54,063 bases of DNA from a virus. Shown one piece after another: positions 1 through 54,063 of the stretch. Location: positions 1 to 54,063 of IMG/VR virus record IMGVR_UViG_3300042923_000886. One strand, written 5' to 3'. The position numbers were made by a program, and so were the translations under genes. The notes below the pieces were generated by a model, which made no database searches, had not been told where the DNA came from, and saw only the letters and a program-made list of their open reading frames with translations. Within the stretch, counting starts at the first letter, position 1. The number at the start of each line of letters is the position of its first letter.

Positions 1-645
1 GCAAAGGAAGGAGCGGTAGTCAACGGGATTTCAGTCTACGGTGTTGCTTCTCTGTTGGAAGTGGTGCAGCTTCTGACGGGTACGACGGAAGAGAAACCGG
101 AGTATGTTGATATCAAACAACTTTTTGCTGCAGAGGATAAGGGAGTATACACTGATTTTGCAGAAGTAGCAGGGCAGAAGGCTGCTAAGCGTGCGATTGA
201 AATTGCGGTGTCCGGTATGCATAACATCCTTATGATCGGACCTCCCGGATCCGGTAAAACCATGCTGGCAAAACGCATTCCGACAATAATGCCGGAGCTT
301 ACCTTCGAAGAAAGTATGGAAATCTCAAAAATTTATAGTATCGCCGGTCTGATGGAACAACAGCCCTTAATCTCAAAGCGCCCCTTCCGTAGTCCGCATC
401 ATACAATCACGACAACAGCATTGGTTGGTGGAGGCAGTATACCAAAACCGGGGGAGATTAGTCTGGCTCATCTTGGTGTCCTCTTTCTGGATGAGCTTCC
501 TGAATTTCAGAAGAATACAATCGAGGTGTTGCGGCAACCACTAGAAGATAAGTCCGTCACCATAGCCAGGCTCAGTGCCTCTTATCGATATCCGGCAGGC
601 TTTATGCTGGTCGCAGCGATGAAACCATATGTAATACTTGCATAA
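1..645 (+). pseudogene. comM: YifB/ComM-family Mg-chelatase-like AAA+ ATPase, 5' partial and cut by a prophage
   Basis: The reading frame is open from the first base, so the N-terminus lies outside the window. The translated part has the ComM/YifB signature: a GISVYGV segment, a Walker A motif GPPGSGKT near codons 80-87, a Walker B motif LFLDELPEF near codon 160, and the RSPHHT motif between them. ComM proteins are hexameric helicases that help integrate DNA taken up by natural transformation. The protein matches the family up to LVAAM and then continues as KPYVILA and stops, where family members read NPCPCG. The arginine-finger region and C-terminal domain are therefore missing, and the gene is inactive unless the prophage excises. 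A serine integrase gene begins one base after the stop codon, which explains the disruption. Family identity is confident; the native 3' half is not in the window. Confidence 0.9.
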
Positions 646-660
646 ATTAATCAAAAAAGT
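600..660. other. Probable attL junction of prophage 1 in comM
   Basis: The sequence fits comM up to about position 620 (gcagcgatgaa) and then becomes phage-like and AT-rich. The integrase gene ends at 647 on the opposite strand, the usual arrangement for large serine integrases next to their att site. The crossover is inferred to lie within the ATGAA shared with the conserved ATG-AAY-CC codons of intact comM. The matching attR, with the rest of comM, is not in the window, so the core cannot be defined exactly. Confidence 0.7.
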
Positions 661-2098
661 AATTGATGAATTTCCAATATATTTTTATCCCGTTTTCTAA
701 TATTACTATTTTGCTGATTAGCATATTAACAAGATTCCGTTTTTCATCAGTGGTACCATTCCCAAATATGAGCTCTGCGGTTTTAATTATTTTTTTGCAT
801 TCTTCCACTGTCATAGATGGGGTTTTATGCGCTTCCAATTCAGACAGTTCATTTTCAAGTTGACTACGTTCTTTATGCAGCGGTTCGATTCTGCTACTGA
901 TATCATATAGAGATATTGTACCTAATTGATATAGATCCATTAACTTATTTATTTGCTTGTTGATCTCTGAAATTCTGTTACTAATAATTGGAGTCTTATC
1001 ATCAGGTGAGTACTTCTGCTTTTGATGCATCTTTTCAATTTTATTTGGGTTTAATGCCAGGTCCATTATTTCTTTTATAACTATATTATCAAGGAAGTCT
1101 TCTCTGTAATTCGGATTTTTACAATAATCAATTTTCTTCATTTCTTTGTTTCCGTCTCTCGAGTAGCAAACATAGTAATAGTAAGTTCCAACCTTTTTAC
1201 TCATGGTGCATTTGGTAAAATATCTAGCACCGCAATTGCCGCAAAATAGCATTCCTGATAATAAATGTTTACCCTTATACGGGGACTTTTGCGAGCTTGT
1301 TAAACCACGCTCCATTTCAGTGTATCTCCTTTGCGCGTTGATAAATATTTCTTCGGATACAATTGGTTTATGTCGCCCTTGATATTCTTGTCCTTTGTAT
1401 TTTATCTTACCAATGTAAAGATTGTTTCTTATGATTTGTCCGACAGTAGCATGATTATTCCATCCAGAATACTTATTACTATATTTTGAACGCATAATAC
1501 CAGTTATACCATGAATAGTGTTTCCTTGTAAAAACAAATCAAAAATTTCACGAACTTGCATTGCTTCGTACTCGTTAATTACAAGTTCACCATCAATGAA
1601 GTCATATCCGATAGGAGCTCCACTACCACCGTGCCAATAGCCATCTTTAGCCCTGCCTATATGTCCCATAGCCATTCGCTCTTTTATTTGTTCACGTTCC
1701 AATTGAGCGAATACAGAGAGAATTCCAATCATTGCTCTTCCGAATGGGGTAGAGGTGTCAAAGTTTTCGTTCATTGAAACAAAATCTACACTATTTTTCA
1801 AAAATACATCTTCGATTAAATAAAGTGTATCTTTTTGAGAACGAGACAAACGATCGAGCTTATAAACCAGTACTAAATCTATGTTTCCTGAAAGTATATC
1901 AGACAACATCTTAGAAAGTGCGGGGCGGGTAATGTTGCTTCCGGAATAACCAGGATCAGCATATACATTCACAGCGACCCATCCCTTGGCCTCACAGTAT
2001 TTTTTTAATCGTTCGGTTTGCATTGGTATTGAATATCCTTCCTCCGCTTGTTCTTGAGTAGATACCCTGATATATATTGCCACTCTTGTTCTGTTCAT
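647..2098 (-). CDS. int: Large serine recombinase, integrase of prophage 1
   Basis: A 483-residue protein with the resolvase catalytic domain first: YIRVST carries the nucleophile Ser13, followed by the conserved YKLDRLSRS segment and the FGRAMIGILSVFAQLEREQIKER helical region that leads into a recombinase domain. A zinc ribbon starts with CGNCG near residue 290 and is completed by later cysteines, and a coiled-coil region lies near residues 370-430. Large serine integrases recombine short attP and attB sites without supercoiling, and need a directionality factor for excision. Its 3' end abuts the comM junction, so it is the enzyme that placed prophage 1 there. The repressor gene lies 23 bp upstream and is co-oriented, suggesting a lysogeny operon. 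The start at 2098 has an AGGAGG-like site in the gap (ggaggtttt). Confidence 0.95.
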   Translation of the reverse strand: MNRTRVAIYIRVSTQEQAEEGYSIPMQTERLKKYCEAKGWVAVNVYADPGYSGSNITRPALSKMLSDILSGNIDLVLVYKLDRLSRSQKDTLYLIEDVFLKNSVDFVSMNENFDTSTPFGRAMIGILSVFAQLEREQIKERMAMGHIGRAKDGYWHGGSGAPIGYDFIDGELVINEYEAMQVREIFDLFLQGNTIHGITGIMRSKYSNKYSGWNNHATVGQIIRNNLYIGKIKYKGQEYQGRHKPIVSEEIFINAQRRYTEMERGLTSSQKSPYKGKHLLSGMLFCGNCGARYFTKCTMSKKVGTYYYYVCYSRDGNKEMKKIDYCKNPNYREDFLDNIVIKEIMDLALNPNKIEKMHQKQKYSPDDKTPIISNRISEINKQINKLMDLYQLGTISLYDISSRIEPLHKERSQLENELSELEAHKTPSMTVEECKKIIKTAELIFGNGTTDEKRNLVNMLISKIVILENGIKIYWKFINYFFD

Positions 2099-2121
2099 TC
2101 GAAAACCTCCAAGAAGATAAT

Positions 2122-2598
2122 TTATTCGGTGTATTTGGGGACAAATGTCAGTTCAATAATTCTGTTAATAGCTTCCCGCTTTCCTTCGTTATTTAGTTTT
2201 TGAAACTCGATAAGTAACTCGAAATCAATGCTTTCAAATTTAATATTATCAGACAGTTTTTTCATGATAAATTCATTTGCAATATCAGTACCGTTATGCT
2301 CGGATTCATATAATGCTTGAAGCACCGGACTTTCATCTGATTGGGGCATTGTATTTCGCTCTTTAGGAACATCGTAGCCCATCAGCCATGCTTCGCTAAC
2401 ATCTAATGCCATCCCTAAAATAGATAGAGTTCGCTGACTAGGAATAACCTTCCCGGCTACATATTGGCTTAAATAATTTTTGGTGAGCTTTACATCGTAT
2501 TTTTTACAAAAAGGTTCACATTTTTTGATAATGTCGACCTGCTTTAGATTACGATCCTCCATAAGTTTCTTAAGCCTAATAGACGTGTTCTCTTTCAT
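2122..2598 (-). CDS. CI-like XRE-family repressor of prophage 1
   Basis: A 158-residue protein with an N-terminal helix-turn-helix region over roughly residues 6-70, including YLSQYVAGKVIPS, which reads as the recognition-helix part. The remaining residues are probably for dimerisation. No peptidase-like Ser/Lys dyad of the LexA type is obvious, so induction may not work by self-cleavage. The gene is divergent from the Cro-like gene at 2784 and is followed by the integrase, the classical lysogeny layout. A ribosome-binding site (aaggag) precedes the ATG. Its promoter (-10 at 2632-2637, -35 at 2655-2660) overlaps a palindrome, suggesting autoregulation. The role as master repressor is inferred from position and fold. 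Confidence 0.85.
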   Translation of the reverse strand: MKENTSIRLKKLMEDRNLKQVDIIKKCEPFCKKYDVKLTKNYLSQYVAGKVIPSQRTLSILGMALDVSEAWLMGYDVPKERNTMPQSDESPVLQALYESEHNGTDIANEFIMKKLSDNIKFESIDFELLIEFQKLNNEGKREAINRIIELTFVPKYTE

Positions 2599-2631
2599 AA
2601 TTTACAATTTCTCCTTATTATTAATGTCTGT

Positions 2632-2754
2632 ATTATAAAGCATATTGAACAAAAGTTCAATAGAAAAGTGATAAAATGTTCTATTAAATTGAATTTAGGT
2701 ATTGCGATATAATTCGACATGTGATATATTCATATTAGTTCAACGAGATAGAAC
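2632..2754. promoter_or_regulatory. Divergent promoter/operator region of prophage 1
   Basis: On the minus strand a -10 TATAAT (2632-2637) and -35 TTGAAC (2655-2660) are 17 bp apart and drive the repressor. The -35 is one half of the palindrome TTGAAC-aaaa-GTTCAA (2645-2660). On the plus strand a TATAAT lies at 2708-2713. Two 17-bp sites of the form GTTC-N9-GAAY occur at 2678-2694 and 2738-2754, flanking that -10. A third perfect site lies at 2994-3010. These are candidate operators for the repressor and the Cro-like protein. Confidence 0.6.
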
Positions 2755-2783
2755 TTAATATTAACCAATTTGGAGGTGATTAA

Positions 2784-3002
2784 ATGAAATATGATTACAG
2801 TAAGTTAAATGGTAAAATCACAGAGAAATACGATAAACAATACGCATTTGCTATTGATATGGGGTGGTCTGAGAGAACGTGTTGTTTAAAACTAAATAAT
2901 AAAGTACAGTGGAAACAATCTGAGATTCTTAAAGCATGTAAGCTGTTGGATATCGAAGAACATGAAATATGTACATATTTTTTTGCTATAAAAGTTCTAT
3001 AG
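2784..3002 (+). CDS. DUF739-family Cro-like DNA-binding protein
   Basis: A 72-residue protein starting YDYSKLNGKI, with MGWSERTCCLKLNNKVQWKQSEI in the middle, which is the DUF739 pattern of a small helix-turn-helix protein. Members sit directly opposite phage repressors and act like Cro. The start at 2784 follows a good site (tggaggtga). It is the first gene of the plus-strand early operon. A palindromic operator-like site overlaps its stop codon, so downstream genes could be controlled separately from it. Family call is confident; function is inferred from position. Confidence 0.8.
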   Translation: MKYDYSKLNGKITEKYDKQYAFAIDMGWSERTCCLKLNNKVQWKQSEILKACKLLDIEEHEICTYFFAIKVL

Positions 3003-3012
3003 TGTAGAACTT
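2992..3012. promoter_or_regulatory. Operator-like palindrome at the end of the Cro-like gene
   Basis: The site reads AAGTTCTA-tagtg-TAGAACTT, a perfect 8-bp inverted repeat. It fits the GTTC-N9-GAAC pattern of the sites at 2678 and 2738. It could be a downstream operator or roadblock for the same repressor. Confidence 0.5.
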
Positions 3013-3055
3013 ATTGCATTTCAATATTAATTTTTGGCAGACTGGAGATCATAAA

Positions 3056-3220
3056 ATGAAAGATCAAGTTAAATCTAAAGATATTCTTCCACCTGGTTTC
3101 AAAATAATCCACGTTCTGCCTGATGGGACGGAGGTAGAAAGTATTAAAGGGATGTGTATTCCTTACTTATCTGAAACCAAATTAATATATGAACTTGCTG
3201 CAAAATATGCACAACAATGA
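3056..3220 (+). CDS. Small early phage protein, unknown function
   Basis: A 54-residue frame starting at an ATG preceded by ctggag, ending with a stop 30 bp before the next gene. It contains LPDGTEVESIKG, a pattern seen in small conserved phage proteins, and has no membrane segment or cysteine motif. It is expressed in the early operon between the Cro-like gene and a coiled-coil protein. I cannot assign a function. The ATG at 3056 was preferred over an upstream start at 3014 because only 3056 has a ribosome-binding site. Confidence 0.6.
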   Translation: MKDQVKSKDILPPGFKIIHVLPDGTEVESIKGMCIPYLSETKLIYELAAKYAQQ

Positions 3221-3249
3221 ATTAACTACTTAAGAAAGGAGAAATACCT

Positions 3250-3444
3250 ATGTGGATATCAAAGAAGAAGTACCAGGCATTAGAGAAGAGAATTGATGAC
3301 ATTGAAGCAAGACAAACGGTTTGTTCATTTGAATTTGGAAGTGAAGAAAAGACCATTAATCAGTTGCGAGCCGAAAATGGTCTTTCCGAGATAGCAGGTG
3401 GTGACGAGGTACTTATTACCAAAGCTCAATCTGATAACAACTGA
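3250..3444 (+). CDS. Small coiled-coil-like phage protein
   Basis: A 64-residue protein with a charged N-terminal helix (KKKYQALEKRIDDIEAR) that looks able to form a short coiled coil, followed by an acidic tail. A strong site (gaaaggag) precedes the ATG. Its last 29 bp overlap the convergent gene on the minus strand. No family recognised. Confidence 0.6.
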   Translation: MWISKKKYQALEKRIDDIEARQTVCSFEFGSEEKTINQLRAENGLSEIAGGDEVLITKAQSDNN

Positions 3445-3745
3445 TTTTTGGGTTTGGTGTACCAACATCTTTCGCGTTAATTAAAGCCTCGTATTTCATT
3501 TTTAAAATGCTACACGCATTAGGGACCATGTCATTAAGGAAATCGATTGTTACATCAATATTCATAATCTTGTTTAACGAATGAGCCAACTCAACTGAAT
3601 AGATTTTATTAAAGTTTTCACCTATGAACAGCATGTCATATTTGTTCATGAGCGCCTTTAAGTCAGCTTCGGATGGATTGTTTCCAAGGCTTAGACTTTC
3701 AAGAGATAACGTTTTTAATATTTCAACAAGTTTTAACGTATCCAT
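3416..3745 (-). CDS. Hypothetical protein, isolated minus-strand gene in the early region
   Basis: A 109-residue predicted helical protein without membrane segments or recognisable motifs. The ATG is preceded by ggaaaggag and by its own promoter with a TATAAT at 3791-3796, so it is a genuine gene transcribed against the early operon. A differently coded minus-strand gene (41843-42019) occupies the same relative place in prophage 2 behind a related promoter and leader. That suggests a conserved slot for a lysogen-expressed accessory gene. Function unknown. Confidence 0.65.
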   Translation of the reverse strand: MDTLKLVEILKTLSLESLSLGNNPSEADLKALMNKYDMLFIGENFNKIYSVELAHSLNKIMNIDVTIDFLNDMVPNACSILKMKYEALINAKDVGTPNPKISCYQIELW

Positions 3746-3759
3746 GTATTTTCTCCTTT

Positions 3760-3820
3760 CCTTTATATTTCGCTCCCAAGCGATAAGGAGATTATACCAC
3801 TTATTACCATAATTCTACAA
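3760..3820 (-). promoter_or_regulatory. Promoter and leader of the minus-strand accessory gene
   Basis: On the minus strand TATAAT (3791-3796) is preceded by a TTGTAG-like -35 (3815-3820). The transcript start region contains a small hairpin, tcgct-ccca-agcga. The stretch agcgataaggRgattataccac recurs at about 42053-42075 in prophage 2. Confidence 0.55.
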
Positions 3821-3837
3821 GAGGGGAGGGACAAGTA

Positions 3838-4053
3838 TTGAGTCTTGAAAAACTAAAGTTAAAACTAGAGGGATTGGCTGCCTCTGTTCTGTTGGGTGGA
3901 TCTTTCTTGTACATATATGGTCAGTATGGCTGCCTAGAACTGGATACGATAACACCCACGCAATTTGCTTTTAGAACAGGTGCAGCACTTATTGTACTAG
4001 GATTTGTTGCGTGGTTTATCAATCGTCATTTTGTGGATGGAGAGTGGTTGTGA
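3838..4053 (+). CDS. Small two-pass membrane protein
   Basis: A 71-residue protein starting at TTG, chosen because a strong site (gaggggaggg, 3821-3830) lies 7 bp upstream. Two hydrophobic segments, roughly residues 14-28 and 46-62, suggest two membrane passes. The stop codon overlaps the next start (TGATG), so the two genes are probably translationally coupled. Function unknown. Confidence 0.6.
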   Translation: MSLEKLKLKLEGLAASVLLGGSFLYIYGQYGCLELDTITPTQFAFRTGAALIVLGFVAWFINRHFVDGEWL

Positions 4054-4214
4054 TGGCGAGGGTTGATAATCCAGTATATGCAGTGTGTATTTACTGCCAT
4101 AAAAGAAACAACATAAGCAAGGAGCAAAAGATACCAAGAGGTGGATATGTTTGTTACAAGTACAAATGTCAAATGAAAAAGGCCATAAGGAGCGGCAACT
4201 CACTTAAGGCCTAG
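4053..4214 (+). CDS. Small zinc-ribbon-like phage protein
   Basis: A 53-residue basic protein with CIYCHKRN near the N-terminus and YVCYKYKC further on, giving four cysteines in CxxC-like spacing, consistent with a zinc ribbon. The start overlaps the stop of the upstream membrane protein. Function unknown; nucleic-acid binding would fit the basic composition. Confidence 0.55.
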   Translation: MARVDNPVYAVCIYCHKRNNISKEQKIPRGGYVCYKYKCQMKKAIRSGNSLKA

Positions 4215-4268
4215 AGCAAATAAACTTAAGTGCATGATAGCACAAATTACGATGGAGGTCAATTTATT

Positions 4269-4772
4269 ATGGATAAGAAAATTGTAGAAGTACTAAAAGA
4301 ACTTGGAGTGCCGATGGGTAATCTCGGATTTAAGTACATAAGAGAGGCTATGTATATTCTCAATATTGATCCTAAACAGATAGATGGGATCACGAAGCCA
4401 GGAGGATTGTATTTCACTATAGCAAAGAAATATGGATCAGTTCCGACTAGGGTTGAGAGAGCAATCCGACATGCGATTGAAAGTAGCTTCCTTCATGTAG
4501 ATGTAGATGTTATCCGGAATTACTTTGGTAATACAGCAGATCTAAGCAATGGAAAATTAACGAACCGTAACTTTCTGGCTGCTTTGGCCTATGCGATCAG
4601 TGAGGATAAGCCATCAACAATAGCATTAGATAAGCATGAAATAATAAAGAATAATGATGATAAATCATGCGCTCTTTGCGGAGCTGGACATAAGCTCGTT
4701 AAAGTAGATGATCGTTATCTATGTATGGTATGCCTTCATAAAGCAAATTTAAGTTTAACTGAAAATATTTGA
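4269..4772 (+). CDS. Spo0A C-terminal (effector) domain protein with C-terminal zinc finger
   Basis: A 167-residue protein whose first ~115 residues match the Spo0A DNA-binding domain: ELGVPMGNLGFKYIREA, then IAKKYGSVPT (51-60) and RVERAIRHAIE (61-71), which is the Spo0A recognition-helix signature. The Spo0A receiver domain is absent, so it lacks the phosphorylation control of the host regulator. The C-terminus carries CALCGAG and CMVCLHKA, a probable zinc-binding element. Spo0A is the master regulator of sporulation; an unregulated phage copy could bind 0A boxes or unrelated phage sites. The start at 4269 has gatggagg upstream. Family identity is strong; effect on the host is inference. Confidence 0.88.
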   Translation: MDKKIVEVLKELGVPMGNLGFKYIREAMYILNIDPKQIDGITKPGGLYFTIAKKYGSVPTRVERAIRHAIESSFLHVDVDVIRNYFGNTADLSNGKLTNRNFLAALAYAISEDKPSTIALDKHEIIKNNDDKSCALCGAGHKLVKVDDRYLCMVCLHKANLSLTENI

Positions 4773-4789
4773 TATTAAGGAGGAACGTT

Positions 4790-5185
4790 GTGGAAAAGAA
4801 ATTAGCATCATCTGAAATACAGAACGGTGCCTGCAAGTTTTGCGGTCAGATGTATCCGATCGAGACTAGTGGTCTAGCCAGAGAAGAAGATTTGAATGAA
4901 TGGGCTACAGAAAAATGTGATTGCACAAGAGCGATGGATTATTCCAGACGTAAAAATTCTGTTGCGAAGGCAAAAGAGAAAATTGAGCAGTTATTCGGGG
5001 CTAGTCATGGTGGAGAGAATATTGTGTTTCTTCTCAATACGGGATTGGATGCGATTATTGCAGAGAACATTGATGAGATAAGTATTGATCTCGGTCATGG
5101 TTGTAAAGCAAAGGTATCTCAAAATTCGAAGGGTAATATCAAGGTTGAGAGAACAGATACCAGAAAAGTTAAATATGAACAATAG
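4790..5185 (+). CDS. Cysteine-containing early phage protein of unknown function
   Basis: A 131-residue protein starting at GTG, chosen because AAGGAGG lies 6 bp upstream. CKFCGQMYPIE and a later CDC form a likely zinc site in the first 50 residues. The middle helix (RRKNSVAKAKEKIEQLF) is basic and the C-terminus is a small beta-rich domain. It sits between the Spo0A-like gene and the SSB-like gene in the replication operon. Family not recognised. Confidence 0.65.
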   Translation: MEKKLASSEIQNGACKFCGQMYPIETSGLAREEDLNEWATEKCDCTRAMDYSRRKNSVAKAKEKIEQLFGASHGGENIVFLLNTGLDAIIAENIDEISIDLGHGCKAKVSQNSKGNIKVERTDTRKVKYEQ

Positions 5186-5196
5186 GAGGAAATAGG

Positions 5197-5865
5197 ATGC
5201 TAAACAATAAGGTACATTTGATAGGAACTGTATGCTCTCCGTTTGAGTACAGCCACACAGTATGCGGAGAAGATTTCTATATTGCATACATAAGCACTTT
5301 AAGAATGAGTGGTGCTGCAGATGTTCTGCCGGTTATGGTATCGGCAAGAACGGTAGATGTAAAGAATGATATGACAGATTATCGTATTGAGGTAATTGGA
5401 TCATTCCGGAGTTATAACAGACATGATAAAGATGGAAGTAGGAATTCATTAGTACTTTACATATGGACTGAAGTATTCAGAGAGACAGATGCATACGACT
5501 ACAATGCCATTGAAATTGATGGTTATCTCTGTAAGGCACCTGTATATAGAAAAACTCCATTAGGCAGGGAAATCACGGATTTATTAGTAGCGGTCAACCG
5601 GCCGTCATATAGCAAGTCTGATTACATACCTGCAGTATCCTGGGGACGGAATGCATTATATGTGTCATCCTTCAGAACCGGCGATCACATAGCATTAAAG
5701 GGTAGAATTCAGAGCCGTGGTTATATCAAAATCGTTAACGGGGCTCCGGAACAAAGAACTGCTTATGAGGTGTCTGTACTTACTGTATTTGATGGGGTGA
5801 ATGATTATGGGCGAAAGGAAACAGATCAACCAGTCGAAGTTAATGAAATTGATATTGAACAATAA
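5197..5865 (+). CDS. ssb: Tandem OB-fold single-stranded DNA-binding protein
   Basis: A 222-residue protein with two successive OB-like domains: LIGTVCSPFEYSHTV begins the first and IEIDGYLCKAPVYRKTPLGREI, followed by LLVAVNRP and YIPAVSWGRNA, is the second, which resembles PriB/SSB-type folds. It should coat single-stranded DNA produced during replication. It directly precedes a three-hairpin element and an HUH Rep gene, matching the SSB-Rep arrangement at 42778-44636 in prophage 2. A good site (aggagg) precedes the ATG. The SSB role is well supported by motif and context; the tandem arrangement differs from the single-OB host SSB. Confidence 0.8.
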   Translation: MLNNKVHLIGTVCSPFEYSHTVCGEDFYIAYISTLRMSGAADVLPVMVSARTVDVKNDMTDYRIEVIGSFRSYNRHDKDGSRNSLVLYIWTEVFRETDAYDYNAIEIDGYLCKAPVYRKTPLGREITDLLVAVNRPSYSKSDYIPAVSWGRNALYVSSFRTGDHIALKGRIQSRGYIKIVNGAPEQRTAYEVSVLTVFDGVNDYGRKETDQPVEVNEIDIEQ

Positions 5866-5873
5866 AAAAATAA

Positions 5874-5992
5874 GCCCGTCCTCTCCATCAAAGAGGGCGG
5901 GCAAGTCAGCAGATATGCTAACTAAAATCTTCAATTAAATAGTAGCATATCCATGGCTAAAAGTCAATAAAATCAAGGGGTTTAGGCTCCTT
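5874..5992 (+). other. Conserved three-hairpin element upstream of the HUH rep gene
   Basis: Hairpin 1 is an 11-bp GC-rich stem (5874-5884 with 5892-5902). Hairpin 2 pairs gatatgcta (5912-5920) with tagcatatc (5943-5951). Hairpin 3 pairs aagggg (5975-5980) with ctcctt (5987-5992). The same order, with identical hairpin-1 arms and a base-pair change in hairpin 3 that keeps pairing, occurs at 43593-43709. It may be a replication origin for the Rep or a regulatory leader. Confidence 0.65.
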
Positions 5993-6033
5993 TGAATAAC
6001 ACTCTAAGTATATTAAAGTTAGGTGAGTCGGAT

Positions 6034-6849
6034 ATGCCATATAGGAAAGATAAATGGACATTCCCTAACTCCAATGAGTATGAGTATAAGTACGCAGGTA
6101 ACTATGGAGCAAAGGGAGAGAAACGATCACCAAAGAGGAAAGCAACCCCGGAGCAGATCCAGAAGCAGAACCAATACAACCGGGAGAAAAAGACCAGAAG
6201 AGAAATCAAGGCGAATTTTGCACCGGAGGATTTATGGGGCACATTCAAATATCCCAAAGGAACTAGAAAACCATTAGAAGAGATTGAAAAGGATATTAAA
6301 TATTTCCATGACAAAATGAGAAAGATTTATAAAAAGCATGGGGAAGTCTACAAATTCATTATTCGATTTGAAATCGGTGAGCATGGAGGAATACATATCC
6401 ACATTCTGATCAATAGACCGCGAAGCATTCCAAATGTTGACCTATTGATACAAGAGATCTGGAAGTTCGGAAGAGTAAACTTCCAATCACTCTATGAATA
6501 CGGTGGATACCAGAAGCTTGCTAACTACATAGTAAAGAAACCGAATAAGGAGCAGGAGAAGCAGCTGAGCCTATTCGAGGAAGAGGATAAAAAGAAATTA
6601 GTCAAATATTCCTCTTCTCGTAACCTCATCCGGCCAGAGCCGGAGCGAAAAGAATATAGACGATGGACTATGCAGAAATTAGTTGAGAATGGTCCGAAAC
6701 CGACACCTGGTTACTATATCGATAAAGACTCAATCCGATACGGTGTAAACGAATATACAGGAATGTCATATTACCAATACACCGAATGTCGGATAAATGA
6801 GATCAAAAGTAGGAGCAGTCCAGAATGGATAGCTTGGGAAGGAGAATAA
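6034..6849 (+). CDS. rep: HUH-type replication-associated protein (ORF2/G2P-like Rep)
   Basis: A 271-residue protein with an HUH metal-binding motif, GGIHIHILIN, in the middle, followed by a GGYQKLANYIVKK helix that carries the likely catalytic tyrosine. These are the hallmarks of HUH endonucleases that nick one strand and start rolling-circle replication. The N-terminal ~60 residues are basic. The ATG at 6034 is preferred over an upstream TTG at 5992 because aggtgag lies just upstream and because 5992 is inside hairpin 3. It lies downstream of SSB and upstream of an RNase H-like gene. Family identity is good; which strand and site it nicks is unknown. Confidence 0.78.
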   Translation: MPYRKDKWTFPNSNEYEYKYAGNYGAKGEKRSPKRKATPEQIQKQNQYNREKKTRREIKANFAPEDLWGTFKYPKGTRKPLEEIEKDIKYFHDKMRKIYKKHGEVYKFIIRFEIGEHGGIHIHILINRPRSIPNVDLLIQEIWKFGRVNFQSLYEYGGYQKLANYIVKKPNKEQEKQLSLFEEEDKKKLVKYSSSRNLIRPEPERKEYRRWTMQKLVENGPKPTPGYYIDKDSIRYGVNEYTGMSYYQYTECRINEIKSRSSPEWIAWEGE

Positions 6850-6853
6850 GAAG

Positions 6854-7282
6854 GTGGAAGTAACAATCTACATAGATGTATATCATACCGGCAACTTAAA
6901 AAACGGTACTGGCACATATAACATCATGCTCGAATACATAGCTCCGGATGGAGCACCAAGGACCAGAGAATATTATGAATGTCTTAAAAATACATCAAAG
7001 AACAGGACAGCCATAAAAGCATGCATCTCAGCTCTGAGCCATATGAAAAAGACCTGCAGTATTAGGATCATCACCAATTCTCAATTTGTAGTAAACTCCA
7101 TGAACCAGAATTGGGATAAGCAGAAAAACGCAGATTTGTGGCAGCAGTTGTTGATGGCCATGTCAGAACATAATGTCACCTTCGAGTACTCCTTCAGTAA
7201 CCAATATTCAACCTATATGTTTATGGCTGCCAAGAGAGCCAATGTCATATTTACGGAGGATGCGTATGAAAATAACTTGTAG
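6854..7282 (+). CDS. RNase H-like fold protein with altered active site
   Basis: A 142-residue protein with an RNase HI-like order: YIDVYHTG (Asp8), a helix NRTAIKACISAL, then IITNSQFVVNS and NADLWQQLL. In active RNase HI the second position is Glu and the third Asp (TDS); here they are Asn/Arg and Asn, so catalysis by the normal two-metal mechanism is unlikely. The prophage 2 homologue at 44653 has the same substitutions, so they are conserved rather than decay. It probably binds RNA:DNA hybrids or a replication partner. Start is GTG after agaagg. It follows rep by 4 bp. Confidence 0.7.
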   Translation: MEVTIYIDVYHTGNLKNGTGTYNIMLEYIAPDGAPRTREYYECLKNTSKNRTAIKACISALSHMKKTCSIRIITNSQFVVNSMNQNWDKQKNADLWQQLLMAMSEHNVTFEYSFSNQYSTYMFMAAKRANVIFTEDAYENNL

Positions 7283-7484
7283 TGAAGAAGAAGCCAAGAT
7301 CCTAATCACCAAATGCAATCAGGAACAGTGTGAATTTTGCTTTTTATACGAATGCTGCCGGTTGAATGATAATAAAGGATCCATCATTAGTTTGATTGAA
7401 ATTGAGAAGCCGGTAGAAATAGAACTTCCAGAAGGATGGGTGAGAGGAACATGGCCGGAGAGAGGAAGGGTACATATATGGTAA
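7266..7484 (+). CDS. Small cysteine-rich phage protein
   Basis: A 72-residue protein with a CNQEQCEFCFLYECC cluster followed by ELPEGWVRGTWP. The ATG at 7266 has GGAGG 6 bp upstream and overlaps the end of the RNase H-like gene by 17 bp, indicating translational coupling. The cysteines suggest metal binding. No family recognised. Confidence 0.55.
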   Translation: MKITCSEEEAKILITKCNQEQCEFCFLYECCRLNDNKGSIISLIEIEKPVEIELPEGWVRGTWPERGRVHIW

Positions 7485-7819
7485 AGCCAAAATATTTGTA
7501 TGATATTTACGATGCAATAGAAAAAGATTATATGGTGAAGGATGCACTCAGTTGCGAGGTAACAGAGTTCATTGATATGCCTCATGAGTGTATTTCCAGA
7601 TATGCTAGAACAGGATCTCTTTACCTTGGAAGGTATCGTTTGGAGAGAAAAGATATTGAGGATGGAAAGTATAGGGAAAAAGTAAAGGAAGATATTCCTG
7701 AATACCTTATGAATGAATTCAATGCGGTGGTTGCAGATCTAAGATGGAAATGTAGTCCAGAGAAATTAAGTAAAATAACAATCACAAAAAGGTATGTTGA
7801 AGCCGGAGGTACATTATGA
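7478..7819 (+). CDS. Hypothetical early phage protein
   Basis: A 113-residue protein starting MVKPKYLYDIYDAIE. The ATG at 7478 was chosen because gaggaaggg lies about 7 bp upstream; earlier in-frame ATGs at 7436 and 7451 lack such a site. The MPHECISRYARTGSLYLGRYRLER portion looks like a small DNA-binding or winged-helix fragment, but I cannot name the family. The stop codon overlaps the start of the helicase-methyltransferase gene (ATGA). Confidence 0.55.
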   Translation: MVKPKYLYDIYDAIEKDYMVKDALSCEVTEFIDMPHECISRYARTGSLYLGRYRLERKDIEDGKYREKVKEDIPEYLMNEFNAVVADLRWKCSPEKLSKITITKRYVEAGGTL

Positions 7820-10317
7820 CGTATGAAGAGTTTCTATATACCAAAATTGAGATAGCAACGGACAGCGGAATAGAAATTGACCGATCAGAAATAAATGAAT
7901 GTTTGAAACCACATCAGAAGGATGCGGTATGGTGGGCATTGAAAGGCGGTCGAAGAGCTCTATTCGAACGGTTCGGACTTGGTAAGACAATACAAGAATT
8001 GGAATTCTGTAGGCTGGCCATAAAGCACGAAGGCGGAAAAGCATTAATCGTCTTACCATTGGGAGTAAAGCAAGAATTTACACATGATGCAGTTGAACTA
8101 CTCCATATGGATCATCCGGAGTACGTCCGCAATATGAAAGAAGTTCAATCGGCAGCAGGAGACATCCTGATAACCAACTATGAGCGTGTTAGGGATGGAG
8201 ATATTGAACCTTCCTTTTTCACCGCAACCTCACTGGATGAAGCCTCCGTATTACGGAGCTTTGGTTCAAAGACATATCAGACCTTTCTCGATAAGTTCAA
8301 GAACGTGAAATATAAATTGGTTGCAACCGCTACTCCATCACCAAACAGATATAAGGAACTGATCCATTATGCCGGTTATCTGGAGGTAATGGATACAGGG
8401 CAAGCATTGACAAGGTTCTTCCAGAGAGACAGCACCAAAGCAAACAATCTCACTCTATATCCGAGTATGGAAGATGAATTCTGGTTATGGGTGAGTAGCT
8501 GGGCATTATTCGTGACAAAGCCTTCGGATCTCAATCCGGATTATTCCGATGATGGTTATGATCTACCGCCTATGGAAGTAAGGTGGCATGAGCTCCCGAT
8601 CAGTTACGGAGATAAGGCAGATAAGAATGGTCAGGTAATGTTATTTCAAGAGGCAGCAGTATCTCTTCAGGATGAGGCACAGATCAAGAGGGAGAGTATT
8701 GATGCTAGAGTATCGAAAATGGCTGAAATACTCAATGAGAGCCCGAATGACAGCTGCATATTATGGCACGATCTTGAAGCAGAACGTCTGGCTATAAAGA
8801 AAGCTATTCCGGCAGCAGTCGATATCTTTGGAAGTCAGGACTATGATCTACGAGAACAGAGGGTAATAGATTTCTCGGAAGGAAGAATTCAGTATTTCGC
8901 AACCAAGAAGGAGTTATCCGGATCCGGATGTAACTTCCAAAGGCATTGCCACAGAGCCATCTTCCTAGGTATCGATTATGAGTTTAATGATTTCATCCAA
9001 GCAGTTCACCGGATATACCGCTTCCTCCAAACTAAAGAGGTTATCATTGACATCATCTATATGGAGAATGAGAGACAGATTAAGGAAGCCTTATTGAAAA
9101 AGTGGACAAATCATGACTATATGGTGGATAAAATGATCGCAATCGTGAAGAAGTATGGATTATCTACCACAAATAAGACCGAAAGGCTTAAGAGAAAGAT
9201 GGGAGTTGAGACAGTGAGGGTAGAAGGCAAGCATTTTACCGTGGTAAATGATGATTGTGTAGAAGAGACGAAGAGAATGGAGAGTAACAGCATCGGACTG
9301 ATCCATACTTCAATCCCATTCGGTAATCATTATGAGTATTCAGCAAATTATAACGACTTCGGACATAACAAAGATACGGATATGTTTTTTGACCAGATGG
9401 ACTTCTTAACTCCGGAGCTCTACCGGATCCTTAAGCCGGGAAGGGTTATGGCCATCCATGTTAAGGACCGTGTATTATTCGGGAATGCTACCGGTACCGG
9501 AATGCCGACAATCGAACCTTTCCATGCAATATGTATCAATCACTATATGAAACATGGCTTTCAGTATTTTGGAATGATAACGGTCATTACGGACGTGGTG
9601 AGAGAAAACAACCAGACATATCGCCTTGGATGGACGGAACAATGCAAAGACGGTTCTAAGATGGGTGTAGGATGTCCTGAGTATATCTTACTTTTCCGTA
9701 AGCTTCCATCGGATACCAGTACTGCATATGCAGATGATCCGGTAACCAAGACCAAGGATGAATATACCAGAGCTCAATGGCAGATAGATGCACACGCATT
9801 CTGGAGAAGCTCCGGTAACCGTCTAGTAAGCAAAGAAGAGCTAACAGGAGTATCCGTTGACAATTTGCAGAATGTATATCGTCATTTCTCACGAGATAAT
9901 GTGTACAGTTATGAGGATCATGTACAGCTTGCAAAGGAACTAGATACCATGGACAAGCTACCGGCAACCTTCATGGTAGTTGCTCCCGGGAGTTGGTCAG
10001 ATGAAGTATGGGATGATATCAACCGTATGAAAACACTTAATACGGACCAAAGCCGGAGAAGACTTCAGATGCACGTTTGTCCTTTGCAGATTGATATCGT
10101 GGAGCGTATTATCAACCGGTATTCGAATGAAGGCGATATTGTCCTTGATATGTTTGGTGGATTAATGACGGTGCCTAAGGTGGCAATCGAGAACGGTAGA
10201 AAAGGATATGGTATAGAGCTCAACGCTGATTACTTCCGGGATGGTGTAGGCTACTGCAAGGCAGCAGAGGAGCATATCGATACACCAACGCTATTTGATT
10301 ATATGCAGATAGGCTAG
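7816..10317 (+). CDS. SNF2-like helicase fused to a DNA methyltransferase
   Basis: An 833-residue two-domain protein. The N-terminal ~430 residues are a superfamily 2 helicase: FGLGKT as motif I, LDEAS as motif II, ATATPSP as motif III and QAVHRIYR as motif VI. The C-terminal ~350 residues are a DNA amino-methyltransferase: TSIPFGNHYEYS is a variant of the catalytic (D/N/S)PPY/F motif and DMFGGLMTV is the S-adenosylmethionine-binding motif, in the order motif IV then I. The fusion could unwind or translocate DNA while methylating phage DNA, giving protection against host restriction, or be involved in replication. The serine-isoleucine-proline in place of SPP is unusual. Start codon overlaps the preceding stop. 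Confidence 0.85.
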   Translation: MTYEEFLYTKIEIATDSGIEIDRSEINECLKPHQKDAVWWALKGGRRALFERFGLGKTIQELEFCRLAIKHEGGKALIVLPLGVKQEFTHDAVELLHMDHPEYVRNMKEVQSAAGDILITNYERVRDGDIEPSFFTATSLDEASVLRSFGSKTYQTFLDKFKNVKYKLVATATPSPNRYKELIHYAGYLEVMDTGQALTRFFQRDSTKANNLTLYPSMEDEFWLWVSSWALFVTKPSDLNPDYSDDGYDLPPMEVRWHELPISYGDKADKNGQVMLFQEAAVSLQDEAQIKRESIDARVSKMAEILNESPNDSCILWHDLEAERLAIKKAIPAAVDIFGSQDYDLREQRVIDFSEGRIQYFATKKELSGSGCNFQRHCHRAIFLGIDYEFNDFIQAVHRIYRFLQTKEVIIDIIYMENERQIKEALLKKWTNHDYMVDKMIAIVKKYGLSTTNKTERLKRKMGVETVRVEGKHFTVVNDDCVEETKRMESNSIGLIHTSIPFGNHYEYSANYNDFGHNKDTDMFFDQMDFLTPELYRILKPGRVMAIHVKDRVLFGNATGTGMPTIEPFHAICINHYMKHGFQYFGMITVITDVVRENNQTYRLGWTEQCKDGSKMGVGCPEYILLFRKLPSDTSTAYADDPVTKTKDEYTRAQWQIDAHAFWRSSGNRLVSKEELTGVSVDNLQNVYRHFSRDNVYSYEDHVQLAKELDTMDKLPATFMVVAPGSWSDEVWDDINRMKTLNTDQSRRRLQMHVCPLQIDIVERIINRYSNEGDIVLDMFGGLMTVPKVAIENGRKGYGIELNADYFRDGVGYCKAAEEHIDTPTLFDYMQIG

Positions 10318-10326
10318 GAGGTCAAT

Positions 10327-10974
10327 ATGAAAGAGGTAGATTTTTGGAAAGATATTCAGGGTTTTAAGGGTAAGTATCAGGTAAGTTATTCCGGCCAGAT
10401 CAGAAGAGTATATAAAAGCGGTAAAACCAAGATACTTGCTCAATTCAAGAAATTCGGTAAGGCAAGAGCTATTTATCGAGATAGGTTATTAGTACACTTG
10501 GTTGATGATGCAGGAAAAGATCATACAATATTGGTTCATCAGATTGTTGCTAAACACTTCCTTGGGAAACCAAAGCAGGGACAGGTGCCGCATCATGTTA
10601 ATGGATGTGTAATGGATAATTGGGCAAGCAACCTGGAGTATATCGATAAGCGTAAACTTGGTGAACTCACCGGAGCATCTAGCCGAAGGCAACCTGTAGT
10701 AAAGTTAGACTCTTCCGGTGAAATAGTTGATTGTTATTCTAGTGCAAGAGAAGCTGGTCGTCAGAACTTCATGAGCTACCAGACAATAACGGATCGGTGC
10801 AATGGTAAATGTAAAAAGGCTTTTGCTCCAGATGGTTTTGAATATGCATGGGAGGAAAAACAGAGAAGCATTGACCAGGCTATCAGAAGAATTGAGATGG
10901 ACAGACATGAAGAAGATAACAATGTTATTGCTAACATTAAGCAAGTCAAGATGAAATATGCAATGGAATTTTAA
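10327..10974 (+). CDS. HNH homing-type endonuclease with NUMOD4 and NUMOD1 domains
   Basis: A 215-residue protein with an N-terminal NUMOD4 segment (FWKDIQGFKGKYQVSYSGQIRR), a central HNH core (HQIVAKHFLG, PHHVNGCVMDNWASNLEY) and a C-terminal NUMOD1-like segment (KLDSSGEIVDCYSSAREAG). These are modular DNA-binding and nicking proteins typical of mobile HNH genes in phages. It sits free-standing in the early operon, with aggaggtca before the ATG. It may be a selfish gene and need not serve the phage. Confidence 0.82.
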   Translation: MKEVDFWKDIQGFKGKYQVSYSGQIRRVYKSGKTKILAQFKKFGKARAIYRDRLLVHLVDDAGKDHTILVHQIVAKHFLGKPKQGQVPHHVNGCVMDNWASNLEYIDKRKLGELTGASSRRQPVVKLDSSGEIVDCYSSAREAGRQNFMSYQTITDRCNGKCKKAFAPDGFEYAWEEKQRSIDQAIRRIEMDRHEEDNNVIANIKQVKMKYAMEF

Positions 10975-10988
10975 AATTGGAGGTAATT

Positions 10989-11090
10989 ATGAAATTCATA
11001 AAAGTAGCAGGAGTTCAGACCGTAACAATGAGCAGTAAGAAGGGGAACATGAATGCTTTCATGTACGGTAAAAGAAAGAAGGGTAAATGA
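10989..11090 (+). CDS. 33-residue basic peptide, translationally coupled
   Basis: A short frame starting MKFIKVAGVQTV and ending KRKKGK, with a strong site (ggaggtaatt) before the ATG and its stop overlapping the start of the next gene (ATGATG). The spacing and coupling suggest real translation. It is too short for family assignment; basic C-terminus could bind nucleic acid. Confidence 0.45.
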   Translation: MKFIKVAGVQTVTMSSKKGNMNAFMYGKRKKGK

Positions 11091-12235
11091 TGCAGCAGAT
11101 ACTTGACTTTATTGAGACAGAAGAGCCATTAGAGAATTTTGATCTTAATGAGTGGAAGCAGAAAAAGAAAGAGAAAAAAGCTTTATTTACAGCTCAGCAG
11201 AATTTGCCTTATGAGGTTAAAGTCAAGAGAGCAGAGCTCAGGGCTATCGAGTTTAAAGAAGAGATGGATAAGAGAGGTCATGACTGCCATGTAAGTGTAG
11301 GAGGACTTGACAGTATAACACTTACATACTTCCTCCGAAAGATTGGAATTAATGCTGAGGCAATATCAGTGTCAGCATTGGAAGATAAGAGTATACAGAA
11401 AGTCCATGATATTCTTGGAGTTACAATAATCAAGCCTTATAAGTCAAAGGTCGAGGTTCTGAATGATGTTGGATTTCCAGTGATATCAAAGAAAATAGCT
11501 GGGAGAATAGATCTACTGCAGAATCCCACTGAGGATAATAAAACAGTAAGACATGCTATCATCACCGGAGAATGCGGAGAGCAGGGACATTTTGCAAAGA
11601 ATAGCCGGATGCAGCTCCCAAAGAAGTGGCTCAACTTATTCGCAGGTATGGCAAATGCTCAATATGAAACAAATTATAAAGAGGCTCCTTTCAAAGTATC
11701 GAATAAGTGCTGTTATTATCTCAAAGAGAAGCCTTGTGATGATTGGGCAAAGGAACATAATAGCTTTCCATACCTGGGGCTTATGGCATCGGAAGGCGGA
11801 CAACGAGAGGAAGCGATTGTAGATCATGGCTGTAACTACTATGGCAAGACAGTAATGAGATCTGCTCCATTCGGTCCCTTCCTGAGGCAAGATATATTAC
11901 AGCTTGTGAAAGATCTAAATGTGCCGGTACCAACTATATATGGTGAGATAGCTACAATGCCGGACGGAACATTATATACGACCAGAGCCCAGAGAACCGG
12001 ATGTAGCATGTGTGGGTTCGGTATTCACATGGAGCCAAGACCTCACAGGTTTGACAGGCTCAGAGAAGATAACTATAAAGAGTGGATTTACTGGATGTAT
12101 AGTTGCTGTGTTGATAAAGAGACCGGAGAAGTTTATGGTTGGGGAAAGGTTTTGGATTATATTGGAGTACAGTGGGAAGATGATTGGAACCGGAGACCGA
12201 AGCAGATCACATTGGATGAATGGCAGCAGTCATAG
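11087..12235 (+). CDS. PAPS reductase-family (PP-loop) protein
   Basis: A 382-residue protein of the phosphoadenosine phosphosulfate reductase/DndC-like family. The PP-loop position reads SVGGLDSIT, where most family members have SGGKDS, so the first serine is displaced. A CSMCGFGIH motif near residue 310 and several other cysteines (KCCYYLKEKPCDDW) suggest an iron-sulfur or zinc site. Phages of Clostridia often carry such proteins; proposed roles include nucleic-acid thiolation or modification. Here it lies next to a methyltransferase, which would fit DNA modification. Exact substrate unknown. The start at 11087 overlaps the small upstream peptide's stop. Confidence 0.75.
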   Translation: MMQQILDFIETEEPLENFDLNEWKQKKKEKKALFTAQQNLPYEVKVKRAELRAIEFKEEMDKRGHDCHVSVGGLDSITLTYFLRKIGINAEAISVSALEDKSIQKVHDILGVTIIKPYKSKVEVLNDVGFPVISKKIAGRIDLLQNPTEDNKTVRHAIITGECGEQGHFAKNSRMQLPKKWLNLFAGMANAQYETNYKEAPFKVSNKCCYYLKEKPCDDWAKEHNSFPYLGLMASEGGQREEAIVDHGCNYYGKTVMRSAPFGPFLRQDILQLVKDLNVPVPTIYGEIATMPDGTLYTTRAQRTGCSMCGFGIHMEPRPHRFDRLREDNYKEWIYWMYSCCVDKETGEVYGWGKVLDYIGVQWEDDWNRRPKQITLDEWQQS

Positions 12236-12248
12236 ATGGAGGTTGTAA

Positions 12249-12575
12249 ATGGGTGGACACAAACACCATATCGTATTTAGAAGCCAAGGAGGCTTAGACT
12301 TTCCTCTAAATTTGGTTGAATTATCATATGAACAGCATGAAGGTAAGAGCGGACCTCACATGAATAAGTTGGTAGACTTGATGCTTAAGAAAGATCTTCA
12401 GGATGAGTTGTACCGAATATTCGATAAAGAAGGCTTCACGATTGAGGAAATATCAGAAAAACTAAAGAAATCAGTCAAGTATTTTGAGAAGCATTTTAGA
12501 TGTGTTCCTCAGGCAGCAGGATTATATCTTAAAGAGGATATTATCCGTAAGCTTATGGGAGGAAAGATATATTAG
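12249..12575 (+). CDS. Small HNH-like phage protein
   Basis: A 108-residue protein beginning GGHKHHIVFRSQGG, then NLVELSYEQHEG, giving the H-H/N/H spacing of a minimal HNH fold, followed by a helical C-terminus ending LMGGKIY. A homologue with the same N- and C-terminal signatures is at 48278-48604 in prophage 2, where it also lies shortly upstream of the shared 4.1-kb segment. A site (atggaggt) precedes the ATG. Nuclease activity is inferred from the motif only. Confidence 0.65.
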   Translation: MGGHKHHIVFRSQGGLDFPLNLVELSYEQHEGKSGPHMNKLVDLMLKKDLQDELYRIFDKEGFTIEEISEKLKKSVKYFEKHFRCVPQAAGLYLKEDIIRKLMGGKIY

Positions 12576-12635
12576 GTTGTTTGGTTATTTAGTATACATA
12601 TCACAATGCTTCTGAATGGCCATGTCATAGCTTAT

Positions 12636-12657
12636 CCCGGAGGCAGAGACCTCCGGG
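12636..12657 (+). promoter_or_regulatory. Hairpin just upstream of a ribosome-binding site
   Basis: Eight-base arms cccggagg and cctccggg enclose a 6-nt loop, followed by ggaaagg and the ATG at 12672. The left arm contains an SD-like ggagg that is paired. The two base differences near this hairpin between repeat copies fall in the loop and outside the stem. Confidence 0.55.
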
Positions 12658-12671
12658 GGAAAGGAAACATA

Positions 12672-13196
12672 ATGAATAGAATTACATCGGTTACAGAAGA
12701 TGCTAAAGAAATGGATATGCTCCAGCTGGCATATAATAAAGTTTTTATGAAGGATGGATGGGCATGGTACAGGGATTATGATAGAGAAATTCCGGTGATC
12801 GACCTAATAAAGGAGATAATACATCATCACAATTTTGATGCTGAGTTAATTTGTGCTGATTCGGATGAATTCGGAGATATCATGATGGATAACCTGCAGT
12901 ATGGTACGGATGGTATTGACGGAGTGATAGCAATATTGTATCAGACATTGTGGGCAATGACTGATATGAGAGAGCGATTAAAAACATATGAGGATACTAG
13001 CTTAGAACCAGAGGAAGTAGAAGATCTTAAGAATTCAGAGGACTACTGGCACCGAGAAGCAATCAAATGGGCAGCGCGGTTAGGAGAGAATAAAATCAAA
13101 TTCCGTAATCTACTCAATCAATTCGGAATTCCAGAGGATGATTTCAAGGATGATGAGTTAGAGAAGTTTTTATATTCCAACCGGCAGCAGGATTAA
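12672..13196 (+). CDS. Hypothetical phage protein with LKTYEDTSLEPEEV motif
   Basis: A 174-residue acidic, mostly helical protein. It contains MRERLKTYEDTSLEPEEVEDL, a segment I recognise as recurrent in hypothetical phage proteins of Lachnospiraceae, next to a coiled-coil-like C-terminus. It starts the duplicated segment and is the only gene where the two copies differ (one silent change and Ser to Pro near residue 64). Function unknown. Start supported by gaaagg. Confidence 0.65.
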   Translation: MNRITSVTEDAKEMDMLQLAYNKVFMKDGWAWYRDYDREIPVIDLIKEIIHHHNFDAELICADSDEFGDIMMDNLQYGTDGIDGVIAILYQTLWAMTDMRERLKTYEDTSLEPEEVEDLKNSEDYWHREAIKWAARLGENKIKFRNLLNQFGIPEDDFKDDELEKFLYSNRQQD

Positions 13197-13211
13197 TATA
13201 GGAGGATGCAA

Positions 13212-13775
13212 TTGAAAACCCAAGAGACAATTGATATTGAGAAAAAATTATATTCCAATACAGTAAGAATGGGTGTGTATGGAGCATTCGAGGTTACATT
13301 CGGGAGAGAAAGGGTTGATTACATAACAGTGGACCGTAAAGGGATTTGGAGAGCTTACGAGGTCAAAGTTACGAAAGCTGATTTTCATTCTAAGGCTGCT
13401 AAGAGCTTTATCGGTAATTATAACTATTATGTTATGCCGGAATGGCTGTATGAGGAAGTGAGAGCGGAAATACCTACTCATATAGGAGTAATGGATGGAG
13501 TTAGTGTATTAAAGAAACCTAAGAAAGTACCATTATCATTACCTGTTGAAACGTTGTTTATCAATATTGTATGTGCTCTTAATCGGGAAGCTGATAAATA
13601 TTATAACAATCAGGATGAGGATATTATTGCAAAATATAGAAGAGCATTAGATAGACTCGAAAAAGAAAAGGATAAGAACTATAAAAATATGTGTGAGTGG
13701 ATGGACAAATATTACAGACTTAAGGAAAAAGTTGAGAGCAAAGAGTCTAACCTATTTTCCACAGACACCTGGTAA
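13212..13775 (+). CDS. MmcB-like PD-(D/E)XK nuclease-fold protein
   Basis: A 187-residue protein. The core reads FEVTFGRERVDYITVDRKG then WRAYEVKVTKADF, giving the nuclease-superfamily signature with Asp37 and Glu50-x-Lys52, as in MmcB-like DNA repair proteins. The C-terminal third is a charged helix. The TTG at 13212 is chosen because AGGAGG sits 6 bp before it, whereas it directly touches the ATG at 13206, leaving no spacing. It probably cuts or binds DNA ends in phage recombination. Convergent overlap of 29 bp with the next minus-strand gene. An identical copy lies at 50534. Confidence 0.65.
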   Translation: MKTQETIDIEKKLYSNTVRMGVYGAFEVTFGRERVDYITVDRKGIWRAYEVKVTKADFHSKAAKSFIGNYNYYVMPEWLYEEVRAEIPTHIGVMDGVSVLKKPKKVPLSLPVETLFINIVCALNREADKYYNNQDEDIIAKYRRALDRLEKEKDKNYKNMCEWMDKYYRLKEKVESKESNLFSTDTW

Positions 13776-14031
13776 CATCAAAAATAAGCCTAACTGCCTT
13801 GATCATACCTAAGTCTACATAATCACAATCAAATATAAACTCACCTTTGTTTTCCTTGAAGACTTTAATCTCTTTGATATTAAACCGGTAGCGCATACCA
13901 TCTATTTCAACACCAAAAGAAACAGGTCTAAATTCACCGACAGTGTTATAAACAGCTGTAACGCAGATAGATAGTCCGGATCTCAAAGTATTACGGTTTG
14001 TATAGGGACGAAAGCCAAAGGCAGTAGGCAT
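13747..14031 (-). CDS. Minus-strand accessory gene of unknown function
   Basis: A 94-residue protein predicted to be beta-rich, starting MPTAFGFRPYTN. The ATG at 14031 has gaggtgataact upstream and a near-consensus promoter further up (-35 at 14091, -10 at 14068), so it is transcribed alone, against the early operon. Expression from a prophage is therefore plausible. No family recognised; no membrane segment. Duplicated at 51069. Confidence 0.65.
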   Translation of the reverse strand: MPTAFGFRPYTNRNTLRSGLSICVTAVYNTVGEFRPVSFGVEIDGMRYRFNIKEIKVFKENKGEFIFDCDYVDLGMIKAVRLIFDVTRCLWKIG

Positions 14032-14067
14032 AGTTATCACCTCATTAATATTTATTGACAGTTTATA

Positions 14068-14096
14068 ATTATAGAACATTTGTTTGTATTTTGCAA
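14068..14096 (-). promoter_or_regulatory. Promoter with a LexA-like box in its spacer
   Basis: On the minus strand TTGCAA (14091-14096), a 17-bp spacer and TATAAT (14068-14073) form a good sigma-A promoter. The spacer contains GAACATTTGTTT (14074-14085), which resembles the Gram-positive SOS box GAAC-N4-GTTY. The same 12 bases, inverted, lie at 40224-40235. LexA control is a guess. Confidence 0.5.
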
Positions 14097-14114
14097 GAAG
14101 GGAGATATAGGAAC

Positions 14115-14549
14115 ATGGCAATATTGAATTATACAACGACCATAGATGCATTTAAGACGGTATCTGAGATCGAATACATATTGATGAAGCATAAGGCTAA
14201 ATCAATCATGAAGGAATTCAATGGAGAAAGTATCACAGGATTATCCTTTTTGATTGATACCGGATTTAATCAAGTACCAATAAAGATGCCGGTCAAGGTT
14301 AATGAATGTTTAGCTGTTCTGAAGAGAGAAAAGCGAAGTGGTACAAGAACGATAAAGGATACCAAAGATCAGGCTGAGAGAGTAGCATGGAGAATTCTGA
14401 AGGATTGGATAGAGGCTCAGATGGCACTATTGGATATTGAGATGGTTCGTATGGAAGAGATATTCATGCCTTACATAGTTGATGCAGCCGGCCGGACACT
14501 GTATGAGAAGCTGGAAGAGAAGCAATTTCTTCTGACAACTCAGGAATAG
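14115..14549 (+). CDS. Conserved phage hypothetical protein
   Basis: A 144-residue protein starting MAILNYTTTIDAFKTVSEIE, a pattern I recognise as common in hypothetical phage proteins of Clostridia; the second half (KDTKDQAERVAWRILKDWIEAQ) is helical. The family is widespread but without known function. The start at 14115 has agggagatatagga upstream. Identical copy at 51437. Confidence 0.65.
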   Translation: MAILNYTTTIDAFKTVSEIEYILMKHKAKSIMKEFNGESITGLSFLIDTGFNQVPIKMPVKVNECLAVLKREKRSGTRTIKDTKDQAERVAWRILKDWIEAQMALLDIEMVRMEEIFMPYIVDAAGRTLYEKLEEKQFLLTTQE

Positions 14550-14560
14550 GAGGAAGTAAT

Positions 14561-14830
14561 TTGACACTAAATGAAATTAAGGATGGAGTAATGGCACGTT
14601 TTGTAGCCGGGGAAGAGGTAACCATCCGAATAATCAACGATAAAGGAAAGACAACCGGTACATATAAGGCAACAATAGATAGGTTTTGCCCTTCCCATAT
14701 AAGCGTATTTCATAACAATTATTATGAGAGCTTCTCCTATTGGGAATTCATGAAGTATGCAGTAAAGTACAATCAGAAGAAGAGATCAGGAGAAAAGCCG
14801 GCTAGGGTAAGAAGATCAAAGTACGCGTAG
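14561..14830 (+). CDS. Small basic phage protein
   Basis: An 89-residue protein with TTG start, supported by aggagg 7 bp upstream. Beta-rich N-terminal part and a strongly basic tail (KKRSGEKPARVRRSKYA) that may bind nucleic acid. Family unknown. Identical copy at 51883. Confidence 0.6.
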   Translation: MTLNEIKDGVMARFVAGEEVTIRIINDKGKTTGTYKATIDRFCPSHISVFHNNYYESFSYWEFMKYAVKYNQKKRSGEKPARVRRSKYA

Positions 14831-14879
14831 TTGATAAGGTAAATTAAGATTTAGCTCATTGAGCGGAAAGAAGGTAACT

Positions 14880-15233
14880 ATGAAAAAAGCAATAGAAATT
14901 CAACAGGAAAATGCAAAAACTCTCTTTGAACTTATTAAGGAGAACCCAGATTTACCAATTGTTCCTATGGTAGCAACGGAAATCGCTGCTAGTGATGATT
15001 ACTCATACTGGATGGGTAGTTGGGGTAAGGCAGAAATAGATAGTTACACTTGTCATGATGATCATATGGTTTATTTATCAGACGGAGTTAATGATATCTT
15101 TGATGATGTCCTAGAGGATACACTGGAAATACCGGACGGATTGACAGAAGAGGAACAAGATAAATTTATCGAAGATGCGGTTATGGGGCTCGATTGGACA
15201 AAGGCAATTATTGTTAGAATTGAACTTCCATAA
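14880..15233 (+). CDS. Acidic hypothetical phage protein
   Basis: A 117-residue, strongly acidic protein (MKKAIEIQQENAKTLF at the start; many Asp/Glu later). The ATG at 14880 has agaagg upstream; a perfect small hairpin, gctc-att-gagc (14854-14864), stands just before the ribosome-binding site. No motif recognised. An acidic, small phage protein could be a DNA mimic, but nothing specific supports that. Identical copy at 52202. Confidence 0.6.
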   Translation: MKKAIEIQQENAKTLFELIKENPDLPIVPMVATEIAASDDYSYWMGSWGKAEIDSYTCHDDHMVYLSDGVNDIFDDVLEDTLEIPDGLTEEEQDKFIEDAVMGLDWTKAIIVRIELP

Positions 15234-15261
15234 TAAGCTCATTGGAGCAGAAAGGATTTAT

Positions 15262-15627
15262 ATGGTTGAGGGTAAGCTAAGAGTTATTCAAGGTGGAAGC
15301 GTAACATTCTGGTATCCCGGGTGTAAAGAATACCATTCAATACATGTTGAAGGATCAGAACATCCAGTATGGAGTTTCAATGGTGATTATGAGAGTCCAA
15401 CGTTTACTCCATCAGTATTAGTCTGAAGCGGTCATTATGTACCAGGAGCAAAGAGTGATGATTGCTGGTGTAACTTCAAGGAACGTTTTCCAGAGGAAGA
15501 GGAACCACCTTTTAAGTGCGGCATATGTCATAGCTTTGTTACCAATGGAAAGATACAGTATCTCGGAGATTGCACCCATGAATTAGCAGGTCAGACAATC
15601 GACATGGTACTGCCAAGTGAGTGCTAA
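15262..15627 (+). pseudogene. DUF6527-family phage protein interrupted by an in-frame TGA
   Basis: The frame opens MVEGKLRVIQGG and contains the DUF6527 pattern: FWYPGCKEYHSI, ESPTFTPSVLV, then a TGA at 15424-15426, then SGHYVPG, CWCNF, CGICHSFV and LGDCTHELAGQTIDM, in the same frame to a stop at 15625-15627. The two halves together make a normal-length member (about 121 residues), so the TGA is most simply a nonsense change of an ancestral codon such as CGA. The N-terminal 54 residues are still translatable. The identical TGA is in the second copy at 52746. Readthrough cannot be excluded. Confidence 0.75.
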
Positions 15628-15664
15628 ACTGAAAAATTTATAATTGTACATTGAAAACTGAATA

Positions 15665-15693
15665 TTGATAGTTGATAGTAATAACTATATAAT
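15665..15693 (+). promoter_or_regulatory. Promoter of the DUF6602 cassette
   Basis: TTGATA (15665-15670), 17-bp spacer, TATAAT (15688-15693). It lies 36 bp before the DUF6602 start and is the only consensus promoter within this part of the early operon, suggesting independent expression in the lysogen. Confidence 0.65.
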
Positions 15694-15729
15694 GGACGTA
15701 GGAATAACATTAGAATAGGGGATAGATAT

Positions 15730-16536
15730 ATGAATGCTGTTATAGGTGCAATTATTGAAAATATGAAAAACATAGAAATAATCTTTGAACCAACTATTGA
15801 AGCTTTCGTAAAAGACACAAAACACACTGGTGATAGCAAAGAAGTGACTGTTGCAAATTTTATTGGAAGCTTCTTCCCAAGTTCATATGCTATAAAAAAA
15901 GGTCCTATCTATAATTTGGAATCTAATTCTCAAGAAATTGATTGTGTAATTTTGGCTCCAAATCATCCACTGCTTTTAACTCCTAAAAGGGAAGTGATTT
16001 TAGCTGAAGGGGTATATGCTGCAGTCGAGGTCAAGCCAGATATTACAACTTTAACTAATAAATCAGAATTCCATCGCGCATTATTACAAATACAATCAGT
16101 GAAAAAACTAAAAAGAACTTTACGTCTTTTGGATACTGGAAGTGTTCCTGATGAATTACAAAGAATACCATCAGTAATATTTTCAAAAAAATCAAGAACA
16201 GCGATTGAAACTATTGAGTATATGAAAAGAAGTATAAAAAGTGAAGCTATTGCACCATTTGAATTACCAGATTTAATTTTTACAATGGATCATGGTTTGA
16301 TTTATCATACTACTCATATAGAGAAAACTATTTTTACCGAATGGGTAAAACAATATTCTTCTTCTTATAATGGAGAAAGGTTTATACATATAGATACAAT
16401 GGGTGAAAATAGCTTGACGATGTTTTTAATAATTCTATTAAGTTTTAGGCCACCTGAACCTACGATATCTAATCATATTATTTTAGAATATTTAAAGGAT
16501 TCTATTAGTGTCCCATTTCATGTGATGATGCCTTAA
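15730..16536 (+). CDS. DUF6602 protein with PD-(D/E)XK nuclease-like core
   Basis: A 268-residue protein with the DUF6602 pattern: EVTVANFIGSFFPSSYAI, then EIDCVIL (Asp71) and AEGVYAAVEVKPD (Glu100, Lys102), which together make a restriction-nuclease-like active site with Glu38. DUF6602 proteins occur near restriction and antiphage genes, so a defence or superinfection role is plausible. The gene is noticeably AT-rich compared with neighbours and is bracketed by its own promoter and a strong terminator, the layout of a phage moron. A site (aggggat) precedes the ATG. Fold assignment is fairly good; target unknown. Identical copy at 53052. Confidence 0.7.
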   Translation: MNAVIGAIIENMKNIEIIFEPTIEAFVKDTKHTGDSKEVTVANFIGSFFPSSYAIKKGPIYNLESNSQEIDCVILAPNHPLLLTPKREVILAEGVYAAVEVKPDITTLTNKSEFHRALLQIQSVKKLKRTLRLLDTGSVPDELQRIPSVIFSKKSRTAIETIEYMKRSIKSEAIAPFELPDLIFTMDHGLIYHTTHIEKTIFTEWVKQYSSSYNGERFIHIDTMGENSLTMFLIILLSFRPPEPTISNHIILEYLKDSISVPFHVMMP

Positions 16537-16545
16537 ATGTTTATG

Positions 16546-16583
16546 AACTACCAACTATCAGTATTCGGTTGGTAGTTTTTTAT
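16546..16583 (+). terminator. Rho-independent terminator after DUF6602
   Basis: A 10-bp perfect stem, aactaccaac (16546-16555) with gttggtagtt (16568-16577), followed by a T run. It ends the DUF6602 cassette. Confidence 0.85.
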
Positions 16584-16629
16584 TGCGACAAACTGAAATT
16601 TAGCTGCATGGCAGCAGAAAGGAATAACA

Positions 16630-16845
16630 ATGGCACAGAGAGATATTATCAGACCAAAGGTTACATATCACAATGCTACAGACATGGCCTATTATCCAAA
16701 CGACCTAAAGACTGAATTGCAGTGGAAAAAGCTCGGATATAAACTAAAAGATAATGCTGAAGAATTCAAATTATGGTCAAACCCTCATCATCATAATTTA
16801 TGTAGATATTATTTACGCGAGGATGTTGAGGAGATTCATAAGTGA
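16630..16845 (+). CDS. Small hypothetical phage protein
   Basis: A 71-residue protein beginning MAQRDIIRPKVTYHN, with an HHHN histidine cluster near residue 53. A hairpin (gctgc-atg-gcagc, 16603-16615) and agaaagg precede the ATG. No family recognised. Its first 112 bp are repeated at the right end of the window. Confidence 0.55.
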   Translation: MAQRDIIRPKVTYHNATDMAYYPNDLKTELQWKKLGYKLKDNAEEFKLWSNPHHHNLCRYYLREDVEEIHK

Positions 16846-16925
16846 AGCTAGGACCCTAGATGTATGAGCGAAGCGAGTTGATCTTGCAAGCATTTGGGGA
16901 TTAATCAAGAAGGGAGATAAAGCCT

Positions 16926-17126
16926 ATGGGTGTACGAGCAAGAGGAACAGATAGCGTAAGAATAATTCAAGTCATAGAGACAAGATCTTTAAGAGGTGAT
17001 GGAACACAAGAGGATCCATGTAGAGAAGTCGCTCAGTATTGGAGCTTTGATGGCGAGTTATTAGCTGAACAAGATGGCATAAGTCATACATATTCTAGTG
17101 AAATCATGAAAGGAAGTGTATCATAG
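16926..17126 (+). CDS. Small hypothetical phage protein
   Basis: A 66-residue protein with VRIIQVIETRSLRGDGTQEDPCREVAQYWS, resembling short conserved phage proteins with the RGxGTxxDPxR pattern. The site agaagggag precedes the ATG. The 80 bp upstream contain a small inverted repeat (ctagg-acc-ctag) and nothing else I can name. Function unknown. Confidence 0.55.
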   Translation: MGVRARGTDSVRIIQVIETRSLRGDGTQEDPCREVAQYWSFDGELLAEQDGISHTYSSEIMKGSVS

Positions 17127-17127
17127 C

Positions 17128-17238
17128 ATGGCAGCAGTAACATTCATAATGGGATTGTTTGTAGGCGCCTTTATTGGAGTTGTAATAGTATCTCTCTGTG
17201 TGGCAGCAGGAAGAGGAGATAGTGATGAAGAATCCTAA
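17128..17238 (+). CDS. Small single-pass membrane protein, DUF3789-like
   Basis: A 36-residue protein, MAAVTFIMGLFVGAFIGV then VIVSLCVAAGRGD, with one hydrophobic segment and an acidic tail. This resembles the DUF3789 family of tiny phage membrane proteins. aggaag precedes the start and the next gene overlaps its 3' end. Confidence 0.5.
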   Translation: MAAVTFIMGLFVGAFIGVVIVSLCVAAGRGDSDEES

Positions 17239-17455
17239 ATGTGAAAGATGTCCTGATGAACATACCAGAAGATGTGATACATGTGATCCAAACAAACCTA
17301 AGAATTATGATGAAATTACAATAGAGAGAGCAATAGAGTACTTTGAAGAGGAAAACGAAAGATATGAGAATATGTTAGGATATCGGGCCAATCAAGTTGA
17401 AGATTACCGGATTAACCAATTAGTGATAAAAGCATTAAAGCAGGCCACATTATGA
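17225..17455 (+). CDS. Small cysteine-rich phage protein
   Basis: A 76-residue protein with CERCPDEHTRRCDTCDPN at the N-terminus, a probable zinc knuckle, then a helical segment rich in Glu (AIEYFEEENERYENML). The ATG at 17225 has gaggagat upstream. Its stop overlaps the next start (ATGA). Function unknown. Confidence 0.6.
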   Translation: MKNPKCERCPDEHTRRCDTCDPNKPKNYDEITIERAIEYFEEENERYENMLGYRANQVEDYRINQLVIKALKQATL

Positions 17456-17943
17456 AGCTTTCTGGCAGCAGGATTACAAGGAGTGATATATTGGTTGCTA
17501 AAACTGAAGATTATACAGAACAGATGAAAAGAACTGAGTTGACTAAAGAGTATTTGAATAGCTATAGAAAACTATGCAAGAAGCTTGAGTCACTGGATGA
17601 ACAGCTGAGATCAATTCGAGAGGCGAAAGAGTCAGCTAAAATTCAGACAATATCCGATATGCCTAGAGGAAGTAAACAATCTGATTTATCAGACTACATA
17701 GTGCAGCTTGATGGAGTTTATACAAAGATATTGACTCTTCGCGGTGAATGCATTAAGAGAAGGGCTGAGATTGAAGGAAAGATAGCTGATCTGTCAGATG
17801 GCATAGAGAGTATGATACTACATATGAGGTATATTGAATTTAAGCAATGGGAGACTATATGTGTAGAGATCGGTTATGAATGGGCACAAACACATAGAAA
17901 GCATTCAGAAGCTCTTAGGCATTTTAAACATGATATACAATGA
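17452..17943 (+). CDS. ArpU/DUF1492-type late transcription regulator
   Basis: A 163-residue protein: an N-terminal coiled coil and a C-terminal sigma-70 region-4-like helix-turn-helix with GIESMILHMRYIEFKQWETICVEIGY then HSEALRHF. Proteins of this type are the last gene of the early operon in many siphophages of Gram-positive bacteria and are thought to activate late genes. Here it lies immediately before the terminator and the packaging genes, which fits. Start codon overlaps the previous stop. Confidence 0.75.
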   Translation: MKLSGSRITRSDILVAKTEDYTEQMKRTELTKEYLNSYRKLCKKLESLDEQLRSIREAKESAKIQTISDMPRGSKQSDLSDYIVQLDGVYTKILTLRGECIKRRAEIEGKIADLSDGIESMILHMRYIEFKQWETICVEIGYEWAQTHRKHSEALRHFKHDIQ

Positions 17944-18025
17944 TACATTTGTTTGTGTTATAGTGAAGTTGTCAAAGGATATATAGTACATTCAATTGTA
18001 CTTCCTCCTATATCAGTTCCCATAT

Positions 18026-18072
18026 AAAAGGCATTCGGCTTCAGATTATTACTGGCTGAGTGCCTTTTAACA
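18026..18072 (+). terminator. Terminator of the early operon
   Basis: Stem aaaaggcattcggc (18026-18039) pairs with gctgagtgcctttt (18055-18068) over 14 bp with two G-U pairs, ending in a T run. It separates the early operon from the late genes. Confidence 0.8.
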
Positions 18073-18146
18073 ATAATTTCATAATGATTTTTTGGGTTTA
18101 GATTGTTAGTATATAAATACGACAAAACTAAATATGAGGTGGTTTT

Positions 18147-18206
18147 ATGTTTGCAGTATTAATACTTGCAATGGTTTTATTCATCGTGATTGCTATTAAA
18201 AAGTAA
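18147..18206 (+). CDS. 19-residue hydrophobic peptide
   Basis: The frame encodes MFAVLILAMVLFIVIAIKK, a single membrane span ending in two lysines, with gaggtgg 5 bp upstream of the ATG. A ccaaca/tgttgg hairpin and a terminator follow. The size and composition resemble type I toxins or small phage membrane peptides. No antisense RNA is apparent by eye. Confidence 0.4.
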   Translation: MFAVLILAMVLFIVIAIKK

Positions 18207-18281
18207 TCGGGGTGGCCAACAGTCATTACGATGTTGGTTGCAGGTTAATACTAACAATATAAAACTTTATCAAAATATATT

Positions 18282-18304
18282 AAGCATCCTTTTGGGTGCT
18301 TTTC
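18282..18304 (+). terminator. Short terminator
   Basis: aagcatcc pairs with gggtgctt (8 bp, one G-U), loop tttt, followed by ttc. It lies 75 bp downstream of the 19-residue peptide. Confidence 0.6.
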
Positions 18305-18374
18305 TCATGTCAAGAGCACGGGGAGAATTAATAATATTATTATGGTATCATCAATCCAAGAAGGAGGTGAGACC

Positions 18375-18566
18375 ATGTCGAGAGCAAATCTTATTAAGCA
18401 TTATCAGACTATGATAACGGTTACATATATTAAGATGATTGATCTTAAGAGAGTGGAATTTATGATTGGCACAGACCATATCATAAGGGATTGTATGGAT
18501 CATGTTCTGAAAGAAATGACCATATACATACGTAATTTGAAACGAGCAGAGAAAGAGTCCTATTAA
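18375..18566 (+). CDS. Small helical protein ahead of the packaging genes
   Basis: A 63-residue basic, helical protein starting MSRANLIKHYQTM, with a near-perfect site (aaggaggtga). It stands first in the late region, upstream of the HNH and terminase genes. Family unknown. Confidence 0.55.
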   Translation: MSRANLIKHYQTMITVTYIKMIDLKRVEFMIGTDHIIRDCMDHVLKEMTIYIRNLKRAEKESY

Positions 18567-18613
18567 GGGTTCTTTTCTTATATTCAAAACAATTCAATAA
18601 GCAGGTGGTGACA

Positions 18614-18928
18614 ATGGCTCGAGAATTTGCCAAACCGTTTTATAATAGTGCGGCATGGAAAAGAGTAAGAAAGTCTTTCATTGCTAACAGAGTAAGCATA
18701 GACGGTGGTATGTGTCAGATGTGCCACGAAGAGTTAGGATATATAGTGGATCATATAGTAGAACTTACACCAGAGAATATAAATGATCCGAACATAACAT
18801 TGCATTGGAGTAACTTTCAATACCTAGGATTAAAATGTCATAACAGAAAGACATTTGGAAAGAAAGAAGAGAATAGATATTATTTTGATAGTGACGGAGT
18901 TATACAGGAACTCCCCCCTATCGAATGA
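18614..18928 (+). CDS. HNH endonuclease of the DNA packaging module
   Basis: A 104-residue protein with the CxxC-HNH layout: CQMCHEELGYIVDHIVELT, then NDPNITLHWSNFQYL and CHNRKT. HNH proteins encoded next to terminase genes in HK97-like phages assist cos cleavage during packaging. The ATG at 18614 has aggtggtgac upstream. It precedes the small terminase gene by 78 bp. Confidence 0.88.
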   Translation: MAREFAKPFYNSAAWKRVRKSFIANRVSIDGGMCQMCHEELGYIVDHIVELTPENINDPNITLHWSNFQYLGLKCHNRKTFGKKEENRYYFDSDGVIQELPPIE

Positions 18929-19006
18929 TGGTCAATTCTATTTTAAAAGACCGAGGTTGGAGTACTATGTAACACACAGGTCATACATTAAGGGGGTGTG
19001 GTATCA

Positions 19007-19435
19007 ATGAACAAATGGGATGAAATCGAAGATGAGCTCGAAAGAGAAGAGAAAGTTGACAGTATTAAGAGTTATATAGACAAAGTTGACAGGATTAAGA
19101 AAGAGGTGTCCAGACTTAGGAGATTATTCTCGAAGATAGATAAAAATAAAAAGTCATTGGTATTCACCACAATTGATGATATAGCCTTTATGACAATCAC
19201 GATGCAAGACTTAAGAGAGCAGATCATCCGGGAAGGCACGACAGCTAAATATAAAAATGGTGAAAATCAATGGGGCACGAAACAGAGTCCAGATGCCCAG
19301 CTGTACCTGCAACTCTCTCAAAAGCAGACGCAGGCAATGAAAATATTAATTGACTGTTTACCAAAGACTGATAAGCCGGTAGAAAAGGACGATGGATTTG
19401 ATAAATTTGTATCGGAGCGGAGTGATCTGATGTGA
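19007..19435 (+). CDS. terS: Small terminase subunit, P27 family
   Basis: A 142-residue protein. The helical N-terminus and the C-terminal stretch SPDAQLYLQLSQKQTQAMKILIDCLP fit P27-type small terminase subunits, which recognise the phage packaging site. It lies between HNH and the large terminase with its stop overlapping the next start (GTGA). Start at 19007 preferred over GTG 18998 because agggggtg gives the better spacing. Family call rests on the C-terminal segment and synteny. Confidence 0.8.
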   Translation: MNKWDEIEDELEREEKVDSIKSYIDKVDRIKKEVSRLRRLFSKIDKNKKSLVFTTIDDIAFMTITMQDLREQIIREGTTAKYKNGENQWGTKQSPDAQLYLQLSQKQTQAMKILIDCLPKTDKPVEKDDGFDKFVSERSDLM

Positions 19436-21111
19436 AAAGATATCCACTTGCATATAACCCAATACTCGATTATTGGGGACAGATCGAGCGCAAAGAGGTA
19501 ATTGTCGGGGATAAGATCTACCAAACATATAAATATCTAGCATGGAAAGTGGAAAACCCAGGACAGTATTTTTATTCTTCTGCAAGGGCCAACCACTTTT
19601 TTGAGTTCGCCGAGAACTACTGCAGACTTTCTCAAGGTAAAAAAGGTTTTCAATTAGTCGAATTAGAGTTATGGGAAAAAGCCTTCCTTGGTGCGACCTT
19701 CGGTTTTATTGATGAAGACGGAATCAGACAATACCAAGAAGTATGTCTGATTATCGGTAAGAAAAACGGAAAGTCATTAATTGCCTCACTGGTTGGTAAC
19801 TATATGCTATCAGCCGATGGAGAAGCCGGTCCGGAGATATATAGTGTAGCCACAAAGAAAGACCAGGCTAAAAAGATCTGGATGCCGGCCAAGTTAATGG
19901 TAAAGCAATCACCTACGCTGAGGAAAAGGATTAAACCACTGGTATCAAGTTTATATTGTGAGTTTAATTTTGGCGAATTCAAATATCTTTCTTCTGATGC
20001 GGATACACTTGATGGATTAAACATCCATTGTGTTTTAATGGACGAGTTGCAGCAGTGGAAGAACGGCAGAGCATTATATAATATCATGTCAGATGGTATG
20101 TCGGCCAGAGAACAACCTCTTTGTTTAATTACAACCACAGCCGGTACCATTAGAGAAGACATCTATGATGAAAAGTACGATGAGTATTCAAAGATTATCA
20201 GAGGGTATCAAGACGGATCCTACGTAGACGAGCGTCGTATTGGATTTATATATGAACTAGACAACCGGGATGAGTGGAAAGAGGAAAAGTGCTGGCAGAA
20301 AGCTAACCCAGGCATAGGAACAATAAAGTCTATTATAGACCTTAGGCAAAAAGTTGAAAGAGCCAAGAAAAATCCATCTCTGGTTAAGAACCTTCTCTGC
20401 AAAGAGTTTAATATCAGAGAAACCTCAGAGCAAGCATGGCTAAATCTCGATACCATTGAGAATAAGAGCACTTACAATATTGCAGAGCTTAAACCAAGAT
20501 ATGCCATCGGTGGACTAGATCTCTCTGACACAACTGATTTAACATGTGCAACAGCTCTGTTTAAAATACCGGGTGATGATAATATATATGTAAAGCAGAT
20601 GTACTGGATCCCGGCTGATAGATTAGAGGAGCATGTTAAAACAGACCGCGTTCCTTATGATATTTGGTTAGATAATGAATGGCTGAGATTATGTGAAGGT
20701 AATCGAATAAATTATCACGATGTAATGGATTGGTTTAACGAAATTAGAGATAAAGACGATATTTATTTTTATAAAATCGGATATGACTCTTGGAATGCAA
20801 AATACATTGTAGATGAAATTGAATCGCTTGTAGGTAAGCAAGGCACCATTCCGGTAATACAGGGACCTAAAACATTTTCGGGTCCGTTAAAATCCATGGA
20901 GTCAGAACTTAAAGCTAAGAAAGTTATCTACCAGAACAATCCAATCCTTAGGTGGTGTCTCACAAATGCCAAAATCAATATTGATAGAAATGATAATTGG
21001 TCACTTGTAAAAACTTCTAATGCTACAAAACGAATTGATGGTGTGGCATCCTTAATGGATGCTTTTATTGTGTATGAAAATAATAAAGAAGAATACCAAA
21101 ACATGATTTAG
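19432..21111 (+). CDS. terL: Large terminase subunit (ATPase-nuclease)
   Basis: A 559-residue Terminase_1-type protein. The ATPase part has LIIGKKNGKSL as Walker A and CVLMDELQQWK as Walker B; the nuclease part has GGLDLSDTTDL, KIGYDSWNAKYIVDEIE and SLMDAFIVYENN with the expected acidic residues. It pumps DNA into the prohead and cuts it. GTG start overlaps the small subunit stop. Length and motif order are normal, so it should be active. Confidence 0.95.
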   Translation: MKRYPLAYNPILDYWGQIERKEVIVGDKIYQTYKYLAWKVENPGQYFYSSARANHFFEFAENYCRLSQGKKGFQLVELELWEKAFLGATFGFIDEDGIRQYQEVCLIIGKKNGKSLIASLVGNYMLSADGEAGPEIYSVATKKDQAKKIWMPAKLMVKQSPTLRKRIKPLVSSLYCEFNFGEFKYLSSDADTLDGLNIHCVLMDELQQWKNGRALYNIMSDGMSAREQPLCLITTTAGTIREDIYDEKYDEYSKIIRGYQDGSYVDERRIGFIYELDNRDEWKEEKCWQKANPGIGTIKSIIDLRQKVERAKKNPSLVKNLLCKEFNIRETSEQAWLNLDTIENKSTYNIAELKPRYAIGGLDLSDTTDLTCATALFKIPGDDNIYVKQMYWIPADRLEEHVKTDRVPYDIWLDNEWLRLCEGNRINYHDVMDWFNEIRDKDDIYFYKIGYDSWNAKYIVDEIESLVGKQGTIPVIQGPKTFSGPLKSMESELKAKKVIYQNNPILRWCLTNAKINIDRNDNWSLVKTSNATKRIDGVASLMDAFIVYENNKEEYQNMI

Positions 21112-21127
21112 AAAGGAGGTTGAGAAA

Positions 21128-22279
21128 GTGGGCTTATTTAAAAAGCACGACCAGACCATCACAATATCAAAATATAAATTGATAACTGATGAAGGAAATG
21201 GTTTTTATTCGTGGAACGGGACTTTGTATAAGTCTGATATCGTAAGAGCTGCCATAAGACCAAAAGCAAGAGCAATCGGGAAAGCGGTTGGAAAGCATAT
21301 AAGAGAAACGATCAAGGACAATGTAAAGGATACAAAGGTTAATCCGGATGCCTACATGAAGTTTTTATTAGAAGAACCTAATCCATATATGACGGGCCAG
21401 ATGCTTCAAGAAAAGCTTGCGGTTCATCTTGAGATTAATAACAATGCATTTGCGTGGATCAACCGTAACAACGATGGATATCCGATGGAGATCTATCCAA
21501 TAACTGCAGTAGCTGTAAATGCCATCCAGAACGATACCGGAGAGCTGTTTTTGAAGTTCAATCTCAAGACAGGTAAGGTTGTTACCTTCAAGTATACAGA
21601 CATCATCCACTTGAGAAAAGATTTTAACTCGAATGAAATATTTGGAGATTCGCCTACAGAGGTATTACTTCCACTGATGGAAGTGATAACTACATCTGAT
21701 CAGGGTATTGTAAAAGCTATAAAAAATTCAAGTATTATACGATGGTTGTTGAAATACAATCAGAACTTGAGGCCAGAAGATATTAAGAAAAATGCCAAGG
21801 AGTTCGCTGATAGTTTTCTAAACACAGAGACTTCTGAATCGGTGGGAGTAGCAGGAGTTGACTCAAAAGCGGATGCTATTCAAGTGGAGCCAAAGGACTA
21901 TGTTCCAAATGCTACTCAAATGGATAGGACAGTACAAAGAATTTACTCATTTTTCAACACCAACGACAAGATAGTTCAGGGTAAATATACAGAAGATGAA
22001 TGGATAAGTTACTATGAGGAAAATGTTGAGCCAGATATCATTCAACTAAGTGGGGAATACACTAGAAAGCTATTCTCAAGAAAAGAGAGAGGATTTGGCA
22101 ATAAAATTATTTTTGAGAGTGCCAATCTGACGTTTGCATCCATGCAGACAAAACTTAATCTGGTACAGTTCGTTGATAGGGCTATCATGAATCCCAATGA
22201 GGTAAGAGAAGTTCTCAACATGGCTCCTCGTGCCGGTGGAGATGATTATGTACTAAGAAAAGACACCGGAAAGGTGTAG
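21128..22279 (+). CDS. Portal protein, HK97 type
   Basis: A 383-residue protein with the HK97-like portal pattern: VVRAAIRPKARAIGKA-like N-terminus (IVRAAIRPKARAIGKAVG), EEPNPYMTGQMLQEKL, IHLRKDFNSNEIFGDSP and NPNEVREVLNMAPRAGGDDY at the C-terminus. It forms the dodecameric channel at the head vertex. GTG start with aaaggagg upstream. Position between terminase and protease is canonical. Confidence 0.93.
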   Translation: MGLFKKHDQTITISKYKLITDEGNGFYSWNGTLYKSDIVRAAIRPKARAIGKAVGKHIRETIKDNVKDTKVNPDAYMKFLLEEPNPYMTGQMLQEKLAVHLEINNNAFAWINRNNDGYPMEIYPITAVAVNAIQNDTGELFLKFNLKTGKVVTFKYTDIIHLRKDFNSNEIFGDSPTEVLLPLMEVITTSDQGIVKAIKNSSIIRWLLKYNQNLRPEDIKKNAKEFADSFLNTETSESVGVAGVDSKADAIQVEPKDYVPNATQMDRTVQRIYSFFNTNDKIVQGKYTEDEWISYYEENVEPDIIQLSGEYTRKLFSRKERGFGNKIIFESANLTFASMQTKLNLVQFVDRAIMNPNEVREVLNMAPRAGGDDYVLRKDTGKV

Positions 22280-22295
22280 AAAGGAGTGATAAACG

Positions 22296-22985
22296 GTGAA
22301 AAAAGTAAATGTTTATGGTGTAATCATCCCGAATGATTACAAATGGTACTTTGATTACTTCGGAGAGGACAGTACCTGTCCGAGAGACATCAATAAAGCC
22401 ATCGAAGATGCAATAGGAGACGATCTAGAAGTATATATTAACTCTCCTGGCGGTATTATCGAAGCAGGATCCGAGATCTACACAATGCTTCGCAGTTATA
22501 AAGGCAATGTAAAAATTTACATAGTCGGAGAAGCTTGTAGTGCAGCATCTATTATTGCTATGGCAAGATATTGCGAAATGTCACCGACCGCACTGATGAT
22601 GGCACATTGCGTATCTTCCGGTGTACAGGGAAATCATAGCGCTATGGAAAAAATGGCAGACGTTTTAAAGACCGCAGATGATGCTTTGTCAAATGCTTAT
22701 ATGGCTAAAAGCGGAATGAGCAAAGAGGAAGTACTTGCTATGATGGAAGTTGAAACATGGCTGACCGCTCAGAAGGCAAAGGAAAAAGGATTGATCGATG
22801 GTATCATGTTTGAACAGAATGAACCATTAAGGCTTACGGCAAGCAATTTCAAATTGCCAAGTGAGGATCAGTTGAACAAGGTTAAATCTATGATTGAAAT
22901 GCAGGGACTTGAAAACAAGGATCCTGCTTTTTTAATACAACAAACACAATTAAATTTTCTTAAATTGAAGGGAGAAAAAATATGA
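22296..22985 (+). CDS. ClpP-like prohead protease
   Basis: A 229-residue S14-family protein with INSPGGIIEAG, the catalytic serine in GEACSAASIIAMA, and the histidine in ALMMAHCVSSG. Such proteins process the capsid precursor during head maturation. GTG start after aaaggagtga. The 3' end overlaps the capsid gene start by 4 bp. Confidence 0.93.
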   Translation: MKKVNVYGVIIPNDYKWYFDYFGEDSTCPRDINKAIEDAIGDDLEVYINSPGGIIEAGSEIYTMLRSYKGNVKIYIVGEACSAASIIAMARYCEMSPTALMMAHCVSSGVQGNHSAMEKMADVLKTADDALSNAYMAKSGMSKEEVLAMMEVETWLTAQKAKEKGLIDGIMFEQNEPLRLTASNFKLPSEDQLNKVKSMIEMQGLENKDPAFLIQQTQLNFLKLKGEKI

Positions 22986-24241
22986 ACAGAGATCAGTATT
23001 TAGCACAGAGAAAAACCTTGATGGATGAAGCAGAGTCTTTAATCAAAGAAGGTAAGACGGATGAGGCCAACAAGAAAATGGAGGCTGTTAAGGACTTGGA
23101 TACTAAGTGGGATGAGATTGCTTTAGCGAATGCAAATATGGAAGCGTTAAAAGGCAAAGCATCCGCAACCAATATGGAGGACCATTCCGTAGCAGTTACA
23201 GGGAAAGTCGTAGGAAGTACAGCTGAGGGCACTGCCGTAGATGAGAAAAAGGCTTATGAGAACGCATGGGCTAAGACTATGCAGGGAAAGAAGCTGGATG
23301 CTAAGGAACAGGAAGTATTTGACCGAGTGAATACAGAGTTTAGTAATGCCTATACTCACACCACGGAGAACACATCGGTATTAATTCCGGAAAGTGTAGT
23401 AGCAGGGATCTGGAAGAGAGCTACCGAGATGTATCCTATGCTTGCAGCTGCAAAGAAGTTCAATGTAAAAGGCACTTTGACAATGAAGAAACACACAGCG
23501 ATTGCTGCTGGTGATGCTACATGGTACGATGAGGCAACAGCTACTGCAGACGAGCAGAACACCTTTGGTGAGATTAGTTTAACCGGATGCGAGCTATCTA
23601 AGTCTGTCACAGTATCTTGGAAACTCAGAGCTATGGCAACCGAGGAATTTATTCCGTTTATCATCAATGAACTTGGAGAGAGAGTTGGTGCGGTTCTTGG
23701 CGCATCTATGGCGACCGGTAAGGGTAAGCCTGGCGAAGGTGATACCTTTAAAGCACAGCCGCAGGGAATCGAGACAGCATTACTTGCAGAAGCAACCACT
23801 CCTCAGGTTGTATCTTACGATCCGGAAGCAACAACTGCTGATCCGCTTGCTTACGAGGACTTTACTACAGCTATCAGCAAAATCCACTCTTCCTATCTCT
23901 CCGGCGCAGTTGTATATGCGAATAATGCGACTATCTGGACTCAGATTGCTACTCTTAAGGATGAGAATGGAAGACCGTACTTCATTCCTGATGTTACCGG
24001 AGGCGGTGTAGGTAGAATTTTCGGGTTTGTTGTTAAGCCTGATGCAGGTGTTACCGATGGTTCCATCATAATCGGTAATGTAAATGCTGGCTACATCATG
24101 AACACCAGTGAGCCGATGAGTGTAGCTACAGAGGAGCATGTAAAACTTAGAACAGTTGATTATGCAGCCTATACAATCGTTGACGGAGCAGTGTTAGATA
24201 CCAAGGCATTCGCATTGATCCGTAATACACCTGCAGCTTAG
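22982..24241 (+). CDS. Major capsid protein, HK97 fold
   Basis: A 419-residue protein with an N-terminal charged helical delta domain (about the first 100 residues), which the protease removes, followed by an HK97 gp5-like core: VLIPESVVAGIWKRATEMYPML, FIINELGERVGAVLGA and FVVKPDAGVTDGSIIIGN. It builds the icosahedral head. Start has gggagaaa upstream. Confidence 0.93.
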   Translation: MNRDQYLAQRKTLMDEAESLIKEGKTDEANKKMEAVKDLDTKWDEIALANANMEALKGKASATNMEDHSVAVTGKVVGSTAEGTAVDEKKAYENAWAKTMQGKKLDAKEQEVFDRVNTEFSNAYTHTTENTSVLIPESVVAGIWKRATEMYPMLAAAKKFNVKGTLTMKKHTAIAAGDATWYDEATATADEQNTFGEISLTGCELSKSVTVSWKLRAMATEEFIPFIINELGERVGAVLGASMATGKGKPGEGDTFKAQPQGIETALLAEATTPQVVSYDPEATTADPLAYEDFTTAISKIHSSYLSGAVVYANNATIWTQIATLKDENGRPYFIPDVTGGGVGRIFGFVVKPDAGVTDGSIIIGNVNAGYIMNTSEPMSVATEEHVKLRTVDYAAYTIVDGAVLDTKAFALIRNTPAA

Positions 24242-24251
24242 GAGGTAGCTT

Positions 24252-24485
24252 ATGAAGGTTAGGGCATTGATTATGTTCAATGACCTCAAAGCTAAAAAGC
24301 TCCGTAAAGAGAATGAATTATTTGAAGTCTCTTCAGATAGGGCCAGTGAATTAAACGCTGGCCCTCATGGAGTTTTAGTCGAGATCATTGACAAAGTAGA
24401 TATTCCGGTAAAACCGGAGACTAAGCCAACCATGAAAGGCGGTGGCGCAGGTGTTAGAAAAAATAAAAATAGCTCTAAGAATTAA
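24252..24485 (+). CDS. Small head-region protein
   Basis: A 77-residue protein beginning MKVRALIMFNDLKAKKLRKENELFEVSSDRASELN, resembling small proteins encoded directly after capsid genes that carry the FNDLE..R..GD.FEVS pattern. Lys-rich C-terminal tail. Its 3' end overlaps the next gene. Role uncertain, possibly head decoration or connector. Confidence 0.6.
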   Translation: MKVRALIMFNDLKAKKLRKENELFEVSSDRASELNAGPHGVLVEIIDKVDIPVKPETKPTMKGGGAGVRKNKNSSKN

Positions 24486-24729
24486 GAATACAGCTTTCGA
24501 CACTGAGATTGCTGATTTAATTGCGTCAGCAAAGTCGGATTTGATTTTATCCGGAGTATTAGAGGATAAAGTAACCGATACTGATTCGTTAATTATTCAA
24601 GCTGTCAAGCTCTATGCAAAAGCTCATTTCGGAATAGATAATACAGACAGCGAAAAGTACCAATCGAGATACGATAGTCTTAAAGCTCATCTTTGCTTAT
24701 CTGCAAAGTATACAGAGGCGGTGGTGTAA
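24451..24729 (+). CDS. Head-tail connector, gp6-like
   Basis: A 92-residue protein starting MLEKIKIALRIKNTAFDTEIADLI, the pattern of HK97 gp6-like connectors (phage_connect). GTG at 24451 is chosen because aaaggcggtgg precedes it and family members begin with MLEK; an in-frame GTG at 24442 is possible. It forms part of the neck. Confidence 0.75.
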   Translation: MLEKIKIALRIKNTAFDTEIADLIASAKSDLILSGVLEDKVTDTDSLIIQAVKLYAKAHFGIDNTDSEKYQSRYDSLKAHLCLSAKYTEAVV

Positions 24730-25034
24730 TGTTTAAAGATATTATAAGTCTTATTTACTACACAGTCGTTGGAACTACTACACAGGAGAACTTCGTCGAG
24801 GTATTTGCAAGTAAAGAATCGATCACTAGACAAGAATTTTATGTATCTTACCAGACTGGGTTGAAACCTTCAATTATGTTTAAAGTGAGATCAGAAGATT
24901 TTGAAATGACTAAGAATATCAATCCATCCACCAAGAGAGAGCAGAGTGCTACTAAGGTTCTTAATAATGGTGCTAAGTATGATATCGTAAGGATTTTTGA
25001 AAAAGGTGATTATGTTGAAATAATCTGCAGTTAG
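24729..25034 (+). CDS. Head closure / head-tail adaptor protein
   Basis: A 101-residue protein, MFKDIISLIYYTVVG then SITRQEFYVSYQTGLKPSIMFKVRSEDF, the SPP1 gp16/head-closure type common after connectors. TAATG overlap with the upstream gene. Beta-rich, no membrane segment. Confidence 0.7.
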   Translation: MFKDIISLIYYTVVGTTTQENFVEVFASKESITRQEFYVSYQTGLKPSIMFKVRSEDFEMTKNINPSTKREQSATKVLNNGAKYDIVRIFEKGDYVEIICS

Positions 25035-25043
25035 GTGATGCTA

Positions 25044-25463
25044 ATGAATATTACATTTGATTACGAAGAAGCTTTTTTTAGTATCGAAAAAGAGATAGGA
25101 CGTATTCCGAATGATATCAGATCACGAAGCAAAGAAATCATGAAGAATACTGCGAACATCGTTAAAAAGAATGTGGTAAGTAATTTATCCGCATTAGGTA
25201 AAAGCGAAGCAACATCAAATTATGATGGGAGCACACCTTACATACATATGAAGAACGATGTCAAGACATCGGTGAAAGATGATAATCAAGGAACGGTATA
25301 TGCAGTTATTAAAGGTGGTAAATATACCGGATATAAGTGGCACCTATTAAATAATGGTACGGTGAATTCTAGGGCTACTCACTTTGTCGATAATGCTCTG
25401 AAGCAATCAGAAGGAGAATTTGAAGTTATGGTGGATGTCATGATAAGGGAGGCGGTTCAGTAG
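25044..25463 (+). CDS. HK97 gp10-like tail-completion protein
   Basis: A 139-residue protein with the N-terminal helix and GKYTGYKWHLLNNGTVNSRATHFVDNAL, the core signature of HK97 gp10-like proteins. ATG at 25044 has aggtg 7 bp upstream; GTG 25035 and ATG 25038 are possible. It joins head and tail. Confidence 0.75.
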   Translation: MNITFDYEEAFFSIEKEIGRIPNDIRSRSKEIMKNTANIVKKNVVSNLSALGKSEATSNYDGSTPYIHMKNDVKTSVKDDNQGTVYAVIKGGKYTGYKWHLLNNGTVNSRATHFVDNALKQSEGEFEVMVDVMIREAVQ

Positions 25464-25804
25464 TGGAAGATGAGTTAAAAGCCTTGTTAGATAGTGTTTC
25501 GTTGATCCCTGTGCTTCCGGATGGGGTACCTGACGTCATTCCATGCGTTACATTTCATTTTTTTTCGGAGAACGGAGCTCTGTTTGGAGCTGGAAAAGCT
25601 ACGGAAGAGACAGCATCATGTCAAATTGACATCTGGTATTCAGAAAAATCCGCTGAAATTAAGAGTACAATCAGTAGCATTAAGAATTTAATAAAGAATA
25701 AAAGAACCTATTCGTATCCGGTGAAAGGCTATATCTATGAGGCTGGTAGCAGGATACATCATACATATTTTACATTTGAAATTATAAATGAAAGTGAGGT
25801 ATAA
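25463..25804 (+). CDS. Tail terminator-like protein
   Basis: A 113-residue protein starting at GTG in a TAGTG overlap. IPVLPDGVPDVIPCVTFHF and a C-terminal HTYFTFEIINE fit the small beta-rich proteins that cap the tail tube. The position between the gp10-like and major tail protein genes supports this. Confidence 0.65.
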   Translation: MEDELKALLDSVSLIPVLPDGVPDVIPCVTFHFFSENGALFGAGKATEETASCQIDIWYSEKSAEIKSTISSIKNLIKNKRTYSYPVKGYIYEAGSRIHHTYFTFEIINESEV

Positions 25805-25806
25805 AC

Positions 25807-26394
25807 ATGCCAAATAGTGTAAAAGCAAACGTTTTTAATGTAAAACGCATCGTATATACAGTGATCTCTAAGGATGACTCTACTGCCTTTAACTTTGGAC
25901 CTATTAAGGCTTTTGGTGCTCCAATGCAAGTGCAGTTAACTCCTTCTTACGCGAGTGGTACATTATACGGCGGTGGTGTTAAGACGGAAGACATGAGTAA
26001 AATCACCGGTGTTGCATTAAAGGCTGATGTTAATAAAGTCCCGATCGAGGTTAGAGCTGAGATTTATGGACATGAATACACGGCCGGTGAATTGATAACA
26101 CATAAGGATGATCAACCGAAAGAGATTGCAATTGGATATGAGATGGAGTCTACTGGGGATAATCAGGAGTTTGTATGGTTGTTTAAGGGGAAGGCAAAAC
26201 CTTTCGCTAAGACGGTACAGCAGACTACGGATAATATCAATTTTTCAACTGATAGCATAGAGATTGGTTTTATTCCGAGAGAACATGACGGTGAACTTAA
26301 GAGGGATGCTGATACTGCTAATCCTGAATTTACTTCAGCTGTTGCAGCTGTTTATCTGGATACTGTTCCTGGTGGAACTCTAGTAGCGGTTTAA
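25807..26394 (+). CDS. Major tail protein
   Basis: A 195-residue protein with VQLTPSYASGTLYGGGVKTEDM and IEVRAEIYGHEYTAGEL, typical of phi13-family major tail (tube) proteins. It polymerises into the tail tube. Two bp after the previous stop. Confidence 0.82.
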   Translation: MPNSVKANVFNVKRIVYTVISKDDSTAFNFGPIKAFGAPMQVQLTPSYASGTLYGGGVKTEDMSKITGVALKADVNKVPIEVRAEIYGHEYTAGELITHKDDQPKEIAIGYEMESTGDNQEFVWLFKGKAKPFAKTVQQTTDNINFSTDSIEIGFIPREHDGELKRDADTANPEFTSAVAAVYLDTVPGGTLVAV

Positions 26395-26405
26395 GAGGTG
26401 AATAT

Positions 26406-26777
26406 ATGAAGAAAACGATTAGTGTAAAACCGGTTACAGAAATTGAATTACAGTTTGAAGATGGAAATAGCCTTGACATTCGTTTTGATGCCGAGGCTAT
26501 TTCAAATTTTTCTGAATTAGATGGTGGCTTGACAGCTTTTATCAATGAGGATAAGCTCCCGGAACGGTGTGCAAAAATCATCTTCGTTGGTGCAAGAGCA
26601 AGACGAGCAGACTTCACACTGGAAGAAGCAAGAGCAGTAGTATCCACAATGGCTCCTACTACAATCACCGAGATAGTATTTGAATTTAACGAAAGTATGG
26701 GCGCAACCTCAAATGGGGTGCAAAGTGAACTCCAAAAAAAGTTGATGGCACAGTACTTGGAGAAGATTATGAAATAG
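26406..26777 (+). CDS. Tail assembly chaperone gpG
   Basis: A 123-residue protein encoded between the major tail and tape-measure genes, the usual place for gpG. It begins MKKTISVKPVTEIELQFEDGN. Near its 3' end lies a slippery A-AAA-AAG, and an open reading frame in the -1 frame continues for 80 codons, so it is also made as a longer gpG-T fusion. Both forms load the tape measure in lambda-like phages. Confidence 0.82.
   Translation: MKKTISVKPVTEIELQFEDGNSLDIRFDAEAISNFSELDGGLTAFINEDKLPERCAKIIFVGARARRADFTLEEARAVVSTMAPTTITEIVFEFNESMGATSNGVQSELQKKLMAQYLEKIMK
26735..26741 (+). promoter_or_regulatory. -1 programmed frameshift site A-AAA-AAG
   Basis: The heptamer fits X-XXY-YYZ in the zero frame of gpG (codons CAA AAA AAG). 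After a -1 slip the ribosome reads GTT GAT GGC and continues to 26980. This is the same slippery sequence used in dnaX. Confidence 0.75.
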
Positions 26778-26980
26778 ATTTCGATAATCTATTCTACCTG
26801 TACTGTATTAAAATGCAAAGATCACATGATGAATTTTGGCATAGTTCAATAGCTCAAATTCTAAGGATGATTGATCTATATACAGATGATTTACAAAGAC
26901 AGGCAGCAGCATATGACACCACCGGATCTAAACCGGAGGTGAGGCATATTACAAGTATGAAAGAGATAGAAGGTTGGTGA
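26741..26980 (+). CDS. gpT part of the gpG-T frameshift product
   Basis: The -1 frame encodes about 79 residues including DFDNLFYLYCIKMQRSHDEFW and GSKPEVRHITSMKEIEGW, ending at 26980 just before the tape-measure start. It has no plausible ribosome-binding site of its own, so it is expected only as the C-terminal half of the fused chaperone. Confidence 0.75.
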   Translation, partial: VDGTVLGEDYEIDFDNLFYLYCIKMQRSHDEFWHSSIAQILRMIDLYTDDLQRQAAAYDTTGSKPEVRHITSMKEIEGW

Positions 26981-26984
26981 TGAG

Positions 26985-28706
26985 ATGGCTAATAAAAAAA
27001 TCATATACATGGGGCTTGACTATTCTCAATTAGATGCAGGGACAACAGAGATAAATCGGAAGATGGGTTTATTAGAATCACAGTTCAAACTGACAAAGGA
27101 AGAAATCAAATCCTATGGCAGTGAAGCCGATCAGCTTTCTCTTAAAAGTGAAAAACTGACACAGGAGATCATATTACAGACCAAGAAGGTTGACTTATCA
27201 AAGGAGGCATATGATAAGGCTGTAGCCAGCGGAAAGGCTTCCGATAAGCAATTAGATAATCTTCAAAAGTCATATATAGATAGTCAGACTAAGTTACAAA
27301 AGCTAAATAATGAACTTGCTGAGAATAAGACAAAGATAGATAAAGCAGCAAAAAGCGCGGACTCATTCGGTGGATCTATTAGGAATATTGCGTCTGATCT
27401 TGGTATTAATGTAAGTCCGGCATTGGAAGGTGTTGCGTCAAAATTTGATGGTATGGATGCAAGCGTAGGAAATGCTATTGTAGGTATTGGAGCAATAGCC
27501 ACCGCATTTATCGGATGTACCGTAGCGGCAGCAGGTATGGCGGATGAGCTACTTACTCTTTCAAGCACATCAGGAGTAGCAACCGATGAATTACAGAAGA
27601 TGCAATATGCTTCGGAATTCCTTGACGTAGGAACAACTACAATGACCGGTTCTATGACCAAACTTACAAGAAGCATGAATGATGCCAGAAACGGATCTAA
27701 AGAGCTGGATGAAGCATTTAGAACCCTTCATTTAAGATACAAGGACAATAATAATGTATTGCTTGACTCACAGGAAGTGTTTTACCAGACGATTGATGCA
27801 TTGGGCAAGATTAAAAATGAGACTGAAAGAGATGCATTATCGATGACTGTCTTTGGAAAGTCGGCTAAAGATCTTAATCCTTTAATTGAAGCAGGAAGTA
27901 AAAGACTTAGAGAGTTAGGGATTGAAGCTGAAGACATGGGATTAATTTTAAGCGGACAAGCTCTCGAAGATCTTGGACAGTTTGATGATAATATGCAGAA
28001 AATGAATGCAACATTTGAAGCAACTAAGGTGCAGTTAGGATTGGTTTTACTTCCGGTGCTAACTGCTCTTACAGATTGGATTGGAGATATTCCGGCTCCT
28101 GTATTATCGGGAGTAATAGCATTCGGATCAATGTTGGTAATCTTTGGGCTACTTACTAAGGCCGCTCAATCAATGGCGATTGCTAATGCATTATTGTCAG
28201 CGTCTAATGTAACTGTAGGATCAACTGGAATCATTGCTACAACAGGTATGGGTCCTTTGCTTTTAATATTGCTTGGAATAGCTGCAGCTGTTGCATTAAT
28301 AGTAGGCGGAGCAGTAGGAATTAAAAATGCAATGAATGAAGTGAAAGATGCGACTTCTGACATCATCAGTAGCACTAATAATGCTGCAGCTAATGCACAA
28401 TCAGCAGTAACATCTTCATCTCGTACAAGAAGCTATTCTCAATCACCTTTGACACGATCTAATGCAAGCGGTACCGACAACTTCCCGGGTGGCGATACCT
28501 GGGTAGGTGAAGCTGGTCCAGAGATCGTCAGTCTGCCAAGAGGAAGTAAGATATACAGCAATTCTAGAAGCCAGGAGCTCACCGGTGGCGGTGATACCTA
28601 TAACATAACAATCGATGCTAGAAATGTCAAAGAATTCAATGATGTGATATCTATTATGCAGAACTATAAGCAGACAGTAAGGCAAGGGAGGGTGAGATCG
28701 GTATGA
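26985..28706 (+). CDS. Tape measure protein
   Basis: A 573-residue protein with an N-terminal coiled coil (roughly residues 30-120), an Ala/Gly-rich centre with hydrophobic segments near residues 385-405 and 425-450, and a C-terminal GGDTWVGEAGPEIVSLPRGSKIY motif found in many tape measure proteins. It sets tail length and is short for the family, so the tail is expected to be short. ATG start; stop overlaps the next gene (ATGA). Confidence 0.88.
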   Translation: MANKKIIYMGLDYSQLDAGTTEINRKMGLLESQFKLTKEEIKSYGSEADQLSLKSEKLTQEIILQTKKVDLSKEAYDKAVASGKASDKQLDNLQKSYIDSQTKLQKLNNELAENKTKIDKAAKSADSFGGSIRNIASDLGINVSPALEGVASKFDGMDASVGNAIVGIGAIATAFIGCTVAAAGMADELLTLSSTSGVATDELQKMQYASEFLDVGTTTMTGSMTKLTRSMNDARNGSKELDEAFRTLHLRYKDNNNVLLDSQEVFYQTIDALGKIKNETERDALSMTVFGKSAKDLNPLIEAGSKRLRELGIEAEDMGLILSGQALEDLGQFDDNMQKMNATFEATKVQLGLVLLPVLTALTDWIGDIPAPVLSGVIAFGSMLVIFGLLTKAAQSMAIANALLSASNVTVGSTGIIATTGMGPLLLILLGIAAAVALIVGGAVGIKNAMNEVKDATSDIISSTNNAAANAQSAVTSSSRTRSYSQSPLTRSNASGTDNFPGGDTWVGEAGPEIVSLPRGSKIYSNSRSQELTGGGDTYNITIDARNVKEFNDVISIMQNYKQTVRQGRVRSV

Positions 28707-30802
28707 GTACGCAAATGACATTTACTTGTGCAAAGGATACATATACAAGTCTTTTAACCCCAACAGCCAATTATGGATCATCATTGTTTAATAAAGTAGG
28801 ACATTTAGCGGATCCAAATACAAATTCATTTTTCGCATCCTTCTTTGGCTTTGATTTATCATCTATTCCTAAAAATAAAGTTATTACTGCAATGAATATT
28901 CAGATATATATTTATTCATTCTTTGACAAATTTGGAACCTTGGGGAATCCCATATATGGTGATTCTAGCTATGCAGCAACCTATCCTTTGGTTATTAAAG
29001 CGAGAAGAGTAGTAAATTACACGTTAGCTGAACTAGAGAGCTCGCTAACATATACAGAAGTTACTGGTAAGCCGGGAACAGATAATGTATATGGAGCAAC
29101 AAGTGCAGCCGGAGACGCATCATATAATATCATTTACTCCAGAGGATCATACATAACTTTACCCGTATCGAATGTGGTTAGAAATGATGCTGGAGAGTAT
29201 GTAGTTGCAGTCTTTAGAGATGATAACTATCTCAATAATTCTGGTCTAACAATTGCAACGAATATTACAGCTAGAGATAATGCATATCCTGCAATATTAA
29301 CGGTGACATTGGATGATTATGTACCAGCTGCTCCGACGAATATCACACCTAATAATTCCAATAGAAATGTAGCTGGAGACATTAAATTATCTTGGCAATG
29401 GGAAGATACGTATGTAGGTACCACACAGGCGAGCTATGAGTTGATGTATTCCACTAATAACTTTGTTACATCTCAAGCCGTAACGGGTACGACTGCAAAA
29501 GAACATATAATACCGGCGAACACATTCGCATTTGGTAACACGGTAAGCTGGAAAGTCAGAATAACAGACTCAAATGGGGATACCTCAAGTTGGTCTGATG
29601 TAGCAACGTTTAATATAGGACTAACAACTCCTTCTACACCGGAAGCAATCAGTCCTATAAGCACCATAGTCAATTCATCGGATGAGATTTACTACAGATG
29701 GAAATTTATTGATCTGTTTGGATATACTCAAACTAAATTTGATTTACAATACCGCGAAGGAACAACACCAGAGACAACCATCACAGTAACCGATACGGGC
29801 AATCAATATATAATGCCTAGTAAAACGATTATAAATGGTGGTGACTATTCATGGAGAGTAAGATGCTACAATGCATTCAATGAAGTAAGTCCGTATACCA
29901 CATGGCAGCCGTTTTATGCGATTGGTCAGCCTGCAGCACCGTCTATTTCATCCATCAGTAATAATACTAGACCGGTTGTTAAGTGGTCTGCATTTGACCA
30001 AGATATATATGTATTAAAGATTTATAAAGATAATGTAGGTGTATATGATTCCGGTGAACAGTTTGGAGCATTTGAACATGCAGTTAGTACATTCTTAGAG
30101 GATGGAAATTATCTCGTAGGTATCAAAATTCGTAGCTTGTATGGCTTTTGGAGCAATGAAGCATTAAGTTCATTCACATTATCTACAACGAAACCAAGTA
30201 AGCCAATATTGTACGGAACTTCTAGTGGATTATACGTCTCTATGATTTTAACATCATCAACAATAGATAATATAATCTACAGAAAAGGTGAAAAAGATAA
30301 TGCTTTCATAATGGTTGATGAAATAACATCAAATACGTATATTGATTATAAAGTTCCGGCTGGTGAGAATGTCTATTTTATAAGATCAGTTAATGAAAAT
30401 GGTTTTATTGATAGCGATATGATTACAGTAAATGTAAGCTTCTATGGATCGGTAATTGCGGGTTTTGATAACATTTCTGAGATGGTTAACCTATACAAAA
30501 CAAAGGATACAGATAAGAGAAAATCGATATCGTTTTCAAAGACTCAATATCTGGTTAATTGCAATGGAAGAAAATACCCTATACAACAGAGTATGCCGTT
30601 TAGAAATCATAGTGAAAACCATGAGTATTTTATTAAGATCGATGATTATGACAAACTATGCCGTATCATCGATGAAAATGATACTTTCTATTACCGGAAT
30701 AATTATGGATATCATTATAAAATCAGCTTATCGAATGTAGTAATCCAGGAAGATGTATTCGGGTATAATGTATCGTTTATCGTAACCAGATTGGAGGAAT
30801 AA
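28703..30802 (+). CDS. Tail tip/fibre protein with DNRLRE and fibronectin III-like domains
   Basis: A 699-residue protein. Residues 1-210 form a DNRLRE/CBM96-like beta domain (TFTCAKDTYTSLLTPTANYG, SSIPKNKVITAMNIQIYIY, SRGSYITLPVSNVVR). Then come three fibronectin III-like repeats (APTNITPNNSN..., PSTPEAISP..., APSISSISNN...). A distinct C-terminal domain of ~110 residues (SISFSKTQYLVNCNGRKYPIQ) resembles a tail-tip attachment module. It lies where the distal tail protein is normally encoded. Carbohydrate binding to the cell surface is likely but not proven. Confidence 0.75.
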   Translation: MSTQMTFTCAKDTYTSLLTPTANYGSSLFNKVGHLADPNTNSFFASFFGFDLSSIPKNKVITAMNIQIYIYSFFDKFGTLGNPIYGDSSYAATYPLVIKARRVVNYTLAELESSLTYTEVTGKPGTDNVYGATSAAGDASYNIIYSRGSYITLPVSNVVRNDAGEYVVAVFRDDNYLNNSGLTIATNITARDNAYPAILTVTLDDYVPAAPTNITPNNSNRNVAGDIKLSWQWEDTYVGTTQASYELMYSTNNFVTSQAVTGTTAKEHIIPANTFAFGNTVSWKVRITDSNGDTSSWSDVATFNIGLTTPSTPEAISPISTIVNSSDEIYYRWKFIDLFGYTQTKFDLQYREGTTPETTITVTDTGNQYIMPSKTIINGGDYSWRVRCYNAFNEVSPYTTWQPFYAIGQPAAPSISSISNNTRPVVKWSAFDQDIYVLKIYKDNVGVYDSGEQFGAFEHAVSTFLEDGNYLVGIKIRSLYGFWSNEALSSFTLSTTKPSKPILYGTSSGLYVSMILTSSTIDNIIYRKGEKDNAFIMVDEITSNTYIDYKVPAGENVYFIRSVNENGFIDSDMITVNVSFYGSVIAGFDNISEMVNLYKTKDTDKRKSISFSKTQYLVNCNGRKYPIQQSMPFRNHSENHEYFIKIDDYDKLCRIIDENDTFYYRNNYGYHYKISLSNVVIQEDVFGYNVSFIVTRLEE

Positions 30803-30804
30803 AG

Positions 30805-31911
30805 ATGAAGGAATTAGCTCAGGAGGGGTTTACTCATGATCGAGTTAAAGATGCATTGATGTCCAATCGGCAGATCCAATTTGAATATGAATTACTTGAT
30901 AAACAGGATAGAAGGATAGGAACCATTGACGATGTGAATGGTTCCTATTCTTTTAACTCAGAGGCACAAATTAAAGGAGCCGGAAGATTTGTATTAAATG
31001 AGAAAAACCTAAGAGAAATAGATTTTCTTAGTGAAAGAATTAAACCGCTCTTTTGTTTGAAAATCGGTTCAAAATGGATTAAATGGAGCCAGGGTATCTA
31101 TCTGATAAGTTCACCAGACCGAGAAGAAAGAAACGGAGGGGTATACCGATCAATAGATGCCTATGACAAATCATTAATTCTAATGGAAGATAAGGTTGAT
31201 AATCGATATTTGATTACAGCCGGTACATTATACACGGATGCAATCAGGACACTACTAATTTCTGCAGGTATTACAAAATACAGCATTGAAGAAAGCAGTT
31301 TGGAATTATCGGTTGACAAGGAATTTGAGATAGGTACCAGTAAGCTCGATATTATAAATGGGCTTTTGATTTCAATTAATTATAATACGTTATGGTTCGA
31401 TGGTAATGGGTATTGCATGATTAGAAAGTATATCAATCCGAAAGACAGAGCATATGAGTTCAATTATGAAACGGATGAAAAATCAATCATCACGTACGGT
31501 TCAACTGAGTCCATAGATGCATTTAATGTACCGAATAAATTTGTAAGGTATGTCGAAAATCCGGAAACAGATTACTTGATTTCATCCTTTGTAAATGATA
31601 GATCGAGCAATCCGTTATCCACCGTGAGCAGAGGAAGAGTTATAACTGATATTGAAGCTGTAAGTGATATTCCGGATCAGGTAACACTTGATCAGTATGT
31701 TCAGAGAGTAGCAACCGAGAGAAGCCTTATATTCGGAGGTGTAAAATTTCCGACGTTACCGATGCCACATCATACATTTCTGGATTGCTTAAGAGTAAAA
31801 AATACCACCTTAGGCATTGCAGAAAAGTATATTGAAACTGAATGGAGCATTGACACCGGTGAAAAAGGTCTTATGACTCATAAATGCAAGAAGGTGGTTG
31901 AATTATGGTAG
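30805..31911 (+). CDS. DUF5048-type tail hub/tail-associated protein
   Basis: A 368-residue protein with YELLDKQDRRIGTIDDVNGSYSFNSEAQIKG, IDFLSERIKPLFCLKIG and WIKWSQGIYLISSP, as in DUF5048 and other tail hub proteins. It should sit at the tail tip as a baseplate hub. The 3' end overlaps the next gene by 7 bp. Confidence 0.72.
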   Translation: MKELAQEGFTHDRVKDALMSNRQIQFEYELLDKQDRRIGTIDDVNGSYSFNSEAQIKGAGRFVLNEKNLREIDFLSERIKPLFCLKIGSKWIKWSQGIYLISSPDREERNGGVYRSIDAYDKSLILMEDKVDNRYLITAGTLYTDAIRTLLISAGITKYSIEESSLELSVDKEFEIGTSKLDIINGLLISINYNTLWFDGNGYCMIRKYINPKDRAYEFNYETDEKSIITYGSTESIDAFNVPNKFVRYVENPETDYLISSFVNDRSSNPLSTVSRGRVITDIEAVSDIPDQVTLDQYVQRVATERSLIFGGVKFPTLPMPHHTFLDCLRVKNTTLGIAEKYIETEWSIDTGEKGLMTHKCKKVVELW

Positions 31912-32861
31912 ATGCAAATGAGTTTGTAAAGCTAGAAGAAGGACAAAAGGATGAGTTGGATTTTAAACTTGCCACAGTAACTGAACTATTTGAGACGGGT
32001 ACAGCTAAGATTATATTCTATGGTGAAGACGTTGCGAGTGAGAAAGAATATGCGTATTTAGCTTCCTATGAGCCTGTGATTGGAGACATTGTTCTTACTG
32101 TTCCATTTGCTGATAGTTATATCATAATAGGTAGGCTGCTATTTAAACAGACATTGCCGGAAGAAATCGAGATTACTATGGATGATGTCAATGGAGCTAT
32201 CACTGAAGCTTTGACAACATATGCGAAAACATCAGATCTTTCTGCTTATGTTCAGACGACTGCATTATCAGAATATGTAAAGACATCTCAATTATCAACG
32301 TATGCGAAAACATCCGATTTATCGAATTATTCACCTACTAGTCATACTCACACCAGTGTTAAAAGCTCCAGCTATACGGCCGGACTTGATCTTATTTTTA
32401 ATGGCTATCCTGCACTTATACCAAGTTCATCAAATATGTGCCTTGGTGCATCAAGCAATGCAAGATGGAATACAGTGTATGCCGTAACAGGAACGATTAA
32501 CACATCAGATAAAAGGCAGAAAAAGTTTATAAAGTCGATAAGTGAAAAATACTTAGGTTTATTCGAAAAACTGAGACCTGTCACATACAAATTTAAGAAA
32601 AATCAAAGTGATAGAATTCATCTTGGATTTGTTGCTCAGGAAGTAGAGGATGCAATGAGTAGCATCGGAATGGACAGTAAGGAATTCGCCGGGTTTATTA
32701 AAGCACCCATAAGGGACAAGGGTGGGAATATCATAGATTATGAGTATGGGCTTAGATATTCAGAGTTTATCGCTCTAAATTCATATATGATACAACAGCT
32801 CATGAAGAAAATAGATAAATTATCAAAGAGAATTGAGAAACTTGAAAGGAAGTCGAGGTGA
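31905..32861 (+). CDS. Tail fibre/spike protein with C-terminal S74 intramolecular chaperone
   Basis: A 318-residue protein. The N-terminal half has an ETG-like attachment domain, then degenerate repeats (AKTSDLSAYVQTTALSEYVKTSQLS...) expected to form a trimeric stalk. The C-terminal ~120 residues are a peptidase S74 chaperone: TSDKRQKKFIKSI with the Ser-Asp catalytic start and GFVAQEVEDAMSS, FIALNSYMIQQLMKKI. S74 domains fold trimeric fibres and then cleave themselves off. It is likely a receptor-binding component. Confidence 0.85.
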   Translation: MVDANEFVKLEEGQKDELDFKLATVTELFETGTAKIIFYGEDVASEKEYAYLASYEPVIGDIVLTVPFADSYIIIGRLLFKQTLPEEIEITMDDVNGAITEALTTYAKTSDLSAYVQTTALSEYVKTSQLSTYAKTSDLSNYSPTSHTHTSVKSSSYTAGLDLIFNGYPALIPSSSNMCLGASSNARWNTVYAVTGTINTSDKRQKKFIKSISEKYLGLFEKLRPVTYKFKKNQSDRIHLGFVAQEVEDAMSSIGMDSKEFAGFIKAPIRDKGGNIIDYEYGLRYSEFIALNSYMIQQLMKKIDKLSKRIEKLERKSR

Positions 32862-32865
32862 TCAG

Positions 32866-34017
32866 ATGGTTATAGTTACATTTTCAGACAATGGTATTAC
32901 ATATGATAAAAATGCATTCTTCCAGTATGACTATGGACAGAAAATTGAAGTTCATGGTTTAAATCTTCCTGACGGTACTCAGTTCCATTTCGCTAATAAA
33001 GGTGCAGGAGCAGTTGCTAAAATAAGTACAACGGTTGGTGAAGTGACCACGGTGGATGTTCCACAGAGCGTTCTGCTTCTTCATGGGGAAATGAACGTAT
33101 ATATTTATTCAACCTCTGAGACAAGTGGTATCACCATTAAAAGTATAACATTCAATGTTAAGGGTAGAGAGAAGCCGGGTGATTATGCTCCTCCGGATGA
33201 GCCGAACATCATTGAAGAGTTACAAGCCAAGCTGGATCAGATAATTGCAACTGGTATCGCTTCATATACACCGGATCCGCAGGATGTTATCGATATTATT
33301 GATGACTATGTGCCGGGAAACTTGATTACGAATAATGATATTGCCACAATACCAGGAACAGCTTGGGATGCAGTAAGGGGTAAAGCAGCAAGGGACGATA
33401 TTACAATCCTTCAGAATGATAAATTAGATAAAAACGGAGATACGAAGGACAATACAGTATCATTCACAGAGGCAGTAGTTGAGGCTGATATCAATACAAC
33501 CGAAACCCATGCAACGATATTCGGAAAGATAAAAAAATCCATAAAGACATTTAGAACATCAATTGCTGAAAAATTCGCACTTTCAAATATTATACATACA
33601 ACTGTGGTGAACGATACAACTAAGGTACCAAGCTCTGCGGTAACCTACAGTTTAGCGCAGAGTGTTCAGACGCTAAATGATAATTTAGTAGTGGAAGATT
33701 TATCATCATCCGTGACTGTTTCATTAACCGGATTAGTCATTAAATTAAGACGATACGGCAAACATGTTTATGTGTTAGACTTTGCATATTCAGGAACCGC
33801 GGAGATAACAAATGGTATAGTTTGCGCTATCTTGACAAATTCAGATTTTATGCCAATGTCAGATACTCTCGGGGCCTTAACCGCGTATAATACAACACTT
33901 ATTTATAACACTCCTATGTTAACTGTTAGCTCCGGTTCTCAGATAACCATTAGTGGCTGCACGGTTGCATCAGGTACGTTGGCTGTAATCAGTGGGCAAG
34001 TGATATGGATTAGATAG
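32866..34017 (+). CDS. Receptor-binding/baseplate protein with a variable C-terminal tip
   Basis: A 383-residue protein with a BppU-like N-terminal domain (about residues 1-110, FSDNGITYDKNAFFQYDYGQ...), a helical linker (EELQAKLDQIIATG, IIDDYVPGN...) and a C-terminal beta-rich tip starting after YSLAQSVQTLNDNLVVED. ATG 32866 chosen because gaggtgatcag precedes it. The last ~120 codons can be exchanged for the silent cassette at 34021-34389 by inversion between the 54-bp inverted repeats at 33645 and 34334, keeping the frame. Receptor binding is inferred from position and structure. Confidence 0.78.
   Translation: MVIVTFSDNGITYDKNAFFQYDYGQKIEVHGLNLPDGTQFHFANKGAGAVAKISTTVGEVTTVDVPQSVLLLHGEMNVYIYSTSETSGITIKSITFNVKGREKPGDYAPPDEPNIIEELQAKLDQIIATGIASYTPDPQDVIDIIDDYVPGNLITNNDIATIPGTAWDAVRGKAARDDITILQNDKLDKNGDTKDNTVSFTEAVVEADINTTETHATIFGKIKKSIKTFRTSIAEKFALSNIIHTTVVNDTTKVPSSAVTYSLAQSVQTLNDNLVVEDLSSSVTVSLTGLVIKLRRYGKHVYVLDFAYSGTAEITNGIVCAILTNSDFMPMSDTLGALTAYNTTLIYNTPMLTVSSGSQITISGCTVASGTLAVISGQVIWIR
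33645..33698 (+). repeat. Inverted repeat, left arm of the tip-switch segment
   Basis: The 54 bases match the minus strand of 34334-34387 at 42 positions. Two 13-base blocks are identical, CTACAGTTTAGCG (33645-33657) and TAAATGATAATTT (33674-33686). Both copies encode YSLA.S..T.NDN.VVED in the same phase. Confidence 0.88.
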
Positions 34018-34020
34018 CTA

Positions 34021-34389
34021 TTAAATATCTAATCTCCACCGCACAGATAACCGCATATATATCTTATGTGTGGTATATGTAGCAACTTCAATCCCTAAAG
34101 ATGATATTTGTACCCACGCTATATTAGGAGTTGTTACTCCATCATAATTTATGCCATATCCTCCCTGCACCCCAGATAAAGGCTGTATGTTTGTTGGTAA
34201 CGACGTGATTATACCTCCGAGCGCATCAATTTGCAAGACGGTATATAGAATAGCCTCTTTGCCAACCTTTTTGCAGGAAAACTCCAATACTGATACGACA
34301 TTCGAACCAAAAGTAAAGCTACTCTGTGGATAGTCTTCTACCACAAAATTATCATTTATCGTATTGATAGAATTCGCTAAACTGTAGTT
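34021..34389 (-). pseudogene. Silent alternative C-terminal tip cassette
   Basis: The open frame starts inside the right inverted repeat (NYSLANSINTINDNFVVED) and continues to RLSVRWRLDI, 122 residues, similar in length to the expressed tip (124 codons from the same point). It has no start codon with a ribosome-binding site and no upstream coding partner, so it would be silent in this orientation. Its internal sequence (SGVQGGYGINYDG) differs from the expressed tip, suggesting a different binding specificity. Confidence 0.75.
34334..34387 (-). repeat. Inverted repeat, right arm of the tip-switch segment
   Basis: Read on the minus strand, this matches 33645-33698 with 42 of 54 identities. The identical 13-base blocks lie at 34375-34387 and 34346-34358. 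Confidence 0.88.
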
Positions 34390-34419
34390 TCTAAAATAAA
34401 AATAGAAAGGATTTATTGA

Positions 34420-34734
34420 ATGGAAAAAATAATTATTAGTGGTACATCGTTTAATCTTGTACCTATGGGAATATCACAAACGGAAAAGAAAAGAAGCTTC
34501 ACTATTTCATCTGAGCTAACTTATGACGAAATTGAAGTAGCATTTTCAGATGTGTCTAACATAAGGTATACATCTGAAGCTGATGAAATTTTAAAGGTGT
34601 TTATGGATGGTATATCAGTTAAAACCATCTCTAAGGACTTTGAAAACAGTACTTATATAATCGAGATCAGCATTGATGCGGTTGAAGCTGAGTTAAAGCA
34701 ATTGCGAACTCAAGTCGCTGCGTTATTTGAATAA
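34420..34734 (+). CDS. Small tail-region protein
   Basis: A 104-residue beta-rich protein (MEKIIISGTSFNLVPMG..., LTYDEIEVAFSDVSNIRYTSEADEIL), ending in a coiled-coil stretch. The site agaaagg precedes the ATG. Similar small proteins occur between tail fibres and holins in Clostridia phages. Function unknown. Confidence 0.6.
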   Translation: MEKIIISGTSFNLVPMGISQTEKKRSFTISSELTYDEIEVAFSDVSNIRYTSEADEILKVFMDGISVKTISKDFENSTYIIEISIDAVEAELKQLRTQVAALFE

Positions 34735-34779
34735 TTCGATATAATCATCGAATATGGTTATCAATGAAAGGATGGTAAT

Positions 34780-35127
34780 ATGATAAAAATAAAGTCAAAA
34801 AGCAATGAATTTATTGCTGAAGAAGTGAAAAAACCAAATGAGAATAGGCTGCAATTTACGGTAACCGGAATTACTGATTTTGAGGGATTTAAAAAGAAAC
34901 TTAATAAAAGAGATTTGGAAAATGTGGAGGTGTATACAGGAACAAAACTTACCTCCAGCTATGAAAAATTTAATAAGATTGTGTTTCCGATTGGTATTGA
35001 AGAGCTGGAAGATGGTACAAAGAAGGTAACTGTTACATTGGAGCAAGAGGATGAGAATTCAGCAAGACTTTCTGCCTTAGAGGATGCAGTTAAAAAACTG
35101 ATCCAATCAGGATTGGGGGCGGTATAG
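34780..35127 (+). CDS. Small tail-region protein
   Basis: A 115-residue protein (MIKIKSKSNEFIAEE..., VEVYTGTKLTSSYEKFNKIVFP) with a C-terminal helix DENSARLSALEDAVKKL that resembles the C-terminus of the upstream gene's product. The two may have common ancestry or act together. aaaggatgg precedes the ATG. Function unknown. Confidence 0.6.
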   Translation: MIKIKSKSNEFIAEEVKKPNENRLQFTVTGITDFEGFKKKLNKRDLENVEVYTGTKLTSSYEKFNKIVFPIGIEELEDGTKKVTVTLEQEDENSARLSALEDAVKKLIQSGLGAV

Positions 35128-35255
35128 TGGTTGAATTAATGATTGAACTATACCGTGACAACCTATTAGACGATATCAATCTCGATATCGCTGTTAATAA
35201 GAAATGGATTACTGAAGAAGAAAAAACAGAAATAGTAGCAAGTAAGGGAGCTTAG
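35127..35255 (+). CDS. XkdX-like small protein
   Basis: A 42-residue protein from a GTG in a TAGTG overlap with the upstream gene. NKKWITEEEKTEIVASKG fits the XkdX pattern, a very small protein encoded before holins. Role unknown. Confidence 0.6.
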   Translation: MVELMIELYRDNLLDDINLDIAVNKKWITEEEKTEIVASKGA

Positions 35256-35271
35256 AAATAAGCTTCCTTTT
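35246..35271 (+). terminator. Terminator overlapping the XkdX-like stop codon
   Basis: gggagctta (35246-35254) pairs with taagcttcc (35259-35267), 9 bp with one G-U, then a T run. It may partly end tail-gene transcripts before the lysis genes. Confidence 0.65.
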
Positions 35272-35312
35272 GAAATGTCAATATTAAATCAATGAAAGAA
35301 GGGTAAGGGAGA

Positions 35313-35765
35313 ATGAGTAAAATTAAAACATTAGTAACTGGATTTTTCGCTATGTTAGCAGGCTGGTTAGGGATATTAGCAATCCCCATGTTGATACTTA
35401 TAATCTGTAATGTGGCCGATTATGTGACAGGCTTAGTGGCGAGTAAGTATCGCAATGAACAGATAAACAGCTACAAGAGTTTTCGAGGTATTGCTAAGAA
35501 AGTATGTATGTGGTTACTGGTAGGAGTAGGAGCTATAATTGATTGGCTTATGATTTATGCTGGTGAAACAGCAGGTATAACAATGCCTTTTACATTTTTA
35601 GTAGCTTGTATCGTGGCAATTTGGCTTATTTGCAATGAGATTATAAGTATTCTCGAAAACATGGTTGATATAGGAGTTGATCTTCCTCCGTTCTTAGCAC
35701 CCATTATAAAAAATATCAAGACACAAGTTGAAAATAAGGCTACTGTGAAGGAGAATGATGCATAA
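35313..35765 (+). CDS. Phage holin
   Basis: A 150-residue membrane protein with hydrophobic segments near residues 10-40, 66-86 and 90-112, fitting the holin 4 family (VADYVTGLVASKYRNEQINSYKSFRGI signature). It permeabilises the membrane so the amidase can reach the wall. TAATG overlap with the endolysin gene. Confidence 0.88.
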   Translation: MSKIKTLVTGFFAMLAGWLGILAIPMLILIICNVADYVTGLVASKYRNEQINSYKSFRGIAKKVCMWLLVGVGAIIDWLMIYAGETAGITMPFTFLVACIVAIWLICNEIISILENMVDIGVDLPPFLAPIIKNIKTQVENKATVKENDA

Positions 35766-36448
35766 TGAATATTACAAAGCGATATATGACAAAGAACCGA
35801 TGCTATTCCAGACCAGTAAAACTGAAGGTTCAGAAGCTTGTACTTCACTCTCTCGGGGTAGCTCAGCCGAATGCATATGTACTGATCAACTCATGGGACA
35901 ACCAAGAGGCTGATAAATGTGTACATGCCTTTATCATGGAACACGAAGTCATTCAGACTCTTCCTTGGGATCGTAAGGGATGGCATGTAGGAAGCGGTAG
36001 CAAGGGATCATGGAATAGCTGCTCGATCGGTATTGAGATCTGCGAGCCTTCCGGACATAAATACAATGGGGGCACTATGGTCGGCTATGATGTAAAGAAG
36101 AATTCAGCCTACTTTGCAGCGGTATATAACAATGCTGTGGAGTTATTTGCTTTCCTCTGTAAAGAACATAATCTGAATCCTATAGAAGATGTATATTGTC
36201 ACAGTGAAGTAAATAAGCTTGGTTATGGATCTAATCATGCAGATGTAATGCAATGGTTCCCGAAGCACGGAAAGAGCATGGCCACATTCCGAGAAGATGT
36301 AAAGAATAAACTAGAAGAGATACTGGAGCCTAAAAAAATTACCATTTACAGGGTGCAAGTTGGAGCGTTCGGATCAAAAGAGAATGCTAACCGTCTTGTT
36401 AAAGAGCTTGAGGTAAAAGGTTATAAACCTATTATCACAGAGGGTTGA
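35765..36448 (+). CDS. N-acetylmuramoyl-L-alanine amidase (endolysin) with short SPOR tail
   Basis: A 227-residue endolysin. The Amidase_2 domain has LVLHSLG, VHAFIMEHEVIQTLPW, SIGIEICE and a later CHSEVNKLGYGSNHADVMQWF with the zinc-binding residues. The C-terminus starts a SPOR domain (IYRVQVGAFGSKENANRLVKEL) but ends at KPIITEG, about half the usual length. It cleaves the amide bond in peptidoglycan. The short SPOR may be a natural form or the result of DNA insertion at the prophage boundary. Confidence 0.92.
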   Translation: MNITKRYMTKNRCYSRPVKLKVQKLVLHSLGVAQPNAYVLINSWDNQEADKCVHAFIMEHEVIQTLPWDRKGWHVGSGSKGSWNSCSIGIEICEPSGHKYNGGTMVGYDVKKNSAYFAAVYNNAVELFAFLCKEHNLNPIEDVYCHSEVNKLGYGSNHADVMQWFPKHGKSMATFREDVKNKLEEILEPKKITIYRVQVGAFGSKENANRLVKELEVKGYKPIITEG

Positions 36449-36669
36449 CACAGCTTCTATATGTGCACAAAATGTACACGCAAGAAAAAAATGCGTGGAG
36501 TTGGTTACATAAACCGATAACCGTCTTAAATGTTAAAATTCGAGGTCGTTAATGACTAGAGCTACAACCAGATTAAACCTCCATCGAGCAGATGAATACA
36601 AAGTGAATAGCTGGATAAAATTATAGCCCTCATTGTCATTTGACTTTGAGGGCTATAGTTATAATGCAT
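36449..36669. other. Gap after the endolysin; no gene seen
   Basis: This 221-bp gap shows no convincing reading frame in either direction. It contains a bidirectional terminator (36622-36657) and a small ggtta/taacc inverted repeat near 36502. It may be the boundary between prophage 1 and what follows. Confidence 0.5.
36622..36657. terminator. Bidirectional terminator
   Basis: tatagccctca (36622-36632) pairs perfectly with tgagggctata (36647-36657). A/T-rich on both sides, it can end transcripts from the endolysin and from the Ltp gene. Confidence 0.75.
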
Positions 36670-37482
36670 TTAATATCCTACTGCTTTGACACCATATTCG
36701 GCTTGATCACTTGTAAATCCTTCATACACCAATTGGTCGATTAGTTCTGTGCGTGAGAATGAAGAGGTATCAAGATAATTTTGCGCGCAGGCTGTAGCTT
36801 GTTCATTCCAATCTGCGCCACAGTTATCAGCACCATATGTAGCTTCATCAGTTGTATATTTTTCATATTCTAACTGTTCAATCAACCCACTATATGAGAA
36901 TGAAGTGGTATCAAGGTAGTTTAAAGCAGCAGCTAATGCTTGTTCATTCCAATTTGCACCACAGTTATCAGCCGCAAAAGTTGCATCTTCAATAGAATAA
37001 TTTTCATATTCTAATTGATCAATAAGGCCAAAATAAGAAAATGGCGTAAAAGACAAATAGTTATTAGCAGACTTTAATGCGTTTTCCTCCGACAATGTCA
37101 TTTCGGAAACAGTTGTTTCTTCTGTCGGGGTTATCGTAGGCTCTAAAGTAGGTTTCTCAGTTGGAACAACTTTGTTATCACTCTCCACTGCAGTTTCTGT
37201 TATATCTGCAGAATAATCTGTTGTTATGCTGGCATCATCGCCTTGGTTCATCATAGATCCAATCACACCTATCATGAAAAATAATCCAATAACAATCAGG
37301 ATAGCGGTTAAGCAACCGCGCTTTTTCTTTTTAGGTTGTTGCGTATAAGGACTTTGCTGATATTGTTGTTCAAGTATAACTGGCGGTGGTACTTGCTGTG
37401 ATTGATTTTGCTGTTGTGCCGGAGTTCCACAACTTGAGCAAAAATTACCACTGAATTCTGTTCCGCATTTATTACATATCAT
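36670..37482 (-). CDS. Ltp-repeat membrane protein with zinc ribbon, likely superinfection exclusion
   Basis: A 270-residue protein. An N-terminal zinc ribbon (CNKCGTEFSGNFCSSCG) faces the cytoplasm, a single membrane segment lies near residues 55-78, and a Thr/Glu-rich linker follows. The C-terminus has three ~47-residue repeats with NY-LSFTPFSYFGLIDQLEYENYS, DATFAADNCGANWNEQA. These are host cell surface-exposed lipoprotein (Ltp, PF07553) repeats, known from the streptococcal phage TP-J34 protein that blocks DNA entry of other phages. Here the anchor is a transmembrane helix and no lipobox is seen. A consensus promoter (37519-37547) precedes it, so it should be expressed in lysogens. Exclusion function is inferred from family. 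Confidence 0.85.
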   Translation of the reverse strand: MICNKCGTEFSGNFCSSCGTPAQQQNQSQQVPPPVILEQQYQQSPYTQQPKKKKRGCLTAILIVIGLFFMIGVIGSMMNQGDDASITTDYSADITETAVESDNKVVPTEKPTLEPTITPTEETTVSEMTLSEENALKSANNYLSFTPFSYFGLIDQLEYENYSIEDATFAADNCGANWNEQALAAALNYLDTTSFSYSGLIEQLEYEKYTTDEATYGADNCGADWNEQATACAQNYLDTSSFSRTELIDQLVYEGFTSDQAEYGVKAVGY

Positions 37483-37518
37483 GTATAATACCTCCCATAA
37501 TTATATATTATTTTACAT

Positions 37519-37547
37519 ATTATAACTCTATCGGTATATTTTGTCAA
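37519..37547 (-). promoter_or_regulatory. Consensus promoter of the Ltp gene
   Basis: On the minus strand TTGACA (37542-37547), 17-bp spacer, TATAAT (37519-37524). Perfect sigma-A hexamers with ideal spacing imply strong constitutive expression. Confidence 0.8.
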
Positions 37548-37663
37548 AAAAGAAAACCATACATCACTGCAGGGCCTTCCGACAACTCTAATCTAGTTTT
37601 TTGGGATAATTTGATTTTAACACCATTATAAGATTATTCATAGTACAAAAATTATTATACTTT

Positions 37664-37894
37664 TTATCTAATTTTACCAAATTTGATGTAGTATACCAAA
37701 TTACTATCATTGACACCAAACTTTTTATATAATAACATAATGGCTATAAATGCTAACACTGATATAATAACTATCCTGATTATATAGAACTTCTTTTCAT
37801 TTAATTGTACATCCTCATCTAGAATTATTCCATAATCAAACCACATTTCACCGGCATAAGCAAATAGAATTAAAACATTAAAAATAATACACAT
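37664..37894 (-). CDS. Small two-pass membrane protein
   Basis: A 76-residue protein with hydrophobic segments near residues 2-14 and 38-56, starting MCIIFNVLILF. aaggagg is upstream of the ATG. Lies between the Ltp gene and the second integrase on the same strand. Function unknown; may be part of the same accessory unit. Confidence 0.55.
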   Translation of the reverse strand: MCIIFNVLILFAYAGEMWFDYGIILDEDVQLNEKKFYIIRIVIISVLAFIAIMLLYKKFGVNDSNLVYYIKFGKIR

Positions 37895-37937
37895 TTCTTA
37901 AGTACCTCCTTCTACATTATCATGGGTTAATATTACT

Positions 37938-37979
37938 TATGACGTGTATGGGGATATACATACGAACATACAAGTCATA
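37938..37979. other. Imperfect dyad, candidate att site of the second serine integrase
   Basis: tatgacgtgtatg (37938-37950) and catacaagtcata (37967-37979) form a 13-bp inverted repeat with one mismatch around a 16-bp core. The size and dyad fit a serine integrase site, and it lies 9 bp from the integrase stop codon. The crossover dinucleotide is unknown. Confidence 0.45.
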
Positions 37980-37987
37980 TGTTGCAA

Positions 37988-39577
37988 TTAAATATCCACA
38001 ACCTTAGGGTTTATGCTGATTGTGAAGTTAGTATTATCACGGTTTCCCTTCTTGTTGTGTTCGGTTTTTAGGTAACTGATACTAGAAACGATATCTCGTA
38101 AAGCATCATTCTTCGCGGCAGCAGTTGGAAGATCATAATAATGGGTTAGAATATTATCTGCCATGGGAATAAAGATATCATTATAATTCGACTGCTGAGC
38201 CAACGCGGATAATTCAATTTCTGTTTTATTAATCAATGATAATAACCGTTCTCCCTCCTCCTCAATCTTCTTGTTACGTTCCTTAAAGATATCAACGGAA
38301 TAGACTCCTTGCTCTAAGAGCGTATATAGTTTATCTCTTTGAGTATTTAACTTCTCATGATTTGATCTTAGCTGTTCCAGTACCATTTCAGTATCCTTGA
38401 TTGCCTTGGAATATGGCATATCAAATCTCTCGGATTCCCACTTTGCCTTAAAATTAATAAGCCAATTACGCAGTGCATCAATCACAACTTCTTCCACTAG
38501 ATAGAGGGGGGAAGATATATTATCACAATACACATTCGGACATTTGATGGTATCATACGGTGTCTTAGTATTCTGTGCTAGCCTGGTCATTAAAGTTCCA
38601 CACTTGGAACAGTAGATCAGTCCGGTAAGAGGGTTCTTCAATATGCTACTACCAGGTACCGGAGCATGTCCTCTCTTAGCAATTACAGTTTGAACCTCTT
38701 TGAAGGTAGCTTCACTGATGATAGGTTCATGTAAGCCTTTTACTTCGATGTATTCTTCTGACTTTCTCCGAACCTTAGATATTTTACTGTCCTTTGCAAC
38801 CTTTTTCTCCTTGCGATAGGACCAGCGGATCATTCCGAAGTAAACAGGGTTCTTCAATATGTCGGTAATAGAAGACTTGGTCCATTTATCATTGACAAGT
38901 GGTTTAATTCCAATTTCATTCAGTTTCCGCGCTATTCTGGTAGCACCTAATTTGAGGTAAGTATTATCCGGTTGCAGATCACCGATGGTATACCACTCGA
39001 AGATCTTCTTAATAATATCTGCCTGTTCGGGTATTATAGTAAGCGTAAATCCTTTATCACCGGCTATCTTGATCCTATCATAACCATAGGGAGCGGTTGA
39101 ACCAAGAAATTTCCCTTCCTTTGCAGATGCAATACGTCCACGCTGGATACGTCTATTTATTGTCTTATACTCTCGTCGGCTCATAAAGAGATTAAATTCG
39201 AAGTACTCTTCATCAAACTCATTCTCAGGATCAAAAGTCTTATTAGGAGTGATAATCTTAGTATTAGAGATCTTAAAAGCTTGTGCAACTAACCCTTGAT
39301 CAATGGTATCTCCTCTGGCAAGTCGTTCTATCTCCATGACCAAGACACCATCCCAGGCACTTTCTGATACTTCGGTTAACAATTGTTGCATAACTGGACG
39401 TGCAGCAATAGTCTCACCAGATACAACCTCTCGGTAAATATCAGTTACATGGATCCGTAGTTTATTGGCTAACGATAATAGATGCTTTTCATGGCGAAGA
39501 AGTGTCTCGACTTCACCTTGAGCTTCTAATTCAATATCAGCTCTGGATTTTCTTAAGTACATCACATACTTTGCCAT
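37988..39577 (-). CDS. int: Large serine recombinase, integrase of prophage 2
   Basis: A 529-residue protein. The catalytic serine is in YLRKSRAD (Ser11), followed by VMEIERLARGDT, a recombinase domain (GSTAPYGYDRI, WTKSSITDILKNPVYFGMI) and a zinc ribbon (LIYCSKCGTL, later CPNVYC), then a long coiled coil (residues ~400-470). It differs in sequence from the first integrase, so it should use another attachment site. The ATG at 39577 is chosen because ggagg precedes it; an upstream in-frame start lacks one. Repeated AAGCTCTG motifs precede it. Confidence 0.93.
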   Translation of the reverse strand: MAKYVMYLRKSRADIELEAQGEVETLLRHEKHLLSLANKLRIHVTDIYREVVSGETIAARPVMQQLLTEVSESAWDGVLVMEIERLARGDTIDQGLVAQAFKISNTKIITPNKTFDPENEFDEEYFEFNLFMSRREYKTINRRIQRGRIASAKEGKFLGSTAPYGYDRIKIAGDKGFTLTIIPEQADIIKKIFEWYTIGDLQPDNTYLKLGATRIARKLNEIGIKPLVNDKWTKSSITDILKNPVYFGMIRWSYRKEKKVAKDSKISKVRRKSEEYIEVKGLHEPIISEATFKEVQTVIAKRGHAPVPGSSILKNPLTGLIYCSKCGTLMTRLAQNTKTPYDTIKCPNVYCDNISSPLYLVEEVVIDALRNWLINFKAKWESERFDMPYSKAIKDTEMVLEQLRSNHEKLNTQRDKLYTLLEQGVYSVDIFKERNKKIEEEGERLLSLINKTEIELSALAQQSNYNDIFIPMADNILTHYYDLPTAAAKNDALRDIVSSISYLKTEHNKKGNRDNTNFTISINPKVVDI

Positions 39578-39597
39578 AATAATTCCTCCATAATAAA

Positions 39598-39709
39598 AAG
39601 CTCTGGTTGATATTGGCCAGAGCTTAGAGTACAATAATAAAAACGGTATCTAAGCTCTGACCAGCTGGATATCGTTGACGCTCCTGTTCGCAGCAGGAGC
39701 GTTTTTTTA
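39598..39709 (+). ncRNA. Candidate short transcript with hairpins and terminator, opposite the integrase leader
   Basis: The plus strand has gctctgg-ccagagc (7-bp stem, 39600-39623), then taagctctgaccagc, then a 9-bp terminator stem acgctcctg/caggagcgt (39678-39702) followed by seven Ts. No plus-strand gene lies upstream, so the terminator implies a short transcript here. Three AAGCTCTGR copies (39598, minus 39617, 39652) may alternatively be operators for the integrase. Confidence 0.4.
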
Positions 39710-39714
39710 TTTAA

Positions 39715-40074
39715 TTATAAACCGAATTGGGCTTTAAGTACAACTTTGCCGTCTTGAAAAGTAATATTAGCATTAGAAATTCCGTTATATCCATACCATA
39801 TATAAATCTGAGTAGCATATTCGTTTCCAATGCCTAAATCAACGGAACTAAGTAATTCGCCTTGTTCACCTATAATGTTAGAGACATCTTCATATGACAT
39901 TCCGATTTGTATACTATTAAATTCAGATTTAGAAATACCTTTATTATTCATAGAATGGATTATAATGTATGATACACTTATTATTATAATAAGTGAACAA
40001 ACAACAACAAATATAATTTTATAAACATCTTTAAAGAAATCATTATTAAATTGTTCTAAATCATCAGCCTTCAT
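39715..40074 (-). CDS. Membrane-anchored SmpA/BLIP-like protein
   Basis: A 119-residue protein with one hydrophobic segment (YKIIFVVVCSLIIIISVSYIII) and an outer domain SEFNSIQIGMSYEDVSNIIGEQGEL then IWYGYNGISNANITFQDGKVV, typical of the SmpA/OmlA- or DUF3862-type small fold. It probably lies outside the membrane. Aligned with ATG 40074 because aaggtgg precedes. Its role in the prophage is unknown, perhaps lysogenic conversion. Confidence 0.6.
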   Translation of the reverse strand: MKADDLEQFNNDFFKDVYKIIFVVVCSLIIIISVSYIIIHSMNNKGISKSEFNSIQIGMSYEDVSNIIGEQGELLSSVDLGIGNEYATQIYIWYGYNGISNANITFQDGKVVLKAQFGL

Positions 40075-40223
40075 TTGTATGACCACCTTCCATATTATAG
40101 GAATATAATAAACCCATTAAGCGGAAAAAGCAATTATAAAAACTATATATCAAACTAGCTTAATAAAATAAATAAAATAATATTGGGTTCAATACCTTTA
40201 GACAATACTTTAAAAAATAATGC

Positions 40224-40271
40224 AAACAAATGTTCTAAAAGACTTGATATGTCCGTGGTAAGTAGTATACT
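40224..40271 (+). promoter_or_regulatory. Promoter of the 34-residue peptide gene with a LexA-like box
   Basis: TTGATA (40244-40249), 16-bp spacer, TATACT (40266-40271). Upstream AAACAAATGTTC (40224-40235) is the reverse complement of the box at 14074-14085. Confidence 0.45.
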
Positions 40272-40322
40272 GTGATTACTACCTTAGAACGTGCGTTTGA
40301 TTAACAAAGGAGGGCTTACATA

Positions 40323-40427
40323 GTGGGCATTAATGAACTTAAGGAATTCATAATTGATTTAATCAAAGGCATTGACGATGTAAATATCTTAACAAAGATT
40401 TATACCGTCGTTAAAAACTTAATATGA
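40323..40427 (+). CDS. 34-residue amphipathic peptide in the lysogeny region
   Basis: MGINELKEFIIDLIKGID then DVNILTKIYTVVKNLI from a GTG preceded by aggagg. It has its own promoter and ends just before a terminator, and it is convergent with the repressor gene. Its C-terminal (IL..IYT.VK) resembles short helical peptides in phages and plasmids of Clostridia. Function unknown; a regulatory or membrane-active role is possible. Confidence 0.5.
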   Translation: MGINELKEFIIDLIKGIDDVNILTKIYTVVKNLI

Positions 40428-40436
40428 TTTAAAGAA

Positions 40437-40466
40437 AAAGAGTAGGTTACCAATGACCTACTCTTT
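40437..40466. terminator. Bidirectional terminator between peptide and repressor genes
   Basis: aaagagtaggt (40437-40447) pairs perfectly with acctactcttt (40456-40466). T-rich tail on the minus strand, so it mainly ends the repressor transcript. Confidence 0.8.
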
Positions 40467-40826
40467 ACTCTTATCTGCAATATGTATTATGAAGTCTTTA
40501 AGTAGTCTTTTCCCATTTTCATCAAGCTTCCAATACTCGATCAGTGCTTGCATTGCTAATTTATCATTTGCCTTAGATATCTGAGCGGCAGCCTTGAAAA
40601 ATTCATCTTCTTCAGGAACCTCTACGAACATGCTTCCTTCTCCGGTCCGGAGCCAATTCTCATTAACATTAAACTCCCTGCATATTGAAATAAAGACTTG
40701 ATCAGTTACGCTGCGTTCACCACTTTCAATTCTTGATACAGCAGCTCTTGTTATTCCTATTTTATCTCCTAACTCAGATTGAGTTAATTTTAGATATACT
40801 CGCAATTCTTTTATACGCTCGTTCAA
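40458..40826 (-). CDS. CI-like XRE-family repressor of prophage 2
   Basis: A 122-residue protein. Residues 3-60 form a helix-turn-helix (LKLTQSELGDKIGITRAAVSRIESGERS) and the C-terminal part (ALIEYWKLDENGKRLLKDFI) is helical. It is divergent from the early genes. The short C-terminus lacks a LexA-like peptidase. GTTCCAAAG operators lie in the promoters on both sides, consistent with autoregulation. Confidence 0.85.
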   Translation of the reverse strand: MNERIKELRVYLKLTQSELGDKIGITRAAVSRIESGERSVTDQVFISICREFNVNENWLRTGEGSMFVEVPEEDEFFKAAAQISKANDKLAMQALIEYWKLDENGKRLLKDFIIHIADKSKE

Positions 40827-40847
40827 TTAATCACCCCTTTCACAAAC

Positions 40848-40924
40848 ATAATAACAGAGATTAGTTCCAAAGTCAACAAAATATCAAAATATGTGTTGAC
40901 AAACGTTCCAAAGACACCTATAAT
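40848..40924. promoter_or_regulatory. Divergent promoters of prophage 2 with operators in the spacers
   Basis: Minus promoter: TTGACT (40871-40876), 17 bp, TATTAT (40848-40853). Plus promoter: TTGACA (40896-40901), 17 bp, TATAAT (40919-40924). Both spacers or their edges contain GTTCCAAAG (40864-40872 and 40905-40913), so a bound repressor would sit between -35 and -10. Confidence 0.75.
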
Positions 40925-40977
40925 GTAACCATAGACAACAAAAACAGTTTTTGTACGACACTGAAAGGAGACATTTT

Positions 40978-41166
40978 ATGAGTGATCAAAACAAACCTAC
41001 GACAAACGATAAAAACTATTCTCATCTTACTGAAAATGATCTTACAGAAGGAAAAGAGATTAACGAACTAATGAGTGGTTTAGATGAACAGACCAAGAAA
41101 TTAGTGCTTGTATATGCCAGGGGATTAAGTGATATGCAAGCAGCAGGAGAAAAGAGGACAGCCTAG
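40978..41166 (+). CDS. Small early protein in the Cro position
   Basis: A 62-residue protein, MSDQNKPTTNDKNYSH..., ending EQTKKLVLVYARGLSDMQAAGEKRTA. The C-terminal helix resembles the end of some XRE regulators but no helix-turn-helix is visible. ATG supported by gaaaggag. Its stop codon lies in a perfect 8-bp hairpin. First gene of the early operon. Confidence 0.6.
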   Translation: MSDQNKPTTNDKNYSHLTENDLTEGKEINELMSGLDEQTKKLVLVYARGLSDMQAAGEKRTA

Positions 41167-41179
41167 CCATTGGCTAGGC
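41161..41179 (+). promoter_or_regulatory. Hairpin just upstream of a ribosome-binding site
   Basis: gcctagcc-att-ggctaggc, 8 bp, followed by tgagaaagg and ATG 41199. Same arrangement as at 12636, 14854, 15237 and 16603. Confidence 0.5.
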
Positions 41180-41198
41180 TGAGAAAGGATGAATAACA

Positions 41199-41378
41199 AT
41201 GGATGAGAACATTCGATTAATGAACTTAACTGTAGTAAAAGACGGTACAAAAACAAGAATATTTCTCAATAATACTGAAATTAAAAATGTTACTTACCTT
41301 AATATTAAGAGTCCAGAAGATAGCCCAACAGAACTCACACTCACTATGTTGGTAAATTACCCTGTAGAGCAGAATTAA
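41199..41378 (+). CDS. Small early phage protein, possibly frameshifted
   Basis: A 59-residue frame (MDENIRLMNLTVVKDG..., NIKSPEDSPTELTLTM) after agaaagg. In the -1 frame just beyond its end lies coding-looking LIIDVTTPEAIFISTSSED (to about 41460), so the original gene may have been longer and a one-base change may have cut it. The 98-bp gap to the next gene contains only that remnant. Confidence 0.45.
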   Translation: MDENIRLMNLTVVKDGTKTRIFLNNTEIKNVTYLNIKSPEDSPTELTLTMLVNYPVEQN

Positions 41379-41477
41379 TCATTGATGTAACAACTCCTGA
41401 AGCAATTTTCATAAGCACATCAAGCGAAGATGAGCCTATGCTTTTAGCACCTCTAGATAGGCAGAGAAAGGAGAAAC

Positions 41478-41633
41478 ATGTTTGCAATACTATACTTCAT
41501 AGCATTAATAATATTGATAAGCTCAGCGATAAGAAGGGGATTAGAGAATGCCTTTGAATTCATTATTTTCTTTATTCTGCTGTGGGTCACATTGATGAAG
41601 TTTGCAGAAAGCCTAATTTCTCTAATCCAATAG
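41478..41633 (+). CDS. Small two-pass membrane protein
   Basis: A 51-residue protein with two hydrophobic segments (ILYFIALIILISSAI and FEFIIFFILLWVTLM). agaaaggag precedes the ATG. No family recognised. Confidence 0.55.
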   Translation: MFAILYFIALIILISSAIRRGLENAFEFIIFFILLWVTLMKFAESLISLIQ

Positions 41634-41700
41634 TGAATAATCCAAATAAAATAACTACGAAATAGAGCTAAGCAAATCAGGGAAGGAGGATAAAACGTTC

Positions 41701-41859
41701 ATGTTAGAAAATATTGACAAAACAATTAATACACTATGTGAGTGTATTCAGAATGTGGCTGCTAAGAATGTAGCAAACGGGGAGACTGCTGAATTAACAA
41801 AAGCTCTTGCAACATTATTAGTTGCAAGAGCTAATGCATCAACTACGTTTCTTCAGTAG
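41701..41859 (+). CDS. Small helical phage protein
   Basis: A 52-residue protein, MLENIDKTINTLCECIQ then NGETAELTKALATLLVARANAST. aaggagg is upstream but about 11-13 bp away. Its 3' end overlaps the convergent gene by 17 bp. Function unknown. Confidence 0.5.
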   Translation: MLENIDKTINTLCECIQNVAAKNVANGETAELTKALATLLVARANASTTFLQ

Positions 41860-42019
41860 TATCTGGATCTAAATTATCGAATACAGTTTTAAAAAAGGTA
41901 GTAACTTCTTTTGCGGTCAAGTTTGGCTTGTCCCAGACTGTAAGCATTTTATGTTCGATCGCAAGAAGAGTGCATTCTTTAGCAAATGCAATTTTAGCTT
42001 CGGTGTTCATTTTTACCAT
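41843..42019 (-). CDS. Minus-strand accessory protein (58 residues)
   Basis: A short gene, MVKMNTEAKIAFAKECTLLAIEHKM then LTAKEVTTFFKTVFDNLD, with gggagg upstream and its own promoter (-10 at 42066-42071). The promoter and leader resemble those of the prophage 1 minus gene at 3416-3745, though the proteins look unrelated. Function unknown. Confidence 0.55.
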   Translation of the reverse strand: MVKMNTEAKIAFAKECTLLAIEHKMLTVWDKPNLTAKEVTTFFKTVFDNLDPDTTEET

Positions 42020-42044
42020 AATAATATATCCTCCCTTTCGTATT

Positions 42045-42075
42045 TCGCATGCCAGCGATAAGGGGATTATACCAC
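42045..42075 (-). promoter_or_regulatory. Promoter and leader shared with prophage 1
   Basis: Minus-strand TATAAT at 42066-42071. The stretch agcgataaggRgattataccac is shared with 3779-3800, and a tcgc/gcga hairpin follows in the leader. Confidence 0.5.
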
Positions 42076-42089
42076 GATATTACATATTA

Positions 42090-42200
42090 TGCCATTAAAA
42101 CCGCCGAAAGGCGGTGGCACTAATACAGCCCAAGCCGGTCCCAAGCCCGGATTAATGTAGAGGGATGCCAGATTACCCGATCTGAGAGATGTTTAACAAG
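42090..42200 (+). ncRNA. Candidate structured RNA, HEARO-like core
   Basis: Contains a perfect hairpin accgcc-gaaa-ggcggt and then cagcccaagccggtcccaagcccggat with gagggatg, which resembles from memory the conserved core of HEARO RNAs (guide RNAs of IscB). No IscB gene is adjacent. I cannot confirm by covariance model; a different structured RNA is possible. Confidence 0.3.
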
Positions 42201-42226
42201 TTTTACTGGTTTTTAATGAGAAAACC

Positions 42227-42403
42227 TTGAAAGCCGAAGGAATTGCAGTTAGCTGCTATCGGTTGCAACGTATCAACAATTCGTCTTTGGCATTGGCCAG
42301 AAAAGAGGAGATTGCACGTAGGATATGCAGGTTTTATCGCTCTTACCATAAGGAGCGACGATCGGGTATCTATATGGAAACAAGTACAGACATATTGTCA
42401 TAG
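42227..42403 (+). CDS. Possible small basic protein
   Basis: A 58-codon frame from TTG (LKAEGIAVSCYRLQRINNS..., EEIARRICRFYRSYHKERR) that looks coding by composition, but no ribosome-binding site was seen. The rest of 42200-42425 shows no other feature. Treat as doubtful. Confidence 0.25.
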   Translation: MKAEGIAVSCYRLQRINNSSLALARKEEIARRICRFYRSYHKERRSGIYMETSTDILS

Positions 42404-42434
42404 CATATAGAGAAAGTATTATGGGGTGACCATG

Positions 42435-42629
42435 ATGGTATTAAAAGAAATGCAGATTAGGCAAGCAAAGGTTATCTTCGTTGATGATTACATATCCAAG
42501 AACAATGTAACTAAAGAGCAATCAGTTGAGGTATTAAATCGAGTAGCTGCAAGGATGCAACTGCAGTTAACAATGCAGTTAAATGCGAAAAGAGCTGCCG
42601 GGATCGATACAGATAAGCCTTCAGAGTAG
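42435..42629 (+). CDS. Small early phage protein
   Basis: A 64-residue helical protein (MVLKEMQIRQAKVIFVDDYI..., VEVLNRVAARMQLQL). ATG 42435 has ggggtgacc upstream; ATG 42432 is also possible. Function unknown. Confidence 0.5.
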   Translation: MVLKEMQIRQAKVIFVDDYISKNNVTKEQSVEVLNRVAARMQLQLTMQLNAKRAAGIDTDKPSE

Positions 42630-42649
42630 AAGGCAGGAGGGACAAGCCT

Positions 42650-42763
42650 ATGAATTATGATGAATTTACTTTACTGGATTGTACCGCATTATTTGATTTT
42701 AAAAACATTTCCGTGGTAATAGAGAATGGCCATATAACGGAATTGGTAGATAACAGAAATTAA
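42650..42763 (+). CDS. 37-residue phage protein
   Basis: MNYDEFTLLDCTALFDFKN then ISVVIENGHITELVDNRN, with caggagg upstream and 14 bp before the SSB gene. Short but well placed and with a good site. Function unknown. Confidence 0.5.
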   Translation: MNYDEFTLLDCTALFDFKNISVVIENGHITELVDNRN

Positions 42764-42777
42764 GAGGAGGATTACTA

Positions 42778-43449
42778 ATGATTAACAACACAGCTTTAAT
42801 TGTAGGAACAGTATTTTCAGAACCTCAATATGACCACACGGTCATGGACGAGAAATTCTATCTATTCTATGTAAGCTCCATGAGAAGGAGCAATATACCG
42901 GATGTTCTTCCGGTGATCATTTCAGAAAAATTATTAGAATCAAATATTGGATACTTAGGTATGAGGGTTGAGCTTAAAGGATCCTTCCGGAGTCATAATC
43001 TTCATAAGGATGGAAGAAGCTATAAACTGTTATTTATATTTACAGAATATCTGAAGTTAACAGACCAGATGGAAGATGTAAATGAGATATCTCTAGAAGG
43101 ACACCTTTGTAGACAGGCCGTGTACCGTGAGACACCATTAGGTAGACAGATATCGGATATTAACCTGGCAGTCAATAGACCATTTGGAAAATCGGATTAC
43201 ATTCCAGTGCTAATGTGGGCTCGTAATGCAGTGGTTGTATCAACATTGCCGGTAGGTTCCTGTATTAAGATTAGTGGCAGAATGCAAAGCCGGTGGTATC
43301 AGAAAAAACTTGAAGATGGACAAGTAGAAGATCGTTGCTGCTATGAAGTATCTGCCTATTGGATGGAACAGATTAGCTCAAGCTCTGGAGGTGTAAGTGA
43401 TGCAGAGTACTGTGACAAAGAAAGAGAGCAAGATCAGATATTACAATGA
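42778..43449 (+). CDS. ssb: Tandem OB-fold single-stranded DNA-binding protein, prophage 2
   Basis: A 223-residue protein, homologous to the prophage 1 gene at 5197: LIVGTVFSEPQYDHTVMDEKFYL, GSFRSHN, LEGHLCRQAVYRETPLGRQISD, LAVNRPFGKSDYIPVLMWARNA. Same two-domain layout. Precedes the zinc ribbon, the three-hairpin element and rep. gaggagg precedes the ATG. Confidence 0.8.
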   Translation: MINNTALIVGTVFSEPQYDHTVMDEKFYLFYVSSMRRSNIPDVLPVIISEKLLESNIGYLGMRVELKGSFRSHNLHKDGRSYKLLFIFTEYLKLTDQMEDVNEISLEGHLCRQAVYRETPLGRQISDINLAVNRPFGKSDYIPVLMWARNAVVVSTLPVGSCIKISGRMQSRWYQKKLEDGQVEDRCCYEVSAYWMEQISSSSGGVSDAEYCDKEREQDQILQ

Positions 43450-43606
43450 CGGAATCACCAGAGTTACCGATGCATTATGGACAGTAAGCTGTCCGGAATG
43501 CGGACATGATAACTGGAGTCTTACATATGGATGGGTGTGTCCGGTTTGCGGATCAGTAAATGCAGTATATACCAATCCAACGGTAAAAATAAGCCCGTCC
43601 TCTTAG
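43400..43606 (+). CDS. Small zinc-ribbon protein ending in the hairpin element
   Basis: A 68-residue protein, MQSTVTKKESKIRYYN, with CPECGHDNWSLTYGWVCPVCGS, a clear zinc ribbon. ATG 43400 has ggaggtg upstream and overlaps the SSB end by 50 bp. Its stop codon lies inside the first hairpin of the conserved element. Prophage 1 lacks this gene. Confidence 0.6.
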   Translation: MQSTVTKKESKIRYYNDGITRVTDALWTVSCPECGHDNWSLTYGWVCPVCGSVNAVYTNPTVKISPSS

Positions 43607-43709
43607 GCGAGAGGGCGGGCAAGTCAGCCAATATGCTAACGAAATCTGATATAAAAATCTTAGCATATAAGCGTCTGAAAGTCAAGAAAATAAGAGGTTT
43701 TGACCTCTT
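43593..43709 (+). other. Conserved three-hairpin element upstream of rep, prophage 2 copy
   Basis: Hairpin 1: gcccgtcctct (43593-43603) with agagggcgggc (43610-43620). Hairpin 2: atatgctaa (43631-43639) with ttagcatat (43660-43668). Hairpin 3: aagagg (43692-43697) with cctctt (43704-43709), followed by T. Same order and sequences as at 5874-5992, with covarying base pairs in hairpin 3. Confidence 0.65.
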
Positions 43710-43784
43710 TTCCCGACCTTGTAATAGGTATTATTTCAACAACCATCACTTAGACAATTACATAATAGGAGTGTATATCTGTTC

Positions 43785-44636
43785 ATGGCTAAGATTTATG
43801 ATTATGATCCAGATGATATATACGACAGAGAAATCCTTGGAGAAGAGACACACGAAGAAAAGATAGAGCAGCTTAGAGGTAAGAATTATCAGTACGTGGT
43901 GAAAACGGTTGTGAGCGGACAAGTAGTAGAGAGTGAGATCTATCCGGTATACACCAATAAAAGGAATACTCCACGCAAGGATAAGGAGAAACCATCCAGA
44001 GGAGCACAAAGAAACTTAAATGATAAAAATGCTAAGAAGAAGATCACTCGATTAGTTAATGCGAATTTCACATCAAAGGATCTGGCGGTAACTCTTACTT
44101 ATGCGGATCATTATCTTCCGACAGAGGAGCAAGCAAGAAAAGATATGCAAAACTTCCTCAGGAGATTGAAACGGTACCGGAAAAAGAATGGGCTTCCTGA
44201 TCTGAAATATATCTATGTACTCGGTTGTGTCCCGGAGGGTAAGGCTACAAAGAAGGTTAGAGTTCATCACCATTTGATCATTAATGAAATGGACCGGGAT
44301 GTAGTAGAGAGCTTCTGGGATAAAGGAAGAAGGGAAACAAAAAGATTACAGCCGGATGATTTTGGGTTCGAGGGTTTGGCTAGATACATGGCGAACCAGA
44401 ACTGCGGATCCAAACGATGGTATGCTTCTAGGAACCTTCAGCAACCAAAGGTATATAAGAGCTATACCAAATTATCAAAGCGAAAAGCAGAGAAACTCTT
44501 TCGTATGGAGCTAGATCACGAAGAGACGTTTGAAAAGATGTACAAGGGCAAGTATAAATTTACTGACTGTAAGAGGTATGAGAGTAATTTCACTGGAGGA
44601 TTTTATTTATACTGCCACATGATCAGAAAAGATTGA
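43785..44636 (+). CDS. rep: HUH-type Rep (ORF2/G2P family), prophage 2
   Basis: A 283-residue protein with NANFTSKDLAVTLTYADHYLPTEEQ, RKDMQNFLRRLKRYRKK and the HUH motif VRVHHHLIIN, then FGFEGLARYMANQ with the candidate tyrosine. This is a textbook ORF2/G2P-type Rep. It shares its position with the prophage 1 Rep but is only distantly similar. The ribosome-binding site is weak (aggag is 13 bp upstream). It likely nicks the nearby hairpin element. Confidence 0.85.
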   Translation: MAKIYDYDPDDIYDREILGEETHEEKIEQLRGKNYQYVVKTVVSGQVVESEIYPVYTNKRNTPRKDKEKPSRGAQRNLNDKNAKKKITRLVNANFTSKDLAVTLTYADHYLPTEEQARKDMQNFLRRLKRYRKKNGLPDLKYIYVLGCVPEGKATKKVRVHHHLIINEMDRDVVESFWDKGRRETKRLQPDDFGFEGLARYMANQNCGSKRWYASRNLQQPKVYKSYTKLSKRKAEKLFRMELDHEETFEKMYKGKYKFTDCKRYESNFTGGFYLYCHMIRKD

Positions 44637-44652
44637 GAAAGGATGAGAGATA

Positions 44653-45111
44653 GTGGAGGTAACGATTTATATTGATGCATACCATACGGGACACCTCAAA
44701 TATGGTACAGGTACATACAATATGCTCCTGGAGTATATCACAGATAAGGGACCGGTAACGAAGCAGGTATACGGAGGGATCAGAAAGACAACAGCGAACC
44801 GGACAGCGGTTGCTGCCTGCATAGATGCCTTGGAGCAAATTGTTCTACCATGTGATATTGAGATAGTAATCAACTCGGAGTATGTGACACAGGCTATTAA
44901 TTCAAATGAATGGTTTAAGTGGATGAATACCGGTAAGAACGCAAAGGGGAAGCCGGCCAAGAATATGGACCTATGGCAGCGGCTCTTTGAACTGGTAGAC
45001 AAGTATCATGTGACATTTGAATATGCAAAGAGCAATCAATATACGCTGTGCATGATATCAATGGCCAAGAAAGTAAAGATTGAATTTAAGGAGGATGAAG
45101 GCAATGTTTGA
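44653..45111 (+). CDS. RNase H-like fold protein, prophage 2
   Basis: A 152-residue homologue of 6854-7282. It has YIDAYHTGHLKYGTGTYN, then NRTAVAACIDALEQ and IVINSEYVTQA, so the same Asn replacements at the second and third catalytic positions. GTG start after aaagga. Overlaps the AcrIIA9-like gene by 8 bp. Confidence 0.7.
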   Translation: MEVTIYIDAYHTGHLKYGTGTYNMLLEYITDKGPVTKQVYGGIRKTTANRTAVAACIDALEQIVLPCDIEIVINSEYVTQAINSNEWFKWMNTGKNAKGKPAKNMDLWQRLFELVDKYHVTFEYAKSNQYTLCMISMAKKVKIEFKEDEGNV

Positions 45112-45565
45112 GATATTTGGAGAATTTAACTCAGCTGAGGAAATCAATCAGGCGGCAGAAGGACTTCTGGCCGAAGGTGATAAAGATAATATCCTAAAGC
45201 TGGCAGTTGAGAACGGACTTGATAAGGAATTTGCGCAGGCTTACATCGATGGAGATATTCCGGTGTTAACGGATCCTCTTATGGCAGCAGTCGGAAAATT
45301 GGAACTAGAAAGAAAGAATGTCAAGGGAAGAGTTGTGATAGGCATCCTAGATGATCTTGTGAATTATTTAATGACATCATGTTCAACTGAAGAATTTGCA
45401 AAAGCCGTAAGGATGAAAGGAAAGACTTTGCAGGGCTGTATTGATCACTGTGAAAAGAAATTGACTGAAGTGGCTCAAAAGCAAAGAAAAGGTAATGAAT
45501 TTGTGGGACTATCCGTCCGGAATATGGATGTTTACTTAATGGAGAAAGAATACTATCTGAACTAA
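45104..45565 (+). CDS. acrIIA9: AcrIIA9-family Cas9 inhibitor (anti-CRISPR)
   Basis: A 153-residue protein with MFEIFGEFNSAEEINQAAEGL, AVENGLDKEFAQAYIDGDIPVL, PLMAAVGKLELE and a C-terminal AVRMKGKTLQGCIDHC, the pattern I know for AcrIIA9 proteins, which block type II Cas9. Such genes are often encoded next to PcfJ in mobile elements, as here (PcfJ at 46116). aaggagg precedes the ATG. Whether it still inhibits a Cas9 in this host cannot be told. Confidence 0.72.
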   Translation: MFEIFGEFNSAEEINQAAEGLLAEGDKDNILKLAVENGLDKEFAQAYIDGDIPVLTDPLMAAVGKLELERKNVKGRVVIGILDDLVNYLMTSCSTEEFAKAVRMKGKTLQGCIDHCEKKLTEVAQKQRKGNEFVGLSVRNMDVYLMEKEYYLN

Positions 45566-45577
45566 GGAGGAAATGGT

Positions 45578-46153
45578 ATGAAAGCATATAAGGGCTTTGA
45601 TAAAAATCTTAGATGCAGGGGATATCAGTTTAAAGAAGGACAGATACATAAAGAGGCAGAAGCAAATTGTGTACAAAATGGATTTCATTGTGCTGAAGAT
45701 CCGTTGGACTGTCTTAGTTATTATCCTGATTGGAATAACTCGGTTTATTATATCGTAGAAGCTTCAGGAGATATTCATGAGGATGGATCAGATTCAAAAA
45801 TATCTTGTACAGAGATGAGATTATTAAAAAAGCTGACAATAGAGGAATATGTTGCAGTAAGCATTAGATATATAGTTCAACATCCGACTAGAGAATGGAA
45901 TAGCAGAGTAAAGAAGGATGAAGCTAGAGCTGATAATATCTTCGCCATTGTAAGAGGGAAAAACCCGATTGCCTCTGGAAAACTTGGTACGGTTCTTGGA
46001 TATGCCAAAGAAATTAAAAAGGGAAATCTGATTGAGTCAATATCAGTATTTGTGGTAGATGGTATAAACTTTTTCCCAGGTGAATGGTACGACGTGGAAG
46101 GAAAGAAGGTGGATTATGAAAAAAGAAATGCTACTAAAACTAAGAAAGCTTGA
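45578..46153 (+). CDS. DUF7666 protein
   Basis: A 191-residue protein with YKGFDKNLRCRGYQFKEGQI, CVQNGFHCAEDPLDCLSYYP and YIVEASGDIHEDG, typical of DUF7666. Members occur in phages and plasmids, function unknown. aggaggaaa precedes the ATG, and the 3' end overlaps the PcfJ gene by 38 bp. Confidence 0.72.
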   Translation: MKAYKGFDKNLRCRGYQFKEGQIHKEAEANCVQNGFHCAEDPLDCLSYYPDWNNSVYYIVEASGDIHEDGSDSKISCTEMRLLKKLTIEEYVAVSIRYIVQHPTREWNSRVKKDEARADNIFAIVRGKNPIASGKLGTVLGYAKEIKKGNLIESISVFVVDGINFFPGEWYDVEGKKVDYEKRNATKTKKA

Positions 46154-48275
46154 AGCTACACCGGCAATGATGAAGCTGGCGAATGAAGATAAACCGGAAA
46201 AGAAAAAAATATATCAATGGTCAGATCAGAAATGTGAGGTATACAAATATGGATTATACATGAGGTGTCAATATTTGAATGGCATTCTCAAAGTATCATT
46301 CTTTCTCGCTAATTTAATGAGACTTGGTTTAAGATCCTCCGTATATGACCTATTCATAAATAAAGCTTCAGGAGAATTTATTACCTACGATCATGAAAAC
46401 AAGCGGTGGACAGAAGCAAAGTTGGATATGCTTTTCTGGCCGGAATACGTCAGGCACTCTGGTAAATGGATCAACAATGATGGGACTAATAATATCAAAC
46501 GTTATCTTGATGTCAAGAATGGAGGGTTTAAGGGACTACTAGATTATCAGTTGCAGGTAAGAAAAGATCAACTGATTCGCAGACACCGAAGAGAGACAGA
46601 CCCGTGGGATCTAGCAATGGAGCAGATACCGGAGAAACCAAAGGATTGGGATAAATGGGTTGATAAAGTTGGCTTGACTTCAAATTTTATTTTTTATGAT
46701 TATAAAAAGGGTGGAGCGACAGAAGGATACTGTTCCTGGTGCGAAAAGACAGTTCCGGTCAAACAGCCAAAAAATAACAAAACGGGGAAGTGCAGCTGCT
46801 GTGGGCATGACATTGTATATAAGTCCACTGGAAAGGTCGGAAACAACTTCTATACTGATACAGAAGTTATGTATCTGCTACAACGTTGTGAGGATGGATT
46901 TGTAGTAAGGGAATTCTCCGGATACCGGCATTATAGAAATGGAGATTATAGAAAACCAGAAATAACATACTTTGAAAGACGCAGGGTTATATACAATGAC
47001 CAACTATATCCAAGTGCATATTATTATGGTGAATATAAGCAAATGGAAAGCAGATGGATGGCCACAAATCCAGCATCATATTACTACTCATCAAATAGAG
47101 GAAAAGTATATGGTAAAACAATACCTTCTCTTTCTCAAAAAGAATTGAGTAGGACTGGGTTACCAGAAATGATCAAAGGGATTGAGAAGCTTGATCCGGA
47201 ATCCTACCTTTTGGCATTAAGATATGATAAATATCTAGAACAGATGGCAAAAGCAGGTCTGACAAGATTAGCATATGACATTGTAAGACGGAAAATTGAC
47301 TTAAAAGTAAAATTCACCGGAGAACTTCACAAGATGCTAGGGATTGACAAGCAAAAGCTCAAGCGGATCAGGAAGAATAACAGTGGGCATATATTTATGG
47401 AATGGATGACATACGAGACAAAACATAAAAAGAACGTACCGGATGAGGTAATCGCATGGTTTGAAAAGGAGGATATTCATCCGAACAATCTAAACTTTAT
47501 ATCAAATAATATGAGCGAGGTCAAAATTCATAATTATCTGAAGTGTCAAATAATAGTTACAGGTAAAAAATCAAGAGAGTTAATAACTACTTGGAAAGAT
47601 TATCTGGACATGGCTAAGAGACTGAAAATGGATGCAAATAATGAACTTATTTATAAACCGAAGAACTTAGTAAAAAGCCATAATGACATTGTTCTAATGA
47701 TTGAAAACAAGGAAGCAGCTATACAGGCAGGTGAAATAGCGAAGAAGTTTTCGAAGGTTGATAATATTTGCATTGAAAATAAGGCTAAGTATGAATTTGA
47801 AGATGAAAACTATGCCATTGTTGCTCCCAGGGGAATTGAGGACATCATTGTGGAAGGAAAGATATTACAACACTGCATGGACAAAACAGACCGATACTTT
47901 GACAGGATTAATCAACGGGAATCATATATTTTGTTCTTGCGGAAAAAGGATGATATCAAGAAACCATACTATACATTAGAAGTTGAGCCAAACGGTACCA
48001 TACGTCAGAAGCGCACTCTCGGTGATCGTCAGAATCCTGATATTAAAGAAGCTGCAAAGTTTTTAGAAAAATGGCAAAAGGAAATCCAGAAGAGATTGAC
48101 TAAAGCAGATCAAAAGCTTGCAGAGAGCAGTAAGAAAATGCGGATCGAAGGATACCGAAAACTAAGAGAGGATAAAGTAAGAGTTAGGGGTGGAATTTTT
48201 GCCGGTGAACTCTTAGCAGATATTCTTGAAGCTGATCTTATGGAAGCTGAGTTTAGCGAAAAGAGGTGTGGATAA
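46116..48275 (+). CDS. PcfJ-domain protein
   Basis: A 719-residue protein. A zinc-ribbon pair (YCSWCEKTV, CSCCGHD) lies near residue 195-220. The C-terminal third has the PcfJ signature: YAIVAPRGIEDIIVEGKILQHCM, RINQRESYILFLRK, KPYYTLEVEPNGTIRQKRTLGDRQN. PcfJ proteins are named from the conjugative plasmid pCF10 and are common in phages and ICEs; their role is unknown. ATG 46116 has aaggtgg upstream. Confidence 0.85.
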   Translation: MKKEMLLKLRKLEATPAMMKLANEDKPEKKKIYQWSDQKCEVYKYGLYMRCQYLNGILKVSFFLANLMRLGLRSSVYDLFINKASGEFITYDHENKRWTEAKLDMLFWPEYVRHSGKWINNDGTNNIKRYLDVKNGGFKGLLDYQLQVRKDQLIRRHRRETDPWDLAMEQIPEKPKDWDKWVDKVGLTSNFIFYDYKKGGATEGYCSWCEKTVPVKQPKNNKTGKCSCCGHDIVYKSTGKVGNNFYTDTEVMYLLQRCEDGFVVREFSGYRHYRNGDYRKPEITYFERRRVIYNDQLYPSAYYYGEYKQMESRWMATNPASYYYSSNRGKVYGKTIPSLSQKELSRTGLPEMIKGIEKLDPESYLLALRYDKYLEQMAKAGLTRLAYDIVRRKIDLKVKFTGELHKMLGIDKQKLKRIRKNNSGHIFMEWMTYETKHKKNVPDEVIAWFEKEDIHPNNLNFISNNMSEVKIHNYLKCQIIVTGKKSRELITTWKDYLDMAKRLKMDANNELIYKPKNLVKSHNDIVLMIENKEAAIQAGEIAKKFSKVDNICIENKAKYEFEDENYAIVAPRGIEDIIVEGKILQHCMDKTDRYFDRINQRESYILFLRKKDDIKKPYYTLEVEPNGTIRQKRTLGDRQNPDIKEAAKFLEKWQKEIQKRLTKADQKLAESSKKMRIEGYRKLREDKVRVRGGIFAGELLADILEADLMEAEFSEKRCG

Positions 48276-48277
48276 GA

Positions 48278-48604
48278 ATGGGTGGACATGATCATCACAT
48301 TGTATTCCGCTCCCAGAGAGGGCTTGATATTGAAGATAATATGATTGAATTATCCTATGAGCAGCATTTAGGAAACAATAGCCCTCATATGAACAAGGAG
48401 GTTAATCTGAAACTTAAAAAAGATTTACAGAACTATTATTACGAACGGTTTCCGGATGATGAGTACTCAATATCAGAGATAGCCATAATTCTGAAAAAAT
48501 CGGAGAAATACATAGAAAAGCATTTTCGAAAGGTAAAGAATTTCGCGGGTATATATAAGCGAGACGAAATCATCAAGAAACTGATGGGTGGAAAATTTTA
48601 TTAG
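48278..48604 (+). CDS. Small HNH-like phage protein, prophage 2
   Basis: A 108-residue homologue of 12249-12575, starting MGGHDHHIVFRSQRGLD and ending KLMGGKFY, with NMIELSYEQH in between. ATG 48278 follows gaggtgtg. It may nick DNA. Confidence 0.65.
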   Translation: MGGHDHHIVFRSQRGLDIEDNMIELSYEQHLGNNSPHMNKEVNLKLKKDLQNYYYERFPDDEYSISEIAIILKKSEKYIEKHFRKVKNFAGIYKRDEIIKKLMGGKFY

Positions 48605-48615
48605 GAGGCAAGATT

Positions 48616-49899
48616 ATGGTAAGTGATGAAGTAATGGAAGTGGTCCAAGAGCAAAGTTATGAGACGATTAAAGGAATACTTCGCGGAAAACTGAGTAGTG
48701 TAGCGGAAAGCTTTGTTAGCATTGGATTTCGCCTGAAGCAGATCCGGGATGCAGAGATGTACAAGGAAGATGGGTATAGAGACATATGGGAATTTGCAGA
48801 GCAAGAGTTTAGTCTCAGTCAAGCCAGTACATCGAGATTTATGAGTATCAATGATAAATACGCGGTAGACGGGAATAGTCCTCTTCTCTTACCTCAATTT
48901 GCAGGGTTTGGATGGAGTAAATTGTCTGAGATGTTATCATTGACCGATGAACAGCTTAAGTTGGTATCCGATCGGACAACCAGAGTGGAAATTCGGGAAA
49001 TTAAGAAGATGAATACGGAAGAAAAAGAGCCGGAAAATGAAGTTTATGCGCATGCGCATGAAACGGAGGAAAGCCTTGATAATACTCAATCCCAACCTCA
49101 TTTTTCAGAGGGTGAAAATTACCGTTTTCCGAATGCAAATGAACTACTCACCGACTTCTTCCGACTGAAGGATAAAAGACCGGTGATGAAGGATCTCGCA
49201 AGGCTTATGTTAGGGAAGCCAATCGATAAAGAGAGTGGGCTTAAGGCAGCAGAGCTGATCAATCCTTCTGGCCATTTGATGTATCGAAAAGGAATGGCGA
49301 TCCTGATGTTTGAAGAAGATCATATCAAATACAACAAATTTGGTGGACAGACTATAGACTTTACATATATGGATTTTCTGCATGATTTGTTAATGGTATT
49401 CGATATGTCAATGACAGATCCATGGGTGGCATTCTACGGAGAACCGGTACCGGATCCTATTCCTGAGCCGGTGGTACCGAAGCAGCAGATTAAGCCAATT
49501 GAACAGAAGCCGGAACCGGTGAAGGAAAGCAAGCCTACTCCTAAGCCAGAACAGAAGAAGCCGGAGCCTGTGAAAGAAGAAGCTTCTCTTCCTGGGCAGA
49601 TAGAGATTAATGATTATCCAGAGGTGGTACCGGAGCAATCGGATGAAGATAATCAAGAAGACACTTCATGGCAGCAGGATCAGGAAGAACAATCCGTGAA
49701 TGAGCCTGAGGAACAATTTGAGGTAGTAGAGGCTGATATCGTTCATTCACAGGAACCGGTAGCAAAGCCGGAGATTGAAGTAAGATACGATGAAGCAACC
49801 GGTGAGGTTGAAGTTTGTTTGGATGGTAAGGGAATTAAACTGATCCGGGTAATAGATACCGGTACCGGAGAGAGTTGGGAAGTAGCAATCAATCAGTAG
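48616..49899 (+). CDS. Large phage protein with Pro/Glu/Lys-rich linker
   Basis: A 427-residue protein. The first ~140 residues (SFVSIGFRLKQIRDAEMYKEDGYRDIWEFAEQEFSLSQ, ASTSRFMSIND, KLSEMLSLTDEQL) look like a DNA-binding or partition-type helical domain. The centre is a EPVKESKPTPKPEQ-type linker. The end is a small beta domain (VEVCLDGKGIKL). It has aggagg upstream and directly precedes the second repeat copy. Family unknown to me. Confidence 0.6.
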   Translation: MVSDEVMEVVQEQSYETIKGILRGKLSSVAESFVSIGFRLKQIRDAEMYKEDGYRDIWEFAEQEFSLSQASTSRFMSINDKYAVDGNSPLLLPQFAGFGWSKLSEMLSLTDEQLKLVSDRTTRVEIREIKKMNTEEKEPENEVYAHAHETEESLDNTQSQPHFSEGENYRFPNANELLTDFFRLKDKRPVMKDLARLMLGKPIDKESGLKAAELINPSGHLMYRKGMAILMFEEDHIKYNKFGGQTIDFTYMDFLHDLLMVFDMSMTDPWVAFYGEPVPDPIPEPVVPKQQIKPIEQKPEPVKESKPTPKPEQKKPEPVKEEASLPGQIEINDYPEVVPEQSDEDNQEDTSWQQDQEEQSVNEPEEQFEVVEADIVHSQEPVAKPEIEVRYDEATGEVEVCLDGKGIKLIRVIDTGTGESWEVAINQ

Positions 49900-49957
49900 T
49901 TTAGAGCCATTTAGTATACATATCACAATGCTTCTGAATGGCCATGTCATAGCTAAT

Positions 49958-49979
49958 CCCGGAGGCTGAGACCTCCGGG
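49958..49979 (+). promoter_or_regulatory. Hairpin upstream of a ribosome-binding site, copy 2
   Basis: Same 8-bp stem as at 12636-12657 with one loop base changed. Confidence 0.55.
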
Positions 49980-49993
49980 GGAAAGGAAACATA

Positions 49994-50518
49994 ATGAATA
50001 GAATTACATCGGTTACAGAAGATGCTAAAGAAATGGATATGCTCCAGCTGGCATATAATAAAGTCTTTATGAAGGATGGATGGGCATGGTACAGGGATTA
50101 TGATAGAGAAATTCCGGTGATCGACCTAATAAAGGAGATAATACATCATCACAATTTTGATGCTGAGTTAATTTGTGCTGATCCGGATGAATTCGGAGAT
50201 ATCATGATGGATAACCTGCAGTATGGTACGGATGGTATTGACGGAGTGATAGCAATATTGTATCAGACATTGTGGGCAATGACTGATATGAGAGAGCGAT
50301 TAAAAACATATGAGGATACTAGCTTAGAACCAGAGGAAGTAGAAGATCTTAAGAATTCAGAGGACTACTGGCACCGAGAAGCAATCAAATGGGCAGCGCG
50401 GTTAGGAGAGAATAAAATCAAATTCCGTAATCTACTCAATCAATTCGGAATTCCAGAGGATGATTTCAAGGATGATGAGTTAGAGAAGTTTTTATATTCC
50501 AACCGGCAGCAGGATTAA
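49994..50518 (+). CDS. Hypothetical phage protein, second copy
   Basis: Second copy of 12672-13196, differing by one silent base and one Ser-to-Pro change near residue 64. See that entry for the description. Confidence 0.65.
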   Translation: MNRITSVTEDAKEMDMLQLAYNKVFMKDGWAWYRDYDREIPVIDLIKEIIHHHNFDAELICADPDEFGDIMMDNLQYGTDGIDGVIAILYQTLWAMTDMRERLKTYEDTSLEPEEVEDLKNSEDYWHREAIKWAARLGENKIKFRNLLNQFGIPEDDFKDDELEKFLYSNRQQD

Positions 50519-50533
50519 TATAGGAGGATGCAA

Positions 50534-51097
50534 TTGAAAACCCAAGAGACAATTGATATTGAGAAAAAATTATATTCCAATACAGTAAGAATGGGTGTGT
50601 ATGGAGCATTCGAGGTTACATTCGGGAGAGAAAGGGTTGATTACATAACAGTGGACCGTAAAGGGATTTGGAGAGCTTACGAGGTCAAAGTTACGAAAGC
50701 TGATTTTCATTCTAAGGCTGCTAAGAGCTTTATCGGTAATTATAACTATTATGTTATGCCGGAATGGCTGTATGAGGAAGTGAGAGCGGAAATACCTACT
50801 CATATAGGAGTAATGGATGGAGTTAGTGTATTAAAGAAACCTAAGAAAGTACCATTATCATTACCTGTTGAAACGTTGTTTATCAATATTGTATGTGCTC
50901 TTAATCGGGAAGCTGATAAATATTATAACAATCAGGATGAGGATATTATTGCAAAATATAGAAGAGCATTAGATAGACTCGAAAAAGAAAAGGATAAGAA
51001 CTATAAAAATATGTGTGAGTGGATGGACAAATATTACAGACTTAAGGAAAAAGTTGAGAGCAAAGAGTCTAACCTATTTTCCACAGACACCTGGTAA
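50534..51097 (+). CDS. MmcB-like nuclease-fold protein, second copy
   Basis: Identical to 13212-13775, including the TTG start and AGGAGG at the same spacing. Confidence 0.65.
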   Translation: MKTQETIDIEKKLYSNTVRMGVYGAFEVTFGRERVDYITVDRKGIWRAYEVKVTKADFHSKAAKSFIGNYNYYVMPEWLYEEVRAEIPTHIGVMDGVSVLKKPKKVPLSLPVETLFINIVCALNREADKYYNNQDEDIIAKYRRALDRLEKEKDKNYKNMCEWMDKYYRLKEKVESKESNLFSTDTW

Positions 51098-51353
51098 CAT
51101 CAAAAATAAGCCTAACTGCCTTGATCATACCTAAGTCTACATAATCACAATCAAATATAAACTCACCTTTGTTTTCCTTGAAGACTTTAATCTCTTTGAT
51201 ATTAAACCGGTAGCGCATACCATCTATTTCAACACCAAAAGAAACAGGTCTAAATTCACCGACAGTGTTATAAACAGCTGTAACGCAGATAGATAGTCCG
51301 GATCTCAAAGTATTACGGTTTGTATAGGGACGAAAGCCAAAGGCAGTAGGCAT
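51069..51353 (-). CDS. Minus-strand accessory gene, second copy
   Basis: Identical to 13747-14031, with the same promoter and LexA-like box. Confidence 0.65.
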   Translation of the reverse strand: MPTAFGFRPYTNRNTLRSGLSICVTAVYNTVGEFRPVSFGVEIDGMRYRFNIKEIKVFKENKGEFIFDCDYVDLGMIKAVRLIFDVTRCLWKIG

Positions 51354-51389
51354 AGTTATCACCTCATTAATATTTATTGACAGTTTATA

Positions 51390-51418
51390 ATTATAGAACA
51401 TTTGTTTGTATTTTGCAA
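51390..51418 (-). promoter_or_regulatory. Promoter with LexA-like box, second copy
   Basis: Identical to 14068-14096; the box is at 51396-51407. Confidence 0.5.
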
Positions 51419-51436
51419 GAAGGGAGATATAGGAAC

Positions 51437-51871
51437 ATGGCAATATTGAATTATACAACGACCATAGATGCATTTAAGACGGTATCTGAGATCGAATACA
51501 TATTGATGAAGCATAAGGCTAAATCAATCATGAAGGAATTCAATGGAGAAAGTATCACAGGATTATCCTTTTTGATTGATACCGGATTTAATCAAGTACC
51601 AATAAAGATGCCGGTCAAGGTTAATGAATGTTTAGCTGTTCTGAAGAGAGAAAAGCGAAGTGGTACAAGAACGATAAAGGATACCAAAGATCAGGCTGAG
51701 AGAGTAGCATGGAGAATTCTGAAGGATTGGATAGAGGCTCAGATGGCACTATTGGATATTGAGATGGTTCGTATGGAAGAGATATTCATGCCTTACATAG
51801 TTGATGCAGCCGGCCGGACACTGTATGAGAAGCTGGAAGAGAAGCAATTTCTTCTGACAACTCAGGAATAG
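51437..51871 (+). CDS. Conserved phage hypothetical protein, second copy
   Basis: Identical to 14115-14549. Confidence 0.65.
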   Translation: MAILNYTTTIDAFKTVSEIEYILMKHKAKSIMKEFNGESITGLSFLIDTGFNQVPIKMPVKVNECLAVLKREKRSGTRTIKDTKDQAERVAWRILKDWIEAQMALLDIEMVRMEEIFMPYIVDAAGRTLYEKLEEKQFLLTTQE

Positions 51872-51882
51872 GAGGAAGTAAT

Positions 51883-52152
51883 TTGACACTAAATGAAATT
51901 AAGGATGGAGTAATGGCACGTTTTGTAGCCGGGGAAGAGGTAACCATCCGAATAATCAACGATAAAGGAAAGACAACCGGTACATATAAGGCAACAATAG
52001 ATAGGTTTTGCCCTTCCCATATAAGCGTATTTCATAACAATTATTATGAGAGCTTCTCCTATTGGGAATTCATGAAGTATGCAGTAAAGTACAATCAGAA
52101 GAAGAGATCAGGAGAAAAGCCGGCTAGGGTAAGAAGATCAAAGTACGCGTAG
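51883..52152 (+). CDS. Small basic phage protein, second copy
   Basis: Identical to 14561-14830. Confidence 0.6.
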   Translation: MTLNEIKDGVMARFVAGEEVTIRIINDKGKTTGTYKATIDRFCPSHISVFHNNYYESFSYWEFMKYAVKYNQKKRSGEKPARVRRSKYA

Positions 52153-52201
52153 TTGATAAGGTAAATTAAGATTTAGCTCATTGAGCGGAAAGAAGGTAAC
52201 T

Positions 52202-52555
52202 ATGAAAAAAGCAATAGAAATTCAACAGGAAAATGCAAAAACTCTCTTTGAACTTATTAAGGAGAACCCAGATTTACCAATTGTTCCTATGGTAGCAACG
52301 GAAATCGCTGCTAGTGATGATTACTCATACTGGATGGGTAGTTGGGGTAAGGCAGAAATAGATAGTTACACTTGTCATGATGATCATATGGTTTATTTAT
52401 CAGACGGAGTTAATGATATCTTTGATGATGTCCTAGAGGATACACTGGAAATACCGGACGGATTGACAGAAGAGGAACAAGATAAATTTATCGAAGATGC
52501 GGTTATGGGGCTCGATTGGACAAAGGCAATTATTGTTAGAATTGAACTTCCATAA
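52202..52555 (+). CDS. Acidic hypothetical phage protein, second copy
   Basis: Identical to 14880-15233. Confidence 0.6.
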   Translation: MKKAIEIQQENAKTLFELIKENPDLPIVPMVATEIAASDDYSYWMGSWGKAEIDSYTCHDDHMVYLSDGVNDIFDDVLEDTLEIPDGLTEEEQDKFIEDAVMGLDWTKAIIVRIELP

Positions 52556-52583
52556 TAAGCTCATTGGAGCAGAAAGGATTTAT

Positions 52584-52949
52584 ATGGTTGAGGGTAAGCT
52601 AAGAGTTATTCAAGGTGGAAGCGTAACATTCTGGTATCCCGGGTGTAAAGAATACCATTCAATACATGTTGAAGGATCAGAACATCCAGTATGGAGTTTC
52701 AATGGTGATTATGAGAGTCCAACGTTTACTCCATCAGTATTAGTCTGAAGCGGTCATTATGTACCAGGAGCAAAGAGTGATGATTGCTGGTGTAACTTCA
52801 AGGAACGTTTTCCAGAGGAAGAGGAACCACCTTTTAAGTGCGGCATATGTCATAGCTTTGTTACCAATGGAAAGATACAGTATCTCGGAGATTGCACCCA
52901 TGAATTAGCAGGTCAGACAATCGACATGGTACTGCCAAGTGAGTGCTAA
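52584..52949 (+). pseudogene. DUF6527-family protein with in-frame TGA, second copy
   Basis: Identical to 15262-15627, including the in-frame TGA at 52746-52748. Confidence 0.75.
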
Positions 52950-52986
52950 ACTGAAAAATTTATAATTGTACATTGAAAACTGAATA

Positions 52987-53015
52987 TTGATAGTTGATAG
53001 TAATAACTATATAAT
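52987..53015 (+). promoter_or_regulatory. Promoter of the DUF6602 cassette, second copy
   Basis: Identical to 15665-15693 (TTGATA, 17 bp, TATAAT). Confidence 0.65.
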
Positions 53016-53051
53016 GGACGTAGGAATAACATTAGAATAGGGGATAGATAT

Positions 53052-53858
53052 ATGAATGCTGTTATAGGTGCAATTATTGAAAATATGAAAAACATAGAAA
53101 TAATCTTTGAACCAACTATTGAAGCTTTCGTAAAAGACACAAAACACACTGGTGATAGCAAAGAAGTGACTGTTGCAAATTTTATTGGAAGCTTCTTCCC
53201 AAGTTCATATGCTATAAAAAAAGGTCCTATCTATAATTTGGAATCTAATTCTCAAGAAATTGATTGTGTAATTTTGGCTCCAAATCATCCACTGCTTTTA
53301 ACTCCTAAAAGGGAAGTGATTTTAGCTGAAGGGGTATATGCTGCAGTCGAGGTCAAGCCAGATATTACAACTTTAACTAATAAATCAGAATTCCATCGCG
53401 CATTATTACAAATACAATCAGTGAAAAAACTAAAAAGAACTTTACGTCTTTTGGATACTGGAAGTGTTCCTGATGAATTACAAAGAATACCATCAGTAAT
53501 ATTTTCAAAAAAATCAAGAACAGCGATTGAAACTATTGAGTATATGAAAAGAAGTATAAAAAGTGAAGCTATTGCACCATTTGAATTACCAGATTTAATT
53601 TTTACAATGGATCATGGTTTGATTTATCATACTACTCATATAGAGAAAACTATTTTTACCGAATGGGTAAAACAATATTCTTCTTCTTATAATGGAGAAA
53701 GGTTTATACATATAGATACAATGGGTGAAAATAGCTTGACGATGTTTTTAATAATTCTATTAAGTTTTAGGCCACCTGAACCTACGATATCTAATCATAT
53801 TATTTTAGAATATTTAAAGGATTCTATTAGTGTCCCATTTCATGTGATGATGCCTTAA
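53052..53858 (+). CDS. DUF6602 nuclease-like protein, second copy
   Basis: Identical to 15730-16536, with the same promoter and terminator. Confidence 0.7.
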   Translation: MNAVIGAIIENMKNIEIIFEPTIEAFVKDTKHTGDSKEVTVANFIGSFFPSSYAIKKGPIYNLESNSQEIDCVILAPNHPLLLTPKREVILAEGVYAAVEVKPDITTLTNKSEFHRALLQIQSVKKLKRTLRLLDTGSVPDELQRIPSVIFSKKSRTAIETIEYMKRSIKSEAIAPFELPDLIFTMDHGLIYHTTHIEKTIFTEWVKQYSSSYNGERFIHIDTMGENSLTMFLIILLSFRPPEPTISNHIILEYLKDSISVPFHVMMP

Positions 53859-53867
53859 ATGTTTATG

Positions 53868-53905
53868 AACTACCAACTATCAGTATTCGGTTGGTAGTTT
53901 TTTAT
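53868..53905 (+). terminator. Terminator after DUF6602, second copy
   Basis: Identical to 16546-16583. Confidence 0.85.
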
Positions 53906-53951
53906 TGCGACAAACTGAAATTTAGCTGCATGGCAGCAGAAAGGAATAACA

Positions 53952-54063
53952 ATGGCACAGAGAGATATTATCAGACCAAAGGTTACATATCACAATGCTA
54001 CAGACATGGCCTATTATCCAAACGACCTAAAGACTGAATTGCAGTGGAAAAAGCTCGGATATA
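53952..54063 (+). CDS. Small hypothetical phage protein, second copy, 3' cut by the window end
   Basis: First 112 bp of the gene at 16630-16845, identical so far as visible. Confidence 0.55.
   Translation, partial: MAQRDIIRPKVTYHNATDMAYYPNDLKTELQWKKLGY

Follow-up and report, generated by a model that had tools for sequence, protein, structure and literature searches.

Two neighbouring prophages lie in the window (the whole 54,063-nt stretch of viral DNA analysed here, IMG/VR record IMGVR_UViG_3300042923_000886), and each carries a compact element of three hairpins flanked by an SSB-family gene on its 5' side and an HUH rep gene on its 3' side. The question raised by this locus is what such an element does in front of a rolling-circle initiator. 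A first-pass annotation had proposed a double-strand origin with ATATGCTAAC as a possible nick site, or alternatively a leader controlling rep. The evidence presented here favours the second option in a more specific form: the element is probably an antisense-RNA control region of the rolling-circle rep in both prophages, with the likely origin being separate and adjacent.

The element and its genomic setting

The phage genes in the window include those for a terminase, a portal, a major head protein, an integrase and repressors. Coordinates, blastn and folding confirm two three-hairpin copies between the SSB gene and rep (Table 1); in copy 2, a short overlapping gene follows the SSB-family gene ahead of the element. 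When the window is compared with itself by blastn, the two copies are seen to be homologous (78% identity over 120 bp, E=3e-13), and all dinucleotide shuffles (200 per copy) fold worse than the native sequences, with z-scores of -7.7 for copy 1 and -5.4 for copy 2. A covariance model search of the window recovers these two copies as its only element matches, and Rfam yields no match at the gathering score across the window. The finer claims of the initial description stand in part: the GC hairpin 1 is present in both copies, but its stem is not perfectly Watson-Crick, there being a T.G wobble on the plus strand of both (in the relative L046 it is fully Watson-Crick). Likewise, hairpin 3 is kept as a structure across the family (own versus mismatched-locus pairing, z 5.4), but the compensatory G-C/A-T change is a loose description of what are different sequences of similar shape in the two copies.

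Both Reps are HUH initiators of the PF23343/phrog_3584 type (PF23343 match at E 2e-15 and 5e-11) rather than RepA_N-type initiators, and the HxH histidines along with the following Tyr are invariant across 13 Reps. The start of rep 1 is most likely ATG 6034 and not TTG 5992, and the element therefore lies wholly upstream of this gene. The two Rep proteins are only about 23% identical, despite their homologous upstream elements. As the element is shared at 78% (5866-5983 and 43585-43700) by prophages with only distantly related Reps, the sequences suggest that the control module has been exchanged independently of rep and of the origin block.

Several other features of the window are worth recording. 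An RNase H-family gene directly follows each rep (6854-7282 and 44653-45111) and is a possible partner in the replication module, and the gene at 4230-4772, upstream of the SSB gene, encodes a prophage protein bearing the C-terminal DNA-binding domain of Spo0A (PF08769, E 5e-23). The two prophages also share a block of 4155 bp at 99.9% identity (12587-16741 versus 49909-54063). Its second copy stops precisely where the record does, so this repeat is probably where the contig was broken. A direct repeat of about 130 bp with 80% identity (36754-36882/36895-37023) lies inside a minus-strand ORF (36670-37482), and another minus-strand ORF beside the integrase (39715-40086) matches PHROG 6148, annotated as the beta-lactamase-inhibitor protein BLIP (E 4e-18).

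Table 1. Coordinates of the rep genes and of the features observed or predicted upstream of them.
Feature	Position	Strand	Remarks
rep 1	6034-6849	+	HUH initiator, PF23343 REP_ORF2-G2P; phrog_3584
Copy 1, three-hairpin element	about 5866-5995		upstream of rep 1
Copy 1, predicted antisense (counter-transcribed) RNA	5867-5932	-	promoter and terminator on minus strand
Copy 1, hairpin 1	5874-5902		GC hairpin; from sequence and terminator search
Copy 1, hairpin 1 as putative antisense intrinsic terminator	5874-5902	-	GC hairpin, then TTATTTTTTT
Copy 1, AAGTCAGC	5903-5910		directly after hairpin 1
Copy 1, hairpin 2 arms	5912-5920 / 5943-5951		
Copy 1, UP	5912-5920	+	left arm of hairpin 2, in antisense target
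Copy 1, antisense -10 TACTAT	5939-5944	-	preceded by TGC extended -10
Copy 1, MID	5945-5961	+	17-bp antisense promoter spacer
Copy 1, AAAGTCAA	5960-5967		
Copy 1, antisense -35 TTGACT	5962-5967	-	
Copy 1, hairpin 3	5973-5995	+	structure conserved, sequence variable; 3 bp beyond 5992
Copy 1, candidate origin/nick block AACACTCTAAGTATATTAAAGTTAG	5998-6022	+	compared with relatives of the rep1 lineage (L220, L223, L236, L259)
Copy 1, DOWN GGATATGC	6030-6037	+	includes rep ATG 6034; perfect complement of MID 5945-5952
rep 2	43785-44636	+	HUH initiator, PF23343; phrog_3584
Copy 2, three-hairpin element	about 43588-43709		upstream of rep 2
Copy 2, predicted antisense RNA	43587-43650	-	about 64 nt
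Copy 2, hairpin 1	43593-43620		
Copy 2, hairpin 1 as putative antisense terminator	43593-43620	-	
Copy 2, hairpin 2 arms	43631-43639 / 43660-43668		
Copy 2, UP	43631-43639	+	left arm of hairpin 2
Copy 2, -10 region plus 17-bp spacer	43655-43679	+	
Copy 2, antisense -10 TAAGAT	43657-43662	-	17-bp spacer
Copy 2, antisense -35 TTGACT	43680-43685	-	
Copy 2, hairpin 3	43692-43709; to 43711 with T run	+	intrinsic-terminator-like on plus strand
Copy 2, candidate double-strand origin GACCTTGTAATAGGTATTA	43715-43733	+	family motif, 25.7 bits
Copy 2, DOWN CTAAGATTT	43789-43797	+	just past rep ATG 43785

Association of the element with rep

The claimed tie of the element to Rep holds beyond the window: a covariance model built from five copies and run, without regard to rep, against 299 Lachnospiraceae genomes matched at 21 places, and 19 of these are directly upstream of a Rep match. 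Of the two without a Rep, one falls inside a secY-like coding sequence and is false, and the other is a weak match in a phage region. In two loci a weak second match to the model precedes the main one by about 1.5 kb (L240 335-451 and L267 379-495; E 0.06-0.08). A plain pattern search of IMG/VR with AAGTCAGC-N1-6-ATATGCTAA was discarded: all but one of its 43 matches are without the hairpin and apparently arose by chance, the lone true relative being L036/L046.

A predicted minus-strand transcription unit upstream of rep

On the minus strand, the element reads as a complete transcription unit. In copy 1, TTGACT, a 17-bp spacer and TACTAT are followed after about 65 nt by the GC hairpin and then TTATTTTTTT, and copy 2 shows the same arrangement with TTGACT-17-TAAGAT; for this reason hairpin 1 is most plausibly the terminator of a short RNA in antisense orientation. 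The predicted RNA of copy 1 (about 65 nt, with an approximate 5' end at 5931-5935) folds at -27.8 kcal/mol into two hairpins with an unstructured 5' tail. By the same token, AAAGTCAA would contain the complement of the antisense -35, and the antisense promoter spacer would take in the right arm of hairpin 2. Close relatives have comparable promoters (TTGACT-17-TATTAT in L046, with TATAAT in L047 and TATCCT in L048 as the -10). Family-wide, the stem of hairpin 1 contains 45 A.C oppositions (i.e., G.U on the minus strand) versus 23 G.T, which is the bias expected of an antisense-RNA terminator on the minus strand.

For a wider survey, 246 Rep relatives were collected and reduced to 116 at 75% Rep identity, and the 500 bp upstream of each rep were scanned for an intrinsic terminator downstream of a sigma-70 promoter, with a score of at least 15 being required. 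Such a unit occurs on the minus strand in 68/116 of these regions and on the plus strand in 1/116; the same scan returned it in 1.7% of shuffles and, in neighbouring DNA, in 4/225 (minus) and 2/225 (plus) cases. The comparison with shuffles gives a Fisher p of ~1e-54, which is nominal because the loci are related. The promoter-to-terminator distance is mostly 55-90 nt, and among the antisense promoters of 59 loci the -35 is TTGACT in 33, the -10 is TATAAT in 29 and the spacer is 17 bp in 50. The hosts with the unit span Lachnospiraceae, Clostridium, Terrisporobacter, Paenibacillus and lactobacilli. Since most of these loci bear no obvious sequence likeness to the element of the window, it is the layout of the unit and not its letters that is conserved. 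The unit is missing at this score (<15) in 48/116 relatives, and no more than a poor candidate is present in the Butyrivibrio phage Arawn. A further set of 35 loci from other genomes splits by Rep similarity: where the Rep shares 44% identity or more with the earlier set (22 loci), the unit scores at least 15 in 17; among the 13 with remote Reps, most of them from a Bacilli search, it appears in one only, and there marginally.

Predicted alternative pairings in the rep leader

In the RepA_N plasmids pSK41, pSK1 and pSA564, the rep leader can adopt either an UP-MID pairing (ON) or a MID-DOWN pairing that hides the rep ribosome-binding site (OFF), the two being mutually exclusive (PMC8129170, PMC5703833). 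Because the staphylococcal MID pairs with either UP or the rep ribosome-binding site, the pairing of MID with the rep start was tested in the phage loci by cutting the leader into segments and comparing own-locus pairing energies with those of mismatched loci. UP and MID pair at -11.6 kcal/mol in their own locus versus -6.0 kcal/mol in mismatched ones (z 10.3, 59 loci), and in the segment-by-segment comparison pairs other than hairpin 2 (UP-MID) and hairpin 3 are near chance. When MID is set against the rep start, the corresponding values are -10.9 versus -7.4 kcal/mol (z 6.9-7.9), and in a sliding window this pairing peaks at -10..+14 of the start codon, with limits of about -20..+24 and little or no signal elsewhere. 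The controls (UP-start, hairpin 1-start and hairpin 3-start) remain at chance, with z about 0-1. Both Rep lineages show the MID-start pairing separately (z 5.4 and 4.4), and a replicate on 13 further loci that had not been used before gives z 5.1 for UP-MID and z 3.2 for MID-start.

In the window, GCATATCC of copy 1 (5945-5952) has two possible partners, UP and the GGATATGC of the rep start, and in copy 2 AAATCTTAG (43655-43663) complements CTAAGATTT perfectly. The case is weaker for copy 2: its standard MID segment ranks at a non-significant 0.58, the pairing draws on the -10 region, and MID and DOWN are paired even in the free fold. Across the loci, blocking the antisense target in silico raises the number of MID-start pairs per locus from 2.9 to 6.5, as against 2.6 with a shuffled MID (p 3e-8), and makes the rep start less accessible than it is with a shuffled MID (p 1e-5). 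On average the predicted accessibility falls only a little, from 0.43 to 0.39, and over the averaged -14..+6 interval no fall is seen for either copy of the window.

A candidate origin between hairpin 3 and rep

Rolling-circle initiators of phiX174 and pC194 nick at CTTG^ATA. De novo motif discovery in the regions preceding rep recovered CYTG-WAATNGGTATTAAC, which resembles this site, at no less than 8 bits in 77/116 loci; for the most part it is 20-130 bp ahead of rep, in the interval that separates hairpin 3 from the gene. In copy 2, the nick would be placed after CTTG (43721/43722). The block of copy 1 is a drifted form of CTTGATAAG-ATATTAAAGTTA, the motif having drifted in the rep1 lineage. 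Relatives that are without the three-hairpin sequence of the window still carry the nick-motif block, and since hairpin sequences vary while this block is kept, the CTTG-TAATAGGTATTA block is a better origin candidate than ATATGCTAAC. As a motif conserved in about two-thirds of the Rep family lies there, an origin is probably located right next to the element. The hairpins were also considered as binding structures recognised by Rep, which was rejected, their sequences changing freely while Rep and the nick motif stay.

Proposed mechanism and competing explanations

The alternative of a leader controlling rep, raised in the first-pass annotation, is thus supported by the promoter-terminator unit and the UP-MID/MID-DOWN complementarity, and it can be made specific as an antisense RNA acting on an ON/OFF leader. 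In the proposed mechanism, a strong sigma-70-type promoter on the minus strand would direct an antisense RNA of about 65 nt ending at hairpin 1, and the rep messenger is assumed to arise by read-through of the element from the early operon and so to carry UP, MID and DOWN. UP would be the antisense target and the left arm of hairpin 2; MID, a 17-nt sense copy of the promoter spacer, would be its right arm; and DOWN would be the ribosome-binding and start region of rep. Without the antisense RNA, UP and MID would be paired as hairpin 2 (ON), leaving the rep start usable. The amount of antisense RNA would follow the copy number, and upon covering hairpin 1 of the leader and UP it would free MID, whose pairing with DOWN would close the rep start (OFF) and lower Rep. 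Hairpin 3, located between MID and DOWN, would shorten the intervening loop, though it may also terminate transcription; either role, spacer or attenuator, is possible. The replication origin would be a separate block of the CTTG-TAATAGGTATTA type between hairpin 3 and rep.

Attenuation could in principle be the whole of the story, with the antisense RNA controlling rep through transcription termination at hairpin 3, in the style of pT181 or pIP501, instead of through hiding of the start. The conserved structure of hairpin 3 noted above fits this, as does the T run that follows it in copy 2 and in many relatives of the rep1 lineage; a hairpin with a T tail at <=-4 kcal is present in 40/68 loci versus 16 expected by shuffling. 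However, the reverse strand gives such hairpins in 26/68, so that the strand preference is only moderate, no anti-terminator pairing is seen (UP, MID and hairpin 1 are near chance against either arm of hairpin 3), and MID pairs with the rep start instead. Attenuation on its own is therefore unlikely, but both processes may be at work, by analogy with what has been proposed for pSA564 (PMC8129170).

The remaining explanations place the element in DNA replication itself. It might be a single-strand (lagging-strand) origin, with RNA polymerase reading the folded displaced plus strand and the minus-strand RNA serving as a primer. RNA from a minus-strand promoter would indeed complement the displaced plus strand, and the G.T versus A.C counts fail to separate RNA from ssDNA, as there is no clear G.T excess in either the UP-MID helix (26 versus 17) or the MID-DOWN helix (14 versus 10). 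Yet a primer needs no conserved terminator 55-90 nt downstream, the -10 and -35 are only partly within a hairpin (paired fraction 0.1-0.5), and the complementarity of MID to the rep start is not predicted by such an origin, which makes it very improbable. Least credible of all is the original proposal of the whole element as the double-strand origin. Its position directly upstream of an HUH rep and its richness in hairpins would suit it, but promoter, terminator and switch logic account for those hairpins, whose sequences vary while the Reps stay similar, and the conserved phiX/pC194-like nick motif is outside the element, next to rep. The supposed nick site ATATGCTAAC is an arm of hairpin 2 that overlaps the antisense target and is not conserved in Rep relatives.

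Comparison with known systems and implications

The predicted antisense-RNA switch finds its closest parallels in plasmids. The antisense RNA of pSK41 is about 83 nt long, with two hairpins, the second of which is the terminator, and a free 5' tail, and the target in systems of this type is well upstream of the rep start (PMC8129170, PMC5703833). The phage element resembles pSK41, pSK1 and pSA564 in its predicted short two-hairpin antisense RNA and its UP/MID/DOWN leader. Several features set it apart from pSK41 and pSA564: an HUH rolling-circle Rep takes the place of RepA_N, it is found in tailed (pro)phages of diverse Firmicutes, the 17-bp antisense promoter spacer and MID are one and the same, DOWN often spans the start codon and first codons, and the likely origin is within the MID-DOWN loop. 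The element most likely works like the control of pSK41/pSA564 and yet would serve phage rolling-circle initiators.

A parallel might also be struck with pT181, a rolling-circle replicon in which RNAI, an 87-nt counter-transcribed RNA, acts against a rep leader with a terminator-like hairpin before rep (PMC5703833). The phage loci share with it rolling-circle replication and a predicted counter-transcribed RNA, and their hairpin 3 before rep may likewise be terminator-like. In them, however, a search for a pre-emptor that pairs with the terminator arm found none, MID would target the translation start, and the Rep family differs from the Rep_trans of pT181. Like the origins of pC194, pUB110 and phiX174, these loci have CTTG, then TAAT or ATAA, and TATTA a short way ahead of an HUH rep, but the motif is extended (CTTGTAATAGGTATTA) and the Reps belong to PF23343 rather than Rep_1.

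The usual picture of phage replication is a burst that follows induction, and setting copy number through antisense RNA is something that plasmids do. That the rolling-circle initiators of tailed phages should have a conserved antisense switch points to plasmid-like limits on replication, the possible purposes of which include a silent lysogen, the timing of replication or the exclusion of relatives. In the open-access collection searched, outside which many subscription journals lie, no description of a phage rolling-circle rep controlled by antisense RNA was found. It can be put forward tentatively, at somewhat less than an even chance, that these loci represent a large undescribed class of temperate tailed phages of Firmicutes whose rolling-circle initiator is under plasmid-style, and so incompatibility-like, copy-number control by antisense RNA, with the antisense promoter's spacer doubling as the moving arm of the messenger switch. 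As relatives differ completely in sequence, the RNA might possibly act as a sequence-specific factor of superinfection or replication immunity. In practical terms, the UP-MID-DOWN arrangement amounts to a computable rule that predicts the antisense RNA, the start site and the origin for hundreds of unannotated phage rep genes, and the Latilactobacillus phage TMW 1.1365 P1, being a cultured and induced phage, is suited to testing it.

Follow-up and report, generated by a model that had tools for sequence, protein, structure and literature searches.

A prophage receptor-binding protein with a probably invertible C-terminal tip and a candidate crossover site shared with hsdS shufflons

The C-terminal tip of the receptor-binding protein (RBP) of a prophage in IMG/VR record IMGVR_UViG_3300042923_000886 is probably invertible, in the style of the Rin shufflon of bifidophages and the PsrA system of pneumococcus (we put the probability at roughly 0.8). 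The recombinase would be a tyrosine recombinase acting in trans, plausibly the invertase of a host hsdS locus or that of a neighbouring prophage. The whole record of 54,063 nucleotides was analysed and is referred to below as the window. In the proposed mechanism, two unrelated tip domains lying tail to tail are flanked by inverted copies of a short site embedded in codons for (L/I)-N-D-N-(L/F). Recombination between both TAAATGATAATTT cores by a XerD/PsrA-like tyrosine recombinase would turn a 685-bp segment, so that the constant N-terminus would continue in frame into the hitherto silent tip and its counterpart would go silent. A lysogen population would then yield particles with one tip or the other, presumably differing in the surface bound. 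The enzyme would be supplied by a host or plasmid hsdS restriction-modification shufflon with an identical site, or by a truncated second prophage.

The record is a contig carrying two tandem prophages. The left boundary of prophage 1 is marked by a broken comM gene (1-645) and, after it, a large serine integrase (647-2098, minus strand); the prophage spans the tail genes, the RBP gene and an amidase endolysin (35765-36448). The gene split by the prophage is comM/YifB, of the Mg-chelatase family, and the end of the serine integrase lies 2 bp from the break (window 1-2098). Prophage 2 opens with a second large serine integrase (37988-39577, minus strand; 64% to the large serine recombinase of phage G001, described below) and is cut off at 54063. 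A repeat of 4,155 bp is shared between the tandem prophages (12587-16741 and 49909-54063, 99.9%, 4 mismatches), and the contig ends where the second copy ends; the duplicate is either the result of recent exchange between the neighbouring prophages or an assembly effect. Prophage 1 encodes, at its right end, a lipoprotein with three Ltp repeats (36670-37482, minus strand; PF07553, a family of superinfection-exclusion lipoproteins), and positions 7816-10317 encode a single 833-aa phage protein in which a SNF2-type helicase is fused to an N6/N4 DNA methylase.

The RBP gene runs on the plus strand from an ATG at 32866, with a good ribosome-binding site (AGGTGA), to a stop at 34017. Its constant N-terminal part (32866-33673) is followed by a tip, here called tip A (33689-34017), which forms the C-terminus expressed at present; the N-terminal domain is common to G001, L020 and the tail fibre gp16 of phiRg519T2. 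On the minus strand an opposed frame (34386-34021) contains tip B (34021-34343), which its open frame (P0001), its codon score and the layout in relatives mark as a probable silent alternative C-terminus without a start of its own. This frame has the top codon score among the six frames under phage codon usage, with 0 stops, and reads open outward past the repeat with 121 codons intact. The ORF coordinates confirm what had been described beforehand, namely that the opposed frame stops 3 bp from the RBP stop and that the two tips, counted from a common TAC codon with the stop included, are 124 and 122 codons long. A start codon near a ribosome-binding site was sought in the opposed frame and none was found, again as first described. 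Just beyond the right arm of the repeat lies a small plus-strand gene with its own ribosome-binding site (34420-34734), a homologue of which also follows the tips in phage L042. No Pfam domain was detected in the RBP or in either tip. Protein and DNA searches of phage and viral collections returned nothing close to the RBP or the minus tip, scans of genome contigs found no relatives, and single-sequence AlphaFold models of the two tips (pLDDT 36 and 45) were uninformative.

Each tip begins in one arm of an inverted repeat, the left arm at 33642-33698 (plus strand, encoding YSLAQSVQTLNDNLVVED) and the right at 34334-34390 (minus strand, encoding YSLANSINTINDNFVVED), with 77% identity over 57 nt (BLAST E 1e-6) and the same codon phase in both. 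The 54-bp in-frame repeat of the preliminary description is thus real and in phase, but the in-frame arms share 41 of 54 identities, the reported 42 being the best 54-nt window. By comparison, inverted 54-nt matches at 970 other places of the window had a mean of 28 and a maximum of 34 identities. The differences between the arms fall mostly at third (7) and first (5) codon positions, with one at the second, and the resulting amino-acid changes are conservative (V/I, L/I, Q/N, L/F). The putative left recombination-site core, TAAATGATAATTTAG (33674-33688, plus strand), is assigned by its match to hsdS inversion sites; with its flanking C it forms the dyad CTAAAT-GATA-ATTTAG. The right core, TAAATGATAATTTTG (34344-34358, minus strand), has one mismatch to the left, and the 13 central bases are identical between arms. 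At up to one mismatch the 15-mer TAAATGATAATTTAG is found in the window in the two arms only (15/15 left, 14/15 right), against 0.04 occurrences expected.

Inversion in silico between the cores (33674-34358, 685 bp) keeps the frame, a 381-aa RBP ending in tip B replacing the 383-aa RBP ending in tip A. The earlier proposal of an in-frame exchange of the expressed tip by inversion is well supported by comparison, in that the frame is kept, the layout recurs and the site matches those of hsdS loci; the event itself is unseen. The record holds one orientation only, and the swapped orientation, which had been suggested as a sign to look for in related phages, was absent among near-identical record pairs.

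An opposed-tip layout was also found in four divergent phages (G001, L042, L029 and L145). The first of these, IMGVR_UViG_3300042923_001064, was reached by searching with the tail protein encoded upstream (69% identical) and has a 127-bp terminal repeat, from which it is taken to be circular. Its RBP faces an opposed tip across exact inverted cores, TAAATAATAATTTAGC. A further pair of opposed tips, lacking an N-terminus and flanked by TAAATAATAATTTA, follows the endolysin (L015:549-1295) and is a silent store of two additional tips. This pair adjoins the serine integrase, and its use requires either that the inverted segment include the lysis genes or that two inversions follow one another. 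All four tip sites of G001 have a common 14-bp core of the TAAAT-N5-ATTTAG type. Homology (43% over 63 aa, E 1e-10) links G001's opposed tip to the tip that L029 expresses, and further homologues are found at the tail fibre or tailspike ends of other phages, which argues that silent frames of this kind encode real tips. The layout is present in L042 despite a different, BppU-like N-terminus. In L029 the RBP is followed by an opposed tip, with an in-frame 10-bp core ATACAGGAGG, and directly thereafter by a tyrosine recombinase. L145 (IMGVR_UViG_2843061431_000003) is arranged as RBP, opposed tip, XerD/PsrA-like tyrosine recombinase, third tip and opposed fourth tip. TTAAATGGTAAAA occurs there as an exact match four times and no more, once at each tip start and with orientation alternating from copy to copy, where 0.52 are expected even at 2 mismatches; the locus is a Rin-like shufflon.

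Further relatives of these recombinases are located in the hsdS loci of type I restriction systems, and it is here that the site of the window recurs. The opposed hsdS genes of L119 and L163 carry TAAATGATAATTTAG, identical to the left core of the window at 15 of 15 bases, and in the hsdS of L164 the first 14 bases are the same (14/14). In all three the site is read in the codon phase of the window (N-D-N-L). Among the loci first compared, a set without L163-L165, the exact 15-mer was confined to pieces derived from the window and from L119. L163 is a human-gut scaffold, and L163-L165 are labelled as phage yet carry hsd genes, so their true origin is uncertain. Related sites of the form TAAAT-N5-ATTTAG occur in the hsdS loci of E. 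faecium and L. cremoris plasmids (TAAATCATCATTTAG), and TAAATACTAATTTAG, together with close variants of this form, in the hsdS of L. salivarius. The G001 site differs from the 15-mer of the window by one base and that of L145 by more. In silent cassettes, whether of hsdS or of tips, the sites have otherwise unrelated flanks. Part of the site identity could nevertheless stem from N-D-N-L codons that HsdS and the coiled coils of RBPs share for reasons at the protein level. Two other hsdS loci with related recombinases, L139 and L118, have different cores (AGAGCGATAAAT and TAAACAAGAATTTAG, respectively), suggesting that the choice of site varies within the recombinase family.

These comparisons bear on two readings in which the tip is not at present switched. 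LNxNL-like coils are common in fibres and no inversion event was observed, so the opposed frame might be a separate or spurious antisense frame lying beside a repeat of a common coiled-coil motif. We consider this very improbable given the shared codon phase, the matching tip lengths and the lack of an RBS-linked start, to which are added the layout in five phages, the four alternating exact sites of L145 and the exact hsdS match. No relative was found that carries the minus tip as an independent gene starting on its own, an arrangement that would have spoken against inversion. Alternatively, the locus may be a frozen relic, once invertible and since locked by arm drift or by loss of the enzyme. 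The arms are 76% identical, the right core has its mismatch, prophage 1 has no enzyme and a single orientation is recorded. However, the silent frame is intact across 121 codons, the arms agree at the 13 central bases of the core, and hsdS sites of this type likewise vary outside the core, and we regard a relic as unlikely.

With regard to the enzyme, neither a small serine invertase nor a tyrosine recombinase was found in the record (no PF00589 match in the window), and no hsd genes were seen near the tips. The earlier remark that no invertase is visible nearby holds for these classes, but it overlooked the two large serine recombinases, of approximately 480-530 aa, both of which look like prophage integrases. 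No other recombinases were found in the record, and the large serine recombinase of G001 adjoins its silent tip pair, so one of them might be supposed to invert the tips. This is very improbable. Large serine integrases normally recombine a pair of unlike att sites and not identical repeats, and each of those in the window sits, integrase-like, at the left end of its prophage. Furthermore, the enzyme beside the tips in L145 and L029 is a tyrosine recombinase, the site matches the hsdS sites of tyrosine recombinases, and 48 relatives of the large serine recombinases were scanned with 0 further tip pairs beside them. As prophage 1 has no tyrosine recombinase, the enzyme would have to come in trans, and the initial guess of an invertase encoded in the host or elsewhere fits.

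G001 encodes a XerD-like tyrosine recombinase approximately 15.5 kb from its integrase. Relatives of this enzyme lie directly beside the RBP gene in L029, L100, L120 and L147, the last three without an opposed tip. In these four a conserved leader of about 150 bp, TTTGCTATA...TATAGCAAA with a hairpin, lies upstream of the recombinase (alignment A6). Many other relatives occupy the early region in clostridial phages, away from any tips, and the presence of a recombinase in G001 alone is therefore no proof of its role. In the recombinase tree the hsdS-linked and RBP-linked copies fall into different clades, and the action of an hsdS enzyme on the tips is accordingly a prediction and not a result.

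Two sources in trans were weighed. The main rival to a host hsdS enzyme is a recombinase of the G001, L145 or L029 type, encoded on prophage 2 past the end of the contig and flipping the same tip. Both the integrase (64%) and the repressor of prophage 2 resemble those of G001, whose recombinase lies at a distance from the integrase that corresponds to just where the window ends, and RBP-linked recombinases are known from L145 and L029 as well as, without an opposed tip, from L100, L120 and L147. Against this, the record stops before that stretch, prophage 1 has no such gene at the corresponding place, and the exact 15-mer is found in hsdS loci, the G001 site being one base off and the L145 site more. 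We regard a prophage 2 enzyme as a serious candidate, albeit at somewhat less than even odds. The exact site match favours the host enzyme. It may be, and we suggest this tentatively, that the enzyme of a host hsdS shufflon also flips the tips and that the tip sites copy its crossover site, hence the lack of an invertase of their own.

The inversion of prophage RBPs by tyrosine recombinases is already known from bifidophages; there, even an inverted locus without a recombinase, in the tRNA-Met phages, has been described and an enzyme acting in trans proposed (PMC6109161). The new elements here are that the layout recurs in further phages, that G001 keeps a second tip pair apart from the first, and that the tip site is identical to the sites of hsdS shufflons. 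Fibre switching by tyrosine recombinases is thereby extended past bifidophages to further temperate phages, and tip loci and hsdS shufflons are seen to have a recombinase family and site in common, in one case to the base. A limited search of open papers turned up no account of a phage fibre being acted on by an hsdS invertase. If an hsdS enzyme does act on the tips in trans, then one enzyme would run both the switch in host defence and the one in phage adsorption, phage host range would be coupled to the epigenetic and defence switch of the host, and fibre inversion loci without a visible invertase would be accounted for.

Among known systems, the Gin/Cin/Min inversions of Mu, P1 and p15B switch receptor specificity by inverting fibre ends, as is proposed here. 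Mu inverts with the serine invertase Gin, and in all three a small serine invertase lies beside the segment, whereas the window has only its two large serine recombinases. The comparison with Mu in the preliminary description consequently stands for function but not for mechanism, the sites of the window being of the tyrosine-recombinase hsdS type.

PsrA of pneumococcus acts on a 15-bp inverted repeat within hsdS (PMC7096588). The PsrA/XerA hsdS shufflons (S. pneumoniae cod; E. faecium, L. salivarius and L. cremoris plasmids; gut L163-L165) resemble the window in their opposed silent half-genes, in their sites of about 15 bp, and in having the core TAAATGATAATTTAG or TAAAT-N5-ATTTAG within coding sequence in the same codon phase. 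They differ in that they target hsdS and have the recombinase in the locus, whereas the target in the window is the RBP, with no hsdM/hsdS/hsdR locus near the tips and no tyrosine recombinase in the record. L145 is like the window in having an RBP and opposed tips, with sites of related form that in L145 are coded by LNGK, but it encodes a recombinase itself and has two pairs of tips, four in all.

The Rin shufflon inverts the RBP tips of prophages of bifidobacteria, and the inversions have been observed (Mavrich et al. 2018, PMC6109161), whereas the window is seen in one orientation only. As in the window, a constant RBP N-terminus is combined with alternative C-termini that share a short in-frame site. 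Rin uses 8-11 bp sites, TTCCCTAACCC or CAGGGTTA, and a XerD-like tyrosine recombinase without an arm domain; the arms of the window carry TAAATGATAATTTAG instead of the rix site TTCCCTAACCC. The XerD-like invertase is present at the Rin locus, as a recombinase is in L145 and L029, while the window has none and a single opposed pair. Unlike Rin, the site of the window is that of hsdS shufflons, and G001 holds a second tip pair past its lysis genes.
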